From positions 1 to 47,702 of IMG/VR virus record IMGVR_UViG_3300022707_000188: DNA of 47,702 nucleotides. One strand, written 5' to 3'. This document shows, one piece after another, positions 1-47,702 of this stretch. The DNA is from a virus. The stretch's first letter is position 1, and the number at the start of each line of letters is the position of its first letter. The notes beneath the pieces were generated by a model. It saw only the letters and a program-made list of their open reading frames with translations. It made no database searches and had not been told where the DNA came from. Made by a program: the position numbers and the translations under genes.

Positions 1-10
1 ATGTTTTTTT

Positions 11-22
11 TACTCATGAGTA
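11..22. repeat. 12-bp perfect palindrome before the small terminase gene
   Basis: TACTCATGAGTA equals its own reverse complement. It lies 31 bases before the terminase small-subunit start, where an operator or a terminase recognition (cos/pac) sequence could sit. Only one copy is seen, and twelve-base palindromes also occur by chance. Confidence 0.35.
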
Positions 23-40
23 CTTTATGAGCAATTTTCA

Positions 41-48
41 TATCTTTA
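41..48 (+). promoter_or_regulatory. possible -7 box, near-leaderless start
   Basis: TATCTTTA differs from the Bacteroidota -7 consensus TAnnTTTG only at the last base and is followed by four bases and then the ATG of the small terminase. Other genes here show the same box-N4-ATG spacing. No clear -33 TTG is visible, so this is tentative. Confidence 0.3.
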
Positions 49-52
49 CTCA

Positions 53-667
53 ATGGCGTTTTACAAAAAAGGAGATTTTGCAAAGATGATTGGGATGACT
101 CCCGGCAATTTGTATAGGGCAGTCAAGGATGGGAAGGTAATTGTTGATGGAAAGCTGATCGATTCTGAGGATCCAATCAACTTAAATTTCATTCAGCACC
201 GCAAAAATCTACTTGAACAGAAGGGGGATTCACTGGTTCCACAGACTCCGGTCGACGAAAGTATGATTCAAAAGTCCTCCGATTCGGTGGCGAACAAAGC
301 AAGTGAGCAATTTTCGAAGTACAAATTAGACAAAGAGGATGCTGAGCTCAGGCAGAAAATAGCACAGGCATCAATGGCTGAGGTAAAATTGAAGGAGATG
401 GTGGGTTCAAGTCTGCCAACCGGCCTAGTAAAAAACGTAATGTCCATGCTCGGGCAGTCATTTATCACCAACTATAAGAATGGAGTCGACGCAATTGTTG
501 CTGAATTCTCCCACAGAAAAAAATTATCTCCGGTAGAAATGGCAGAAATGAAGGGGGAGATTGTAAAAATTGTAAACGAAGCCCACAGTATTTCTATCGG
601 TCAGGCTGTGAAAGAGGTGAGGAATCTAGTTCTTCAACATACAAAATCATTCGATGACCAAGATTGA
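53..667 (+). CDS. Terminase small subunit (probable)
   Basis: This 204-residue protein probably recognises phage DNA and recruits the large subunit for packaging. Residues 5-40 resemble a short DNA-binding head (GDFAKMIGMTPGNLYRAVKDG, an excisionase/Nu1-like winged-helix pattern). A charged helical stretch at about 85-120 could oligomerise. The strongest support is position: it overlaps the GpA-type large subunit by 14 bases, the usual order in lambda-like phages. The start is taken at the ATG four bases after a -7-like box. Small terminases diverge quickly, so the call rests on context plus the N-terminal motif. Confidence 0.72.
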   Translation: MAFYKKGDFAKMIGMTPGNLYRAVKDGKVIVDGKLIDSEDPINLNFIQHRKNLLEQKGDSLVPQTPVDESMIQKSSDSVANKASEQFSKYKLDKEDAELRQKIAQASMAEVKLKEMVGSSLPTGLVKNVMSMLGQSFITNYKNGVDAIVAEFSHRKKLSPVEMAEMKGEIVKIVNEAHSISIGQAVKEVRNLVLQHTKSFDDQD

Positions 668-2699
668 GGAGTACTTTCATGATGCGGTTGTGGAAGTTGT
701 TGAGTCAGCTGACCAACAATTAAGCGAGATACTTCCTTCGGAGTGGTGTGAACAAAACAGAATGATGACTTCAGATGTTTCGCCGGTGCCGGGAATGTAC
801 CGATATGATAACGCTCCGTATATTCGGGAGCCGGTCGACAGTCTTCATTCTTCAGATCCATGTGAGATAGTTGCGTTTATGAAAGGAGGTCAGGCTGGAG
901 TCAGTGTTGGGTTGGTGGAAACAGGTATCGGTTGGATCATCACTCAGTCACCAGGGAACATTTTATTCCTTGTTGGTCACGAAGATTTGGTTAAAGACTC
1001 GATGAATAAGGTCGACCGTATGATTGATGCCACTGGAATCCGAGATTTAATCAAGGATACTACTCACAGAAAACGTGCAACAAAGTCAGGTGACACTGAT
1101 CGGCGAAAGGATTTTGCAGGAGGGAACTTGAAGTTGGGGCCGGTCAATCATAAAACGCTTCGTAACATTTCTGTTCAGTATGGATTCATCGATGACTTTG
1201 ATGCGATGGCTCCGGATGCAAAGCAAACTGGTTCGACTACCAAAATGATCGAGCAGCGTTTCGCCGCATATAAAGGAAAGCGAAAAATATTCTACATCTC
1301 TACTCCGGAGGTTGAGTCGACCAGCAATATCTATGAGGTCTACTTACTAGGGGACCAAAGAAAATATCACATTGAATGTCCTTGTTGTTCAGAGTTTATA
1401 ATACTTGAGTGGGAGATTGAAAGCGAAGTTGATGGAGTCGACAAAGCTGGAATGACCTGGGATGTTAACGAGAACGGAAAACTTATTCAAGGGTCCGTGG
1501 GATATACCTGTTACAAGTGCGATGGGTTTTTCGATGATAGCGATAAGATGGCTTTACTCAGGGGTGGCAAGTGGGTTCCGACAGCTGAGCCTCAAAAGCC
1601 GGGACATAAATCTTATCATCTGTCCTGTTTGTATACTCCGACATTCATGAATGATTGGGAGCATTATGTTCAGGAATGGATTGAGGTTCATCCACCAGGT
1701 CAGCCGCGCATTGAAGAAAAGTTTCAGACATTTCAAAACTTGGTACTAGGACTTCCGTATAGTCCGACCGGCAAAAACATTAAAGCGACAGAACTTCAGG
1801 AGAACATTCGCCCGTATGAGATTGGTACGATTCCCGAGAAGATGAGTCTGAAAGATGGCAACGGAAAAATAATACTTCTCACCTGTGCGTGCGACCTCAA
1901 TGGTAAAGATGATTCGGATCCTAAGTGGGACCAAGATGATGCTCGATTAGATTGGGAGATAATCGGATGGTCAGAGAGTGGTGCGACCTATTCGATAGAT
2001 CATGGATCAATTGGAACATTCGTTTTAAAGAAAGATGATACGGATGATGACAGGGAACTATGGACCTATAAGAAGGGGCATCCAAATAGTGTGTGGACCG
2101 AGTTCGAGAATATTCGAAACATGATCATCCCGACAGACACCGGGCGAAGAATGAAACCAGTTATCACGGTGGTTGATGTGAGCTACCTTCCTGATCTGGC
2201 ACATGACTATGTTGATAATTGTAACGGTTTGATTATCCCGGTAAAGGGTAGTCCGAAGGATGATGTTCGTATAGATAAGTTCGATGATCCGGATGTTAAT
2301 CGTAACACCTTTAGACCGTCAAAGAAAATAGGAAACCTTGTACTGGCTGAGTCGAATATTCTAAAGGATAAGCTCTATGGGTATATGGGATTGAACTGGG
2401 ACAAGAAATCAGATATGGCTCAACCGGCAGGGTTCATGAACTTCCCAACTCCTTCGGGTGAGAAGTATCAGTACGCAACTTACTTCAAGCACTTCGAAGC
2501 AGAACATCGAGTGGTTAATAAAGCCGGTAAGTTTGTTTGGGAAAAGAAAAGCACCAACCATGAGAATCACTTGTATGACTGTAGGCTCTATAATATTTTA
2601 GCCCGGGACATTCTACTCAACAAAGTCTTCAGCGAACTCAAAGTTAAGAACGGCATCTGGGCCGATTACGTAAGGATTGCTTTGAAGAATAAAAAGTGA
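654..2699 (+). CDS. terL: Terminase large subunit, GpA family
   Basis: ATPase-nuclease motor that cuts phage DNA and pumps it into the prohead through the portal. The 681-residue length fits lambda GpA (641). Visible features: a Walker A-like MKGGQAGVS at residues 76-84 (GpA proteins carry a deviant P-loop of this kind), a Walker B-like FIDDFDA at 178-184, and a zinc-finger pair CPCC (242-245) with CYKC (286-289), typical of this family. The nuclease half follows, with an acidic VVDVSYLPD strand near residue 505. The GpA type suggests packaging from cos-like or defined sites. Unusually, the portal gene lies about 23 kb away. Confidence 0.95.
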   Translation: MTKIEEYFHDAVVEVVESADQQLSEILPSEWCEQNRMMTSDVSPVPGMYRYDNAPYIREPVDSLHSSDPCEIVAFMKGGQAGVSVGLVETGIGWIITQSPGNILFLVGHEDLVKDSMNKVDRMIDATGIRDLIKDTTHRKRATKSGDTDRRKDFAGGNLKLGPVNHKTLRNISVQYGFIDDFDAMAPDAKQTGSTTKMIEQRFAAYKGKRKIFYISTPEVESTSNIYEVYLLGDQRKYHIECPCCSEFIILEWEIESEVDGVDKAGMTWDVNENGKLIQGSVGYTCYKCDGFFDDSDKMALLRGGKWVPTAEPQKPGHKSYHLSCLYTPTFMNDWEHYVQEWIEVHPPGQPRIEEKFQTFQNLVLGLPYSPTGKNIKATELQENIRPYEIGTIPEKMSLKDGNGKIILLTCACDLNGKDDSDPKWDQDDARLDWEIIGWSESGATYSIDHGSIGTFVLKKDDTDDDRELWTYKKGHPNSVWTEFENIRNMIIPTDTGRRMKPVITVVDVSYLPDLAHDYVDNCNGLIIPVKGSPKDDVRIDKFDDPDVNRNTFRPSKKIGNLVLAESNILKDKLYGYMGLNWDKKSDMAQPAGFMNFPTPSGEKYQYATYFKHFEAEHRVVNKAGKFVWEKKSTNHENHLYDCRLYNILARDILLNKVFSELKVKNGIWADYVRIALKNKK

Positions 2700-2724
2700 T
2701 TACTAAAAAAGTTATACTAATCTA

Positions 2725-2754
2725 TTTGATTATTACTAAGTTTTTATATATTTG
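2725..2754 (+). promoter_or_regulatory. Bacteroidota-type promoter (TTTG-N18-TATATTTG)
   Basis: A -33 box TTTG (2725-2728) and a -7 box TATATTTG (2747-2754) are 18 bases apart, close to the consensus for Bacteroidota primary sigma factor promoters. A long inverted repeat starts seven bases after the -7 box, so the transcript should begin with a large stem-loop. Confidence 0.62.
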
Positions 2755-2761
2755 CCTTCTG

Positions 2762-2830
2762 GAAGGTGGCTGTTATTAAGTTTAGTCTGGTGTTATTCTG
2801 AGCTTAGTTTATCGTCAGCCACCTTCTTTT
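2762..2830 (+). promoter_or_regulatory. Stem-loop leader with short U tract (element A)
   Basis: An 11-bp perfect stem, GAAGGTGGCTG (2762-2772) with CAGCCACCTTC (2816-2826), closes a 43-base loop and is followed by TTTT. A competing hairpin, CCTTC-TG-GAAGG (2756-2767), can form from the very 5' end of the transcript. The mutually exclusive pairing looks like an attenuator or a small stable RNA. The next start codon is 12 bases after the U tract. Compare elements B (37971-38035) and C (42141-42202). Confidence 0.5.
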
Positions 2831-2842
2831 AAAATCAAAATT

Positions 2843-3364
2843 ATGAATAGAGATACCACAGAAATTTTAAAGGTAAAGATCGATGACGATTGGAAAGTCA
2901 CCTTGGCAATGGCCGACCGTAAAGAAGGATGGGCTTGTAAAGAATGGGAAGGGAACCGTACTTGTTCTACCGATCTCAATACAGAACTAAATGGGCTGGC
3001 TGAATATCTGGCTAAGTCAAATGATATGATTCTTGAAATGCCGAAGGGAGCAGTGAAGGAAGTTGTCAAACTTATTAACAGGTTGAACAAAAAAACCATG
3101 GAGTCTATCACAGTAACGGGTGTAGCTTTTAAAGGAAAGGGCGACAATGTTTCCATAGTGATTACAGGAAAGAGAAAGTTCCTTCATACTGGTGGAGCTT
3201 TGAATTCTCCTAACATCCATTTGGCCGGGGAGACGTTTGGATTCGAGAACGCTTTGAATCCCATCCTTGATCGGATCATTGAACAGGTGAAACTTTATGT
3301 CTTCGACGGGAAGGGTGGACTTTTCGAACATGAGGAGAAGGAAAAAGAAGCTGCTGCGGTATAG
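2843..3364 (+). CDS. Hypothetical protein, 173 aa
   Basis: I do not recognise a family. The protein is soluble, mixed alpha/beta and charged, with no membrane segment and no zinc motif; the middle (about 95-120) looks like alternating beta strands and the C-terminus is a short Glu/Lys-rich tail. It is the only gene between the terminase and the tRNA-like element and has its own promoter and stem-loop leader, so it may be expressed apart from the terminase genes. Confidence 0.75.
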   Translation: MNRDTTEILKVKIDDDWKVTLAMADRKEGWACKEWEGNRTCSTDLNTELNGLAEYLAKSNDMILEMPKGAVKEVVKLINRLNKKTMESITVTGVAFKGKGDNVSIVITGKRKFLHTGGALNSPNIHLAGETFGFENALNPILDRIIEQVKLYVFDGKGGLFEHEEKEKEAAAV

Positions 3365-3370
3365 CAGAAT

Positions 3371-3492
3371 GGGGGTGATGGTGCGTGATCTGTTACACTG
3401 GAAAGCACCTGAAAGCAGTAATGCAAAGTCGAGCCGTTAATGACAGAAGGCGATGTAAAGGCGGGTTGCTGGTTCGAATCCAGACGCCTCCA
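3371..3492 (+). ncRNA. tRNA-like structured RNA with alanine-type acceptor
   Basis: The 3' end carries a T-arm: stem CTGG/CCAG around the loop TTCGAAT (3469-3483), then CGCCTCC and a discriminator A (3485-3492). The first seven bases, GGGGGTG (3371-3377), pair with 3485-3491 to make a 7-bp acceptor stem with G3:U70, the identity pair read by alanyl-tRNA synthetase. At 122 bases it is too long for a tRNA; a D-like stem GGTGC/GCACC (3380-3384/3405-3409) is present, but I find no good anticodon arm. Between them lies GCA AAG TCG AGC CGT TAA TGA (3423-3443), reminiscent of a very short tmRNA tag with double stop. CCA is not encoded. It could instead be an attP core copied from a host tRNA, or a decayed tRNA. 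Confidence 0.4.
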
Positions 3493-3511
3493 CTAATTTA
3501 AAAATTTAATT

Positions 3512-3763
3512 ATGCAAAGAGCAAAAGAGATGGCAAGAGATCTTGCTGAAGACTTTAAGGATTCTGGAATATTGGAGAAGCCAAGCAGAGAAGAGTTGGC
3601 TGAACATTTAAAACCTGAGATAAACAATCTTCTTCACACACGCTTGCCTCACGACATAACTGTTGGAGAAGCTGAGATAATAGCTATTGTGATTTTCGAA
3701 ATGATATACGATCCACATTCATTTGTAAAGGTAGATTCATCTGCATCCAGCACTGAAGGCTAA
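3512..3763 (+). CDS. Hypothetical protein, 83 aa
   Basis: Small acidic, helical protein with no recognised motif; a hydrophobic stretch IIAIVIFEMIY at about 57-67 is too short and flanked too much by charge for a confident membrane helix. It starts 19 bases after the tRNA-like element and its stop overlaps the next start (TAATG), the first link of a long coupled gene chain. Confidence 0.7.
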   Translation: MQRAKEMARDLAEDFKDSGILEKPSREELAEHLKPEINNLLHTRLPHDITVGEAEIIAIVIFEMIYDPHSFVKVDSSASSTEG

Positions 3764-3903
3764 TGAGTATCAGAGGAAAACGTAAAAGGAATAATTCAAG
3801 CGGAACCAGTGTGAAAGGAATCAAGACGTTTTGGGTTTGGAACAATAATAGGCTTCGAAGGCTACAGAAAAATGAAGACAGTAATAGTTCTAATCCATCT
3901 TAA
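3763..3903 (+). CDS. Small basic protein, 46 aa
   Basis: Arg/Lys- and Asn/Ser-rich peptide starting MSIRGKRKRNN, without a recognised fold. Support comes from the TAATG overlap with the gene before and the 32-base overlap with the gene after, in a region with no intergenic space. It might bind nucleic acid, which is inference from charge only. Confidence 0.5.
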   Translation: MSIRGKRKRNNSSGTSVKGIKTFWVWNNNRLRRLQKNEDSNSSNPS

Positions 3904-4051
3904 CGCAACGATGGAGGTGTTTGATTTTCTTTCTACGCTATGCAGGAAGTATCCAAACTTTCAGTACCAGACCATATCTAATCACATGAATGAAAAAGGA
4001 GCCTACCGGAAGGACGGTATCCGGATTGAAAGAAAGAGAGTTATTAAATGA
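3872..4051 (+). CDS. Small protein, 59 aa
   Basis: Starts MKTVIVLIHLNATMEV and ends in a basic segment (RIERKRVIK). Residues 15-50 have the look of a small helix-turn-helix-like unit, with a recognition-like stretch around TISNHMNEKGAYRKDG, but this is weak. Its stop overlaps the ATG of the following glycosyltransferase (ATGA), which supports it as real. Confidence 0.55.
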   Translation: MKTVIVLIHLNATMEVFDFLSTLCRKYPNFQYQTISNHMNEKGAYRKDGIRIERKRVIK

Positions 4052-4719
4052 AGTTCACCTTATTACATCCAAGCCGGGGCCGAGTCGAACAGGCATACAG
4101 CACTCTTGATAAGTGGATGTTGATGTCATCAGGGAATCATAAGATTGAACACATCCTATCGATTGACAGGGACGATCCTGAAAAGAACAAGTACCTAAGA
4201 AAGTTCGAGCACAAGCATCCAGGCTTGGATAAGTCTACTAGGATGGAGGGGGATAACAAGTCAGTAGTCGAGGCAACCAACAGGGCAGCGAAGTGGGCAA
4301 AGGGTGAGATTCTAATTTACCTGTCAGACGATTTTGATTGTCCGTACCATTGGGACGAATTGATTCTTGAAAAACTAAAAGCAAACGGCAACGTTCATCT
4401 GTGGCTTTTGAAAGTGGATGATTGTCTACAGAGGTTCCACGCTGAGGTTTTGACTATTCCGATAATGAGTCTTGGACTTTATCAGGAGCTTGAATACTTC
4501 TGGCATCCGGACTACAAATCTATGTGGGTGGATGTGGATCTTTACCACACGGTCTACAATGTTGGGTATATGATCATGGCTCCGGAATTAAAGTTCGAAC
4601 ACAAGCACTACTCCAACGGTAAAGCTTCTCATGACGAAACCTACAAACGTTCTGATAAGAATTGGGATCAGGGGCTTGAAACATATAACCGCCGCAAGGC
4701 AGAAAACTTTCCATTATGA
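4048..4719 (+). CDS. Glycosyltransferase, GT-A fold
   Basis: Likely transfers a sugar from a nucleotide donor to a glycan or protein acceptor in the cytoplasm. The N-terminal strand FTLLHPSRGR, an NKSVVEATNRAAKWAKGE helix and the following strand ILIYLSDDFD (metal-binding DDFD at 94-97) form the usual family 2-like nucleotide-binding half. The 223-residue length fits a catalytic domain with no membrane anchor. It is the first gene of the glycan cassette and overlaps both neighbours by ATGA. Donor and acceptor cannot be read from sequence. Confidence 0.8.
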   Translation: MKFTLLHPSRGRVEQAYSTLDKWMLMSSGNHKIEHILSIDRDDPEKNKYLRKFEHKHPGLDKSTRMEGDNKSVVEATNRAAKWAKGEILIYLSDDFDCPYHWDELILEKLKANGNVHLWLLKVDDCLQRFHAEVLTIPIMSLGLYQELEYFWHPDYKSMWVDVDLYHTVYNVGYMIMAPELKFEHKHYSNGKASHDETYKRSDKNWDQGLETYNRRKAENFPL

Positions 4720-4799
4720 AAGATTATTTAGGCCCACCAAAACCAAAAAGAGATGTGACCGAGGGATCTGTAATCCCTCCAACAATAATTGATTTATGA
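4716..4799 (+). CDS. 27-aa Pro-rich microprotein
   Basis: MKDYLGPPKPKRDVTEGSVI and seven more residues. The reading frame fits exactly between two ATGA overlaps: its ATG overlaps the upstream stop and its stop overlaps the downstream ATG. That arrangement is its main support. It may be a translated coupler that carries ribosomes to the next gene, or a real small protein. No function is recognised. Confidence 0.45.
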   Translation: MKDYLGPPKPKRDVTEGSVIPPTIIDL

Positions 4800-4978
4800 A
4801 CAAAGAAACTAGAGTATGGGCAACGGGAGTTCTCTTCTGTGCGCTCTCATTATTTGAAGCAACGATAGTTATTCAGAACATCAAGTCAGGGATGTTTGAG
4901 TGGTATGATATGTTGCTGGTGTTGCTGGCTGTGTTCTGTGGGATTGTGGGTTACCGACAAATTCAAAAGACAACATGA
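4796..4978 (+). CDS. Small membrane protein, two TM helices
   Basis: The 60 residues hold two hydrophobic helices, about 8-27 (ATGVLFCALSLFEATIVI) and 38-53 (DMLLVLLAVFCGIVGY), separated by a short polar turn, with a basic C-terminus. It sits in the inner membrane by prediction. It overlaps neighbours by ATGA on both sides. Its place in a glycan cassette would suit a partner of a membrane-linked glycosyl transfer step, but a holin-like or superinfection-exclusion role is equally open. Confidence 0.65.
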   Translation: MNKETRVWATGVLFCALSLFEATIVIQNIKSGMFEWYDMLLVLLAVFCGIVGYRQIQKTT

Positions 4979-5283
4979 GTCAATTAGCTTTAGATGGAAT
5001 GCAAGACGGGGCGTTGCCAGATGGAACCGTACTGAAACATGGGGACATCATTCATTATACGATTGGCCCACATACGGGAATAACCAGAGTTGTTTTCAGT
5101 GATGGCAAACTGAGGATGCTAAAAAACTTTATGTACGGAGATGGGTACCCGATTGATAACTTCATTGGTCAAGCTAGCTATAACTGTATAACTAAGATGT
5201 CATTAACCGATCTGTATAAGTTCTGTAAGAAAAACAAATGGCCCACAGGAGAATACATTTCTAAATTTTCTAAACCAATATGA
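4975..5283 (+). CDS. Hypothetical protein, 102 aa
   Basis: A soluble protein whose first 60 residues look like a small beta-barrel (PDGTVLKHGDIIHYTIG followed by TRVVFSDGKLRML), the C-terminus being Lys-rich. I do not recognise a family. It is coupled by ATGA to the membrane protein before and the glycosyltransferase after. Confidence 0.7.
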   Translation: MSQLALDGMQDGALPDGTVLKHGDIIHYTIGPHTGITRVVFSDGKLRMLKNFMYGDGYPIDNFIGQASYNCITKMSLTDLYKFCKKNKWPTGEYISKFSKPI

Positions 5284-5882
5284 AGCTATCGATACTAATA
5301 CCAACCCTTTATAACAGAAGGGTTCAGATGAAAAAGTTGTGGGATGAATTAGACAGGCAGTGTGTTGAGGCTGGCGTAGCTGATCAGGTTCAGATTGTTA
5401 TCCTTCAGGACAACGGTGAGCGAACGGTTGGGGATAAGCGGAACGAATGTCTACAGAAGTCAAGTGGAGAGTACGTTGCTTTCTTTGATGATGATGATTG
5501 GCCTTCAGATATTTATATCAAGTGTGTAATGGAAGGGATTAGTATTGGAGGGGATTGTGTTTCACTTCGAGGCGTTATGACAACTGATGGAGAAAACCCT
5601 GAGATATTTGAACACTCGATTAGCTACAAGGAATGGAGAACGTTCGATAACGCTATGGTTGATGAGGTTAAGTATGAGCGATACCCCAACCACTTAAACC
5701 CAATCAAGTCCGAGATAGCTAAACAATTTAGATTTCCTGATAAAGATTTTGGAGAGGACCATGACTGGTCTACTCAAATTTTTAAGTCAAGACTATTAAG
5801 AGTTGAGGGTGGCGGAAGTGGAGCGCCTGATTTTATTGAAAACCCCATCATGTATTATTACCGTTGTAAATCAAAGAAATGA
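5280..5882 (+). CDS. Glycosyltransferase family 2
   Basis: GT-A transferase, 200 residues. The start MKLSILIPTLYNRR is the classic first strand and loop of family 2, followed by DNGERTVGDKRNECLQKSSG and the metal-binding FFDDDDWP (68-75), in which the DXD motif is plain. The C-terminal part carries an acidic GEDHDWS segment at about 160-166, consistent with the catalytic base region. No membrane segment is seen, so it is soluble or peripheral. It is coupled at both ends by ATGA overlaps. Confidence 0.88.
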   Translation: MKLSILIPTLYNRRVQMKKLWDELDRQCVEAGVADQVQIVILQDNGERTVGDKRNECLQKSSGEYVAFFDDDDWPSDIYIKCVMEGISIGGDCVSLRGVMTTDGENPEIFEHSISYKEWRTFDNAMVDEVKYERYPNHLNPIKSEIAKQFRFPDKDFGEDHDWSTQIFKSRLLRVEGGGSGAPDFIENPIMYYYRCKSKK

Positions 5883-6184
5883 TAATAACAATAGTCTTCA
5901 TAAGTATTTGGATTACGCTAGGGATTTGCAACATCTTCATTTATAAAGAGGCGATTAACGCGGAGGCAGAAGAAAATTCGTGGATGTTTAATCCATCATT
6001 TACTAAGCGGTTTGTTATTGTAATGCTCATGTTGCTTAGCCCATATTGTTTTGTAGTGGGGATAAGGAGTTTGGTTAGGGAATATCTACTGTTAAAAAAA
6101 GTAAATAAACTGTTGAATGATATTTGCGAAAAAGAAGGTATTGATCTCGATAAAATAAAAAGGGAAATAGAAGAAAAGAAATGA
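5879..6184 (+). CDS. Membrane protein, two TM helices, charged tail
   Basis: The first helix (residues 2-22, IITIVFISIWITLGICNIFIY) acts as an uncleaved anchor; the second lies at about 45-65 (RFVIVMLMLLSPYCFVVGI). The last 35 residues are highly charged and probably cytoplasmic helix. It is coupled to two glycosyltransferase genes by ATGA overlaps, so it may tether a transferase or take part in lipid-linked glycan handling. That is inference; no family is recognised. Confidence 0.68.
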   Translation: MIITIVFISIWITLGICNIFIYKEAINAEAEENSWMFNPSFTKRFVIVMLMLLSPYCFVVGIRSLVREYLLLKKVNKLLNDICEKEGIDLDKIKREIEEKK

Positions 6185-7044
6185 CAGCAGAAGAAAAGAA
6201 AGAACAGGGCCTAGCCTACAAGCGTGTAATAGCTTTCGCCTTGTTCGGCTACGGAACCACAGTTGAATCAGGCTTTGGCTTCATCGACTATATGCACGGG
6301 GTACTGATTAACGTGAGGCTTCAAAGGATGGTCTACCCTGATTGGATTATCAGACTGCACACAGACCAAGCGACCTATGATGGGTTCAAGGATTTGTTTG
6401 ACCGTCTACCAATCGAAGTGGTTATATGTGAGGCAGCTCCGATGACAAAGGCAATGCTCTGGCGATTGATGCCTTGCTATGATCCAGATGTTGAGTACAC
6501 TATTTGCAGGGACTTAGACAGCCCTTTAACTTATCGAGAAGCACAGGCGGTTGAGGTATTCATTAGGGAAGAACAATCGGCACACGCGATCACTGACAGC
6601 GACAGCCACACCATTGAAATGATGGGAGGGATGATTGGGTTCTGGAAATATTTTAAAGACTATACCAAAACTACCGAGTGGGATCAGTTGTTCATTGGGG
6701 CTCAGGAAGATTTCACAAGGAAAGGAACTGATCAGTGGTTCTTGCTTCGAAGGGTTTATCCTTGCTTTGCCCAACACGGAACTGACAGTATAGTTCAGCA
6801 CTACCTTGATGGAATGAGTAAGACGTTCCTACGGCACTGGTACAATTATATAGAGGACGTTGAACTGGAAGGAGTGCCGGTCGAGTATAAAGAAACCAAT
6901 GACACCTGTGGGCATATAGGTGCAGCCGGTTACTACGTTCCGGTTGTGAGGCAACTGTTCAAAAAGCATAAGGATATATTTACTGACTTGGAGGAAATCG
7001 AAAAGGATTACCCAATCATAGCATGGTGGCACAACGAGATATGA
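6181..7044 (+). CDS. Glycosyltransferase-like protein
   Basis: At 287 residues this is one of the larger transferases of the cassette. After a short charged lead, VIAFALFGYG begins the Rossmann-like half; YTICRDLDSPLTYRE (106-120) has the RDxD metal site (D111, D113), and TDQWFLLRRV near 190 resembles the acceptor-side motif of capsule-modifying transferases. No membrane helix. Its ATG overlaps the preceding stop and its stop overlaps the next ATG. Substrate unknown. Confidence 0.78.
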   Translation: MTAEEKKEQGLAYKRVIAFALFGYGTTVESGFGFIDYMHGVLINVRLQRMVYPDWIIRLHTDQATYDGFKDLFDRLPIEVVICEAAPMTKAMLWRLMPCYDPDVEYTICRDLDSPLTYREAQAVEVFIREEQSAHAITDSDSHTIEMMGGMIGFWKYFKDYTKTTEWDQLFIGAQEDFTRKGTDQWFLLRRVYPCFAQHGTDSIVQHYLDGMSKTFLRHWYNYIEDVELEGVPVEYKETNDTCGHIGAAGYYVPVVRQLFKKHKDIFTDLEEIEKDYPIIAWWHNEI

Positions 7045-7268
7045 GTAAAGTGAAATTAAAAATATATACAGGATGGGAGATTCGTCAGACTGATCTGAGG
7101 GATTGCTCAATTTGCAATGATCAAATCTTTTCAGGTATGTATTGCCTTTATACGCAAATCACAAACGCTGCTGAACTCAGGATAAATGGCTCAAGAAATT
7201 ATAGTTCTAATATTACTATATGCTCTACTTGCAAAGAGCAATCAGAAATAACAGCACATGAGATTTAG
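7041..7268 (+). CDS. Small zinc-ribbon-like protein
   Basis: The start is set at the ATG that overlaps the upstream stop; a longer in-frame start exists at 7023 but would overlap further. The 75 residues carry two Cys pairs, CSICNDQI and CSTCKEQ, separated by about 40 residues, a layout expected for a zinc ribbon. No further family identity. It overlaps the next gene by 11 bases. Confidence 0.65.
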   Translation: MSKVKLKIYTGWEIRQTDLRDCSICNDQIFSGMYCLYTQITNAAELRINGSRNYSSNITICSTCKEQSEITAHEI

Positions 7269-7821
7269 GTTTGACGACATAAGTATAAACTCTGACATGA
7301 ACTTGGTTCAGAAGATGACCAACCTGATATACAATCACTTCCCGGACTGTCAGATAATTTACGGAGTATCACCATTAGTTCACGACATGAGCGCATTCAA
7401 CGACAAGAACAGTCAGCGCATATTCCCTCAGATTCTAAACGCAATGTCAGACCCTCTACTTCACTTCTTGGTTGATAAGGCAGGTGTTCCGGAAATAGGT
7501 GGTGGAGCTACATTAGCAGGACATGGATTGGTTCATTTGGATCACAGGCTAATGGGTAGGCAAGCGCAGACTATGAGCATCCTTATAAGCTGTTCACTGG
7601 TCAAGGCTTCAGTGTTCATCCCTCCCTTCAATAAGTGGAATAAGAAGACTGAAGAGATTTGCAATAAGAACGGTATTGAATTGATCAAGTTCGAAGATGG
7701 GTGGCTGTGCGCTGAGTACAATGAGTTTGACCCGAAGCATGAACTTTGGTATATTCACGCCAGAGAATTTACTTACGAAAAATTTAAGACATGGCTAACA
7801 AAACAAGATTCACAAAACTAG
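7258..7821 (+). CDS. Polysaccharide deacetylase-like protein
   Basis: Begins MRFRFDDISI, resembling the NodB-type metal-binding FDD motif, and has GHGLVHLDHRLM (88-99), in which H89, H93 and H96 could supply metal ligands. Such enzymes remove N-acetyl groups from sugar polymers or precursors. At 187 residues it is shorter than a complete NodB domain (about 200-220) and similar to divergent deacetylase-like proteins in polysaccharide clusters. The remaining motifs are not obvious, so activity is uncertain, but fold and context agree. Confidence 0.6.
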   Translation: MRFRFDDISINSDMNLVQKMTNLIYNHFPDCQIIYGVSPLVHDMSAFNDKNSQRIFPQILNAMSDPLLHFLVDKAGVPEIGGGATLAGHGLVHLDHRLMGRQAQTMSILISCSLVKASVFIPPFNKWNKKTEEICNKNGIELIKFEDGWLCAEYNEFDPKHELWYIHAREFTYEKFKTWLTKQDSQN

Positions 7822-7967
7822 TTAGAATCCTTCAGAGTATATGTGTTGAGATTCATCCGACCATATACTTGTTTCCTCAACTTGGAAAGGAGGGGCATCA
7901 ACCTGTGGTCCTTATGAAATATAGGTTTTTATGTTTCACTTTAAAATGGTTAAGGTATGCTCGTTAG
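7791..7967 (+). CDS. Small basic protein, 58 aa
   Basis: Open frame from an ATG inside the end of the deacetylase-like gene to a TAG inside the start of the WbqC-like gene, filling what would otherwise be the only gap in this stretch. Basic and partly hydrophobic (VVLMKYRFLCFTLKWLRYAR at the C-terminus, perhaps a membrane-surface helix). No family recognised; it is plausible rather than certain. Confidence 0.42.
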   Translation: MANKTRFTKLVRILQSICVEIHPTIYLFPQLGKEGHQPVVLMKYRFLCFTLKWLRYAR

Positions 7968-8499
7968 CTGTCATCAACCAAACTTTATTCCATGGGCTCC
8001 ATACTTTCAGAAGATGGAACATTCAGATGTGTTTGTGATTATGAACCACTGTCAGTTTTCGAAGAACGGTTATCAGAATAGATTCAACGTTGGGGATAAG
8101 TGGTACACCATGAGCGTGAGTAGTAAAACAGAATTGATAACTGAGAAACAATATTTGAATCCGGCAGCAGATTGGATCAAGATAGTAACCGCCTTTCCAA
8201 AACTCAGGAGGCTCGACCGGTGCATTAAGAAATCACTCTGTGAAACCAACGGACGTATCATTAGGTCACTGGCTGAGGCTGCTGGAATTAAGACTAGGAT
8301 AGTTGAGGACTACCCAACCGAGTTGACAGGAACGGAAAGGCTTGTTGATATCTGTAAGCATTACGGAGCGACTAAGTATCTGTCAGGCATTAGCGGAATG
8401 AATTACATCAACGCTGATTTATTTGCAAGAAAAGGTATCGAGGTTATTTTCCAGGATGAAAGTAAGATGACGAAAAAACCATTAGTAGAAATGATATGA
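7957..8499 (+). CDS. WbqC-family protein
   Basis: The start MLVSCHQPNFIPWAPYFQKM matches the family signature (xxHQPNYLPWxGYFxK), and the second half has TKYLSGISGMNYIN followed by KGIEVIF, also typical. WbqC-like proteins occur in O-antigen and capsule clusters and are thought to act on sugar or acyl groups; the reaction is not settled. At 180 residues it is slightly shorter than the usual 200-230. Its presence in a phage strengthens the reading of this region as a true glycan pathway rather than scattered transferases. Confidence 0.85.
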   Translation: MLVSCHQPNFIPWAPYFQKMEHSDVFVIMNHCQFSKNGYQNRFNVGDKWYTMSVSSKTELITEKQYLNPAADWIKIVTAFPKLRRLDRCIKKSLCETNGRIIRSLAEAAGIKTRIVEDYPTELTGTERLVDICKHYGATKYLSGISGMNYINADLFARKGIEVIFQDESKMTKKPLVEMI

Positions 8500-8690
8500 A
8501 TAAACAGTATAGAATAAGAGAGCGTTATGACGGATTTGTGCTGGAGCTTTTTAGAGAAGAACAAAGTTGTCCTAAAGGATATTCACCCAGTGGTAAAATA
8601 TCTGCTCATTGGGAATTTGTTGAGAGTTTTAAAAATCTTCAAAGCGCAGAAAAGCAGAGAGATTTAATTATTAATCCTGTATATCATTAA
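8496..8690 (+). CDS. Hypothetical protein, 64 aa
   Basis: Short charged protein starting MNKQYRIRERYDGFVLELFR and containing a W-E-F-V-E-S-F strand; it resembles the small beta-strand-rich proteins common in phage accessory regions. Its ATG overlaps the WbqC-like stop. No function is recognised. Confidence 0.65.
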   Translation: MNKQYRIRERYDGFVLELFREEQSCPKGYSPSGKISAHWEFVESFKNLQSAEKQRDLIINPVYH

Positions 8691-8698
8691 TACAAAAA

Positions 8699-9955
8699 AT
8701 GAAAGACGTAGCATTTTGTTCCTTCGCATTCGGCCCACTGTACGTAATGCAGCAGGAACGCCTAAGACAATCTATCCTCAAAATCTATCCAGAGGCTAAC
8801 ATTAGATTCTGGCACTGTGATGACGGGACTTCAGACAACGACCTTTCGAAAATGCCAAAGGGAGCAAAGAAGTTCAAGGACTCGATGTACGGATTCAAGG
8901 TTCATTGTGTAGGTGAGTGTTACGCTGAAGGGTTTAAGAAAATTATATTCCTTGATGCAGCAATGTTTTTAGATGGGAAGATTGATTCGGTTATGGAGCT
9001 AGCTTCAGAGATTGGAGTAGTAGTTGCTGTCGATCCAAGCCCACTTTACGACAGAGTTTCAGACAAGTGTTTGGATTGGTGTCAGGTTACAAGGGAATAT
9101 GTTAAAGGCGTAGAGCTAACTATTGTAGGGGGATCACTATACGTATTCGACTTCAATGTTGCTGTAACAGAAAAGCTTTTCACTACGTGGTACACGATGG
9201 AAGCAGAGGGTCTTTTTGGATCAGAGGAAGAAGCAGCACGCGGAGAAATTCAAGGACACAGATCAGATGAGGCTTGTATGTCATTGGCTTTGTACGAACA
9301 TTATTTAGAGCCGGTAGGATTCGATCAGGCCGGATACAGGAACTTAGGAAGTGGACAAGATGAGGGCAGTTCATTCGTATTCTGCAAACTTCACTTCAAA
9401 GGGATAGGGACTATCGAGGAACATTCATTCGATGAATCACTATTACCATTCAAAGCGAACATACTTGATTTAGGATGTAGAGGGTTTGTATTTACGGATG
9501 CGCTAAAGGAGTTGGAGCATAGTGTTTACTCCGTTGATATTGGGGAGGAAAATTCTGAAGGTCTTAAAAGGAAATACTTTAGGATAGGTATATCTCACGA
9601 AAACGGATGGTGTGGCGCAACCAAAGAAAGAGATCCGGACGCAACCAGCATGAAGGAAGGAAAGGACATGATGATGATGACTCTCGATAAGTTTAAAGAT
9701 CATGCTAACGTAGATCACTGGCATCTAATCAAAATGGACATAGAGGGCGCTGAGTACGAGATATTGAAACAGGCAACCCATCCTATAGCTGATCAGGTTT
9801 CAGTTGAATTCCACGCACACTGTGGGCAGACAAAGGAACAGTTGGATGAACTGCTTGATATGCTTGAGGAGTTCTACTATATTCACAACCGAGTATGGGA
9901 ACCGGCTCATAGTTTGAACGAGAATTTTTGGGATATTCTATTGATAGCAAAATGA
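8699..9955 (+). CDS. Glycosyltransferase-FkbM methyltransferase fusion
   Basis: The 418-residue protein has two domains. Residues 1-245 resemble a GT-A transferase: MKDVAFCSFAFGPLY, then a KIIFLDAAMFLDGKI strand at 81-95 where a DXD site would lie. Residues 253-418 are an FkbM-type SAM-dependent O-methyltransferase, with NILDLGCRG (254-262), VYSVDIG at 276-282 and KMDIEGAEYEIL near 343-354, the family hallmark. One polypeptide could add a sugar and then methylate it, or cap chain growth by methylation. It starts eight bases after the previous stop and overlaps the next gene by ATGA. Confidence 0.85.
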   Translation: MKDVAFCSFAFGPLYVMQQERLRQSILKIYPEANIRFWHCDDGTSDNDLSKMPKGAKKFKDSMYGFKVHCVGECYAEGFKKIIFLDAAMFLDGKIDSVMELASEIGVVVAVDPSPLYDRVSDKCLDWCQVTREYVKGVELTIVGGSLYVFDFNVAVTEKLFTTWYTMEAEGLFGSEEEAARGEIQGHRSDEACMSLALYEHYLEPVGFDQAGYRNLGSGQDEGSSFVFCKLHFKGIGTIEEHSFDESLLPFKANILDLGCRGFVFTDALKELEHSVYSVDIGEENSEGLKRKYFRIGISHENGWCGATKERDPDATSMKEGKDMMMMTLDKFKDHANVDHWHLIKMDIEGAEYEILKQATHPIADQVSVEFHAHCGQTKEQLDELLDMLEEFYYIHNRVWEPAHSLNENFWDILLIAK

Positions 9956-10422
9956 TTGTAGGAAACGGAGATATCGCCTCTATGCTGAACGACCGAGAGG
10001 GAGCTTTGTTCTTTGCATCAGGGGTTTCTAATTCAGGAGACGTACATAAATCAGAGTACACCAGAGAGTGGGACTTACTTCAGAATCAGCCAGATGATTT
10101 GTGTTGTTTTTATTTTTCAACAATTTCTATTTTCAATAAGATTTCAAATTACACGGCCCACAAAATACACATGGAGTTTGCTGTTAAGGCTCGATTCAGA
10201 AATTGCAATATCATCAGGATAGGCAATATTGATTGGGGCGACAACCCAAACACCTTCCTGAATTATCTTCGAAACAAAAAAGGTCCCGTCACAATCCGAG
10301 ACGAATACAAGTACATGATTTCAAAAGAACAATTACTTTTGCTGACAGACAATTTACCACTGACAGGGCAGAATGAGATTAACGTATTCGGGAGAATGGC
10401 AAAGGTTAAGGACTTGATATGA
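9952..10422 (+). CDS. NAD-epimerase/dehydratase-like, short
   Basis: The start is the ATG overlapping the upstream stop. The N-terminus MIVGNGDIASMLNDREG, followed by LFFASGVSNSGD, resembles the first strands of an extended short-chain dehydrogenase; CCFYFSTISIF, then YTAHKIHMEFAV, recalls the Ser/Tyr-xxx-Lys region (Y148-xxx-K in the family), here as YTAHK. At 156 residues it is about half a full epimerase, lacking most of the sugar-binding part, so it may be a trimmed enzyme or a partner protein. Confidence 0.6.
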   Translation: MIVGNGDIASMLNDREGALFFASGVSNSGDVHKSEYTREWDLLQNQPDDLCCFYFSTISIFNKISNYTAHKIHMEFAVKARFRNCNIIRIGNIDWGDNPNTFLNYLRNKKGPVTIRDEYKYMISKEQLLLLTDNLPLTGQNEINVFGRMAKVKDLI

Positions 10423-10928
10423 AGACATTGGATGAAATAGCTGATTGGGCTGCGAAAGAATATCCTGGCGATCTTTGTGAGATAGGAGCAGGAACCGGAC
10501 ACAACACGGTAAACCTTCTAGCCATTGCTCAGAAGTATGGACGGATGGTGAATGTTGTAGATCCGTTCGAAGAGGGTTGGGGTGAAATGCCAGAGAGTTA
10601 TGGAAGCCACTACACAAAGGAGAAGTTCATGAGCGCAGTTGAAGGAAGGCAGGATTATCTGAGATTGCTTCAGGCCAATTCATTAAGCATGGAAGCTGAA
10701 TTATTCTTAAAAGGGAAGCGCCTTTGCTTTGCGTTTGTAGATGGACTACAGTACAAGAACGCTGTTCTTAGCGACCTTCGTATAGTCAGTCACGCAGAAG
10801 TAATTGTAGTAGACGACATCAACCGAGACGGGGAACTGAGCCAAGTCCCTATGGCAGTTGAAGAGTACATAAAAGAAACGGGCAGGAGCCTACAAAAAAT
10901 AGATCGATGGGGAGTTTTGACAAAATAA
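10419..10928 (+). CDS. SAM-dependent methyltransferase (class I)
   Basis: The motif DLCEIGAGTGHN (18-29) is the SAM-binding loop, MVNVVDPFE the acidic second-strand end, and LCFAFVDGLQY and VIVVDDIN the later strands; the pattern matches the Methyltransf_24/CmcI-like group often found with polysaccharide and macrolide tailoring. At 169 residues it is a minimal single domain. It overlaps the gene before by ATGA and the gene after by 22 bases. Methyl acceptor unknown. Confidence 0.78.
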   Translation: MKTLDEIADWAAKEYPGDLCEIGAGTGHNTVNLLAIAQKYGRMVNVVDPFEEGWGEMPESYGSHYTKEKFMSAVEGRQDYLRLLQANSLSMEAELFLKGKRLCFAFVDGLQYKNAVLSDLRIVSHAEVIVVDDINRDGELSQVPMAVEEYIKETGRSLQKIDRWGVLTK

Positions 10929-11707
10929 TATTAAGCTGTAACGAAGACCCAACTTACATGAGTTTCTGGAAGCCGGTAGCGACAGCGTACAAAAAGATGT
11001 TTCCAGATGTTGAGGTTCATCTTGCGTTCCTGACTTACAGGGCTGAGGATGATCCTTTGGTGAAAGAGTTCCGAGAATACGGAGAGGTTACATTGTTTAA
11101 ACCAACGGCAGGGGTGCAGCAATTCGCACAGTCTAAGTTGATTCGATATGTACTGGCTTCTGAAATGGGATACGATGTATGCTACATTGATGACATCGAT
11201 CTGTTCCCTCTAAGTAAAAAGTTCATAACCGATAAGACAGATCAACGTCCTGAGTTTAAACTACTATGTGTGGGTGGTGAAGTGTACCACAACAACGGTT
11301 GTTATCCAGTTAGTCAAATGACATTCGAAGGTTGGATGTGGAAAAAGTTCATTAATCCAAAGGACTACGATTGGCCAAACCTGATTGAGTATTATGAAAG
11401 GCTGGACCCTGTAACTGTATTCGATCGCAGGGAAAACGTAAACATACCGATGGACTTTGCCAACGACAATTACTTTTCAGACGAACGATTACTTCGAAGA
11501 TTAATACATGACAATCCTGTTCCGGTTTTCGAACTACATAGAGGGTACGAAGCCGATAAGATTCTGGAAGTAACATTGGACCGAATGGATTGGCAAGTTA
11601 ATATCGAGAAGCTGAACAACGGAGAATACTTTAATGCTCATGGGCTTAGGCCGTATGATGTTGAGGAGTATCAGCCACTTGTTGACTACGTAAACTCGAC
11701 CTATTGA
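10907..11707 (+). CDS. Glycosyltransferase-like protein with DDxD motif
   Basis: 266 residues. The N-terminal half has FDKIILSCNED, a long helix KPVATAYKKMFPD and VEVHLAFLTY, and then YDVCYIDDIDLFPLSK, where DDID (95-98) is a GT8-like metal site. NNGCYPVSQMTF and ANDNYFSDERLL are plausible acceptor-side elements. The listed start overlaps the methyltransferase by 22 bases; a later internal start would remove conserved strand residues, so it is preferred. Coupled to the next gene through a TTGA overlap. Confidence 0.75.
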   Translation: MGSFDKIILSCNEDPTYMSFWKPVATAYKKMFPDVEVHLAFLTYRAEDDPLVKEFREYGEVTLFKPTAGVQQFAQSKLIRYVLASEMGYDVCYIDDIDLFPLSKKFITDKTDQRPEFKLLCVGGEVYHNNGCYPVSQMTFEGWMWKKFINPKDYDWPNLIEYYERLDPVTVFDRRENVNIPMDFANDNYFSDERLLRRLIHDNPVPVFELHRGYEADKILEVTLDRMDWQVNIEKLNNGEYFNAHGLRPYDVEEYQPLVDYVNSTY

Positions 11708-12465
11708 AACTAGCAGCAATCTATAATGTGTGGGATGGTGATGAGCTGCTTGAGGCATCCATCAAAACAATACAGGACCACGTTGATATAGTTATTCTAG
11801 TTCTCCAGAGTGTATCTAATTATGGTGAATCCCACACTCCGATAATCCCATTGCACATTCATAACACGGACTATCACATGATCCACTACATTCCGATAGG
11901 CGTAACAAACCCACATAATAATCCGGGTCAGGATGAGCGCAACAAAAGAAACATGGGGCTAGATAAAGCCAGAGAGTTAGGGGCTACCCACTTCCTTCAC
12001 ATGGACTGTGACGAGCTATATCATTATTTCGGTGAAATGAAAACAGAGTTCTTAGAAAAAGAATGTAACGGTTCGGTTGCTCAGATGTATACGTATTTCA
12101 AAAAACCAACCCTTCGACTTCAATTTCCTGACAACTACTATGTCCCCTTCATTCATAAGCTAGATGTGTATACTCAATCGGGAGGCCCACAAACATACCC
12201 GTTCTACGTAGACCCCACTAGAAAGATTAACACCACGGATGTCGAATTGATTAGCTCATTCAAGATGCACCACTTCAGTTGGGTGCGAAAAGACATAGGC
12301 AGAAAGATCAGGAACTCAACGGCTAAGAACGGGATTGAGAGAACAAACATTCTTGAGATATACAACGACCCTGAGACGGGAGCAGGAACTTACATCGATC
12401 CTTTATATAGGCAGGAGCTAATCGAAGTTCCAGATCAATTCAACCTATCAAGTATATTCGAATAA
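11704..12465 (+). CDS. Glycosyltransferase-like protein, TTG start
   Basis: The start is read as TTG because it overlaps the upstream stop (TTGA) and because the first strand KLAAIYNVWDGDELLEASI of a family 2-like transferase begins immediately. FLHMDCDELYHYF (98-110) carries the DXD site (D101, D103), and SSFKMHHFSWVRKD near 197-210 resembles the acceptor-domain histidine region. 253 residues, soluble. It is the last transferase of the cassette before the NUMOD4-sigma gene. Confidence 0.76.
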   Translation: MKLAAIYNVWDGDELLEASIKTIQDHVDIVILVLQSVSNYGESHTPIIPLHIHNTDYHMIHYIPIGVTNPHNNPGQDERNKRNMGLDKARELGATHFLHMDCDELYHYFGEMKTEFLEKECNGSVAQMYTYFKKPTLRLQFPDNYYVPFIHKLDVYTQSGGPQTYPFYVDPTRKINTTDVELISSFKMHHFSWVRKDIGRKIRNSTAKNGIERTNILEIYNDPETGAGTYIDPLYRQELIEVPDQFNLSSIFE

Positions 12466-13157
12466 TGGAAGAGTGGAAAGAAATAGAGGGCTTCGAAGGG
12501 CTTTATAAAGTATCCAACCAAGGGTATATTTATAGCTATGTATCCAAGAAAACGATCACTGGATATGTGAACAACATGGGGTGGAAATGGGTTGATTTGA
12601 AAAAGAACGGAGAGAGCAAATACTTAATGGTTCATAAATTAGTGGCTCAACACTTTGTTCCAAACCCAAATAATTATTCAGGTGTAAGAACTAAAAAAGG
12701 AAAGACTAATTGCCATTATAAAAACCTAGAATGGTATTGCAACGCTCAAGATAATAAAGCCCCTAGACACGTTCTGATAGAACATTATAAGAACATTGAG
12801 CAGGGGGAATGGTGGCCGCTTCAGAAGATGCTCTATAAGTTCTTTATTACTCAGGATAGCTCACACATCGAATACATTTTTAAACGAGCTAACAAAGGTT
12901 GGTATGGGTTTGTTTTGAAAATCACTCATGACGAACACGCAGCTCAGGATATTTTACAGGATTGCTACGAGATGTTTCTAGACGCTATAAACGAAGGAAG
13001 GTTTAGGATAGATCGATGTTATATAGACTATGCCCCCGACACATACATCATGGCTATAATCAAAAACCAAGCGTGTAATTGGAAGCGCGATAGATTTAAA
13101 AGCTCACCATTAATTGATGAATATTTTTATGAAGGAGACTTTGCACAATACGATTGA
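12465..13157 (+). CDS. NUMOD4/HNH-like domain fused to sigma-70 region 2-like domain
   Basis: Residues 1-40 match the NUMOD4 motif of homing endonucleases (EEWKEIEGFEGLYKVSNQGY), then HKLVAQHFVPNP and CHYKNLEWYCNAQDN correspond to the flanks of an HNH unit, but the catalytic N-H-I-D-G core is absent. The C-terminal part (about 140-222) reads as sigma-70 region 2: FVLKITHDEHAAQDILQDCY, then TYIMAIIKNQACNWKRDRFK, which in sigma factors binds core polymerase and the -10 element. No region 4 follows. A DNA-reading head on a polymerase-binding domain could act as a promoter regulator; the gene lies just before the late tail operon. Activity is inference. Confidence 0.65.
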   Translation: MEEWKEIEGFEGLYKVSNQGYIYSYVSKKTITGYVNNMGWKWVDLKKNGESKYLMVHKLVAQHFVPNPNNYSGVRTKKGKTNCHYKNLEWYCNAQDNKAPRHVLIEHYKNIEQGEWWPLQKMLYKFFITQDSSHIEYIFKRANKGWYGFVLKITHDEHAAQDILQDCYEMFLDAINEGRFRIDRCYIDYAPDTYIMAIIKNQACNWKRDRFKSSPLIDEYFYEGDFAQYD

Positions 13158-13467
13158 ATACGATTGGAATGACGAAGCTTGTCGATATGATCCAGAAGAT
13201 GTGCTTCAAACAGTATGCTACAATGAAGGATACGATAGTGTTTGTGACATGGATAATGATCAATTGATGGGAGTGGAATGGTCTGAACCAGATAACAGTA
13301 GGAATAGTTTTGAGCCTAAATTCCGTATTAAGACGGATACATCTTTGGGGGCGTGTTCGATATCTGCCACGTTTTTATACAAAGGGTGGGAATATGAATC
13401 TATTGAAGAACTATACACACATCGAAATCTTAGACAAAAAGTAATAGACAAATTGTCTGATGATTAA
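13129..13467 (+). CDS. Hypothetical acidic protein, about 112 aa
   Basis: Start uncertain: ATG codons at 13114, 13117 and 13129 and a TTG at 13141 after AAGGAG all fit, and all overlap the preceding gene. The protein is acidic with several Cys residues and no recognised domain; EYESIEELYTHRNLRQKVID at the C-terminus looks helical. Tight overlap with the sigma-2-like gene suggests a paired role, for example a partner or antagonist, but this is inference. Confidence 0.6.
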   Translation: MKETLHNTIEYDWNDEACRYDPEDVLQTVCYNEGYDSVCDMDNDQLMGVEWSEPDNSRNSFEPKFRIKTDTSLGACSISATFLYKGWEYESIEELYTHRNLRQKVIDKLSDD

Positions 13468-13484
13468 AATAATTTCTATATTAG
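13453..13484 (+). promoter_or_regulatory. Possible promoter (TTG-N21-TATATTAG)
   Basis: TTG at 13453-13455 and TATATTAG at 13477-13484 (one mismatch from TAnnTTTG) are 21 bases apart, somewhat long. The box overlaps the end of the upstream gene region and precedes a structured non-coding stretch and a 24-codon frame that starts five bases after it. Confidence 0.35.
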
Positions 13485-13489
13485 CATAA

Positions 13490-13660
13490 ATGAAATCCAA
13501 GCTAAGTAACATAACATTGGTTATGGTTGTATGGTCTGCCGCACATCGGGGCCACACGATATAACGAATTTTACGTTAATAGTCCTAGGGTTATTTAACA
13601 TTGCAACCCCAAAGCGGGGCCATAGAATTTAAGGAGAGGCTTGGCGGCCTCTCTTTTTTA
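13490..13660 (+). ncRNA. Candidate structured RNA or leader with terminator
   Basis: This 170-base stretch holds no long gene. It begins with a 24-codon frame (13490-13564, MKSKLSNITLVMVVWSAAHR...), carries CGGGGCCA twice (13547-13554 and 13615-13622), and offers two exclusive hairpins: GGGTT/AACCC (13588-13592/13605-13609) and CCCC/GGGG (13607-13610/13616-13619). It ends in the terminator at 13634-13660. No plus-strand gene follows before the next promoter, so a free small RNA with or without a peptide is more likely than an attenuator. It could also be merely a 3' untranslated region. Confidence 0.35.
13634..13660 (+). terminator. Intrinsic terminator
   Basis: GAGAGGC (13634-13640) pairs with GCCTCTC (13647-13653) around a six-base loop and is followed by seven bases that are nearly all T. 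This is a clear Rho-independent terminator closing the glycan/sigma-like transcription unit. Confidence 0.85.
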
Positions 13661-13719
13661 TTTGTTATCTTTATCAGTAGGATAGGAATCTTCGCTCTCG
13701 GCCATCACACGATTGCTAA

Positions 13720-13750
13720 AGAGGCTCCCAAATTAGGGGGTCTCTTTTTT
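13720..13750 (+). terminator. Intrinsic terminator, second in tandem
   Basis: AGAGGCTCCC (13720-13729) pairs with GGGGGTCTCT (13736-13745), ten pairs with two G-U, then five T. It ends at the stop of the convergent minus-strand glycosyltransferase gene, so it insulates that gene from plus-strand read-through; its reverse reading has a poor U tract. Confidence 0.75.
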
Positions 13751-14426
13751 AACCCAAAGTATTAATCATCTTTGAATAGAACTCGAAAGATTCAGGGTCC
13801 ATGGCTTCTTTGAGAAATGCTAAATCCTGATCATCATGATCATACCTCTCCAGCTTGTTCGTGTGGAGCTGACCACCAACCATCCCCTGTCCATGTTTAA
13901 TCCCTATCGAAATCATCTCGGTTGGCTTAATAGATATCCTTCTCCACTTCATTCGTTTAGCAACAGTAGCCCAAAGCCAAGAGTCAGTATAAGGATTGAT
14001 GTCGTTCCCCCAATCAAGTTCCATATCCGGAAGTATCATGGTGTTCATTGCTGACGCTCTACGGATATGAACCATCAGAAGATGCTTCTTTAAACGTAGG
14101 TTATAATAGATCGTTTCGTTGGTTCCGAATAGATGAGGCTTGCCGTATCTGAACCACTCATGTAGCATATACTCAATGTAAGTGGGGGCGTACCAATCAT
14201 CATTCTCAATAAAGAATATACAGTCGAATCCTTTACCCATGAGATTCTGATAGCCGGTTCTATACCTCAGCGTAATATCACAATCTTCATTGATGGCGTC
14301 GAAATCAACCAGCTCTATATGGTCAGGTTTTCTAAATTGACAGTCCATCATTCGCAGACAATTCTCTAAAAACTCAGGTCGATCTCCCCTGTCCGGGATA
14401 ATGATTGCTACTTTAAAATTGTTCAT
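13749..14426 (-). CDS. Glycosyltransferase family 2-like, isolated on minus strand
   Basis: GT-A transferase of 225 residues. The start MNNFKVAIIIPDRGDR is a typical first strand, and CIFFIENDDWYAP (69-81) holds the DXD site (D76, D77). It is separated from the main glycan cassette and read in the opposite direction from a promoter shared in design with the ribbon-helix-helix gene near 27.9 kb. The ATG lies four bases after a TAAGTTTG box, so the mRNA is probably almost leaderless. It may act late, for example on virion glycans, since its promoter region is paired with the tail operon. That is inference. Confidence 0.82.
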   Translation of the reverse strand: MNNFKVAIIIPDRGDRPEFLENCLRMMDCQFRKPDHIELVDFDAINEDCDITLRYRTGYQNLMGKGFDCIFFIENDDWYAPTYIEYMLHEWFRYGKPHLFGTNETIYYNLRLKKHLLMVHIRRASAMNTMILPDMELDWGNDINPYTDSWLWATVAKRMKWRRISIKPTEMISIGIKHGQGMVGGQLHTNKLERYDHDDQDLAFLKEAMDPESFEFYSKMINTLG

Positions 14427-14430
14427 TCCA

Positions 14431-14438
14431 CAAACTTA
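14431..14438 (-). promoter_or_regulatory. -7 box for minus-strand glycosyltransferase
   Basis: Read on the minus strand this is TAAGTTTG, a full match to TAnnTTTG, with four bases between it and the ATG. The 24-base shared block begins one base further upstream. Confidence 0.5.
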
Positions 14439-14439
14439 T

Positions 14440-14463
14440 AAAAACCTCAACATTTAGCGCATT
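14440..14463. repeat. 24-base block shared with 27939-27962 (copy 1)
   Basis: Identical over 24 bases to 27939-27962, key bases AAAAACCTCAAC then ATTTAGCGCATT. The minus-strand -7 box ends one base before the block and the plus-strand -7 box starts 28 bases after its last base; both distances are the same at the second copy. Best read as a binding site for a regulator acting on divergent promoters. Confidence 0.8.
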
Positions 14464-14490
14464 CAAACAAACAAAAAAACACACATAGTT

Positions 14491-14498
14491 TACATTTG
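14491..14498 (+). promoter_or_regulatory. -7 box of the tail operon
   Basis: TACATTTG matches TAnnTTTG. No TTG is present at -33, in line with activation through the upstream 24-base block. The tail sheath ATG lies 32 bases downstream of the box. Confidence 0.5.
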
Positions 14499-14530
14499 GG
14501 AGTAATAATTTTCACAAAAACATCGGTTTT

Positions 14531-16054
14531 ATGGCCAGCGATGCAGTAGGTTCAGAAGTAGTTTCAACGGTTGTTGGCTACAAAATAACAAAAGGACAGT
14601 TCAATGAAACCTCTCCAAACCTTCCACAACGGGTTGACATTTTCGGAGAAGCCAACGAAGCAAATCAAACAGGCTTAGTTACCGCGGCAGTTCAAATAAC
14701 CACAGCGAAAAAGGCTGGTGAAGATTACGGATTTGGTTCACCTATTCACATGTCGGCAAGGATTCTATTCCCTGTTAGTGGTGATGGAATCGGAGGCATC
14801 CCTGTATTTGTTAGGGCTCAGGCAGAAGCGTCCGGAGCATCAGCGAAACTTTGGGAGATTAATCCTACGGGAGTTGCAACAGGAAACGGAACTCATACTA
14901 TTATAATCGCAGGGCGTGAAGGAATTGATGGGGATCGATATGACATCAACATTGAAACCGGTGATGATGCCGCTGCTGTTTCAGGTAAAATAGAAACCGC
15001 AGTAAACTTAATTATCTCAAGCCCGGTACTTGCGAACGACACCACCTATAGTACAATCCTTACTTCGAAATGGAAAGGTCTGACAGCAAATGACATTGTT
15101 GTTTCAGTTGATGTTAACGACAATGCGCTTGGGCTTACTTACGATGTTGAGGATGTTGCGGACGGAGCTGCGACACCGAGTATTTCTCAGGCATTACTAG
15201 ACCTTGGAAACGATTGGGCTACAATCATCCTTAATACTTACGGAACTGTTGAATCAATCATGGATTCACTGGAAGCTACAAATGGTATTCCAGACCCTAT
15301 TTCACCAACCGGAAGATTTACAGGAACCATAATGAAGCCTTTCATTGCTTTAACTGGTTCGACTGATGATGACCCTTCGCTTATTACCGACACCAGAAAA
15401 GAGGATGTTACGATTGCAATTTGTCCGGCACCATTATCACTAGGGCTTCCATTAGAAGCGGCAGCAAATGTATGTCGTTTATTCGCCAGACAATCACAAG
15501 ACAATCCACACGGAGATATTATAAATCAGTCTTATCCTGATATGCCAATACCGGCAGACGATGATATTGGTTTAATGGCACTCTTTATAAACAGAGATGC
15601 TATTGTTAAGAAGGGATCTTCTACGGTTGATCTGAACGTAGGCCGATATAGAATAAAAGATTTTGTAACAACGTATCACCCTGACGGAGAAATTCCACCA
15701 CAGTTCAGATATGCTAGAAACCTAATGCTTGATTTGAATGTATTCTTTGGATACTTCTTATTGGAAGAGACGTTCTTGGTTGGGAAAACACTAGCTGGTA
15801 ATGATGATCAGATTGTAGTCGCTGGAGTGATCAAGCCTAAGACATGGCAAGGGATTGTACACCAATACGCAAACGATCTAGCATCCAGGGCTCTGATTAC
15901 TGATGCCGCATTTATGCAGGACTCATTATTAGTAGTAATTTCTAGTTCAAATCCTGACAGATTAGAAACATCTTTTAGATATAAACGAACAGCCATTGGA
16001 CGAATCTCAGCCACTACAGCAGAGGCAGGATTTAGCTTCGGTGGATCATCATAA
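14531..16054 (+). CDS. Tail sheath protein (Mu gpL-like)
   Basis: Forms the contractile outer tube. The 507-residue length fits Mu gpL (495). The N-terminus YKITKGQFNETSPNLPQRV, then IFGEANEANQ, resembles the Mu/FluMu sheath entry segment, the middle is a beta-rich insertion domain, and the conserved C-terminal domain runs from about 320 (VCRLFARQSQDNPHGD, later FVTTYHPDGEIPPQFRYARN and VFFGYFLLEE) to the end. Followed by the tube gene after 12 bases. It establishes the phage as a myovirus. Confidence 0.9.
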   Translation: MASDAVGSEVVSTVVGYKITKGQFNETSPNLPQRVDIFGEANEANQTGLVTAAVQITTAKKAGEDYGFGSPIHMSARILFPVSGDGIGGIPVFVRAQAEASGASAKLWEINPTGVATGNGTHTIIIAGREGIDGDRYDINIETGDDAAAVSGKIETAVNLIISSPVLANDTTYSTILTSKWKGLTANDIVVSVDVNDNALGLTYDVEDVADGAATPSISQALLDLGNDWATIILNTYGTVESIMDSLEATNGIPDPISPTGRFTGTIMKPFIALTGSTDDDPSLITDTRKEDVTIAICPAPLSLGLPLEAAANVCRLFARQSQDNPHGDIINQSYPDMPIPADDDIGLMALFINRDAIVKKGSSTVDLNVGRYRIKDFVTTYHPDGEIPPQFRYARNLMLDLNVFFGYFLLEETFLVGKTLAGNDDQIVVAGVIKPKTWQGIVHQYANDLASRALITDAAFMQDSLLVVISSSNPDRLETSFRYKRTAIGRISATTAEAGFSFGGSS

Positions 16055-16066
16055 CAATAAAATATT

Positions 16067-16474
16067 ATGGCAGTAGGCGGCGATATAACCGAAATCACTT
16101 TTGACCACCCAACAATAGGGTCGGGTTCATTTTTCCCAAAAGCTAATGAGGGTAATACTTTTAAGCCCGGAGGGATAATGGCAAACGATGACGCTAATCA
16201 AGTTGGTGGAGATGGAGAGATGATTGTGCAACTCAACAGGACTCTCGGGCATTTCGAAGTTCTTTGTGTAAACGACATGAACATTAGGGACGATATATCT
16301 AAGGCTCAAGAGCTACAAGGTGATCCTGTAAATACTGATTTTACTGTTTCTTTAAACAACAAAACAGTATGGAAAGGAACTGGCCGTCCGGTTGGGGAAT
16401 TGACATCTGACACCAACGCTTCCACATTTACTTTAAAAATCAATGCTCCTGTATGGGAGAAAATAGTAGGATAA
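16067..16474 (+). CDS. Tail tube protein
   Basis: 135 residues, directly after the sheath and before the tail chaperone, the fixed position of the inner tube gene. The beta-rich sequence with GGIMANDDANQVGGDGEM and FTVSLNNKTVWKGTGRPVG suits the single-domain tube fold (Mu gpM is 118 residues). The call is by position and composition. Confidence 0.8.
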   Translation: MAVGGDITEITFDHPTIGSGSFFPKANEGNTFKPGGIMANDDANQVGGDGEMIVQLNRTLGHFEVLCVNDMNIRDDISKAQELQGDPVNTDFTVSLNNKTVWKGTGRPVGELTSDTNASTFTLKINAPVWEKIVG

Positions 16475-16475
16475 A

Positions 16476-16925
16476 ATGAATGAAAACAAGAATGAAACCG
16501 AAACTGCTCCGGCAGAGCAGAAAGAAAAAACGGGTGTAATATCCGAAAATATTGCAAGACGAGACATTGACAAGTGGCTTGACGTTAAAAAAATAAGACC
16601 AAAAAAGCGAGAGGAGAAGAAGGAGTCTATTGATAAGCTGGTGGATGCTGTAATGGATGGGATGCTAAGTGTCGAGAATGATGGCAGCAAGTTGGTTCAA
16701 AAATTGATACACCCGATTGGAGAAATCCGAGAGCTAAGTTACAAGTCGAGGATATCACTAGCTGAAAAGAATAGACATACGCTTGGAGTCAATATTGCAG
16801 AAGACTTTGGAGGATATATACTGGCTCATGTTGCTGCCCTGACAGATAAGCCAAAAACTTTGGTTGGAAAGATGGATACAGAGGATAATGATATTGCAAA
16901 TTCTATTGCCCTTTTTTTCATATAG
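16476..16925 (+). CDS. Tail assembly chaperone, short form
   Basis: 149 residues, equivalent to gpG of lambda or gp41 of Mu: a soluble, transient factor that coats the tape measure during tail assembly. The N-terminus is charged and disordered; residues 20-140 are helical. It ends with IALFFI and a TAG directly after a T-rich stretch that contains the slippery heptamer T TTT TTC (16913-16919) in the right phase for a -1 shift into the next frame. Confidence 0.8.
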   Translation: MNENKNETETAPAEQKEKTGVISENIARRDIDKWLDVKKIRPKKREEKKESIDKLVDAVMDGMLSVENDGSKLVQKLIHPIGEIRELSYKSRISLAEKNRHTLGVNIAEDFGGYILAHVAALTDKPKTLVGKMDTEDNDIANSIALFFI

Positions 16926-17104
16926 AAAGTGAAGAAAGTTTAAACAATGTAATCAAATCAGTAGTGTGGAGTTTCCACTGGCCACCAGAAAAAATTGAAA
17001 GTCTGTATCTTGATGATATGGACTTTCGTGGTTTATACTACTGGTACAATGAGATAAAAAACGAGGGCAAGGAAGAGCCTGAAGACGAAGAAAATGGCAG
17101 CTAG
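16919..17104 (+). CDS. Tail chaperone -1 frameshift extension
   Basis: A frame with no start of its own, read when ribosomes slip back one base at T TTT TTC: TTT TTC becomes TTT TTT and decoding resumes at CAT (16919). The 61 extra residues contain VVWSFHWPPEKIESLYLDD and a C-terminal run of Glu and Asp. The W-x-F-HWPP-x-x-x-x-x-L pattern is typical of gpGT-type extensions that bind the tape measure. The fused product would be about 209 residues. It overlaps the tape measure start by 11 bases. Confidence 0.8.
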   Translation, partial: HIESEESLNNVIKSVVWSFHWPPEKIESLYLDDMDFRGLYYWYNEIKNEGKEEPEDEENGS

Positions 17105-19196
17105 TCAATTCACCATACCAACAATATTCAAAGCTGTAGACCAGTACAGCAAGATCGTTAAGGGTATGCAGAAGACTACCCAAACCTTTAATCAAAAGGC
17201 TCAAGCCGGTATTGCCAAAAGTGAGCGCGCATTCAGAAGACTCACACCAGCGATAGGTGCAGCGGGAAAACAGTTTCTAGCTATGGCTGGAACTGCTGCT
17301 GCTGTGGTTGCAATATTTTCAGGAATAAGATTTTCAGTCAATGCCATGATAGAGTACGAGGACGCTGTTGCGTCTGCTATGGCTATAACCGGAACGACAA
17401 CAGAAACATTTAAGCCCTTCGCTGCGGAGATACAACGGATAGGCAAGGAGACAAGAAAATCAAATGTTGATATTGCAAAGGCTTTCGAAATTGTTGGTTC
17501 TGCCAAGCCCGATCTGCTTGCAAATGCAGACGCACTAGGGGCTGTTACCGAATCAGTTATTACATTAAGTAAGGCTAGTCGTTTAGAATTAGAACCGGCC
17601 GCCCTAGCGTTAACAGGGGTTATGAATCAGTTTAGCTTTGAGGGGTCTGAAGCTGCAAGAGTAATGAATGTTTTGGCTGCTGGCGCCTTAGAGGGGTCTG
17701 CTAATATTCCGAATATTGCAGCATCTATGAAGAACTTTGGTACTGTTGCTGCAAGTTCAAATATTACTCTTGAACAGTCTGTTGCCTTGATTGAGATACT
17801 AGGGGCTAAATCAATATTTGCAGAAGATGCTGGAACCAAATTAAAAGCAACAGTATTAAAATTAAAATCGGCCGGTCTTGGATTTGCTTCGGGACAATTT
17901 GATATTAATAACGCATTAGCAGAAACTCAGAAAAAACTAGACGCACTATCTAGTGAGCAGAAGAAGGCTGCATTTTTACAAAAAACATTTGGAGAGGGTC
18001 AAGTCACTACTGGACAAATCCTATTAGATAATGTTGCAACGTTTGGTGACTTAACTAAAGCTGTGACCGGAACAAATGTTGCTCAAGAACAGGCCGAAAA
18101 AAATTCAAACACTCTTGTCAACAGGCTTGATGAATTGAAGAACGCTTGGGTCAACATAATCACAGGTTCTGATGGAGCAGGAAGTGCTCTTGATTCAGTT
18201 AAGAAAATAATAGTATTCGTAACGGATAACCTTGAAACGATTGTATCTACGGGGTTAAAAGTTCTCAAGTTTTTCGCCCTATGGAAAGCGGCTAATTTAA
18301 TTGCGAAAGTTTCGTTAGCCGCGTACAATATAGTTCTGGGGATTAGCAACGCCCTACAGGGAGCATCATCAATAGCTGTAGGGAAAAGCAGCCTTGCAAT
18401 AAAAGCGTATACGATAACGACGAAGATCGCAGCAGTTGCAGCAAGAGTTATGGGCTTAGCTGTAAAGGCTGGTCTAGGACCAATCGGGTTAATGATAACA
18501 GTTGTGGGGGCTATTATTGGGGCTATTGCTTTATGGACCAGCGGCACAAAAGAATTGACAGCAGAGCAAAAAATTAATAACGAAGTTCAGAAAAGAGCTG
18601 TTGATGCTAGTGCTACTCAGAGGGCTGAGGTGATGGTATTGTTCCAGCAATTAAGAAATTTAAAATCTGGAACAGAAGCGTATACCGCTGTTCTTAAAAA
18701 GATCGAAGAAATATCTCCGGGAATAACTGAGAATTATAATCTACAAGCAGGAGCTTTAGAAAACATTAATGCTGCTGAAAAAGAGTTAACAAGGAATATT
18801 TTAAAACGAGCTGAGGTTCAGGCAAGGGCAGCGATATTGCAGGAAACATTTGAAGAACAAATAAAAACTCAAGCTGATATTTCACAAATTACGGCTGGTG
18901 GTAAAACCGTCGAAGACCTACCCATCGGTGAGGCAATCAAACTTACAGGGCTCACTATAAAACTAGCTGAGTTGGAATCTAAAACGAAGATATTGGGCGG
19001 GCAAGTAGCAGCAGATGAAGCTGAAAAGATAACGCCTCAGAAAACATTTACAGAACAACTTGAGGCTAAACAAGAGAAGGCTCAGAAGTTGGGGATTAAA
19101 ATAAATTTTGACAATTTACCACCTTGGTTGCAGGGGATGGTTGAGACTACCACAGAGGGAGGCTTGAAATTAATCGAAACAACAGAAACGAACTAA
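17094..19196 (+). CDS. Tape measure protein
   Basis: Sets tail length and probably passes with DNA into the host. 700 residues: a helical N-terminus, a TP901-type core around 75-300 (MIEYEDAVASAMAITGTT, ELEPAALALTGVMNQF, RLDELKNAWVNIITG at about 345), a hydrophobic stretch at 455-485 (GLGPIGLMITVVGAIIGAIALW) and a charged tail. By the rule of about 1.5 angstrom per residue the tail would be near 100 nm. It follows the frameshifted chaperone, as expected. Confidence 0.92.
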   Translation: MAASQFTIPTIFKAVDQYSKIVKGMQKTTQTFNQKAQAGIAKSERAFRRLTPAIGAAGKQFLAMAGTAAAVVAIFSGIRFSVNAMIEYEDAVASAMAITGTTTETFKPFAAEIQRIGKETRKSNVDIAKAFEIVGSAKPDLLANADALGAVTESVITLSKASRLELEPAALALTGVMNQFSFEGSEAARVMNVLAAGALEGSANIPNIAASMKNFGTVAASSNITLEQSVALIEILGAKSIFAEDAGTKLKATVLKLKSAGLGFASGQFDINNALAETQKKLDALSSEQKKAAFLQKTFGEGQVTTGQILLDNVATFGDLTKAVTGTNVAQEQAEKNSNTLVNRLDELKNAWVNIITGSDGAGSALDSVKKIIVFVTDNLETIVSTGLKVLKFFALWKAANLIAKVSLAAYNIVLGISNALQGASSIAVGKSSLAIKAYTITTKIAAVAARVMGLAVKAGLGPIGLMITVVGAIIGAIALWTSGTKELTAEQKINNEVQKRAVDASATQRAEVMVLFQQLRNLKSGTEAYTAVLKKIEEISPGITENYNLQAGALENINAAEKELTRNILKRAEVQARAAILQETFEEQIKTQADISQITAGGKTVEDLPIGEAIKLTGLTIKLAELESKTKILGGQVAADEAEKITPQKTFTEQLEAKQEKAQKLGIKINFDNLPPWLQGMVETTTEGGLKLIETTETN

Positions 19197-19672
19197 TGGC
19201 AATATTCGATTTAAAAGTTGTAGAGAACGGAGATGGTGGTGACCTTGAACAATTGGGCGCTGATCTGGCTGTCATTGGTGGCCTTCAGAATATGGTCTAT
19301 CTGGGATTGTTCGGAGGTAACGTGGAGCAATCAACCGAGGGAGCAAAGCCTGAAGATGAGGAAGCCTTTGATTGGTGGGGGAATAATTTATTAATGCCCA
19401 ATGATAAGAGTATTCAATTCAACTCAGGATTTGAAAGAGCGCTCAGGGAAATCCCTTTAAATAGCGCAGGGAGAATCGAGCTGGAAGAAATTGCTAAGTC
19501 TGATCTGGAGTTCATGAGTGACTTCGCTATCGTTACGGTGACCATCTCAATTGAAACAGAAGATAGACTTGAAATATTTGTAAGAGCGCAGGAGCCGGAT
19601 AACCTACAATCAACCGAATTTATATTTATCTGGGATGCAACCAAAGAAGAATTAACTGAAGAATCAGCATGA
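19196..19672 (+). CDS. Mu gp46-like baseplate protein
   Basis: 158 residues with MAIFDLKVVENGDGGDLEQL, MVYLGLFGGNVEQS, FDWWGNNLL and RALREIPL, matching the layout of Mu gp46 (GPW/gp25-like baseplate wedge): a short beta start, a WWGN-type motif and a helix that follows. It overlaps the tape measure stop (TAATG) and the gp47-like start (ATGA). In Mu this gene follows the gp45 spike; here it follows the tape measure. Confidence 0.78.
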   Translation: MAIFDLKVVENGDGGDLEQLGADLAVIGGLQNMVYLGLFGGNVEQSTEGAKPEDEEAFDWWGNNLLMPNDKSIQFNSGFERALREIPLNSAGRIELEEIAKSDLEFMSDFAIVTVTISIETEDRLEIFVRAQEPDNLQSTEFIFIWDATKEELTEESA

Positions 19673-20844
19673 CCAATATACCTACATTAGCCGAAACCTT
19701 TAGCAGCGTCATAGCAACGCTTGAAACAAAGTATGGTGATACCATTTCATTAACCGGCAAAGTATTCTTACGCGCTTACGCAGGAGTTCTAGCGGCAAAC
19801 ATACACCTACTCTATTTAGCCGTTGGAGATGTTCAGAAAAACGTATGGCCTGACTTGGCTGATACCGAAGCTCAGGGAGGAACCCTTGAGAGATTCGGAA
19901 GGGTAAAACTGGACAGAAATCCGACAACCGCAACGGCCGCATTTTATAACATACAGTTAACCACGCCTGTTGGAGCACCAACAACCGGAACTGTTGTTCC
20001 TGAAAATACCATATTCAAGTCTGATGATGACTCGCTTAACCCGGGGAAACTATACTCTTTAGATACAGAGTTCACTTTGGAGGGAACCAACATAATAGAA
20101 GTGAGGGCTTTGGTGCCAGGGATTGATTCTAAATTATCAGTGGCTGACACCTTAACAGCGACAGCCCCTATTGCTTTAGTCGATCAGGTTGCTACGGTTG
20201 TCACTGAAGAACAGGCACCATTGGCGGCTGAAACAATCGAGGCTTATAGAGCTGAGATCATTCAGGCTTTTCGTTTAGCTCCACAAGGAGGGTCTGGTTC
20301 AGACTATAGAATTTGGGCAGCAGAAGTTTCGGGAGTTCAACAGTCTTATCCTTTTGCAAAGGCCGGAAATGTTAATGAGGTTGATCTATTTATCGAGGCT
20401 ACTGAAGTTGATTCAACCGATGGAAACGGAACACCTACTTCTGATATTATCGATAACGTAGAATCAGCGGTTGAGGATCCGACAGCAGATCGGCCATCAA
20501 GAAAACCCCTCACTGTTTTTGAGGTTAACTTTCTAGCCGTAACACCTTTGGCGATAGAAATAGATATAGCTGGATTTGTCGGAATAACAACAGCCAAGGA
20601 TGATGCAATAACAAACGCCATAACTGAAGACCTTAAAACCGTTCGTCCATTTGTGGGGTCAATAGATATTCTCTCTGCCAAGAACGACATCTTCGATAAG
20701 AATAGAATAGTTTCTTTGATATTAGAGGCAGTTCCGGGAAGTGTGTTTGGAGCAATTATATTGAAGGTTAATACTGTATCTGTTGAAACCTTTACTTTTG
20801 AAAACGGAGATATACCATTCTTTGAAAACCTTGATTTTAGTTAA
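19669..20844 (+). CDS. Baseplate J-like protein (Mu gp47)
   Basis: 391 residues. The N-terminus IPTLAETFSSVIATLETKYGD and the central EAYRAEIIQAFRLAPQGGSGSDYRIWAAEVSGV (about 195-225, shown here in part as APQGGSGSDYRIWA) match the baseplate J/gp47 signature. It forms wedges that join hub and sheath. Coupled to the gp46-like gene before and the gp48-like gene after, the conserved 46-47-48 order of Mu. Confidence 0.88.
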   Translation: MTNIPTLAETFSSVIATLETKYGDTISLTGKVFLRAYAGVLAANIHLLYLAVGDVQKNVWPDLADTEAQGGTLERFGRVKLDRNPTTATAAFYNIQLTTPVGAPTTGTVVPENTIFKSDDDSLNPGKLYSLDTEFTLEGTNIIEVRALVPGIDSKLSVADTLTATAPIALVDQVATVVTEEQAPLAAETIEAYRAEIIQAFRLAPQGGSGSDYRIWAAEVSGVQQSYPFAKAGNVNEVDLFIEATEVDSTDGNGTPTSDIIDNVESAVEDPTADRPSRKPLTVFEVNFLAVTPLAIEIDIAGFVGITTAKDDAITNAITEDLKTVRPFVGSIDILSAKNDIFDKNRIVSLILEAVPGSVFGAIILKVNTVSVETFTFENGDIPFFENLDFS

Positions 20845-21551
20845 TGGCTACTACTGATAAAATAAAGAATCTATTTAAGCAACTCTTTCCAACCGGAAGG
20901 GGTTTCGCTGTTCCCAAAGATGGGGATAAAGAGAAGCTTGTTGAGGCTACAGCTGATGAACTTGCTCAGGTATTTGATGATGCCATTTCGATATTCGATT
21001 CGATACTTCCAGACAACGATAACTTTACAGCCGATGACGCAACAAGATGGGAGGAAAGGCTTGGGCTAATTACCGGTGAATCAATTTCTTTGGACGACAG
21101 AAAGGAAGCGATCAAGGCTAAGATGAATCACCCGGGAACAATCTTGGCAAGACAGAGCGCGGACTATATGCAGGATCAAATACAAGATGCTGGATTTCCA
21201 ACTGTATTTGTATTTGAAAATAAGTTCCCTGATGGGTATGACTTTACAACCATGTATCCAAGTGAGTTTGATGTATCAGGTTTGGTCGAATTTCAGCATG
21301 GAGATTTTGACCACGGAGATCAGGAGCATGGAGATTTTTGGGGAGATATAATTGTGAATCATATTGACTTTTTAAAAGATCAATCTTTTCCAATTCCAGC
21401 AAGTCTCAAAGGCACCTTTATTATATCGGCTGGAACCGTTGGGGATTTTACACTTGTTGAGGAGGCGCGAAGAGATGAACTGAGACAATTAATATTAAAA
21501 ACTAAACCAGCAGAATCCATAGGATTTCTGTTTATAACTTATACGACATAA
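20844..21551 (+). CDS. Mu gp48/YmfQ-like baseplate protein
   Basis: 235 residues. LFKQLFPTGRGFAVPKDGDK and ATRWEERLGLITGESISLDDR are characteristic of the YmfQ/DUF2313 family, which sits at the baseplate edge and links tail fibres. The C-terminal half has a repeated aromatic-acid pattern, FQHGDFDHGDQEHGDFWGD, that could bind metal. Overlaps neighbours by one base each side. Confidence 0.85.
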   Translation: MATTDKIKNLFKQLFPTGRGFAVPKDGDKEKLVEATADELAQVFDDAISIFDSILPDNDNFTADDATRWEERLGLITGESISLDDRKEAIKAKMNHPGTILARQSADYMQDQIQDAGFPTVFVFENKFPDGYDFTTMYPSEFDVSGLVEFQHGDFDHGDQEHGDFWGDIIVNHIDFLKDQSFPIPASLKGTFIISAGTVGDFTLVEEARRDELRQLILKTKPAESIGFLFITYTT

Positions 21552-22072
21552 TGGCACGAAAATTAGAAGATCAAGACAATGTAGACCCATCTGATGATGA
21601 CTTTTTATACGGTCGGATAAGAGATCGAGACGGGGGAACCCCTGGAACCAGAGTAGATGAAGCGGTGTATGGTGACATTCATCAGTTCTTCGCGCGGCTA
21701 ATGGCCCTACATGGACCCGTTCATAATAATCTTCCAGACAGTGACTATGTTGGTTTTCAATTATTTGAAGCCTTGACGCAATTCGCATTGAATCCAACGA
21801 TTGTTGATATCGGGGTGTGGGATATGGACAGTACGGCAAACGTTGTTATAACACATAATATAGCAGATCACCTAAAAATCAGAAGTATTGACGTTATAAT
21901 AATTAATGACTCAGAGACCAGTCTAGTTCCACTGGTTACAGCCGGTGCGGTTAATTCAACCAGCTCAGCAACCATAACCTTAGCAAGAGAAGGTGGTGGA
22001 GCTTTTGACAATACTGAGTATGATGATGTGTCTATAAATAGAGGGCATATCAAATTCAACCTAGTTAATTAA
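21551..22072 (+). CDS. Tail fibre or baseplate-edge protein (probable)
   Basis: 173 residues, directly after the gp48-like gene, where Mu encodes its tail fibre. The N-terminus RIRDRDGGTPGTRVDEAVYG and a HQFFARLMALHG helix resemble the virion-attachment start of short fibres; the rest is beta-rich (VWDMDSTANVVITHNIADHL). It is short for a receptor-binding fibre, so it may be an adaptor to which another protein binds. Confidence 0.6.
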   Translation: MARKLEDQDNVDPSDDDFLYGRIRDRDGGTPGTRVDEAVYGDIHQFFARLMALHGPVHNNLPDSDYVGFQLFEALTQFALNPTIVDIGVWDMDSTANVVITHNIADHLKIRSIDVIIINDSETSLVPLVTAGAVNSTSSATITLAREGGGAFDNTEYDDVSINRGHIKFNLVN

Positions 22073-22803
22073 TGGCTGTAAAGCTTAACATAAATACTAG
22101 CGCTGTTGTCGAATGGACAAACAAACTTGAGAAGATGCACAGGTCCGCTTTGCCTGTGGCAATAAGAACGACCCTAAACTCAGCAGCGTTTGATGTTAAG
22201 AAAAACACTTTATTGACTATTGCAGATAAGACATTTGACAAAAGACGGGCTAATTTTTTCAAAGCTAATTCAAGAGTCGAGTTGGCCAAGGGCTTCAATG
22301 TGAACAGCATGGAGGCAATCGTTGGGATGATTGGTACAGGAGGCGCTAATAAGGCCGTTAAGGAATTAGAGCAACAAGAAAAAGGAGGATCGATAGAGCG
22401 AAGTTTTATTCCTTTGTCTCAGTCCAGAGTTGGAAAGAGCCATATTAAAAGCGTCAGAAAACAAAACAGACTATCGAATCTGGATCAACTTAAATTGGCC
22501 AGAAATTCCAAAGCCAAAACTAAGGCAGGGAGATTCTACTCGACAATACAACACGTAGGGGTGGGGGGTGTTTTCATGGATAGAAATCCTAAGAGTGGAA
22601 AGTTCATTGTTTGGAGAGTGAACTCTCTTCGAAGAACTAAAGAGGGGGCCGCAAAATTGACGCCTCTATACTGGTTTAAACCCGGCAGAAGAGTTCGAAT
22701 AAACGCCACTCACTTTATGGAAAGAGCATCAAATTTATCAGCACAGAGGTTACCTGAGTTCTTTATTAAGGAGGCTCAGAAACAAATCAATAGATTGAAA
22801 TGA
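22072..22803 (+). CDS. Minor tail protein, lambda Z-like (possible)
   Basis: 243 residues, basic and helical at the N-terminus (AVVEWTNKLEKMHRSALPVA, then TTLNSAAFDVKKN), a pattern seen in prophage minor tail protein Z and related tail-completion proteins: an amphipathic start, a basic central loop and a C-terminal helix (LPEFFIKEAQKQINRLK). In its usual setting Z lies near head-tail joining genes; here it lies inside the baseplate block. The family call is moderate. Confidence 0.5.
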   Translation: MAVKLNINTSAVVEWTNKLEKMHRSALPVAIRTTLNSAAFDVKKNTLLTIADKTFDKRRANFFKANSRVELAKGFNVNSMEAIVGMIGTGGANKAVKELEQQEKGGSIERSFIPLSQSRVGKSHIKSVRKQNRLSNLDQLKLARNSKAKTKAGRFYSTIQHVGVGGVFMDRNPKSGKFIVWRVNSLRRTKEGAAKLTPLYWFKPGRRVRINATHFMERASNLSAQRLPEFFIKEAQKQINRLK

Positions 22804-24026
22804 GTTGGGTAGATAATATAAAGAAAGGTCTTGTTATCAAAACTGGTGATGGTTTGGAGTTTACCCCCGACTATATTATTTCTGCAATTACAAAGGAGTA
22901 CAATATAACTGAGTTCAATTTTCCAAACATCAAGGGAACCCTTGTTGATCGGAGAGAGCCATTGGGCAGAAAAATAACCATTGATATATTTTTCCAGGGA
23001 GATGATCATTTGGACATAGCTGACAGCTTTGATAAAAGTGCTGACGACAAAAGACCATGGACGATATCGCATCCTCTTCACGGAAGCCTACTGGTCCAAC
23101 CGGCATCCACTAAACGAGATCCGACAGGATTGGGATTAACTAAGTTCACGCTTGTTCTAATGGAGACGCTTTCACAAAATGCTCCAATTACAACTGTTGA
23201 TCCGCGTGAACAAATGCTCATTGATATTACGAACCTCAACATAATTTCAGGGGAGTCTTTTGAGGCAAATGTTATTCCGGGCGCGTCAGATATTGTTTTA
23301 TTGGACAACAATTTAGATGATCTATTTGATGATGCTGATACTTTCGCTCTTACGGATTTGGAGTTTCAGGAATATTTCAATCTTTACAACACCGCGATAA
23401 CGGCCATTATCAATGCAACAGCCGAACCGTTGTTTGCCATAAATGCAATGAGAGCATTTACCATGCAGCCATCTCTTTTTAAAATCGCTGTAAAGGATAG
23501 GCTTAACATATTCAAAGAGCAGCTATCAGGGCTTATCTCAGGGCTTGTGAATATAGTTACCCCAAACGAAAAGAACATCTTTGAGAACAACGCCGGTGGT
23601 GTAATAATGGCAATGGTTCAATCAGCTGCATTTCCTATTGAAGATGATTTCAATAATACCATCGATGTTCTGGATGTTATCGATACACTGGTGGACAGCT
23701 TTGATAACTATCTTGATTCGCTGGATACGATTCAAACTGATACCGGAGATGAGTTAGATTCTTATATTCCGGACCACGCATCACTGTCCGGAATGACGAT
23801 CGTTATAAATTTCGCAGTAGCCAACCTATTCGAAATAGCACTTGATGCAAAACAAGAGAGACAAATAATTTTAGAGGCCGATAGCAACCTGATAAACTTG
23901 GCTCATCGTTTTGTTATTCTGGATGAGGCAGATGTAAATCTAGAGACCTTCAAAAAGAATAACGGGATTGGACTATCGGAAATATTGTTGATCAAAAAAG
24001 GAAGGTCGATAAGATATTATGTCTGA
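22800..24026 (+). CDS. Mu gpN-like DNA circularisation/baseplate hub protein
   Basis: 408 residues. The N-terminal domain has TGDGLEFTPDYIISAITKEY, NFPNIKGTLVDRREPLGRKI and FFQGDDHLDIADSF, then WTISHPLHGSLLVQP, matching the DNA circularisation N-terminal domain of Mu gpN. The rest is helical and acidic. In Mu this protein forms the central hub around the spike. It is followed by the gpP-like and gp45-like genes, keeping the Mu N-P-45 order. Confidence 0.85.
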   Translation: MSWVDNIKKGLVIKTGDGLEFTPDYIISAITKEYNITEFNFPNIKGTLVDRREPLGRKITIDIFFQGDDHLDIADSFDKSADDKRPWTISHPLHGSLLVQPASTKRDPTGLGLTKFTLVLMETLSQNAPITTVDPREQMLIDITNLNIISGESFEANVIPGASDIVLLDNNLDDLFDDADTFALTDLEFQEYFNLYNTAITAIINATAEPLFAINAMRAFTMQPSLFKIAVKDRLNIFKEQLSGLISGLVNIVTPNEKNIFENNAGGVIMAMVQSAAFPIEDDFNNTIDVLDVIDTLVDSFDNYLDSLDTIQTDTGDELDSYIPDHASLSGMTIVINFAVANLFEIALDAKQERQIILEADSNLINLAHRFVILDEADVNLETFKKNNGIGLSEILLIKKGRSIRYYV

Positions 24027-25110
24027 GTTAATCCTTAATATAAACGATAGGTTCAAAAACAGAAGGGTGCTGAAATTCAATAATTTCACTTTCACCCTAA
24101 AGCATAATTCAGTCGCTAGTCCATTTACGTTTAATGCCTTCTTTGATACAGATGATGCGGCTCATAAAGAACTCTATTGTGTCGATCATTATCATGATAT
24201 GACGCTCGACTTCGGGACTCAAAGATTGATCACAGGAACCCTTACAAATAACGGTTTTAAAAGAGCAGCAAAAAAACAACCGGCATCAATAAGTGGATAT
24301 GCTCGTCCGGGAGTTTTGGAAGATTGCAACATAGCTCCGACCGAATATCCTTTACAATCTAATGGGTTATCTTTAAAGAATATTACCGAGAAATTAATCA
24401 GGCCGTTTAAACTAGACTTGGTTATTGATCCGGAGGTAGCAGATAAGGTTAATAAAACTTTTGACACCGCATCGGCCAGCAACACCCAAACAATACAGGC
24501 GTTTCTTGCACAGCTTTGCCAGCAAAAAGACCTGATACTTTCGCACAATGAATTTGGAGCGCTATTAATTACCAAGGCCAAAACGAATCAGAAGCCCATT
24601 CTTGAATTTGATTTTACAAAAGGATCTCTACCGGGAACTGAGGCTGAGTTTGAATTCGATGGAAGGGCAATGCACTCGCATATTTATGTCGTAGGGCAGT
24701 CAAGCATAAAGGGTGGAAACGCAAGGGAGGCCCTTGAGAGAAACCCTTATGTTCCCGTGGTGTTCAGGCCAAAGGTTATAACTCAATCAAGTGGAGATGA
24801 TAACGATTCTTCTTTAACAGCGAGAAGGGAGATAGCCAAGGAATTAAGGGGGATTAAATTGACAATCAAAACCGATCGGTGGATTATTAATGAGAAGATA
24901 ATTCGACCTAATAATATAATCACAATCATCGATCCTGAATTATACATCTTTGTGAAGACTACTTTTTTCATCGAGTCGATTAGCTTCGTGGGTAACAATG
25001 AAAAAACAACAGCCACTTTAAATTGTGTTTTGCCTGAAGTTTACACCAATGAAATTCCGACCACTACAATTTATGATGGTATTAATTTAACACCTCAGCC
25101 ACATATATGA
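24019..25110 (+). CDS. Mu gpP (gp44)-like baseplate hub protein
   Basis: 363 residues. Its four-domain gpD/gp27-like layout is suggested by FNNFTFTLKHNSVASPFTF at the start, SGYARPGVLEDCNI, LSLKNITEKLIRPFKLDLVI (a LysM-like stretch near 120-140) and the C-terminal strand pattern. Its trimer would form the hub seat for the spike encoded next. Overlaps the gpN-like gene by eight bases and the spike gene by ATGA. Confidence 0.82.
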   Translation: MSELILNINDRFKNRRVLKFNNFTFTLKHNSVASPFTFNAFFDTDDAAHKELYCVDHYHDMTLDFGTQRLITGTLTNNGFKRAAKKQPASISGYARPGVLEDCNIAPTEYPLQSNGLSLKNITEKLIRPFKLDLVIDPEVADKVNKTFDTASASNTQTIQAFLAQLCQQKDLILSHNEFGALLITKAKTNQKPILEFDFTKGSLPGTEAEFEFDGRAMHSHIYVVGQSSIKGGNAREALERNPYVPVVFRPKVITQSSGDDNDSSLTARREIAKELRGIKLTIKTDRWIINEKIIRPNNIITIIDPELYIFVKTTFFIESISFVGNNEKTTATLNCVLPEVYTNEIPTTTIYDGINLTPQPHI

Positions 25111-25652
25111 AAATAGGAAAGGTGATATCAACATCAATAGAGGGTGGGGTGCGGTTCATTAAGTTTGAAGGGTCCGGAACTCAGGACATAAAGGATCGTC
25201 AATTTGTTTCGCCTCACGGAATTGATTCAGTGCCAATTGTAGGAGCCGTTTGCCTATATGTTGAAACAAGCATTCAGGGAGAGTTGGTTGTGATAGGATA
25301 TATTGGTGACAACGGTATATCAGGATTAAGTGAGGGAGAGTCCAGGCTTTATTCAACTAATTCAAGCGGTGTTTTGCAGATCGATCTTATAATGAGGGAC
25401 GATGGTACTGCCGAATTTGGAGGGAGCGCTGATTTCATGGTTCGATTTCTTGAGTTGAAGGCCGGATATGATGAATTGAAGGCTGATCTTAACAGCCACA
25501 TATCGGATTATAATACGCATATACATATCACCACTGCAACGATTGGTGCCAGCGCAACACCTGGGGTCATATCACCAACAACCTCTACATCAACGCCATC
25601 GACAGCTTCAATTGATGATGCTAAAATTGATGAGATAAAAACATCAGGATAA
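25107..25652 (+). CDS. Baseplate spike (Mu gp45-like)
   Basis: 181 residues. An OB-fold at the N-terminus (KIGKVISTSIEGGVRFIKFE, then FVSPHGIDSVPIVGAVCLYV) leads to a beta-helix stretch and a C-terminal segment with HIHITTA, the H-x-H motif that holds an iron ion at the spike tip in phages Mu and P2. The very end (STSTPSTASIDDAKIDEIKT) is low complexity. It pierces the outer membrane on contraction. Confidence 0.85.
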   Translation: MKIGKVISTSIEGGVRFIKFEGSGTQDIKDRQFVSPHGIDSVPIVGAVCLYVETSIQGELVVIGYIGDNGISGLSEGESRLYSTNSSGVLQIDLIMRDDGTAEFGGSADFMVRFLELKAGYDELKADLNSHISDYNTHIHITTATIGASATPGVISPTTSTSTPSTASIDDAKIDEIKTSG

Positions 25653-25658
25653 ATTACC

Positions 25659-25666
25659 TAACTTTA
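25659..25666 (+). promoter_or_regulatory. Weak -7 box before the head genes
   Basis: TAACTTTA (last base differs from TAnnTTTG) is followed by five bases and the ATG of the gpW-like gene. No -33 box is evident. It would let head-joining and portal genes be transcribed apart from the tail operon. Confidence 0.25.
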
Positions 25667-25671
25667 CAATT

Positions 25672-25992
25672 ATGAGTCATCCAATCTTCTTTAAAATAAA
25701 CGCAGGGTACAGATCGAGGTCTGATATTGAGTCCATTATTTCTCAATTGGATGCCTTAATTAATTCTTTAATAACCGAAGCGATTGTATCTGTTGCTGGA
25801 GGAAACATAATCGAATACGAGCTTGATACAGGTCAGACAAAAACAAAGGTTAAAAGATTTTCAACAGCCACAGAAGTTCAGGAGGCTATAGAGGGGTATG
25901 AAAGATTGCGCGTATATTATCAGAACAAATTGATATGTCGTAGAACTAGATTAGTTCCGGACAGAAACTTTAGAAGAACAAGACGATGTTAG
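25672..25992 (+). CDS. gpW-like head-tail joining protein
   Basis: 106 residues directly before the portal, the position of gpW in lambda-like phages. A helix RSRSDIESIISQLDALINSL, a beta hairpin (GGNIIEYELDTGQTK) and a helix ATEVQEAIEGYERLRVYYQ fit the gpW fold; the Arg-rich tail (RTRLVPDRNFRRTRRC) may touch DNA or the portal. It plugs the filled head before tail joining. The lambda protein is 68 residues, so this one is longer. Confidence 0.7.
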   Translation: MSHPIFFKINAGYRSRSDIESIISQLDALINSLITEAIVSVAGGNIIEYELDTGQTKTKVKRFSTATEVQEAIEGYERLRVYYQNKLICRRTRLVPDRNFRRTRRC

Positions 25993-27617
25993 ATCTTAAA
26001 CTTTGGACAAAGGAGTTTTGGCAAGATGCTCCAAAAAAAACGCCTACCGCATTTCATACATCGCATTCAGGGGCGTTCACAGGATTAGGATTTGTCCAAT
26101 CATTTGATGGTGAAAAGAATCTTGGTGCAATTGGGCCAGTGGTTGACCTTCGAATGGATTACTATGCTCTTAATTTAAGATCATGGGAAGCTTACGTAAA
26201 ATCTGAGATAGCGCAAGCAGTTCTTAACAGGTATATTCTTTGGGTTGTTGATAAGGGTCTTAAACTTAACGCTACTCCAAACAACAACCTTCTGGAAATG
26301 GAAGGTATAACCGTTTTGAGAGAAGATTTCAATGATCAAGTGGAGGCTCGATTTATGACATGGGCCAAATCCATGAATCCTTCTGATGATAGAATGAGAA
26401 CATTAAACCAACTTGCTAAGGATGCTTTTAAAAACGCCAAGGTAGGAGGAGACGTTCTGGTTGTTTTGAGATTGACTAAAACTGGAAATGTAACTGTTCA
26501 ATTGATAGACGGAGCAAATGTAGTAACACCGCTTGAGAAAAGGTTTGGTAATAACAGAATTAAGGATGGTATTGAGCGAGATGAAAGCGGAAGGGTTATT
26601 AAATACCACGTAAGAGTCGTAGACAGAGACAGAGATGATCAATTGGGAAGTTTAATATCCAATAAATTCGAAGAGATTGAGGCGATCAATAAAACAACCG
26701 GCTTAACAACAGCTTTCATGGTATTTGGATCCAAGTACCGAGAAAATACCGCAAGAGGTTTACCAATTATTTCTACTACCCTTGAAACGATATCTAAATT
26801 AGATCGATATCAGGAAGCCATGGTAGGTTCGGCTGAAGAAAGAGCTAAAATTGTATACCAAGTAGTTCATCAACAGTTCAGTGATGGCGAAAGTCACTTG
26901 GCTGATTCGATTGCTTCAGGTTTTGATGTTGATAGTGCTGGTGAAGATGGTAGTTTTCCAGTTGATGAAATTGGAAATCAATTAGCCAACCAAGTAGCCG
27001 TATCCACAGATAAACAAACTTTCAATATGCCAAAAGGTGCTAAATTGGAATCTCTACAAAGTCAAACAGAATTATTTTTCGAAACGTTTTACAGCACCAA
27101 CGCGAATCTTATTTGTTCCGCTATAGGCATCCCTCCAAATGTGGCATTTTCACTTTATGACAATTCTTACAGTGCCTCAAGAGCCGCCACAAAAGATTGG
27201 GATCACACTATCGAAGTTGAACGAGATGATTTCAGATCCCAATTCTACCAACCTATCTATAATTTCTGGTTGCACTTTCAAATTGTTGCAATGAAGATTC
27301 AGGCGCCTGGATATTTGGAGGCTTTTGCTAATAATAATTCGATGATTATTGAAGCTTATAGATGCTGTCGATTTACCGGTCCTTCATTCCCTCATATAGA
27401 TCCTGTGAAAGAAGTAACTGCCGAGAGATTAAAGCTCGGAACAGAAGCGGCCCATATTCCATTAACCAGTATAGAGGCTGCAACTGAGAATTTGAATGGT
27501 GGAGATTCAACGGATAACCTAGAGCAATTTGTAAAAGAATTGGAAACGGCTAAAAAGTTGGGTCTTGAACCAGCGTCAGAATTACCACCAACAATCGAAG
27601 AGAAAGACGAGGACTAA
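25986..27617 (+). CDS. Portal protein (lambda gpB family)
   Basis: 543 residues, close to lambda gpB (533). Recognisable parts: RMDYYALNLRSWEAYVKSEI, AVLNRYILWVVDKGLKLNA, QLAKDAFKNAKVGGDVLVVL, and GIPPNVAFSLYDNSYSASRA near 380, the last being characteristic of lambda-type portals. It forms the dodecameric ring at one head vertex and docks the terminase. Next genes are the protease, decoration and capsid, as in lambda, except for a small minus-strand regulator between. Confidence 0.93.
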   Translation: MLDLKLWTKEFWQDAPKKTPTAFHTSHSGAFTGLGFVQSFDGEKNLGAIGPVVDLRMDYYALNLRSWEAYVKSEIAQAVLNRYILWVVDKGLKLNATPNNNLLEMEGITVLREDFNDQVEARFMTWAKSMNPSDDRMRTLNQLAKDAFKNAKVGGDVLVVLRLTKTGNVTVQLIDGANVVTPLEKRFGNNRIKDGIERDESGRVIKYHVRVVDRDRDDQLGSLISNKFEEIEAINKTTGLTTAFMVFGSKYRENTARGLPIISTTLETISKLDRYQEAMVGSAEERAKIVYQVVHQQFSDGESHLADSIASGFDVDSAGEDGSFPVDEIGNQLANQVAVSTDKQTFNMPKGAKLESLQSQTELFFETFYSTNANLICSAIGIPPNVAFSLYDNSYSASRAATKDWDHTIEVERDDFRSQFYQPIYNFWLHFQIVAMKIQAPGYLEAFANNNSMIIEAYRCCRFTGPSFPHIDPVKEVTAERLKLGTEAAHIPLTSIEAATENLNGGDSTDNLEQFVKELETAKKLGLEPASELPPTIEEKDED

Positions 27618-27925
27618 TATTTTTGATACCTCATGTGCTCTGGGTAATCATTCATTGAAATGTAGAGAAAAACTTTCATGACAGTTGATGGGGCCACTCT
27701 TATTTCTTTGGCAATGGTTTCAATTTGCTCCTTTAATTCGTCTGATATTCCTGACACCTGAATCCATCTATCACCATCTTCATAGTCTCTTGGCGTCATT
27801 TTACATAGAGCCTTTCTGATTCCTATTCTTGTGAGTTTGGCTTGCGGTGTATCCAGATTATGAGACAGGTTTTCGATTTCATTTTTAAGTCCTGAAGAAA
27901 CCTTAATGGATTTTTTATGCAACAT
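27614..27925 (-). CDS. Double ribbon-helix-helix protein
   Basis: 103 residues that read as two ribbon-helix-helix units in one chain: a strand KSIKVSSGLKNEIENLSHNL with a helix to about residue 40, then DRWIQVSGISDELKEQIETI and APSTVMKVFLYISM (residues 54-92). Two fused units would mimic the dimer needed to bind DNA. The ATG lies four bases after a -7-like box and five bases before the 24-base block, so it may regulate itself and the facing head operon. It ends overlapping the portal stop by four bases. Confidence 0.65.
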   Translation of the reverse strand: MLHKKSIKVSSGLKNEIENLSHNLDTPQAKLTRIGIRKALCKMTPRDYEDGDRWIQVSGISDELKEQIETIAKEIRVAPSTVMKVFLYISMNDYPEHMRYQKY

Positions 27926-27929
27926 GGCT

Positions 27930-27937
27930 GCAATTTA
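27930..27937 (-). promoter_or_regulatory. -7 box for the ribbon-helix-helix gene
   Basis: Read on the minus strand this is TAAATTGC, a weak match to TAnnTTTG, but it lies at exactly the same place relative to the ATG (four bases) and the 24-base block (one base) as the stronger box at 14431-14438. Confidence 0.38.
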
Positions 27938-27938
27938 C

Positions 27939-27962
27939 AAAAACCTCAACATTTAGCGCATT
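27939..27962. repeat. 24-base block shared with 14440-14463 (copy 2)
   Basis: Second copy of the block described at 14440-14463. Surrounding bases are less alike, so identity is confined to the block and to the spacing of its two flanking -7 boxes, which argues for function rather than recent duplication. Confidence 0.8.
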
Positions 27963-27989
27963 GAACTAATGATAAAAATTATGTTGGCT

Positions 27990-27997
27990 TACTTTTG
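27990..27997 (+). promoter_or_regulatory. -7 box of the head operon
   Basis: TACTTTTG matches TAnnTTTG and begins 28 bases after the last base of the 24-base block, as in the tail operon. The protease ATG follows after five bases, so the mRNA would be nearly leaderless. Confidence 0.55.
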
Positions 27998-28002
27998 GGC
28001 AT

Positions 28003-28971
28003 ATGCCAACGGAGCTTTTTTTATTATCTGGTATCGACAACATGGTTGCTGAGGAGTTCAGTAAAGCCATGAATGAGGCTGAAGGTGAGGACATCACACT
28101 TCGAATCAACTCTCCCGGTGGAAGTGTTTTTGCTGGATGGGTAATGGCCAAGAAAATAATAGATCACGATGGCACTGTTAACATGAAGATTGATGGAATG
28201 GCAGCATCGATGGCAGCGGTTTTAACTCTTTTTGCTGACAGTGTTGAAATGACTGATGTGGCAAGGATAATGATTCATAAGGCTTCAGTTTCATTTTTTG
28301 CAAATGATGCAGAACGGGAATTAGTCAACACCATTAATGACGATCTTAAAAAGAAACTTAACGCTCGGATTGACAACAAAAAATTAAAGGAACTGAAAGA
28401 CGTTACCATTAATAGTTTGTTTGCGGAAGAAGAACCAAGAGATATTTGGTTATCAGCAAAAGAGGCTAAAGATATTGGACTTGTGGATAAAGTTGTAAAA
28501 CTTAAAACGGCAGAAGTCAGAGCAATGATTACCGGTACCGGTGTATTTAATATAGCCGCTACTGCGGAACCAACAGTTGATCCACCAAAAAAAGAAGAAC
28601 CAAAAAATATCACTATGACATTGGAAGAATTTAAAGCACAGCATCCTGCTATTTTCGCAGAAGCAAAATTAGAAGGACACACCGAAGGAGTAAAAGCTGA
28701 AAACGATCGAATCGGAGCATGGATGACTTGGGTTGATATTGATCCTAAAGCCGTCACAGAAGGTATTAAGAGTGGTGAAGCATTGTCTGCTACGGCAATG
28801 TCAGATTTCACTCGTAAATCTACATCACCGGAAGTAATGGCAAAAGCAGCGGCAGAAGCAGCGGCAGCAGTTGAGGGTGATGACCCACCAAAAAGTGATG
28901 AGGGGGAGAAAAAAGAAGTAACAGATTTAGAGCTTCAAGTTCGTAACGCGGCCAAACTTAAAACAGTATAA
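28003..28971 (+). CDS. Prohead protease (ClpP/S14-type) with scaffold tail
   Basis: 322 residues. The first 170 are a ClpP-like serine protease: ITLRINSPGGSVFAGW, GMAASMA with nucleophile S69, MIHKAS with H92, and EPRDIWLSAKEAKDIGLVD with D147. The remaining part is Lys/Glu/Ala-rich, helical and acidic (MTLEEFKAQHPAIFAEAKLE, then KAAAEAAAAVEGDD) and probably serves as internal scaffold, much as lambda gpC and Nu3 share one frame. It acts inside the prohead and is removed before packaging. An internal scaffold start near ATG 28615 is possible. Confidence 0.88.
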   Translation: MPTELFLLSGIDNMVAEEFSKAMNEAEGEDITLRINSPGGSVFAGWVMAKKIIDHDGTVNMKIDGMAASMAAVLTLFADSVEMTDVARIMIHKASVSFFANDAERELVNTINDDLKKKLNARIDNKKLKELKDVTINSLFAEEEPRDIWLSAKEAKDIGLVDKVVKLKTAEVRAMITGTGVFNIAATAEPTVDPPKKEEPKNITMTLEEFKAQHPAIFAEAKLEGHTEGVKAENDRIGAWMTWVDIDPKAVTEGIKSGEALSATAMSDFTRKSTSPEVMAKAAAEAAAAVEGDDPPKSDEGEKKEVTDLELQVRNAAKLKTV

Positions 28972-28973
28972 TC

Positions 28974-29411
28974 ATGAGTACAGGAAACACTGCTGAAAAC
29001 GAAACTAATAAGTTGGTTACTAACTATAATACTGCGGTATTACTGTTAGGACATAACACATACATCGATGCACCATTTAACAATAGCACCTATGATGATA
29101 TTGAAATGGACGCAGGGACATTGATGGGCCGAATTACCTCTACTGATTATGTTGATCAGCTTGATGCGAGCCAATCCGATGGAACTGAAAAACCATTGGG
29201 CGTTCTTTCTAAGCCTTTCACGTTGGTTGCTGGTGGAGTTACTACAGTTACAATGGCTGTATCGGGAAGAGTTCGCAAGGATAAAATCATTCTACGACTT
29301 GCTGATCAATTTACAGATGATGTGGATGGTCAGAACTTAGGTGATTTGATTACACAAATAGGCATCACAATGGTTGATGTTGACGATTTAACTGAATTCG
29401 ATAACCAATAA
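28974..29411 (+). CDS. Head decoration protein (lambda gpD-like)
   Basis: 145 residues. The central part, GTLMGRITSTDYVDQLDASQ and GTEKPLGVLSKPFTL, matches the D-type decoration domain that trimerises on the capsid and stabilises it after expansion. Longer than lambda gpD (110) by an N-terminal extension, which is common. Two bases after the protease stop and 12 before the capsid gene. Confidence 0.83.
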   Translation: MSTGNTAENETNKLVTNYNTAVLLLGHNTYIDAPFNNSTYDDIEMDAGTLMGRITSTDYVDQLDASQSDGTEKPLGVLSKPFTLVAGGVTTVTMAVSGRVRKDKIILRLADQFTDDVDGQNLGDLITQIGITMVDVDDLTEFDNQ

Positions 29412-29423
29412 AAAACTTGAAAC

Positions 29424-30461
29424 ATGCCAACAGTATCACCACAAGACGCCAGAAATATTTTAACTAAAACATCGATCGATCTTTACAGAGAGAAGCCGGT
29501 GGTAACACAGTTTTTAACTTCTTTTTTCCAAACGAAAGAAATATCAACTCGTTTCGTTTCATTGGAAGTCGTTAGAGGAAGAGAAAAAGTTGCATTTGAT
29601 GTAGCTAGAAAAAGCGGTGGAAACTTGAACGTGTTCAATAAGTCCACTGAGAAGGTTTTTGATCCACCATTCTTCCATGAGAAGTTTGCGATGGATGAAC
29701 TTGATTTGTATAATGTAGCGTTGGGATCAATGAACCCAGCTCAGATGGCTGATCTTGCAGCGCAAGTTGCTAACAATACCGAAGAAATCAGAAACAAAGT
29801 TATACGAAGAATTGAGCGAATGTGTTCTGAGGCATTGCTGACAGGTGAGATATTGGTTGATGCCGACACGAACATTAATTTCAAACGTAGAGCTGGATCG
29901 TTTATCGACGTTTCAGGATCGAACCCATGGGCAACGGGCGCCAATAGTCCTTATGTTGATCTTCAGGCTGCTGGAACATTCTTGAGAAAGACCGGAAAAG
30001 TAACAGGAGGTCGTTTCGTAGCGATAATGGGAGCAAATTCAATCGCTGATTTCTTGGACAATACTACGGTTACAACCAGAGCTGACCTTCGAAGAATAGC
30101 TCTTGATGATATTCAAACTCCACAGGTGAATGCTGAGGGTGGTGTATTCCACGGACGTACATCAGCCGGACCATATACATTTGATATCTGGTCTTACGAT
30201 GAGTTCTTTGAGGATGAAAACGGGGTTCTTACACCGTATGTAACGGATGAAGAGGTAATTATCATGCCTGCAACGCCTCGTTTCACGGTAACTTTCGCGG
30301 CTGTTCCTAGAGTATTAGGTCAGGCACCACAAACAGGAGCGTTTTTCATGTACGAAACTATTGATGAAGAATTAACCTCTCACTTCATGCACCTTAAATC
30401 GGCACCAATTCCGATTTTGAATGCAGTTGACCAAGTTGTGACGTTGACTACGGGCTTATAA
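29424..30461 (+). CDS. Major capsid protein (lambda gpE-like)
   Basis: 345 residues, the size of lambda gpE (341). Typical elements: FLTSFFQTKEISTRFVSLEV at the start, PFFHEKFAMDELDLYNVALG near 80-100, RRIERMCSEALLTGEILVDA, and the C-terminal VTDEEVIIMPATPRFTVTFA. HK97-fold shell protein. Followed by a strong terminator, so it ends the highly expressed head unit. Confidence 0.92.
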   Translation: MPTVSPQDARNILTKTSIDLYREKPVVTQFLTSFFQTKEISTRFVSLEVVRGREKVAFDVARKSGGNLNVFNKSTEKVFDPPFFHEKFAMDELDLYNVALGSMNPAQMADLAAQVANNTEEIRNKVIRRIERMCSEALLTGEILVDADTNINFKRRAGSFIDVSGSNPWATGANSPYVDLQAAGTFLRKTGKVTGGRFVAIMGANSIADFLDNTTVTTRADLRRIALDDIQTPQVNAEGGVFHGRTSAGPYTFDIWSYDEFFEDENGVLTPYVTDEEVIIMPATPRFTVTFAAVPRVLGQAPQTGAFFMYETIDEELTSHFMHLKSAPIPILNAVDQVVTLTTGL

Positions 30462-30504
30462 TGAAGCTTATTTAGTTAGTATTTCATTCCTACTTTTAGG
30501 CACT

Positions 30505-30536
30505 GAGCCGCTGAGAAATCGGTGGCTCTTTTTTTT
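30505..30536 (+). terminator. Intrinsic terminator after the capsid gene
   Basis: GAGCCGC (30505-30511) pairs with GTGGCTC (30522-30528, one G-U) and is followed by eight T (30529-30536). Probably partial, since the genes after it lack a clear promoter. Confidence 0.85.
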
Positions 30537-30544
30537 GAAACAAA

Positions 30545-31537
30545 ATGGCAGATGTAAAAGCATATACAATAGGCAATTACTTTTATCTTGAGTTCACAGG
30601 TAATAATCTGTTAATATCTGATAAAACAGACGATGTTGAGGTCCGCCTTATTGATTCTTCAACCAGTTTATACAGGATTTTATCAGATGGCTTAGGAAGG
30701 CATGAAATATTGTTGGCCGATTTGGTTGACAAGGACAGCACAAGATATACTTTAGGAACTTGGGAAACATTTTTTCAAAGTAAAACAGCGTCAGAACCAC
30801 CAGAGGACTTTCATATACAAGTTGCCAGATCGCTCATTGATGGGACAACACAATTTCCCAAACTCGGGTATAATCTTGACTTGGATACAGCAGATAATTT
30901 TCAAGTGATTTGGCCTCAAGGCAGTGATTGGGTGCCTATGGCATCGGCTGAGACATTAGATTTGGTTTCAGAATCGGGGGATGATAATCCGGCAGGAGTA
31001 GGAGCTAGAGAAGTCACTATAATTGGAATAGATGCAAACGGTGATGAACAAACGGTGGCAATAGCGACTAATGGACTTTCTACAGTTACAACAACTGAAA
31101 CATGGATGGCAGTTAATGACGTTGTTGTTACCGATGTGGGGGGGCAAGAGCATAATGTCGGGGCCATTTCGGTATCAGGAAGTGTTTCTGGCGATGTTCA
31201 GGGCTTTATGCTGCTTGAGACATCTATGTCACATCAATTATTCTTCACGGTTCCAAATGGAAAGTCTGCTTATATTGAAATGATATTATTAAGGGTGGCA
31301 AAGACTTCCGGTGGTGGATCCCCCAAAGTAGACATAAGGCTTTTTAAGCGTGAAAACGGAGTAAAGATTGAAGTTCAAAGGGCGCTTATAGATGCTGATT
31401 TTGATACTCAAATTAATCAGACATTGCTTAATCCGGGGATAGTTCAAGAGAATGACTATTGGTGGGTTGAGGCGAAAACAGACACGAACAATACTTTTAT
31501 CAGAGGTTCAATCGAGCAAAAAGTAATTGACAATTAA
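30545..31537 (+). CDS. Virion structural protein (probable), 330 aa
   Basis: I do not recognise a named family. The protein is beta-rich and Thr/Val/Asp-rich throughout, with an N-terminal domain (GNYFYLEFTGNNLLI) and a jelly-roll-like C-terminal half (MSHQLFFTVPNGKSAYIEMI, WWVEAKTDTNNTFIRGS). Similar proteins with an N-acetyl- or ligand-binding beta sandwich lie just after capsid genes in other phages and decorate the head or bind the cell. It lies right after the capsid terminator. Confidence 0.65.
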   Translation: MADVKAYTIGNYFYLEFTGNNLLISDKTDDVEVRLIDSSTSLYRILSDGLGRHEILLADLVDKDSTRYTLGTWETFFQSKTASEPPEDFHIQVARSLIDGTTQFPKLGYNLDLDTADNFQVIWPQGSDWVPMASAETLDLVSESGDDNPAGVGAREVTIIGIDANGDEQTVAIATNGLSTVTTTETWMAVNDVVVTDVGGQEHNVGAISVSGSVSGDVQGFMLLETSMSHQLFFTVPNGKSAYIEMILLRVAKTSGGGSPKVDIRLFKRENGVKIEVQRALIDADFDTQINQTLLNPGIVQENDYWWVEAKTDTNNTFIRGSIEQKVIDN

Positions 31538-31908
31538 TGGGCCTTCTGGATATAGCGAAAGCGGACATACAAACCATCACTTCAAATACGGCTGAATTTG
31601 GCATCTCTGTTAAACTAACAGCTCCATCGGGTGAGACTGTTACAGTTGACGCCTATCATGCAAAACATCATACTACAGTAAGTGAGGAGGGGAATATAAT
31701 TAACGGTCAGATGGCTCATATTGCCGTTTCTGAGGCGTTGCTTGTTTCTCCCTATCCTGTCAGAAATTCAGAGAATGAGGTGGATATGGTTGAGCATTTA
31801 GTAAATGTGGCAGATAGTACAGGTGTCGTTAAAAAATACATTATAGAGCAAGTGTTTCCGGACGAGGCCATTGGATTAATCGTTTTAATTTTGGGGGATT
31901 TTGAATAA
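31537..31908 (+). CDS. Head-tail joining protein (lambda FII-like, possible)
   Basis: 123 residues: a helical start MGLLDIAKADIQTITSNTAE, then beta strands (ISVKLTAPSGETVTVDAYHA, MAHIAVSEALL) matching the small stopper/connector proteins encoded downstream of the capsid in lambda-like phages. FII is 117 residues. Its start overlaps the previous stop (TAATG). Position gives most of the support. Confidence 0.55.
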   Translation: MGLLDIAKADIQTITSNTAEFGISVKLTAPSGETVTVDAYHAKHHTTVSEEGNIINGQMAHIAVSEALLVSPYPVRNSENEVDMVEHLVNVADSTGVVKKYIIEQVFPDEAIGLIVLILGDFE

Positions 31909-31910
31909 CC

Positions 31911-33458
31911 ATGGCAAGTAAGATTGTAGGAGTCATATCACCACGTAATTTCGAGTTAATCAGGGACCGGATTGCTGCTATTCTGGCAGATGAGTTATTC
32001 CAACAATTCTTAATGGATTATGAGGACAGTTTTGAGCTTCCTGATATATGGATAGATAGGGTTATTCCTTTTGATTCAAAGAGCCAGTTTCCAGCCGTTA
32101 ATGTAGGGCTTGCAAAAGGGACATGGATTCTTGAGAGTCAGATAAGCCAAACCGGAACATGGCAATACTTCATTGATGTTTATGTAGGGGCTAAATCCTC
32201 TGACAATTTACCAGGAGATCAAAAGGCTGCTCAGAAGCTCCACAGATTAATGGGTATTATTCAGGCCATTTTAATGGACCATCGATACGTGACCCTTGAC
32301 TTTGATACTCCGGGCATCTATAATCGAAGCTTTGCAGATGTTGATATAGCGGATCCGGAGCAGAGCATGAATAAGTTTAACGCTATTTTGGCGAGGCTTC
32401 AGTTTAATGTGACTGTTTCGGATGATGTTGAATTCGCTACAGGAATCCCTTTGGCAGACTTTACCGCCTCAGTTAAGCTATCAGACACTTCGAAAGGATA
32501 TGTGTACGCAGGGGCCTCTATATTCGGTCCTGAGCCTGAATGTCCTCCTGGTACTTTGACGGTGAACAACAACTTCTTTGACGACATACCATCAGGTGAG
32601 ACATTAAATATAATCTTAATAGACACTAACGGGAATGCGGTTGGGGCGATTTACGATGATCAGATCATTGTTCCTGCATCCGGGGGAGATCCTGTTGGTA
32701 CAACGATGAATGGGGCTGTTTTGGTTGATACTCCGGATGGAGAGGATAAAGCCTTTACAATTAGACGTGCAGATGATAGCGCGGTTGTTGTAACGACTAT
32801 TGAGGATACTGCTAATTCATTTATTGGAGAAGTGCCAGATATACTCTCGGGAATAAGCACGCAAGTGGGGACTACCGGGCAAGAAAACGCCTCTGTTACA
32901 GGGGATGATGGAGATAGGTTTCTAAATGGAGATTATGCCTCAAAACAAGTGGCTGATTTAACCGATGTTTATACTTTGGTTCTTGCTAATCCGGATTTCC
33001 CCAACCATAATAAAAGATTAACAGGAGACACGGGAGGGTATCAGGATGAACCTACAGGTAATTTTTTCGATAAAGATAACGTAGCGACTACAAAAGCTTT
33101 AGCCTTTCCGAATGATATTATGAGAGATTACGCTTGGAGACGTAGGTGGTTTTTACTTAGATCGGGGGCAAGGACTTGGACGAATGCTGTTGCGCTTGCT
33201 CAAACAGATGTAAGGGGTGGAGAAGGAAATTGGTTTTTACCCAATAAATTTGAGTATGAAATGCTCTCAAGCAACAGCACAGACAGCCCTACCCATATAG
33301 ATTCAAGATTATTTAATTGGAGCCTGCTAAATATGTGGTCTTCAACTACTGATAAAAATCTTACAGCATCGGCATATAGATTTGGAGCAAATCAGGATGT
33401 TTGGCTGGTTCAACCAAAAACACAAACGAATGCAGGAGCTTACGTAAAATTATTCTAA
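31911..33458 (+). CDS. Tail-terminator-like domain fused to DUF1566 lectin-like domain
   Basis: 515 residues. Residues 1-175 read like a tail-terminator or Mu gp37-type domain (FELIRDRIAAILADELFQQF, QTGTWQYFIDVYVGAKSSD). Residues 210-330 are beta-rich spacer. Residues 385-515 match the DUF1566/FISUMP C-type-lectin-like fold: RTWTNAVALAQTDVRGGEGN, WFLPNKFEYEMLSS, LLNMWSSTTDKN. In Bacteroidota such domains occur on surface and adhesion proteins. A structural protein carrying a lectin-like head at the head-tail joint is unusual; it may instead be a receptor-binding protein that kept an anchor domain. Confidence 0.62.
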   Translation: MASKIVGVISPRNFELIRDRIAAILADELFQQFLMDYEDSFELPDIWIDRVIPFDSKSQFPAVNVGLAKGTWILESQISQTGTWQYFIDVYVGAKSSDNLPGDQKAAQKLHRLMGIIQAILMDHRYVTLDFDTPGIYNRSFADVDIADPEQSMNKFNAILARLQFNVTVSDDVEFATGIPLADFTASVKLSDTSKGYVYAGASIFGPEPECPPGTLTVNNNFFDDIPSGETLNIILIDTNGNAVGAIYDDQIIVPASGGDPVGTTMNGAVLVDTPDGEDKAFTIRRADDSAVVVTTIEDTANSFIGEVPDILSGISTQVGTTGQENASVTGDDGDRFLNGDYASKQVADLTDVYTLVLANPDFPNHNKRLTGDTGGYQDEPTGNFFDKDNVATTKALAFPNDIMRDYAWRRRWFLLRSGARTWTNAVALAQTDVRGGEGNWFLPNKFEYEMLSSNSTDSPTHIDSRLFNWSLLNMWSSTTDKNLTASAYRFGANQDVWLVQPKTQTNAGAYVKLF

Positions 33459-33688
33459 TGGCAAAAAAGTATCAAATAGACGAACACACACAAATGACTG
33501 ATCCTGTTCTGATCATACAAAGATTGGTAGTTAATTATCATGATAGAACGGCTGAGGTTGATGTTAATTTAACTGATGCAAATGATTCTATTTCTCTGAC
33601 ATTGAATGGTGATACAATGCCGAGTACAACAACTGAGAGTGCAGTAAAAGCATGGGCGCAAAAGGAATTAGATAAAAAAGAAATTTAG
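33458..33688 (+). CDS. Hypothetical protein, 76 aa
   Basis: The start is the ATG overlapping the preceding stop (TAATG); a longer frame reaches upstream into the lectin-like gene but is not needed. Mostly beta (LIIQRLVVNYHDRTAEVDVN) and ends in a Lys-rich helix. No family recognised; late-gene context. Confidence 0.62.
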   Translation: MAKKYQIDEHTQMTDPVLIIQRLVVNYHDRTAEVDVNLTDANDSISLTLNGDTMPSTTTESAVKAWAQKELDKKEI

Positions 33689-33719
33689 GACTTTAATAAT
33701 ATAACCCCAAATAGATATT

Positions 33720-34007
33720 ATGGACATCGGAGAAATTTCAATAGGATTAGGATCAATAGGAGCTTTAGTATTTGCCTGTGGAGGTTTGTTTAATTGGGTA
33801 TTGAAGCTCAAAAACAGAATGTCTATTTTAGAGGAGCGAAGCAATGTCCAAAAGGAAACCCACGATAAGCTCGAAGTAACGATGTTTAAAAAGTTCACTA
33901 CTCTTCATGCAAGAAATGAAGCGCAATCGGCTTTAAATACCGAGTTTAAAGAGTTGTTTGTGGAGATCAGAACTAATCTTAAAACCTTAATCGACAATCA
34001 ATCATGA
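33720..34007 (+). CDS. Membrane-anchored coiled-coil protein, holin-associated (possible)
   Basis: 95 residues: one membrane helix at about 8-30 (IGLGSIGALVFACGGLFNWVL), then a long charged helix (LKNRMSILEERSNVQKETHD onward) with heptad spacing. Proteins of this plan often lie beside holins at the end of late operons and include spanin- or antiholin-like factors. It is coupled by ATGA to the two-helix protein after it. Confidence 0.6.
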   Translation: MDIGEISIGLGSIGALVFACGGLFNWVLKLKNRMSILEERSNVQKETHDKLEVTMFKKFTTLHARNEAQSALNTEFKELFVEIRTNLKTLIDNQS

Positions 34008-34213
34008 GCTACTTCAAAGATGATAAAGGCAAAAAGAGCCTGACTAGAATTCTGGTATTTATAGCCTGTCTTACGGCTTGTGCTTTAGCTATCGTTCAGG
34101 AGATACTCCACGCGCTCTATGAGACTGAAAGAAGCGTTGCTATGGTTATGGCGCTACTAGCCTATGCAGGGCTTAAAAAGGTCTTTCAGAAAAGAGAAGA
34201 GAGAAAAATCTAA
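34004..34213 (+). CDS. Small membrane protein, holin candidate
   Basis: 69 residues with two membrane helices, about 15-34 (ILVFIACLTACALAIVQEIL) and 42-57 (RSVAMVMALLAYAGLK), and a basic tail. The start SYFKDDKGKKSLTRILVF resembles the N-terminus of phage holin-like proteins that begin with a DENGN/DDKGK-type turn. It is the last gene before the late terminator. Function is inferred from topology and position; the putative lysins are on the other strand about 11 kb away. Confidence 0.6.
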   Translation: MSYFKDDKGKKSLTRILVFIACLTACALAIVQEILHALYETERSVAMVMALLAYAGLKKVFQKREERKI

Positions 34214-34234
34214 TATTTTATTTGAGTCATGAAG

Positions 34235-34263
34235 CCCTACATTCATTTGGATGTGGGGTTTTC
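34235..34263 (+). terminator. Intrinsic terminator ending the late operon
   Basis: CCCTACAT (34235-34242) pairs with ATGTGGGG (34251-34258, one G-U), followed by TTTTC. It separates late genes from the early block that starts at 34.3 kb. Confidence 0.75.
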
Positions 34264-34291
34264 TGTTTAAAATCAAACATCTTTTTTCTGT

Positions 34292-34325
34292 GTAAATGTT
34301 GTGTATATGTAAATGTTGTGTATAT
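34292..34325 (+). repeat. Two tandem 17-bp repeats over a promoter
   Basis: GTAAATGTTGTGTATAT occurs twice in a row (34292-34308 and 34309-34325). The first copy supplies the -33 TTG and the second supplies most of the -7 box, so a protein bound to either copy would affect the promoter. Looks like an operator. Confidence 0.8.
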
Positions 34326-34328
34326 TAG
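34299..34328 (+). promoter_or_regulatory. Early promoter (TTG-N19-TATATTAG)
   Basis: TTG (34299-34301), 19 bases, then TATATTAG (34321-34328), the expected spacing for a Bacteroidota promoter with one mismatch at the -7 box. The ATG follows after four bases, suggesting a leaderless mRNA. Confidence 0.6.
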
Positions 34329-34332
34329 CGGT

Positions 34333-34539
34333 ATGAACAACGGGACAAACATGAAGACTACAAAATTACAAAACGGAAGCGGATATGAATTAACAGTGAA
34401 CGGGAATCACTACAAACTTGAGAAAATGATTGACGACGGAGGATATTGGTTAATATCAAAAAACGGAAACTGCGGCGACTCAGGAACGACTAAAAAAGAT
34501 TGCTTGGATCAGATAGCAAATTGGGAAGGGCTTGATTAA
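34333..34539 (+). CDS. Hypothetical protein, 68 aa (first early gene)
   Basis: The start is taken at the ATG four bases after the -7 box; another ATG at 34351 is possible, and a longer frame from 34222 would run through the terminator and promoter. The sequence has a beta-hairpin pattern (GYELTVNGNHYKLEKMIDDG, then WLISKNGNCGD). No family recognised. Being first in the early block under a repeated operator, it could be regulatory. Confidence 0.65.
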   Translation: MNNGTNMKTTKLQNGSGYELTVNGNHYKLEKMIDDGGYWLISKNGNCGDSGTTKKDCLDQIANWEGLD

Positions 34540-34694
34540 TGAGCTGGCAAGACGAAATATTAAAAGGCTATGAAGGCCAAGAATCAACGCTTAATAAAAC
34601 TGATAGAATGAGCAAGGAAAGCGAAATAAAAAAGTTCTTTGATGATTGGACTGCCAATAAATATGATTCAGGACATAGATTTTTTTGGCGTTAA
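34539..34694 (+). CDS. Small protein, 51 aa
   Basis: Starts at the ATG overlapping the previous stop (TAATG). Helical and charged (MSWQDEILKGYEGQESTLNK, later SEIKKFFDDWTANK). No family recognised. It overlaps the next small frame by 32 bases. Confidence 0.5.
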   Translation: MSWQDEILKGYEGQESTLNKTDRMSKESEIKKFFDDWTANKYDSGHRFFWR

Positions 34695-34779
34695 TTGGGA
34701 TAAAAAAATGCTCAATGAATCCGAGATAATAGAACTTTTATCCGACTTTAAAAATAATTCTATCAACCCGAAAGCCTAA
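34663..34779 (+). CDS. Small protein, 38 aa
   Basis: Acidic peptide (MIQDIDFFGVNWDKKMLNES, then EIIELLSDFKNN) predicted as a single helix. Overlap with the preceding frame and the otherwise empty stretch support it weakly. Confidence 0.35.
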   Translation: MIQDIDFFGVNWDKKMLNESEIIELLSDFKNNSINPKA

Positions 34780-34810
34780 AGAGTGAGTAGGGTTGATTTA
34801 AAATAAAATT

Positions 34811-34939
34811 ATGAAAAAAAGATACAACCTAAACATTTCAGAAGACGTTCATGAGTTGGGCGTTGAGAAAGCAAAGAAGGACGACAGGAGTTTTTCTTCT
34901 TACGTTGAACAACTGATTAAAAAAGACTGTGAGAAATGA
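34811..34939 (+). CDS. Ribbon-helix-helix DNA-binding protein, 42 aa
   Basis: The whole protein is one ribbon-helix-helix unit: strand RYNLNISEDVHELGVEKAKK, then the second helix SFSSYVEQLIKKD. Such proteins bind operators as dimers and often repress their own operon. The 17-bp tandem repeats at 34292-34325 are a natural target within the same unit. Its stop overlaps the next ATG. Confidence 0.65.
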   Translation: MKKRYNLNISEDVHELGVEKAKKDDRSFSSYVEQLIKKDCEK

Positions 34940-35109
34940 GCGACGACAACAAACCATACAGCCACACGGAAGAGTTTACCAAGTATTCTGACGCTACACC
35001 ACTAGATCGAGATGATATAGCCTTAGACGCCTTTAAAAGAGTCGAGGAACTAGAGGGGAAGTTGAATGAGGCAATGGATAAAGTGAGGAAACTTCAAGTT
35101 AAAGCGTGA
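34936..35109 (+). CDS. Small acidic protein, 57 aa
   Basis: Starts by ATGA overlap and ends by GTGA overlap. The second half (LDAFKRVEELEGKLNEAMDK) is a probable coiled coil. No family recognised; tight coupling on both sides supports it. Confidence 0.6.
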   Translation: MSDDNKPYSHTEEFTKYSDATPLDRDDIALDAFKRVEELEGKLNEAMDKVRKLQVKA

Positions 35110-35333
35110 AGGGTCCAAAGTTCCATATCAATCAGGAGGTTCTTATAACAATGCGGAATGATATAGTTGCTGTCGGATATATTTCAGCATACTTCTTCAA
35201 TGACACAAACCTAACTGATGACCGAAATAATAAACGGGCATTTAGATATTTGATAGTCGGATATGGAAAGGACAATCATTGGAGTACTGAGCTTTGGGAA
35301 AACGATATAGGAATAAATGAAGAATTTATATAA
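35106..35333 (+). CDS. Hypothetical protein, 75 aa, GTG start
   Basis: The start is GTG, chosen because it overlaps the upstream stop (GTGA) and gives a sensible N-terminus (MKGPKFHINQEVLITMRNDI). Looks like a small beta-barrel (SH3-like) of the type common among phage early genes. No function recognised. Confidence 0.62.
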   Translation: MKGPKFHINQEVLITMRNDIVAVGYISAYFFNDTNLTDDRNNKRAFRYLIVGYGKDNHWSTELWENDIGINEEFI

Positions 35334-35344
35334 AACAATTAGGA

Positions 35345-36154
35345 ATGAACGAAAAGAATGAAGTTATAATAAGTACAAGTCCAAACCATTTAATTGAGTT
35401 GGCACTAAAAGATAACGTTGATATAAGCAAGCTGGAGAAGCTTTTGGAGTTACGGGATAAGTGGGAGGCTAAAGAGGCCGCAAAGTCGTTTAAAATAGCT
35501 ATGGTGGACTTCCAGAGGGACAAACCAGAGTTGATCAAAACCAAGAAAGCTGACTTTGGAGATAAAAAGGCCAAGTACTCCTATAACCCACTACCTAAAA
35601 TCCAGAAGGCAATTGACCCTGTTTTATCGGATCATGGACTTTCTTATAGATGGGAACAGGCTCAGGTGGAGGGAAAGGTTCAGGTTACTTGTATCATATC
35701 TCATATCGATGGACACTTTGAATTGAATTCATTAACCGGTCCACACGATACTCAAGGTAAAAATCAAATCCAGGCAATCGGATCATCTGTGAGTTATTTG
35801 AAGCGATACACATTGGAGGCAGCTTTAGGGCTTTCATCTGATGAGGATGATGATGGTTCTACCGGTCCGGATGGATTGCCGGAATTAAACCCACAGAGCG
35901 ACAGATGGACTGAGGCTTGTGAAGCTTTATTGGAAGGAAAAACCACAATTTCCGGAATCAAAAAGACTCACAAATTATCTGATGAGATTGAATCTAACCT
36001 TTGGGATTTGCTACATGGTCAACTGGAGGAGTCTTTTGAAAAACACGGTTCATCATTTAGTCCAACAGTGTTTAAAGATGTAGAGAGAATTATTGACAAC
36101 AAGGAAACGCTCAGTTATAAGAAAGCGTTGGACCTTTTAACATCTGCGGAATGA
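35345..36154 (+). CDS. ERF-family single-strand annealing protein
   Basis: 269 residues. The ERF core is at about 45-170: KSFKIAMVDFQRDKPELIKT, KYSYNPLPKIQKAIDPVLSD, HGLSYRW and GSSVSYLKRYTLEAALGLSS, closing with the acidic DEDDDG. It pairs complementary single strands during recombination and genome circularisation. With the YqaJ-type exonuclease two genes on, it makes a two-component recombination system like lambda Bet/Exo. The C-terminal 90 residues are a variable domain. Confidence 0.9.
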   Translation: MNEKNEVIISTSPNHLIELALKDNVDISKLEKLLELRDKWEAKEAAKSFKIAMVDFQRDKPELIKTKKADFGDKKAKYSYNPLPKIQKAIDPVLSDHGLSYRWEQAQVEGKVQVTCIISHIDGHFELNSLTGPHDTQGKNQIQAIGSSVSYLKRYTLEAALGLSSDEDDDGSTGPDGLPELNPQSDRWTEACEALLEGKTTISGIKKTHKLSDEIESNLWDLLHGQLEESFEKHGSSFSPTVFKDVERIIDNKETLSYKKALDLLTSAE

Positions 36155-36396
36155 ATACCCCAATAGAAGAATTAATAATCGAACTCAAAGGTCTAAAACC
36201 ATTTGCTGATAAGAAAGGATTTCATCAATATGCCTCATCTATGGGGGATGCAATTGGAAAAGCGAATTATTACCTCGAAAAAGAGAGGCAAGTTATTATT
36301 GATGCCGCCAATACATCAATGCAAGAATTCACCTTAGATTATGCTTGTGAGTTTAATGATGGAAAAGATTATTTTAATAAAAATTTTGAACAATGA
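36151..36396 (+). CDS. Hypothetical protein, 81 aa
   Basis: Helical, acidic protein (MNTPIEELIIELKGLKPFAD) lying between the annealing protein and the exonuclease, joined to both by ATGA overlaps. A role in the same recombination step is suggested by position only; no family recognised. Confidence 0.7.
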   Translation: MNTPIEELIIELKGLKPFADKKGFHQYASSMGDAIGKANYYLEKERQVIIDAANTSMQEFTLDYACEFNDGKDYFNKNFEQ

Positions 36397-37142
36397 AATC
36401 GATCACTTTAAATTCTAAGAGACACGGCAACTTCACTAGCTCTGAGATTGTCAAACTGACTACCAACGGACGGGCTAAAGACTCATTTGGGAAACCATTT
36501 TACACTTACATCGCTGAAAAGAACATGGAGAGGCGTTTAGGGCGTTCAATTGATGATGAGGTAACAGCAAGGCCACTATCATGGGGAACGCTCTTAGAGG
36601 ACATCGTATTCACTATTCTGGGCACCGAGTATAAGCTTTGCTCATCCGAGACGGTGGACCACCCTAAAATTGAGTTCTGGAAGGGTACACCGGATGCTGA
36701 GAAGTTCGACAAAGGAAAAACGGCCTGTGATATAAAATGCCCTAGCACTTTACGATCATTTTGTGCATTGATTGATGCATTCGCCGAGGGAGGGATGGAC
36801 CAAGTTAGGGCTGATCATAAAGACGGTGATAAGTATTATTGGCAACTTATTTCACACGCTTGTTTACTTGATGCTAAATGGGGTGAATTGATTGTTTACT
36901 GCCCTTACGGAGAAGAATTAGACCATATCAGGGAGTGTGCAGGGAATTTTGATGGTAAAGATCAATATCGCTTCTTTTGGATCCACAGCGCACAGGATGA
37001 AGAATTACCTCATCTGATAAAAGGAGGCTTTTACAAGAACCTGAATAAATTGAGATTTGAGATACCACAGGAGGACAAAGATTTTTTAACGAACCGGGTT
37101 ATAGAGGCTGGAAAAGAGCTTGTAGAATTCCACAAAAAGTAG
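36393..37142 (+). CDS. YqaJ-like recombination exonuclease
   Basis: 249 residues of the PD-(D/E)xK fold: SWGTLLED with E69, WKGTPDAE with D101, and TACDIKCP with D113 and K115, then YYWQLISHACLL (about 149-160), which matches the Q-containing motif of lambda-type exonucleases. It would chew back one strand of double-stranded ends and pass the other to the ERF protein. The family usually has about 200-330 residues. Confidence 0.87.
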   Translation: MKSITLNSKRHGNFTSSEIVKLTTNGRAKDSFGKPFYTYIAEKNMERRLGRSIDDEVTARPLSWGTLLEDIVFTILGTEYKLCSSETVDHPKIEFWKGTPDAEKFDKGKTACDIKCPSTLRSFCALIDAFAEGGMDQVRADHKDGDKYYWQLISHACLLDAKWGELIVYCPYGEELDHIRECAGNFDGKDQYRFFWIHSAQDEELPHLIKGGFYKNLNKLRFEIPQEDKDFLTNRVIEAGKELVEFHKK

Positions 37143-37145
37143 ACT

Positions 37146-37472
37146 ATGTTTAAAGTTGGAGATAAAGTAATTTGTATAAAAAAAGGTCAATGGACCGGAG
37201 AGATAACAGGAATGGTGGGTGCTGGTCCAAAATATAATGAAGAGTTGGTTATATCTCACATAAATGAACAATACGCATTATGTTTTTTAGAATATCCACT
37301 CAAACATAACAGAGGATATGCGAATGAACGGTTTAGAAAAGCTGACCCTATAAAAGAGGAATCTGCAAATAAAGCATTAGCCAGCATTGGAATAGAACGC
37401 ATTAAAAGGGAGCATAATCATAAGAAGATTACAGCACCTCAACGGGTTTTATCTTTTAATTCTGATTTCTGA
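37146..37472 (+). CDS. Hypothetical protein with SH3-like start, 108 aa
   Basis: MFKVGDKVICIKKGQWTGEI resembles the KOW/SH3-like start of many small phage proteins; the C-terminal half is basic and helical. No defined function. It lies four bases after the exonuclease and its stop overlaps the next ATG. Confidence 0.65.
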   Translation: MFKVGDKVICIKKGQWTGEITGMVGAGPKYNEELVISHINEQYALCFLEYPLKHNRGYANERFRKADPIKEESANKALASIGIERIKREHNHKKITAPQRVLSFNSDF

Positions 37473-37684
37473 TGAGGTATGTAGCAACAATCGAACTCTA
37501 CGTTCATGGAGATACGCCAAATGAGGCAATGAAAGAGGCCCTGGCTATCTGTAAGGCACTAAATGATGAAAAAGACTGTCACGCTGTTGTGAATGAGTTT
37601 CACCGGCAACCTTTCGCTTCTTTGATGTCTCAAAGATTGGATGCACACGCTCTGAAGATGGAGATAATGAATGAGGAAGAATAA
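37472..37684 (+). CDS. Hypothetical protein, 70 aa
   Basis: An alpha/beta protein: strand RYVATIELYVHGDTPNEAMK, helix EALAICKALNDE, then strand CHAVVNEFH. A ferredoxin-like half-fold is possible. Function unknown. Confidence 0.62.
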   Translation: MRYVATIELYVHGDTPNEAMKEALAICKALNDEKDCHAVVNEFHRQPFASLMSQRLDAHALKMEIMNEEE

Positions 37685-37705
37685 TAATCACAAAAACAAA
37701 TAAGA

Positions 37706-37951
37706 ATGGAAACAATTGAAACACCTTCGAATGAAATATTCGACGAAATGAGAAAAGCTGCTATTGAAGTTTGGGAGACTTACGATAACGAATTTGGATA
37801 TGCTAGTGAAAAGATCAAAAGGGTTAATTCTATAACAAATATCCAAGATAACGCTATGTCTTTTTACAGAATGTTTGACCACCAAAATCAAATAAAAATG
37901 ACTTTTCTACTTTCAGATGAAGCAAAAAATTACATCCTAGAAAATAATTAG
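37706..37951 (+). CDS. Hypothetical protein, 81 aa
   Basis: A helical, acidic protein (NEIFDEMRKAAIEVWETYDN, then MTFLLSDEAKNYI). Similar proteins sit in phage replication regions without known role. It is the last gene before element B. Confidence 0.65.
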   Translation: METIETPSNEIFDEMRKAAIEVWETYDNEFGYASEKIKRVNSITNIQDNAMSFYRMFDHQNQIKMTFLLSDEAKNYILENN

Positions 37952-37962
37952 GATTAATTTTA

Positions 37963-37970
37963 TATCTTTG
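37963..37970 (+). promoter_or_regulatory. -7 box before element B
   Basis: TATCTTTG is a full match to TAnnTTTG and touches the first base of the stem of element B. I see no TTG about 20 bases upstream, so strength or factor requirement is unclear. Confidence 0.48.
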
Positions 37971-38035
37971 GGGTGAGGTTTGCGGTGGCAACCCTGTAAA
38001 AGGTTACTGACAGTTCCTTTCCTCACTCTTTTTTT
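37971..38035 (+). ncRNA. Stem-loop RNA with terminator (element B)
   Basis: GGGTGAGG (37971-37978) pairs with CCTCACTC (38021-38028, one G-U), followed by seven T (38029-38035). The 42-base interior includes GCGGTG, the hairpin GTAA-AAGG-TTAC (37996-38007) and TTCCT. With the -7 box immediately upstream, this is either a roughly 60-base small RNA or a terminating leader of the gene at 38063. The interior shares GCGGTG, a TTAC/TAAC hairpin and TTCCT with element C in the same order. Confidence 0.5.
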
Positions 38036-38062
38036 AAACTGTTAGATAAAAACTGTTACGCA

Positions 38063-38554
38063 ATGGCAACCGATAAAAAAGAACTTCCTGACCTTTATTC
38101 AATAGCGCTTTCTCAAGTCAATTTAATGACTGACGATGAAGCAGGCAGATTATTAAAGCTCGCACTAAATTACATTAATGAAGGCGATGCCGACACAGAG
38201 GAAACGATGGTTATTATTGCTTTCATTCAACTCAAAAAGATACTTGATTATTACATTGAAGAAGAAATAACATTCGTTTATGTAGTAAAGCTCTTAAATG
38301 ATCACGAAGAATTTATTAAGATTGGCATCTCGCGAGATCCTGATTCAAGATATGAAGCCTACAATCAGGCTGGCTATTCATTCGAAGAAATAACGAAGCG
38401 TCAGTTTAGTACACGATCTTCAGCTCTAGAAATGGAATCAGACACACACAAAAGATTGAAAGATTACAAATACGAGCCTGCTATTTCATTCGCAGGGCAT
38501 ACAGAGTGCTTTCATGCTTGTGTTATTCAAATAATGGAAGGGTCAGTATCATGA
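38063..38554 (+). CDS. GIY-YIG (T5orf172-like) domain protein with replication-type N-terminus
   Basis: 163 residues. Residues 10-65 (LYSIALSQVNLMTDDEAGRL, then LALNYINEG) resemble the helical N-terminus of phage replication-associated proteins. Residues 70-155 match the GIY-YIG fold of T5orf172/MUG113: FVYVVKLLN, FIKIGISRDPDSRYEAY (84-100) and LEMESDTHKRLKDY. Such domains nick DNA. Its stop overlaps the start of the replication initiator candidate, so it may act at the origin. Confidence 0.65.
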   Translation: MATDKKELPDLYSIALSQVNLMTDDEAGRLLKLALNYINEGDADTEETMVIIAFIQLKKILDYYIEEEITFVYVVKLLNDHEEFIKIGISRDPDSRYEAYNQAGYSFEEITKRQFSTRSSALEMESDTHKRLKDYKYEPAISFAGHTECFHACVIQIMEGSVS

Positions 38555-39234
38555 GCACATGGATTAAATTACACAGGTCTTTAATAGATTGGCAATGGTA
38601 CGAAGACCCTAACGCTTTAAGATTGTTAATTCATGTACTTGTTTCAGTGAATTATAAAGACAAGAAATGGAAAGGAATTCTCATTAAAGCGGGTGAATTG
38701 GTGACAAGTTATGACCATTTGTGTGAAAAATTAAATATTTCAAAACAACAAGTTAAGACAGCGTTGAAAAAACTTGAAGACAGCGGAGAAATAACCCGAC
38801 ATAGAAGCGTCCATAGGCTGCATATTTCCTTAGTTAAGTGGGATAAATTACAAGCTAATCAACCTGACGATAACCCGACAGGAACCCGACAGGAACCCGA
38901 CAGGAACCCGACGATAACACCAACTAAAGAAGTAAAGAATAATAAGACTAAAATAAATGTAGAAGTAAAGGAAGGAAATATACCTCCTTTTTCAGACTTC
39001 CTTAAATATGCTCTATCCAGAAAACCAAAGATTAACGAAGATTTGTTGAAACTTAAATATGAGTCATGGGTTGAAAACGGTTGGAAAGATGGCAATGACA
39101 AAAAAATAAAGAATTGGAAGTCAAAACTTCTACACACTATGCCTTACATACCGAACTGTGACACGCCTAAAGAGATTAAAGTGGTCCCCCATTATAATAA
39201 AGGTTTAAAAATCGATACAGGAAGCAATGGATAA
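38551..39234 (+). CDS. Replication initiator-like protein (winged helix)
   Basis: The start is at the ATG overlapping the upstream stop; a longer frame from 38506 adds no recognisable sequence. The first 100 residues, TWIKLHRSLIDWQWYEDPNA, then ELVTSYDHLCEKLNISKQQV and KTALKKLEDSGEITRH, form the winged-helix of phage replisome organiser proteins. A low-complexity hinge (NPTGTRQEPDRNPT) is coded by the 11-bp repeats, and the C-terminal domain (SWVENGWKDGNDKKIKNWKS) is DnaT/DnaD-like. It probably binds the repeats as origin iterons and loads the helicase encoded next. Confidence 0.75.
   Translation: MSTWIKLHRSLIDWQWYEDPNALRLLIHVLVSVNYKDKKWKGILIKAGELVTSYDHLCEKLNISKQQVKTALKKLEDSGEITRHRSVHRLHISLVKWDKLQANQPDDNPTGTRQEPDRNPTITPTKEVKNNKTKINVEVKEGNIPPFSDFLKYALSRKPKINEDLLKLKYESWVENGWKDGNDKKIKNWKSKLLHTMPYIPNCDTPKEIKVVPHYNKGLKIDTGSNG
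38861..38915 (+). repeat. Five tandem 11-bp repeats, origin candidate
   Basis: Units in order: AACCTGACGAT, AACCCGACAGG three times, AACCCGACGAT. The outer units share the GAT ending and the inner three are identical. They lie inside the initiator gene, as lambda iterons lie inside gene O, and the 11-base period cycles through all reading frames, which argues that DNA sequence, not protein, is conserved. Confidence 0.75.
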
Positions 39235-40189
39235 CATACACAACGCCACTTTCGACGATAACTACCTAAAAAGCGTAAGGGACGGAACCTTGAAGCAGGG
39301 CCTTGGGATTGGTTGCGGCCTTGACGAGAACTTAGTCTTCAAATACGGGACTTTCAACTTAGTAATGGGGCGAAACAACGTAGGTAAAACTGATTGGCTA
39401 CTGTGGTACATGGTAGCGCTCTCTGTAAGGCATAAGATTAGCTGGTTAGTATTCTCATCGGAAAACCGTATAGGGTCGCTTAAACGTAAGATATTGCAGT
39501 TCTGGACGGGTAAAGACTTGGCTAATTTAACAGAGGATGAGTTTAATGAGGCTAATAGGAATATGAACTTTTACTTCAAATTCATAAAGACTGACAAACT
39601 CTATGAGGCTGGTGCGCTTCTGAAGATATTTGAGGAGAATAAAGAACAGTTTGATGCAGCTATAATCGACCCGTACAACTCACTCACTATTCCGAGTGGA
39701 GTTAATCAGCATTTGTACGATTATGAAGTGGCCGCAAGGATAAGGCTGTTTTGTATCAAAGAAAACAAGTCCGTTTACATTGTGGCTCATGCAGCAACAG
39801 ACTCACTCAGGAGGGTACACCCGAAAGGACATCAATATGCCGGGTTTCCGTCACCACCAAACGAAGCAGATATTGAGGGTGGTGGAAAGTGGGGGAACAA
39901 AACGGATGATTTTATTGTGATACATCGCTACACATCCCACAAAGCTGAGTGGATGTACACCCATGTTCACGTTAAGAAAGTGAGAGAGACTGAAACCGGG
40001 GGCAAGCCGACATTTATTGATGATCCGATTGTGTGTTATAGACATTTCAATTCGTTTTTAATCGACAGAAAAGATGCTATAACTGGAGAAACGAAGCCAG
40101 AGAAACCACTACCCACGGATGAGATGACTTTATTTGAGAAAGGAGAGGCAGCGATTGAGGCTGAAAAAGATGATGATTTACCATTTTAA
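39227..40189 (+). CDS. SF4/RecA-like replicative helicase ATPase
   Basis: 320 residues with a RecA core: Walker A GRNNVGKTD (48-56), the sensor-like SWLVFSSENR (71-80), Walker B FDAAIIDPYNS (141-151), and VYIVAHAATD near 195-205, then a C-terminal part with HVHVKKVRE, similar to DnaB/Twinkle-type ATPases. No N-terminal primase or DnaB domain, so it is a core-only version and may need the initiator encoded just upstream (8-base overlap) for loading. A RepA-like or RAD55-like role is the alternative. Confidence 0.78.
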   Translation: MDNIHNATFDDNYLKSVRDGTLKQGLGIGCGLDENLVFKYGTFNLVMGRNNVGKTDWLLWYMVALSVRHKISWLVFSSENRIGSLKRKILQFWTGKDLANLTEDEFNEANRNMNFYFKFIKTDKLYEAGALLKIFEENKEQFDAAIIDPYNSLTIPSGVNQHLYDYEVAARIRLFCIKENKSVYIVAHAATDSLRRVHPKGHQYAGFPSPPNEADIEGGGKWGNKTDDFIVIHRYTSHKAEWMYTHVHVKKVRETETGGKPTFIDDPIVCYRHFNSFLIDRKDAITGETKPEKPLPTDEMTLFEKGEAAIEAEKDDDLPF

Positions 40190-40200
40190 AACCAAACGAC

Positions 40201-40494
40201 ATGACTTACGACGAAGCAATAGAAAAATTTAAAGAAAAATTCAAGAAAGAACTTAAAAACACTAAGGGGAGATTTTGGATTGAAAGCGGTGAATTGTGGT
40301 ACGAGGGGTGGGCGTGTCCAGACATGAATGGATACCAACAATTCATTAACGAAATTTTAGGTCAAAAAACATATAGGGCAACTTATACCGGATATAAGGA
40401 GGTTTACGCTAAAGACGAGGAAGAAGCTAGGATATTTCTGGAATATACTAAAAGACCAACCCCGTTTCTAACTAAGGTAACAGAGGTGATATAA
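40201..40494 (+). CDS. Hypothetical protein, 97 aa
   Basis: A lysine-rich helical start (MTYDEAIEKFKEKFKKELKN) and a C-terminal segment YRATYTGYKEVYAKDEEEAR that resembles a small beta-alpha motif found in phage and plasmid proteins of the DpnD/PcfM kind. Function unknown. Joined to the next gene by TAATG. Confidence 0.65.
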   Translation: MTYDEAIEKFKEKFKKELKNTKGRFWIESGELWYEGWACPDMNGYQQFINEILGQKTYRATYTGYKEVYAKDEEEARIFLEYTKRPTPFLTKVTEVI

Positions 40495-40739
40495 TGGATG
40501 AACTAGAAATAACAAAAGCCGGAATCACCATCAACGAGATGTGTTTGAGAATCGGAAAGGCAAAAAAGGCTAAACCCTCAGATCAATTGGAAAAGGATTG
40601 GGAAAACATCATGGAAGCGCAGATAGTGTTCCGGACGTTTGAAAAGGAGTGGAGGACGTTGAGGGCGCGAAATGCAGAACTGGAGTACACGAATACGGTT
40701 TTAGCAGCAAAGAATGAGAATTTAATAAATGGATTATAA
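40494..40739 (+). CDS. Hypothetical coiled-coil protein, 81 aa
   Basis: Almost wholly helical, with heptad-like spacing in FEKEWRTLRARNAELEYTNT. The gene after has a comparable C-terminal coil, and the ends of the two (NENLINGL and KEINGL) are alike, hinting at related or duplicated small genes. No function recognised. Confidence 0.62.
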   Translation: MDELEITKAGITINEMCLRIGKAKKAKPSDQLEKDWENIMEAQIVFRTFEKEWRTLRARNAELEYTNTVLAAKNENLINGL

Positions 40740-40745
40740 ATAGCT

Positions 40746-41051
40746 ATGGGAAAATTTAGAGATTATCGAGAAGAATCAAGGACCAAATGGGGTACATCAG
40801 AGCTAAAAGAGGCTGATGGTTTAAGTATTGAACACATTAACTTAGGGTGTATGTTGAGAATTGCAGACGCTTCTGAACTGATGGCAAAAAATCATCAACG
40901 GCTAATTAATGATGTAGAAATGTATAAGCGATGGTATAACGAAGAAAGGGAAGAAAACGCCCGTTTAAGAAAGAGTAATTCGGGATTAAAAGGATGGGTA
41001 ACTAGGTTGAAAGGTGATCTTGCTTGGTTAAAAGAAATAAATGGATTATGA
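40746..41051 (+). CDS. Hypothetical coiled-coil protein, 101 aa
   Basis: Helical; a coil from about residue 58 (WYNEEREENARLRKSNSGLK) to the end. Coupled by ATGA to the small Cys-rich gene that follows. No family recognised. Confidence 0.62.
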   Translation: MGKFRDYREESRTKWGTSELKEADGLSIEHINLGCMLRIADASELMAKNHQRLINDVEMYKRWYNEEREENARLRKSNSGLKGWVTRLKGDLAWLKEINGL

Positions 41052-41185
41052 AAGAAAAAGTAAAGATTGTAAATAGTAATAGATTTTGTTCAAAGTGTGG
41101 TGAGTTTTTAGGAATGACTTGCGACCCTTTCGGACGATCAGAATGTTCAAACAAATGCCACATCAAACCGGCACCTAACAAATAG
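41048..41185 (+). CDS. Cys-knuckle miniprotein, 45 aa (paralogue 1)
   Basis: Carries RFCSKCGEFLGMTCDPFGRS followed by ECSNKC: six cysteines arranged as C-x2-C, a single C, then C-x3-C. The 44-residue protein at 47055-47189 has RYCNKCGEFLGAICDPFGRS and KCAKNC in the same arrangement, so the two are clear paralogues. Zinc binding is likely. The gene overlaps the preceding stop (ATGA). Function unknown. Confidence 0.68.
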   Translation: MKEKVKIVNSNRFCSKCGEFLGMTCDPFGRSECSNKCHIKPAPNK

Positions 41186-41189
41186 AAAT

Positions 41190-41573
41190 ATGAGTATTTG
41201 GTATGATATAGAAGATATCGATGAGCTGAGCTTTTCAGACGACCGAGAAGAAGTTCACATTAGATATAAATGCAGCGATCAGGGCAACCATTATGTGTCT
41301 GTTCCTTTTGCTTTTTTAGAACCGTTCGTTACAAACGAAAGAATCGAACAGGCCAAAGAAGAAAACGCTTTATTGGTGGATGAAGTTGAAAGGCAAAAAG
41401 GCTTGTTTAATGAAGAAAAGAATTACCATCAAAGAACCGCTAATCATCTTTTAGATGCAAACGATAAGTTAAAAGAAGGGCGGCACTATCTTATGGGAGT
41501 TGGGCCAATAGATTTAACAGTGGAAGATTGTCTTGAGGCGTTTGGATTTGGAAGAAACGGATTAGGAGGATGA
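41190..41573 (+). CDS. Hypothetical protein with coiled coil, 127 aa
   Basis: A beta-rich start (SFSDDREEVHIRYKCSDQGN) and a long helix ERIEQAKEENALLVDEVERQ. Not recognised. Its end overlaps the next gene by ATGA; an AGGAGG lies right before that ATG, one of the few Shine-Dalgarno-like strings here. Confidence 0.65.
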   Translation: MSIWYDIEDIDELSFSDDREEVHIRYKCSDQGNHYVSVPFAFLEPFVTNERIEQAKEENALLVDEVERQKGLFNEEKNYHQRTANHLLDANDKLKEGRHYLMGVGPIDLTVEDCLEAFGFGRNGLGG

Positions 41574-41734
41574 GGGCCATAGCATTATGCGTAATTATCA
41601 TTGTCCTTTGGGCCATCGATGAATACCTTGCTCAAACTCCACAAAGCAATGAGATTGACAGGCCGGATTTAAGAATAGAGAAAAGAGAACAAGCAATTTG
41701 CGGATGCGTCAGTTGCACAAAACCTAAATTATGA
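41570..41734 (+). CDS. Small membrane or secreted Cys protein, 54 aa
   Basis: The N-terminal MRAIALCVIIIVLWAIDEYL is a membrane anchor or uncleaved signal; the remainder is charged and ends in ICGCVSCTKPKL, with a C-x-C-x2-C cluster. Coupled at both ends by ATGA overlaps, which supports expression. It could be an envelope-located early protein. Family not recognised. Confidence 0.55.
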   Translation: MRAIALCVIIIVLWAIDEYLAQTPQSNEIDRPDLRIEKREQAICGCVSCTKPKL

Positions 41735-41946
41735 GTGAAGAAAAAGATAAAATAGAAAACCCAGAAGCATTTCCACATCCAGAGTATCATGAGATTTTTG
41801 GAATGTCTCTTAGAGATTATTTTGCAGCTAAAGCAATGCAAGCTCTTAAAACTAACGAGACAAAATGGCTATCGAATTATAGTGATTTAGCAGAATTCGC
41901 TTATGAAATTGCAGACGCTATGCTAAAAGAAAGGATGAAGAAATGA
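41731..41946 (+). CDS. Conserved phage protein, 71 aa
   Basis: The stretch IFGMSLRDYFAAKAMQAL followed by LAEFAYEIADAMLKERMKK is the pattern of a short protein widespread in tailed phages (G-M-S/T-L-R-D-Y-F-A-A ... A-Y-x-x-A-D-A-M-L), always of unknown function. Start overlaps the preceding stop. Confidence 0.75.
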   Translation: MSEEKDKIENPEAFPHPEYHEIFGMSLRDYFAAKAMQALKTNETKWLSNYSDLAEFAYEIADAMLKERMKK

Positions 41947-42128
41947 TACATCGAGGAACCTCACTGAGCCCCACCAAGAGCACCAATTGGTATTGTGGAC
42001 TCATCGACAAATGGAAGATGTTTAACCGTCACCAAAGGCTCGACAATCATCCACAGATGTCATTTGATATGTGGTGTGTAAATGCGAATATTGATTTATC
42101 AGGGAAGACGTTGGTTAAAATTACATAA
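41943..42128 (+). CDS. Hypothetical protein, 61 aa
   Basis: Starts by ATGA overlap. Polar, with several Trp and Cys residues (TNWYCGLIDKWKMF and FDMWCVNANI). Its end overlaps the -33 region of the next promoter. No family recognised. Confidence 0.5.
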   Translation: MIHRGTSLSPTKSTNWYCGLIDKWKMFNRHQRLDNHPQMSFDMWCVNANIDLSGKTLVKIT

Positions 42129-42141
42129 ATGTGTATATTTG
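42111..42141 (+). promoter_or_regulatory. Promoter (TTG-N20-TATATTTG)
   Basis: TTG at 42111-42113 and TATATTTG at 42134-42141 are 20 bases apart. The sequence before the -7 box, AAATGTGTATATT, resembles AAATGTTGTGTATATT of the 34.3 kb promoter, so the same factor might touch both. Confidence 0.6.
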
Positions 42142-42202
42142 AGTCGGAGTCCACTACTTAGCGGTGTGGTTAAACGAGGTAACGCATTTCCTGCTCCGAT
42201 TC
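42141..42202 (+). ncRNA. Stem-loop leader RNA (element C)
   Basis: AGTCGGAG (42142-42149) pairs with CTCCGATT (42194-42201, one G-U), and G42141 can add a pair with C42202. The 44-base interior holds CCAC/GTGG, the hairpin GTTA-AACGAGG-TAAC (42169-42183) and TTCCT. The stem starts at the very end of the -7 box, as in element B. A poor U tract follows (TTCTTATA), so it is more a leader than a terminator. The homing endonuclease gene begins 31 bases later. Confidence 0.45.
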
Positions 42203-42233
42203 TTATAAACAAATGCGTACAAAAATGCGAACA

Positions 42234-42728
42234 ATGTCAAAAGAAATTTGGAAAGACGTGTCCGGTTACGAGGGTTATTATCAAGCTAGTAATTTGGGCA
42301 GAATAAAATCACTAAAAAGGAAAAACAAAAAAGGAAAAATATTAAAGCCATGGATTAGTTGTCATGGATATAAATGTGTTAGGCTGTCTAAAAATGGACA
42401 ACTGAAGTCTTTTTCTGTACACCAATTGATAGCGATTGCTTTTTTAGGACACAAAAGATGCGGCCTTAAAAGAGTGATAGATCATATTAACAATATTAAA
42501 CACGACAATAGGTTAGAGAATTTACAAATTGTTTCCCATAGATACAATTGTTCAAAGGACCAGAAAGGAACCTCTAAGTATGTAGGGGCTAGTTGGTGTT
42601 CAAAAAGAAGAATGTGGGCTTCAGCCATTCAGTTGGACAGGAAATCAAAACATTTAGGATATTATGATTCGGAGGAACAGGCGCACGAAGCGTATAACGA
42701 GGCTTTAATCGCGCATACAGAAAAATGA
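42234..42728 (+). CDS. NUMOD4-HNH-AP2 homing endonuclease
   Basis: The start is set at the ATG that begins MSKEIWKDVSGYEGYYQASN, the NUMOD4 motif; ATG 42213 would add seven residues. HNH core: VHQLIAIAFLGHKR, RVIDHINNIKHDNRLENLQI. The C-terminal GTSKYVGASWCSKRRMWASA to HLGYYDSEEQAHEAYNEAL is an AP2 DNA-binding domain. Complete and probably active nicking or cutting enzyme that spreads itself. It lies free-standing, not inside an intron that I can see. Confidence 0.88.
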   Translation: MSKEIWKDVSGYEGYYQASNLGRIKSLKRKNKKGKILKPWISCHGYKCVRLSKNGQLKSFSVHQLIAIAFLGHKRCGLKRVIDHINNIKHDNRLENLQIVSHRYNCSKDQKGTSKYVGASWCSKRRMWASAIQLDRKSKHLGYYDSEEQAHEAYNEALIAHTEK

Positions 42729-42946
42729 GCTACAAAGACAATATACGGACTCACGAAGCAATAGACGCCCTCTTATTCGACTTGGCAAAAGTTGGAGCAA
42801 ATACCGGCACTGATTCAACAGAGGATGAATTGTGGCACGCTGACAATGACCGGAAAGTGATTATAAAGAAAATACGCGACCTAGACGAAGAATATTATTG
42901 GTCTACATGGGGTCAATTTTTAACAGATAAAACAGAAGAAGAATGA
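42725..42946 (+). CDS. Hypothetical protein, 73 aa
   Basis: An acidic helical protein (THEAIDALLFDLAKVGANTG). ATGA overlaps on both sides. Not recognised. Confidence 0.62.
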   Translation: MSYKDNIRTHEAIDALLFDLAKVGANTGTDSTEDELWHADNDRKVIIKKIRDLDEEYYWSTWGQFLTDKTEEE

Positions 42947-43257
42947 GAAATATCAGTTTAGACGAAATTGCAAATAGGATTGTTAATGTTGTCTTAGACA
43001 GCCCATATATTAATAAAGAATCTCTTGAGAATAAAATTCGATCTATCCTTAAAATTTGGATCAAACAAACCGATTCTTTTAAAAGTCAAAAAGCTGATTT
43101 ACCTAGACTACAATTTACCATAGAAAAAGAGGAATTTGAAAAACACTTTTGGAAAAATCAAGTAAAGGAACTCGTGACAGAAGACAAAATGCAGGAATAT
43201 TACCAGAAAAGCAATAAAGCTTTAGAGGATAGTGGATTTAAAAAAGTAGAATCATGA
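42943..43257 (+). CDS. Hypothetical protein, 104 aa
   Basis: Helical and charged, with a first helix ISLDEIANRIVNVVLDSPYI and a Lys/Glu-rich second half. ATGA overlap with the exonuclease gene after it. No family recognised. Confidence 0.63.
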   Translation: MRNISLDEIANRIVNVVLDSPYINKESLENKIRSILKIWIKQTDSFKSQKADLPRLQFTIEKEEFEKHFWKNQVKELVTEDKMQEYYQKSNKALEDSGFKKVES

Positions 43258-43841
43258 AAACAATTTTAATATTAGATATCGAGACAACAGGATTTCTCAA
43301 TAATGGAGGAAAGATCGTTGAGATCGGAATAGTAGAGCTAAACCTTGAATTTGGTGAAATGAAAATCATCTACGATAAGATGTGCCATGAGCGCCCAATA
43401 ACCAAAAAGGAGGTTGAAAAGGCTTGGATCATTGAAAACTCAGATATGACCGTTGAGGATGTCCAGAACTCACAACAACTAAAAGAGCAGCAAGAGGAAA
43501 TTCAGGAAATAATCAACCGCTATCCACTTGGAGCAACAGCCTTCAACAATGAGTTTGACTTTGGGTTCCTAGAAGATCGAGGATTTACATTCCCTAAGAA
43601 ACTAGACTGCCCAATGAAGCTATCGACCAATATCTGTAAACTACCAAACAAGAACAATAAACCGGGGTATAAATGGCCGAAGGTGGAGGAAGCGCATGAG
43701 TTCTTCTTTGGAGAGGTTGGGTATGTGGAGGCTCATCGTGGTGCTGACGATGCCTTACATGAAGCGGAAATCGTTTTGGAGCTGTTTAAAAGAGGTATAT
43801 TCAAGGTTGAGGGTGTGGAATTGGCTGATTGCTCGTTATGA
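43254..43841 (+). CDS. DnaQ-like 3'-5' exonuclease
   Basis: 195 residues. Motif I ILDIETTGF (D8, E10), motif II GATAFNNEFDFGFLED (N and D near 98-102), and motif III EAHRGADDALHEA (H and D near 160-166) define the DEDDh group. It may proofread for the host polymerase, trim recombination ends or degrade RNA/DNA of the host. A free-standing exonuclease without a phage polymerase is common. Followed by a homing endonuclease gene starting inside its stop. Confidence 0.87.
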   Translation: MKTILILDIETTGFLNNGGKIVEIGIVELNLEFGEMKIIYDKMCHERPITKKEVEKAWIIENSDMTVEDVQNSQQLKEQQEEIQEIINRYPLGATAFNNEFDFGFLEDRGFTFPKKLDCPMKLSTNICKLPNKNNKPGYKWPKVEEAHEFFFGEVGYVEAHRGADDALHEAEIVLELFKRGIFKVEGVELADCSL

Positions 43842-44374
43842 ATGATTTTTGGAAAGACATCAAAGGATATGAAGGGGTGTACCGCGCATCAAGGTCTGGA
43901 AAGATTAAATCGTTATCCAGAAGGATACGATTTATCCACTCGTCAACCAAGACTGAATGCTTTAGACAGTCAAAAGAAAAGATGATGATCGGCAGCATTG
44001 GTTCTGGAGGATATTTAATGGTTGCGTTGAGCAACGGAAAGGAGCCTAAATATATAAGAATCCATCAAATAATTGCCGAAACTTTTCTTGATTATGCTCC
44101 AGATGGAAATAGAAAAATTGTCATTGATCATATTGATGAAGACAAACTCAACAATGCTGATTGGAACCTAAGAATTGTTACTAATCGGTTTAACTGCACT
44201 AGGAATCCAAAAGGAAAGTCTAATCTTGTTGGGGCTCAATGGTGCAATACATCAAAAAAGTGGAAATCACAAGTCAGATATAACGGGAAAAGAATTTATG
44301 TTGGAAGTTTCAATACAGATTTAGAAGCGCACAATGCTTACAAATCAAAATTAGTTGAATTAAATGAGGTGTAA
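43838..44374 (+). CDS. NUMOD4-HNH-AP2 homing endonuclease (second copy)
   Basis: The start is the ATG overlapping the exonuclease stop. MNDFWKDIKGYEGVYRASRS is NUMOD4; IHQIIAETFLDYAP and KIVIDHIDEDKLNNADWNLR the HNH core; SNLVGAQWCNTSKKWKSQVR to YVGSFNTDLEAHNAYKSKL the AP2 domain. The same domain order as the protein at 42234 and similar length, but divergent enough to suggest separate arrival or old duplication. It splits the DnaQ-like gene from NinG. Confidence 0.86.
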   Translation: MNDFWKDIKGYEGVYRASRSGKIKSLSRRIRFIHSSTKTECFRQSKEKMMIGSIGSGGYLMVALSNGKEPKYIRIHQIIAETFLDYAPDGNRKIVIDHIDEDKLNNADWNLRIVTNRFNCTRNPKGKSNLVGAQWCNTSKKWKSQVRYNGKRIYVGSFNTDLEAHNAYKSKLVELNEV

Positions 44375-45035
44375 AGAATGTAAACAGAAGTTCGAACAGT
44401 ACGAGTTCAACAACAAATACTGTAGAAATATTGATTGCCAGACGGCCAAAGGAATGTTCAAGCTTGGCAAGATCAAGGAGAAAGAGAAAAAGTCCTGGGA
44501 CAAAAGAAAGGCCGAAATGAAGTTCGAGATAGCAACTCATGGCGAGATAGCAAAAACGCTTCAAAATCCAATCAACCACATTGCCAGATTAATCGACAAA
44601 GGTCATCCGTGTATGATGTGTGGAAAGCCAATCAAGAAAGATTTCGGATGTCATTATCATTCAGTTGGTTCAAATTCAACACTCAGATTCAATCTTCTAA
44701 ATGTCTGGTCAGGCTGTTATTCATGCAATGGAATGAAGGGGGGAAATATCCCGGGCTATGATATTCAGATAGTCGGAATGTACGGAAAGAAAAAGTGGGA
44801 ATATATCAAGTTCGATTTAGTGAGAGAAACCGATCCACTTCATCTGTCAAAAGAAGAGATGAAAGAACTTGCTGCAAAGGCCAGGACCATCGTTAAAGAG
44901 CTTCAAAAGCTCAACATGATATATCCTGTACAAATGCGATGGAAGATGCGAGAGAAGCTAAATGAGAGGCTAGGAATCTACACTAAGACTGAACAGCCAA
45001 AAGAAGAATCTGACCAAAAAACTCTATTCGAGTAA
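44364..45035 (+). CDS. ninG: NinG-like recombination protein
   Basis: 223 residues. Matches lambda NinG (Rap, 204 residues): a zinc-binding start CKECKQKFEQYEFNNKYC, a central helix KAEMKFEIATHGEIAKTLQN with INHIARLIDKGHPCMMCGKP, and HYHSVGSNSTLRFNLLNVWS with the CYSCNG motif. Rap-type proteins cut recombination joints and aid RecBCD-independent exchange. Its last 12 bases overlap the convergent lysin gene. Confidence 0.88.
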   Translation: MRCKECKQKFEQYEFNNKYCRNIDCQTAKGMFKLGKIKEKEKKSWDKRKAEMKFEIATHGEIAKTLQNPINHIARLIDKGHPCMMCGKPIKKDFGCHYHSVGSNSTLRFNLLNVWSGCYSCNGMKGGNIPGYDIQIVGMYGKKKWEYIKFDLVRETDPLHLSKEEMKELAAKARTIVKELQKLNMIYPVQMRWKMREKLNERLGIYTKTEQPKEESDQKTLFE

Positions 45036-45566
45036 TAGTTGACCCACTCCTTCACCAAGAAGTATATTCGGTTTTTTCGATGGTATCAGTTGAGTTCTAA
45101 GTGAATAATCACTATTTCCGCTATACTGTTGTAGATTCGACAGTTCAATTTCACAACGTCCAGGTGACCATAAATAAGGCTCAGGGTGCCGTCTTCCGAT
45201 AGCATAAAACTCAGAACAGAATATCTTATCATCCGCATTCTTCTTCAGTTTATCGAATCGATTACGAAGAATGTTGAGTATAGCCTTTAGGTCATATTCC
45301 TTGCCCATATAAGTCTCCAGCAAATCAAAGTCGAAGAAGTCATCCGGAACAGTGTAAATCAAAAGAAATGTCCCTTCTCTACCTATCTTCCAATCTTCAA
45401 AGCTTATTTTACGGACACCAACCTTGAAGGCTGCTTCCCATATTTCTCCATCCTTCAGTATTGCGATATGATCGAAAGGGTAGTGCTGCTTAGTCCGGTT
45501 CAATAAATTAGCAATAGCCATAAAATTAGCCTCAAGTGGATCATAGGTTAAAATTACTTGAGTCAT
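45024..45566 (-). CDS. NlpC/P60-type (YiiX-like) peptidase, lysin candidate
   Basis: 180 residues of the permuted papain fold: PFDHIAILKDGEIWEAAFKV near 30-49 gives the histidine, and DKIFCSEFYAIGRRH near 113-127 the catalytic cysteine. Such enzymes cut peptide bonds in peptidoglycan stems or lipoprotein amides. It is coupled by ATGA to the M15 peptidase gene, and both are read against the rest of this region, fitting a lysis unit. No signal peptide, so release through a holin would be needed. An alternative role is injection through the tail. Confidence 0.68.
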   Translation of the reverse strand: MTQVILTYDPLEANFMAIANLLNRTKQHYPFDHIAILKDGEIWEAAFKVGVRKISFEDWKIGREGTFLLIYTVPDDFFDFDLLETYMGKEYDLKAILNILRNRFDKLKKNADDKIFCSEFYAIGRRHPEPYLWSPGRCEIELSNLQQYSGNSDYSLRTQLIPSKKPNILLGEGVGQLLLE

Positions 45567-46027
45567 ATCTTGTGTAAAATTTTGTGATAATCAGCACTCT
45601 TCCAGTTACTTGAATTATCACTTAAAAACAGTTGTTGTTTAGACGCTTTGTAATCGCAATGAATGAATCGAGCATTAGGATAAACAGCGATGCGCGTATA
45701 TTCCGTTAAATCGACTATCAGCTTAAACAGATCTTCAAAATTACCGTCAGTTTCATGCTTTTCAACACCTCCAATAGTCCAATCAACAGCTCCTTTACTC
45801 TTTTTCAAGAAGACGTGTTGAGACTTTCCTGACCTACCTCTAGCCAGCTCCCACAGATAATGTCTCCATCCTGAATGTTGAGAAACAAAGATAGCCTCAC
45901 CAAGAGCCTCTCTGACCGGATTCATTGGTAAAATGTGGTGTAATAGGATTTTATCTGCAACGTCTTGAGGAACGTCAACGGACTTGTCGATACATAGCTC
46001 TGAAATAGTGAAATAGTTCTTGCTCAT
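45563..46027 (-). CDS. M15-type peptidoglycan peptidase, endolysin candidate
   Basis: 154 residues, the size of a stand-alone M15A lysin. NYFTISELCIDKSVDVPQDV and HHILPMNPVREALGEAIFVS match the family start; metal ligands are in SQHVF (about 88-92), GAVDW (98-102) and FIHCDY (about 125-130). It cleaves D-Ala or meso-diaminopimelate cross-links. Its ATG lies four bases after a TAATTTAG box on the minus strand. Confidence 0.82.
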   Translation of the reverse strand: MSKNYFTISELCIDKSVDVPQDVADKILLHHILPMNPVREALGEAIFVSQHSGWRHYLWELARGRSGKSQHVFLKKSKGAVDWTIGGVEKHETDGNFEDLFKLIVDLTEYTRIAVYPNARFIHCDYKASKQQLFLSDNSSNWKSADYHKILHKI

Positions 46028-46031
46028 GGGT

Positions 46032-46039
46032 CTAAATTA
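46032..46039 (-). promoter_or_regulatory. -7 box for the lysin operon
   Basis: Read on the minus strand: TAATTTAG, one mismatch from TAnnTTTG, four bases before the ATG. The longer stretch TTTTTTGTAATTTAG resembles the box region of the ribbon-helix-helix gene (TTTTTGTAAATTGC), but the 24-base block is absent. Confidence 0.4.
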
Positions 46040-46063
46040 CAAAAAATGATTACATTGTGCCAT

Positions 46064-46149
46064 TGTTAGCTACGAATCAAATTTTCATATAGGGTTTTAA
46101 TTAGATCATTCGAGAGTCGTCATCTTGTAGCTAACAAGGGCGGCTCTCG
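46064..46149 (+). promoter_or_regulatory. Alternative-hairpin leader
   Basis: TGTTAGCTAC (46064-46073) is the exact inverse of GTAGCTAACA (46127-46136), a 10-bp stem. The same second arm also forms CTTGT-AGCTA-ACAAG (46124-46138) inside a 9-bp stem CGAGAGTCG/CGGCTCTCG (46111-46119/46141-46149). The two folds exclude each other, as in a switch or attenuator. The next ATG is at 46173. Confidence 0.5.
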
Positions 46150-46172
46150 GTGATCGCTAAATACAAAAAGGA

Positions 46173-46361
46173 ATGGAAATATCATTTAATTATCAAGACA
46201 AAACTAACCTCGTACAAATGACGGTTACGTTCGACAATCAGAAGCAAATCAATGACCTTTGGAAGCTTTTAACCGTCTCGGATGACGTAAAGGAGTTGAG
46301 AACAGCTTTACTCAAGCAAGTCGATATGAGCATCGAGCCAAAGGAGGATGAAGAAGAATAA
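46173..46361 (+). CDS. Hypothetical protein, 62 aa
   Basis: Beta start (EISFNYQDKTNLVQMTVTFD) and a helical second half ending in an acidic tail. Not recognised. It lies below the alternative-hairpin leader. Confidence 0.62.
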   Translation: MEISFNYQDKTNLVQMTVTFDNQKQINDLWKLLTVSDDVKELRTALLKQVDMSIEPKEDEEE

Positions 46362-46396
46362 GCGTATTTGCTAACTCAAAGATTAAACAGAATATT

Positions 46397-46618
46397 ATGA
46401 AGAAAGTAGTAACATTTATATTATTTGTAATCGTGACAGTATTATCATTAGGCTTTCATTTGGGATGGTGGTGGTTTTTATTTCCCACTTTATCTAAAGA
46501 TCAAGTCGATCCAGTTCAAGGCGTTTGGTTTGGGTACTTATTATTTACAATACTGACAATAGTTATGCCCTTTGTTTTTTACGGATGGTTTAAAACAGGA
46601 CGATTTAAAACGCCATAA
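46397..46618 (+). CDS. Small membrane protein, two TM helices
   Basis: 73 residues: helix one at 4-32 (VVTFILFVIVTVLSLGFHLG, Trp-rich end), helix two at 46-66 (YLLFTILTIVMPFVFYGWF). No family recognised; with the lysin pair about 0.4 kb away it is an alternative holin candidate. Its stop is in frame with the next small gene, only two codons away. Confidence 0.6.
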   Translation: MKKVVTFILFVIVTVLSLGFHLGWWWFLFPTLSKDQVDPVQGVWFGYLLFTILTIVMPFVFYGWFKTGRFKTP

Positions 46619-46624
46619 AAGCCC

Positions 46625-46783
46625 TTGAAAGACAAAGAACTAGCCAAGAATAAGGCGAAGGAGATTTTCGACCAACTTGGACGCAAAAGAGGCAAGGAAT
46701 ATATCGCTGAAAAGCTTTCTATTTCCGGCAATTCGAATTGGTGGATACGAGTATTGAATGAATATCGAAAATTGAATAAATAA
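46625..46783 (+). CDS. Small helical protein, 52 aa, TTG start
   Basis: No ATG begins this frame; TTG at 46625 is the first usable codon. The stop overlaps the next ATG (TAATG). The sequence KEYIAEKLSISGNSNWWIRV looks like a helix-turn-helix segment. Because the preceding gene ends in the same frame three codons upstream, read-through would fuse it to the membrane protein. Confidence 0.42.
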   Translation: MKDKELAKNKAKEIFDQLGRKRGKEYIAEKLSISGNSNWWIRVLNEYRKLNK

Positions 46784-47052
46784 TGCCAAAATCAAAAAGA
46801 CATCTCAAGAGACGTAACAAAAAGAGCTTCCACAAGTCGTGTGGAGGAACATCGACATCAAAAAGGTGGAGAGGTGGCGAAAACACGCCCATAGCTAAGG
46901 TAAACCGTCATTCTGAGTTGGGAATGGTCATCAGACATGATCAGAGAAGAACTAGGAACGCTACGCCAACCGGATTAGCGATGAGGTTAAACAGGGAAAT
47001 CGAAGATCAAGAGCATTGGATGACTCATCGAGAACACATAAAGCGGAAATAA
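46783..47052 (+). CDS. Highly basic protein, 89 aa
   Basis: Lys/Arg/His-rich throughout (MPKSKRHLKRRNKKSFHKSC, then SKRWRGGENTPIAK). Probably binds nucleic acid; no domain recognised. Coupled to the gene before by TAATG. Confidence 0.62.
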   Translation: MPKSKRHLKRRNKKSFHKSCGGTSTSKRWRGGENTPIAKVNRHSELGMVIRHDQRRTRNATPTGLAMRLNREIEDQEHWMTHREHIKRK

Positions 47053-47054
47053 TT

Positions 47055-47189
47055 ATGAAAAATCAGAAAGTAAAAATGGAGCGCATACATCACGGAGATA
47101 GATATTGCAATAAGTGCGGTGAATTTCTTGGGGCAATATGTGATCCATTTGGACGGTCTAAATGTGCTAAGAACTGTTTTAAAAGATAA
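47055..47189 (+). CDS. Cys-knuckle miniprotein, 44 aa (paralogue 2)
   Basis: RYCNKCGEFLGAICDPFGRS followed by KCAKNC; the same six-cysteine plan as the protein at 41048-41185, with about 15 of 20 residues alike in the core. Two copies 6 kb apart suggest a selected role such as binding a nucleic acid or a host factor. Two bases after the preceding stop. Confidence 0.66.
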   Translation: MKNQKVKMERIHHGDRYCNKCGEFLGAICDPFGRSKCAKNCFKR

Positions 47190-47194
47190 TTGAT

Positions 47195-47482
47195 ATGTTA
47201 GACGGTAAATGTAAAGAGGCTTTTGAGAAGTGGTATAGGGTATGGATTTATAAGCGTCCAAACAAAAGGAACACCAAATCATTCACTTACTTAGAGTTCT
47301 TTTATCAACTCCCTTTCTCAATGCAATGGGGTGTGCTGCTTGAATTCTTTGATAGTGTTGATGAGGAAAATATGCTAGATGATTGGTACGACTATTTCTA
47401 TCACCCGGATAAATCAAGAGAATTCGCTCAAAAACAAGCAATCGAAAAGGAAAACAAAACTTTCAACCAAAAAGCAGCATAA
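47195..47482 (+). CDS. Hypothetical protein, 95 aa
   Basis: Aromatic-rich alpha protein (FEKWYRVWIYKRPNKRNTKS, then FYQLPFSMQWGVLLEFFDSV). Similar small proteins of unknown role occur in phages of Bacteroidota. Next gene starts directly after its stop. Confidence 0.65.
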   Translation: MLDGKCKEAFEKWYRVWIYKRPNKRNTKSFTYLEFFYQLPFSMQWGVLLEFFDSVDEENMLDDWYDYFYHPDKSREFAQKQAIEKENKTFNQKAA

Positions 47483-47702
47483 ATGGAATACATTCAAATA
47501 CCAATGATCGTCATATTAACCGCTGCGCTCATATTAGCGTTATTTTTTGATCGAATAAAGCCGAAAAATCATCAAAAATACGTTCCAACCTTACATCATT
47601 TACCGGAATCATCAAATAAGACCAAAGTCAAGATAACCGGAGGCATAGATGAGAACTTATTAGGTGAAACAGGCGAAATAGAGGCGTTTCTGACGGTCAA
47701 CG
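47483..47702 (+). CDS. Membrane-anchored protein, cut by window end
   Basis: The frame is open from ATG 47483 to the last base (73 complete codons). One membrane helix at about 5-24 (QIPMIVILTAALILALFF), then a charged extension. No stop is seen, so length and identity are unknown. Confidence 0.55.
   Translation, partial: MEYIQIPMIVILTAALILALFFDRIKPKNHQKYVPTLHHLPESSNKTKVKITGGIDENLLGETGEIEAFLTVN

Follow-up and report, generated by a model that had tools for sequence, protein, structure and literature searches.

A putative glycan-assembly cassette of an uncultured phage and its recurrent deacetylase–WbqC gene pair

Organization of the cassette

The window considered here is the whole stretch of 47,702 nucleotides of the IMG/VR record IMGVR_UViG_3300022707_000188, which originates from an uncultured phage, probably of Bacteroidota. 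According to the reading of its ORFs, positions 4048-12465, between the terminase and the tail sheath genes, carry about 15 compact genes (B to P) that all point in one direction (plus strand) and cover about 8.4 kb. Eight of the gene junctions are exact 4-nt stop/start overlaps (ATGA or TTGA), and a ninth overlap of this size joins the upstream ORF 3872-4051 to the start at 4048. The remaining overlapping junctions measure 11 or 22 nt. A sequence-only reading of this DNA had described a block for glycan assembly and tailoring, between terminase and late genes, with genes nearly all joined by stop/start overlaps; at the coordinates that it gave, the ORFs are open and overlapping. The cassette is real. 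It goes beyond chance since homologous genes, in the order R-B-E-G-I-J-N-O-P, recur in independent contigs.

Several small genes are interspersed in the block. Those at 4796-4978 (C) and 5879-6184 (F) are each predicted to encode two transmembrane (TM) segments and correspond to the two small membrane proteins announced earlier. The three others, all unassigned, are D (4975-5283), which matches no family over cut-off, the Cys-rich ORF H (7023-7268) and K (8496-8690).

Glycosyltransferase-like and tailoring genes

The transferase-like genes differ in the evidence that they bring. E (5280-5882) belongs to glycosyltransferase family 2, as it matches Glycos_transf_2 (PF00535) over cut-off (E-value 1.7e-6; 28.5 bits for a cut-off of 23.3) as well as phrog_14775 (5e-32). 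B (4048-4719), whose homologs are found in many IMG/VR contigs, is GT2-like by phrog_14945 (1.7e-13), its Pfam GT2 match lying under the cut-off (1.5e-4). G (6181-7044; GT-A-like, RDxDS motif), O (10907-11707; DDID motif), P (11704-12465; GT2-like, DCDE motif) and the N-terminal half of L have no match of their own to any glycosyltransferase family in Pfam or PHROG, hhalign does not link them to GT2, and PDB sequence searches with G, O and P returned noise only. Their assignment relies on DxD-type motifs read directly, which suggest that they are probably glycosyltransferases. Thus, among the "at least six" transferases initially proposed, B and E are supported by profiles while these four match no such family. 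Nevertheless, one member of the G family also scores as Glycos_transf_2 (3.6e-10) and another one as a PHROG glycosyltransferase. This family is very widespread in phage cassettes (290 confirmed IMG/VR stretches). O is usually located near J (54 O-J pairs in the contigs carrying J, 30 of them without any intervening gene), and homologs of P at 44-49% close the same cassette in other contigs. Outside the block, R (13749-14426, minus strand), divergent from the tail sheath gene, encodes another GT2-like protein (hhalign to the E family, 85%) and occupies the same place in the two relatives L137 and L146.

The tailoring genes include the two methyltransferase domains that had been announced. One of them, FkbM (PF05050, 1.1e-10), forms the C-terminal part of L (8699-9955), where it is fused to the GT-like half, the counterparts in L137 and L146 being two separate genes; the other one, of the Methyltransf_24 type (PF13578, 3.5e-6), is encoded by N (10419-10928). 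Between them, M (9952-10422, ATG start at 9952) encodes the epimerase-like protein of the earlier description. It has 156 aa, and its only profile match is RmlD at 0.24. Instead of a truncated epimerase, M is a full-length mini-SDR (epimerase/dehydratase-like), with full-length homologs, 52-65% identical, in both relatives, and it retains a GNGDIA motif and YxxxK.

No protein with at least four predicted TM segments is encoded in the window or by 993 related cassette genes, and the flippase and polymerase (Wzx/Wzy) that characterize O-antigen and capsule loci are absent from both. This agrees with the initial observation that no nucleotide-sugar synthase, flippase or polymerase is visible.

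A predicted CE4 deacetylase next to a WbqC gene

The deacetylase-like and WbqC-family proteins of the sequence-only reading were both recognized, as I and J. Gene I (7258-7821) encodes a protein of 187 aa, from a virus-enriched family, that is predicted to be a CE4 (NodB) N-deacetylase with intact metal and catalytic residues. Its AlphaFold model (pLDDT 95.4) displays a NodB-type fold over the whole chain and resembles the CE4 structures 7bkf (VIA Z 13.0, rmsd 3.4 over 148 residues) and 2cc0 (Foldseek 1.6e-5). The catalytic Asp, the metal D-H-H triad and the C-terminal catalytic His are all present: D6, D7, H89 and H93 are invariant in 41/41 family members and H167 in 40/41, members being 27-61% identical. 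The fold and the DD / HxxxH / C-terminal H pattern are those of CE4 deacetylases (PF01522/DUF2334, ArnD, PgdA). However, gene I differs in its length (187 aa), and few members of its family reach their profiles (DUF2334, 5/41; PF01522, 1/41, E 0.01); a PDB sequence search gave noise only. Scans with short peptide patterns, whose viral and cellular counts are lower bounds, found the family in about 50 viral contigs, in no INPHARED phage, in no plasmid and in one of 84,980 cellular species, where it also lies beside WbqC.

J (7957-8499) is a clear member of the WbqC family (PF08889, 1.9e-30; 106.8 bits for a curated cut-off of 21.3), to our knowledge a family without assigned function. Its model (pLDDT 94.3) resembles ATP-using HUP folds. 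Phosphopantetheine adenylyltransferase (PPAT), TyrRS and cytidylyltransferases match it with VIA Z of about 8 (7.7-8.4, a middling range), and the PDB folds listed at this level are HUP enzymes using ATP or CTP; by Foldseek the match in PDB is weak (best E 0.07). Besides WbqC-like proteins, its named viral matches include cytidylyltransferases, NMN adenylyltransferase and Arg-tRNA ligase. J has no HIGH/HxGH-type nucleotide motif, the family consensus being IHQPNFxPW.

Association of deacetylases with WbqC across phages

Since the number of IMG/VR contigs with related blocks is well above 100, a phage cassette of several glycan genes is no novelty in itself, and the idea that this one is rare is not supported, hundreds of IMG/VR stretches encoding the G family. 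The new point, absent from the earlier description, is the deacetylase–WbqC pair inside the cassette, which travels together across many unrelated phages. Among 59 non-redundant contigs carrying J, 41 carry gene I, 12 a PIG-L deacetylase, whose fold is unrelated to that of I, and three a WbmS-type deacetylase; I and PIG-L never coexist. The three remaining contigs comprise one of 4.5 kb, one where J is near the contig end and one where gene I is cut at the edge. The deacetylase is always on the same strand as J, and it is adjacent to J in 17/22 cases for PIG-L and 5/5 for WbmS, and within three genes of it in 46/48 for I. An independent scan based on G led to the same picture, since J and a deacetylase were both present in 8 and both lacking in 50 of the 58 non-redundant contigs (Fisher 5e-10). 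Over 50 whole phage records that share G and lack J, Pfam detects no WbqC, no PIG-L and no CE4 over cut-off.

The PIG-L partners (cluster 8) possess the HPDD/HTDD zinc motif and the distal His, with H10, D12, D13, H114 and H117 invariant in 11 members. The pairing is also found in isolates of low overall similarity. For example, a PIG-L gene directly precedes J in the Vibrio phage PG28, and likewise in V-YDF132 and VH2_2019, while gp92 (PIG-L) and gp95 (WbqC) represent the pair in the Arthrobacter phage DanielleIgnace. I and J may form a functional unit that is conserved across diverse phages and whose deacetylase may be of the CE4, PIG-L or WbmS type. In the scan based on G, DegT aminotransferases are not associated with WbqC (p=1), and they were rejected as its general partner in phages. 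In contrast, several bacterial WbqC genes are near DegT genes, and in 9/10 plasmid loci a gene for amine formation lies at most about 6 kb away, a raw count with no background control.

Relatives and orientation of the block

At the DNA level, nothing in INPHARED comes close to the cassette, and scanning IMG/VR with the single sequences of TerL and of L gave no match. In relatives, the cassette is transcribed opposite to the late genes, hence a transcript shared with virion genes is no conserved trait, which counts against the reading favoured below. The B-P block, inverted relative to two close relatives, is bracketed by an exact 16-bp inverted repeat (3830-3845 and 12655-12670), whose right arm lies within an HNH-like gene (12465-13157). 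A programmed invertible switch was considered and is kept as a lead only, as neither a resolvase nor an integrase is matched in the record, which may be incomplete, and one repeat arm encodes the FVPNPN motif of the HNH-like gene.

Proposed function and alternatives

A modular phage cassette for glycan assembly is the reading that we favour, with roughly even confidence. B, E and probably G, the N-terminal half of L, O, P and R would use nucleotide sugars of the host to assemble a short glycan in the cytoplasm. In the order of action that we infer, the product of gene I would then strip an amino sugar of its N-acetyl group, J would add another acyl or aminoacyl group to the freed amine, and N and the C-terminal half of L would methylate the glycan, whose likeliest acceptor would be a virion protein rather than a host glycan. 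Glycosylated mycobacteriophage virions are comparable in that the phage encodes glycosyltransferases, the glycans being there on virion proteins (Freeman et al. 2023, as cited in PMC12619734); the present system, with its presumed virion acceptor, differs by its many transferases with a deacetylase, WbqC and methyltransferases.

The best reading of I and J is by analogy with MshB/MshC. MshB, like BshB, deacetylates a glucosamine conjugate to which Cys is then added by MshC or, in the second case, by the putative ligase BshC, a protein with a Rossmann core to which MshC is related (PMC4360819). The PIG-L partners of phage WbqC belong to the MshB/BshB family, whereas the partner in this window is a CE4 protein; a PDB sequence search with the J profile gave noise only, without relation to MshC or BshC. 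A more precise proposal, which we consider unlikely and offer tentatively, is that WbqC is a HUP-fold ATP-dependent amide ligase acting on the sugar amine freed by the deacetylase, the phage unit with its three interchangeable deacetylase types putting a non-acetyl N-acyl sugar on virions. Against our favoured reading count the weak fold match of J, the lack of a canonical HxGH motif, and the bacterial WbqC genes in plasmid loci, which often adjoin aminotransferases and not deacetylases. WbqC could also be another HUP-type enzyme, for example a nucleotidyltransferase that activates the sugar after its deacetylation, or a transferase of N-formyl or N-acyl groups that works by a different mechanism. 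This possibility, still on the unlikely side, concerns the WbqC step alone and is compatible with the cassette reading and with the other alternatives; the folds nearest to J are nucleotidyltransferases, but J lacks HxGH and depends strictly on a deacetylase. The pairing gives the orphan WbqC family a testable role, open to a two-protein biochemical test with the cultured phages DanielleIgnace and PG28.

Rather unlikely in our view is remodelling of a host surface glycan during infection, with residues added or tailored on host lipid-linked intermediates so as to mask a receptor or exclude superinfecting phages. Surface-polysaccharide loci of bacteria, as seen in plasmid neighbourhoods, likewise contain WbqC, FkbM methyltransferases and deacetylases, and the fold of I matches ArnD, deacetylases being known to tailor LPS precursors; yet none of the 993 cassette genes encodes a flippase, a polymerase or a polytopic membrane protein of another kind, and a slow surface change benefits a lytic phage less. 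The serotype conversion suggested earlier found no support in a lysogenic form: the record, which may be incomplete, has no integrase match (PF00589 or PF00239), so that a lasting lysogenic change of the surface is unlikely.

Hypermodification of phage DNA is improbable. Hypermodification of DNA with a variety of glycans by virus-encoded glycosyltransferases has been reported (Pyle et al. 2024, as cited in PMC12619734), but the record, possibly incomplete, has no Tet_JBP or thymidylate-synthase-type match for a base hydroxymethylase, and no base-modification partner was noticed beside the cassette.

The large LPS gene clusters of T4-like cyanophages (P-SSM2, S-SSM7, S-SM2) are likewise multi-gene, co-conserved between phages and of unproven function, the choice between functional genes and "stuffer DNA" having been left open (PMC3037559). 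They differ from the present case in host and phage, the cassette here being compact and placed between terminase and tail sheath, with a gene I found in no INPHARED isolate. That the cassette genes are such functionless stuffer is highly improbable, as the active-site residues of I persist despite wide divergence, gene order is conserved, and the strict pairing of WbqC with a deacetylase that can be replaced non-homologously argues for a selected function of this phage glycan cluster.

Genetic setting of the cassette

The window is an IMG/VR virus record of 47,702 bases. Its terminase large subunit (TerL, 654-2699) is of the gpA type, its nearest relatives being those of Cellulophaga and Flavobacterium phages (about 36%), and the presence of a tail sheath (14531-16054) and a tape measure indicates that the phage is a myovirus. 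Between the TerL and sheath genes lies a compact, co-directional gene block, with 4-nt overlaps at eight junctions within 4048-12465. The sequence-only reading of this segment as a glycan cassette holds: the cassette is real, non-random and of a known broad kind. Pfam and PHROGs support glycosyltransferases for genes B (4048-4719) and E (5280-5882), WbqC (PF08889) for J (7957-8499, +), and methyltransferases for N (10419-10928) and the C-terminal half of L (8699-9955). These searches gave no accepted family match for I (7258-7821, +) on its own and none for G (6181-7044), O (10907-11707), P (11704-12465) or the N-terminal half of L. The interesting core of the cassette is a strictly coupled deacetylase-WbqC unit.

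Gene I, a predicted CE4-type deacetylase

The model of gene I, built from an alignment of 41 proteins (the window and its phage relatives), has a pLDDT of 95.4, and VIA-align relates it to the CE4 family (7bkf, Z 13.0), the acetylxylan esterase 7fbw (Z 12.6) and ArnD (8t0j, Z 11.4). Asp6, Asp7, His89 and His93 are invariant in this alignment and His167 is found in 40 of the 41 proteins; together they form the CE4 residue set. Furthermore, five members of the family match DUF2334 (best 3.4e-10) and one matches Polysacc_deac_1 (1.2e-9). The model also resembles the turret protein of Haloferax tailed virus 1 (PDB 8qpg, Z 11.7).

The gene I family was found on 45 viral contigs in one scan (by short peptide patterns, so that counts are lower bounds), in no INPHARED phage and, in the plasmid search, in no plasmid. 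Among 84,980 species genomes it was found in one, on a Micrarchaeota MAG contig (L112), in whose last kilobase I overlaps a cut WbqC gene by 4 nt. The GC content changes from about 0.42 to 0.5-0.59 where this I-J pair starts (L112:6500-7435). The segment may be a chimera or a transfer.

Coupling of deacetylase and WbqC

After protein clustering of the fetched contigs and the window, J was present on 78 contigs, I on 51 and a PIG-L deacetylase on 22. J accompanies PIG-L in 22 of 22 cases and I in 48 of 51, and no contig of this set holds both I and PIG-L. Five divergent copies of J are directly followed in 3' by a putative WbmS-like deacetylase, so labelled from its RHDVD motif. When J contigs are made non-redundant at 90% identity of J, 59 remain, and 56 of these have a deacetylase. 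Of the three others, one is only 4.5 kb long, one has J close to a contig end and one has an I gene truncated at the contig edge.

Selection bias was tested by an independent scan using G. Among its 58 non-redundant contigs, 8 have J with a deacetylase, 50 have neither and none is discordant (Fisher 5e-10, a descriptive value because the contigs have common ancestry); DegT shows no association there. In 50 J-less records, searched over their full length with curated Pfam models, neither WbqC nor PIG-L nor CE4 scored above the cut-off. The pairing also occurs in cultured Vibrio and Arthrobacter phages.

Proposed role of WbqC

The J model (pLDDT 94.3) has no significant Foldseek match in the PDB. 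Its VIA list (Z 7.7-8.4) holds phosphopantetheine adenylyltransferase, Tyr-tRNA synthetases, cytidylyltransferases and ATP sulfurylase, and its named viral neighbours, below WbqC-like ones, include cytidylyltransferases, an NMN adenylyltransferase and Arg-tRNA ligase; all of these have HUP folds. As J has no HxGH motif, we do not claim HUP membership.

A full-text literature search returned no functional study of WbqC by title or abstract, subscription literature being outside its scope. Mycothiol synthesis uses the deacetylase MshB and then MshC, a Cys ligase; bacillithiol synthesis likewise uses BshB and then BshC, a putative ligase that has a Rossmann core and to which MshC is described as related (PMC4360819). 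By analogy, we infer that WbqC would act on the amine freed by the deacetylase and modify it. Bacterial plasmid neighbourhoods agree with this: an aminotransferase or PIG-L gene lies within about 6 kb of WbqC in 9 of 10 cases, a count without background control. A Mariluticola plasmid (L117:2462-6681) carries a pseudaminic-acid cluster with PIG-L and WbqC; the stretch shown has no annotated PseH acetyltransferase, for which WbqC may substitute. In a Virgibacillus plasmid (L119:2616-9216), WbqC is flanked by an NRPS gene on one side and by PIG-L and ATP-grasp genes on the other.

Rearrangement of the cassette

The window shares structural genes with two related phage contigs, L137 and L146 (sheath 58-64%, TerL 51-64%). 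Their cassettes occupy the same TerL-sheath site in the order R-B-E-G-(O-like)-L-M-N-like-P (in the window, M is 9952-10422 and R, outside 4048-12465, is 13749-14426, -), lack I and J and are opposed in direction to the late genes. Relative to them, the B-P block of the window is inverted and includes I-J. Other contigs share the order R-B-E-G-I-J-N-O-P, and the G family alone gave 290 confirmed IMG/VR stretches.

An exact 16-bp inverted repeat (arms 3830-3845 and 12655-12670) flanks the B-P block; the maximum in 300 flank shuffles was 15. The window also has two HNH-type homing endonuclease-like ORFs (42213-42728 and 43829-44374), and a distant relative (31%) of the latter lies within the L146 cassette (L146:9679-10167).

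Acceptor of the glycan and other genes

No polytopic membrane protein was found among 993 cassette genes, and the record has no detected integrase or resolvase and no Tet/JBP or thymidylate-synthase-type enzyme. These absences favour, without proving it, a glycan that is finished in the cytoplasm and whose acceptor is a molecule of the phage or of the host, a virion protein being the first candidate.

Elsewhere, 12465-13157 encodes a NUMOD4/HNH-like N-terminus fused with a weakly sigma-70 region 2-like C-terminus. The structural-region protein encoded by 31911-33458, whose C-terminal domain resembles Lcl_C (6e-6, below the cut-off), is possibly a receptor-binding or variable protein. Near the window end, two ORFs (45024-46027, -), one weakly Peptidase_M15-like, could be a lysis pair.

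Follow-up and report, generated by a model that had tools for sequence, protein, structure and literature searches.

At the Pm promoter of phage Mu, the −35 element is replaced by a 16-bp element with its centre at −43.5, in which a dimer of Mor binds a pair of 5-bp inverted repeats (PMC4390567). A single early protein of phage phi29, p4, represses the early promoters and activates the late promoter with its poor −35 element (PMC3100819), and AvtR of the archaeal virus AFV6 represses its own gene and either activates or represses a neighbouring one (PMC5569661). The switch proposed here resembles that of phi29 in outline, in the dual repressing and activating role of one protein, but p4 is not a ribbon-helix-helix (RHH) protein, works together with p6 and a DNA hairpin, and serves a single late promoter. 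RHH proteins are mostly known as repressors, among them Arc of phage P22 and the plasmid protein CopG, whose operators overlap core promoters.

The locus described here lies in a 47,702-nt stretch of DNA of a Bacteroidota phage, referred to as the window. Promoters of this kind have in common with those of the Mu Mor/C systems a −10-type box and the lack of a −35 element; here the −33 element is missing, and the 17-bp element, usually with 5-bp arms in the relatives, is centred at about −49. The system differs in that the candidate regulator has an RHH rather than a Mor/C fold, the promoter is of the Bacteroidota type, the promoters of two operons are involved, the regulator gene is divergent from one of these two, the operator is phage-specific, and activation is deduced from promoter design. 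A phage-specific operator, a fixed distance to the −7 box and a missing −33 element together would constitute the design of an activator-dependent promoter like Mu Pm. AvtR (PDB 4hv0), the top PDB match of the family profile (E 7.5e-5), is a virus-encoded tandem RHH protein like the double RHH protein of the window, whereas its host is archaeal, it has eight potential sites as opposed to two blocks in the window, and the sequence similarity is only remote. Arc and CopG have in common with the present system the RHH fold and paired operator half-sites. A search of openly accessible journal articles returned nothing on RHH proteins at phage late promoters.

The window carries an identical 24-nt block ahead of its tail and head operons (Table 1), and a genome-wide search allowing up to three mismatches found these two copies only in the 47.7-kb genome, with no match in 100 shuffles. 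The original prediction had pointed to this block and to a gap of 28 nt from its last base to the start of the plus-strand TAnnTTTG box, and both were recovered at both sites, so that the block is equally far from the promoter of the tail sheath and from that of the head protease. The two sites can be aligned without gaps over 68 nt at 75% identity, up to TTTGGG, and in the 27 nt separating block from box their likeness is barely above the A-rich expectation. That the spacing of the block to the −7 box is what is kept was borne out, this spacing being conserved in relatives as well. The divergent minus-strand ORFs begin at 14426 and 27925, each 14 nt to the left of the block.

Table 1 Features of the two late promoter regions in the window
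Feature	Position	Strand	Remarks
Proposed operator, copy 1 (tail promoter)	14440-14463	+	roughly −63 to −40, counted from the inferred start; AAAAACCTCAACATTTAGCGCATT
Proposed operator, copy 2 (head promoter)	27939-27962	+	AAAAACCTCAACATTTAGCGCATT, same letters as copy 1
−7 box of tail promoter	14491-14498	+	TACATTTG; last base 44 nt from 14454 (inside the block)
−7 box of head promoter	27990-27997	+	TACTTTTG; start codon 6 nt further
−7-like box of divergent glycosyltransferase gene	14431-14438	-	TAAGTTTG; perfect match
Weak −7-like box of divergent RHH gene	27930-27937	-	TAAATTGC; 4/6 TAnnTTTG positions
Tail sheath, first gene of tail operon	14531-16054	+	PHROG 165, E 3.6e-72
ClpP-like head maturation protease, first gene of head operon	28003-28971	+	Pfam CLP_protease E 9e-22; PHROG 94
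Glycosyltransferase-like gene, divergent from tail promoter	13749-14426	-	weak Pfam GT2 match E 0.17; 49% identical to G001 counterpart
Tandem (double) RHH protein, 103 aa, proposed regulator	27614-27925	-	own-family HMM E 9e-34, window in seed

Neither plus-strand promoter of the window has a TTG at the −33 position, as had been anticipated, and an alignment of 42 promoters, chosen for this geometry, likewise contained the −7 box and no −33 TTG. The minus-strand −7 boxes claimed for both sites fared unequally: the one before the glycosyltransferase gene is perfect, and the one before the RHH gene is weak and matches TAnnTTGY, a motif (SM5) that in F. psychrophilum is kept apart from the main TAnnTTTG motif (PMC9723704). 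The head −7 box lies so close to its start codon that a near-leaderless mRNA is expected, and the TTTG-to-ATG distance at clpP in relatives is mostly 2–10 nt. The tail operon as delimited here spans 14531-27617 and includes the portal gene.

Among public contigs, the exact block was found only in L001, which is the same virus and therefore lends it no independent support. A scan with the baseplate protein alone gave no close relatives, and further loci were gathered by scans with sheath, baseplate and portal protein alignments, most of the relatives falling in Bacteroidota assemblies. The genome G001, with a portal protein 46% identical to that of the window, has the same layout of glycosyltransferase, block and tail sheath followed by small gene, block and protease, and its block, AATGTATACATT, was found at just the two equivalent places. 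The original prediction had proposed searching for the block in related phages and had taken its absence from them as grounds for rejection. The literal AAAAACCTCAACATTTAGCGCATT is indeed absent, but relatives carry a matching pair of their own in the equivalent place, so that this ground for rejection needs rewording. Sheath relatives L201-L211 were found in assemblies of Pedobacter, Mucilaginibacter, Allomuricauda and other Bacteroidota, some on contigs of more than 1 Mb, and integrated relatives may exist.

The pairing was assessed by comparing the 130 nt upstream of the sheath gene with the 130 nt upstream of clpP in 13 genomes having both promoters, with cross-genome values serving as the control for base composition. 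The own-genome pair was the row maximum in 12 of the 13 and exceeded every cross-genome pair in 10, and none of 20,000 re-pairing permutations reached the observed total. Overall, 15 of 16 split-operon genomes (window included, three added later from Bacteroidota assemblies) share a genome-specific block at both late promoters; the pairs of G022 and G030 are weak, and G008 is the exception, with no operator common to its two promoters. Examples are GCATCCAA(A/T)TTGGATGC in G033, GTTCCCAAATTCGGAAC in G010, TATGCCGAAAA(A/T)AGGCATA in G014 and TTCCCGCCAAAAGGGAC in G023. The clpP copy is inverted in G027, and in other pairs the arms are constant and the spacer is altered.

In most paired contigs, the operators are confined to exactly the two late promoters; close extra copies occur only in G010, the short cores of G030 and G022 yielding just chance-level matches. 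The extra operators of G010 (L190) are at L190:15109 and L190:17333, one some 390 nt ahead of the portal gene and the other adjoining the head-promoter copy on its RHH side, where it is possibly a site of autoregulation. Promoter pairs identical or nearly so over 80–93 nt were seen in G013 and in L203/L296. For the one relative represented by L203 (L203:9870-9995) and L296, no difference separates the two late promoters over a length of 93 nt or more, in which GTCCC motifs recur; one promoter may have been copied from the other recently, or gene conversion may have acted between them. Gene conversion, if it lies behind the near-identical pairs, would account for the joint change of both copies. 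No operator pair is expected in the phages FCL-2, FL-1 and phi38:2, which were discarded as pair carriers: their tail genes follow immediately on clpP and the head genes, and clpP has no annotated divergent neighbour.

An operator-anchored comparison of the relatives showed that the usual element is 17 bp long, with 5-bp inverted arms and a 7-bp spacer, and that, counted from its centre base, the TAnnTTTG box ends exactly 44 nt further on at both promoters in most genomes; G001 and G022 each have a different spacing of their own. Taking the −7 box to occupy −12 to −5, its mapped position in F. psychrophilum (PMC9723704), puts the centre of the element at about −49. On the tail side, among 66 non-redundant loci of which none had been used in deriving the rule, perfect arms at 44 nt were present in seven, no other distance between 30 and 60 nt having more than two and the shuffled mean being 0.13; outside this range, five loci had them at 27 nt. 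On the head side, 16 clpP loci with an RHH gene, one of them from a genome of the derivation set, had the arms at 44 nt versus at most two elsewhere, and in more than half of the RHH-bearing clpP loci a dyad was not detected under the criteria used. The spacing of the minus-strand box varies among relatives. In the window, the expected 17-bp element would occupy 14446-14462, entirely within the block, where a search for inverted symmetry found none.

In 50 of 61 loci, an RHH gene, single or tandem, adjoins the head promoter in divergent orientation, about 14 of these genes being tandem as in the window. In most of the first genomes compared, the divergent neighbour of clpP encodes a small protein whose sequence combines an IRIxGV-like strand segment with two helices; in G014 the RHH gene is slightly further from clpP. 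The 39.5-kb contig of G009 has the operator pair and no RHH gene that could be found, and four contigs in which head precedes tail (L023, L033, L038 and L080) also have none; with that gene order, a single promoter could serve both operons.

The conserved IRIxGV alignment and the predicted helices give the N-terminal strand and two helices (about 45 residues) expected of an RHH protein, and two helix-helix units are predicted in the 103-aa protein of the window. The strand is not formed in monomer models, as expected where the fold needs a partner. Structure comparison returned nearly exclusively RHH proteins (CopG, Arc, PutA, AmrZ and omega), each weak alone with Z of at most 5.0, and CopG was among the low-rmsd Foldseek matches of the models, each of these also weak (E >0.5). 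Comparison with Pfam and PHROG gave no significant family. The candidate is RHH-like, and a Mor/C fold was not found. The double RHH protein, put forward earlier as a regulator, is the best candidate. Where a dyad could be identified, the arms contained TCC for 17 of the 24 proteins that have Arg at one position of the DNA-reading strand, and for none of the five that lack it (p = 0.007, an exploratory value, as the pattern was noticed before testing and the proteins are related). The tandem architecture was rejected as the cause of the asymmetric operator of the window, a perfect dyad being present with 4 of 15 double and 13 of 35 single proteins (p = 0.53).

Taken from sequence, the block is probably the operator of the RHH regulator encoded beside copy 2, an autoregulated late activator that would couple head and tail synthesis, and this protein is likely the switch of both late promoters. 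Host RNA polymerase with its main sigma factor would use the late promoters poorly alone. Once accumulated, the RHH protein would bind the operator directly upstream of the missing −33 element and recruit polymerase, turning on the tail and head operons together. Binding would also silence the regulator gene itself, as well as any divergent glycosyltransferase gene, given that the −7-like box on the divergent side is only about 10–28 nt away from the operator. We infer activation rather than repression from the operator position and the missing −33 element, and the timing of the switch is likewise a matter of inference. The original prediction of a joint switch would hold for the head and tail promoters, with the block as their shared regulator site, but not for the glycosyltransferase as a constant member. 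That gene diverges from the tail promoter in the window, G001, G009, G012, G013, G005 and others, and is elsewhere or not detected in G023, G027, G030, G033, G010, G014 and G022. Tail operators at which no divergent glycosyltransferase was found (G027, G033, G010 and others), together with the variable minus-strand spacing, argue that the plus-strand promoter is the conserved target. The stretch between the terminase and tail genes (4048-14426) apparently contains several genes resembling those of glycosyltransferases and methyltransferases, mixed with small ORFs.

An upstream operator is also compatible with repression, and the RHH protein could bind it to hold both late promoters off, in the manner of Arc and CopG, until late in infection or in a lysogenic or carrier state. 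We consider this unlikely, even with these two repressors as its nearest PDB matches: the element, with its arms at −57 to −41, lies upstream of the polymerase core elements at promoters that lack a −33 element, and its base-exact spacing fits polymerase contact, whereas a repressor site commonly overlaps the core and can do without a fixed phase.

It is less likely still that another phage or host factor, such as an unseen early protein or the sigma-2-like protein suggested earlier as a binder of the block, reads the element and that the RHH gene is merely a target, as might be thought from G009 and L230, which have the element and no RHH gene beside clpP. The sigma-2-like protein (12465-13157) is an in-frame fusion of an N-terminal half resembling NUMOD4/HNH (Pfam E 2.6e-7) with a C-terminal half resembling sigma-70 region 2, whose Pfam score is weak (E 3e-4) and falls short of the curated cut-off. 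This sigma part has no relatives among the fetched loci; its proposed role was thus not borne out, and it was rejected as a partner. An operator that differs from phage to phage should have a reader that is phage-encoded and changes too, and the RHH gene lies beside the operator in most loci, with a strand residue that varies with the arms.

Very improbable, finally, is that the elements are intrinsic terminators or RNA hairpins separating transcription units and alike within a genome through duplication: several are terminator-like (in G033, GCATCCAAATTGGATGC followed by eight T) and the near-identical pairs of G013 and L203/L296 suggest recent copying, but the window block forms no stable hairpin on either strand (MFE 0 to −3.2 kcal/mol, not below shuffles), an exact 44-nt distance to the −7 box would be meaningless for a terminator, in most genomes the sequence around the identical blocks has diverged, and the G027 copy is inverted.

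If the RHH protein is the late activator, the protein-operator pair would alter its recognition sequence rapidly, giving each phage a private version. More tentatively, and perhaps doubtfully at this breadth, a large group of Bacteroidota myophages may use RHH late activators whose code and operators co-diversify under a base-exact geometry, so that the structural genes of a phage would obey no regulator but its own and be insulated from co-infecting relatives. We found no description of late-gene activation in this phage group in the literature, and the present analysis offers, for many of these phages, a concrete and testable candidate regulator together with its putative operator and the promoter geometry. 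The matched protein-operator pairs would form a natural series for how RHH strands read DNA, and the geometry rule locates late promoters from sequence alone.
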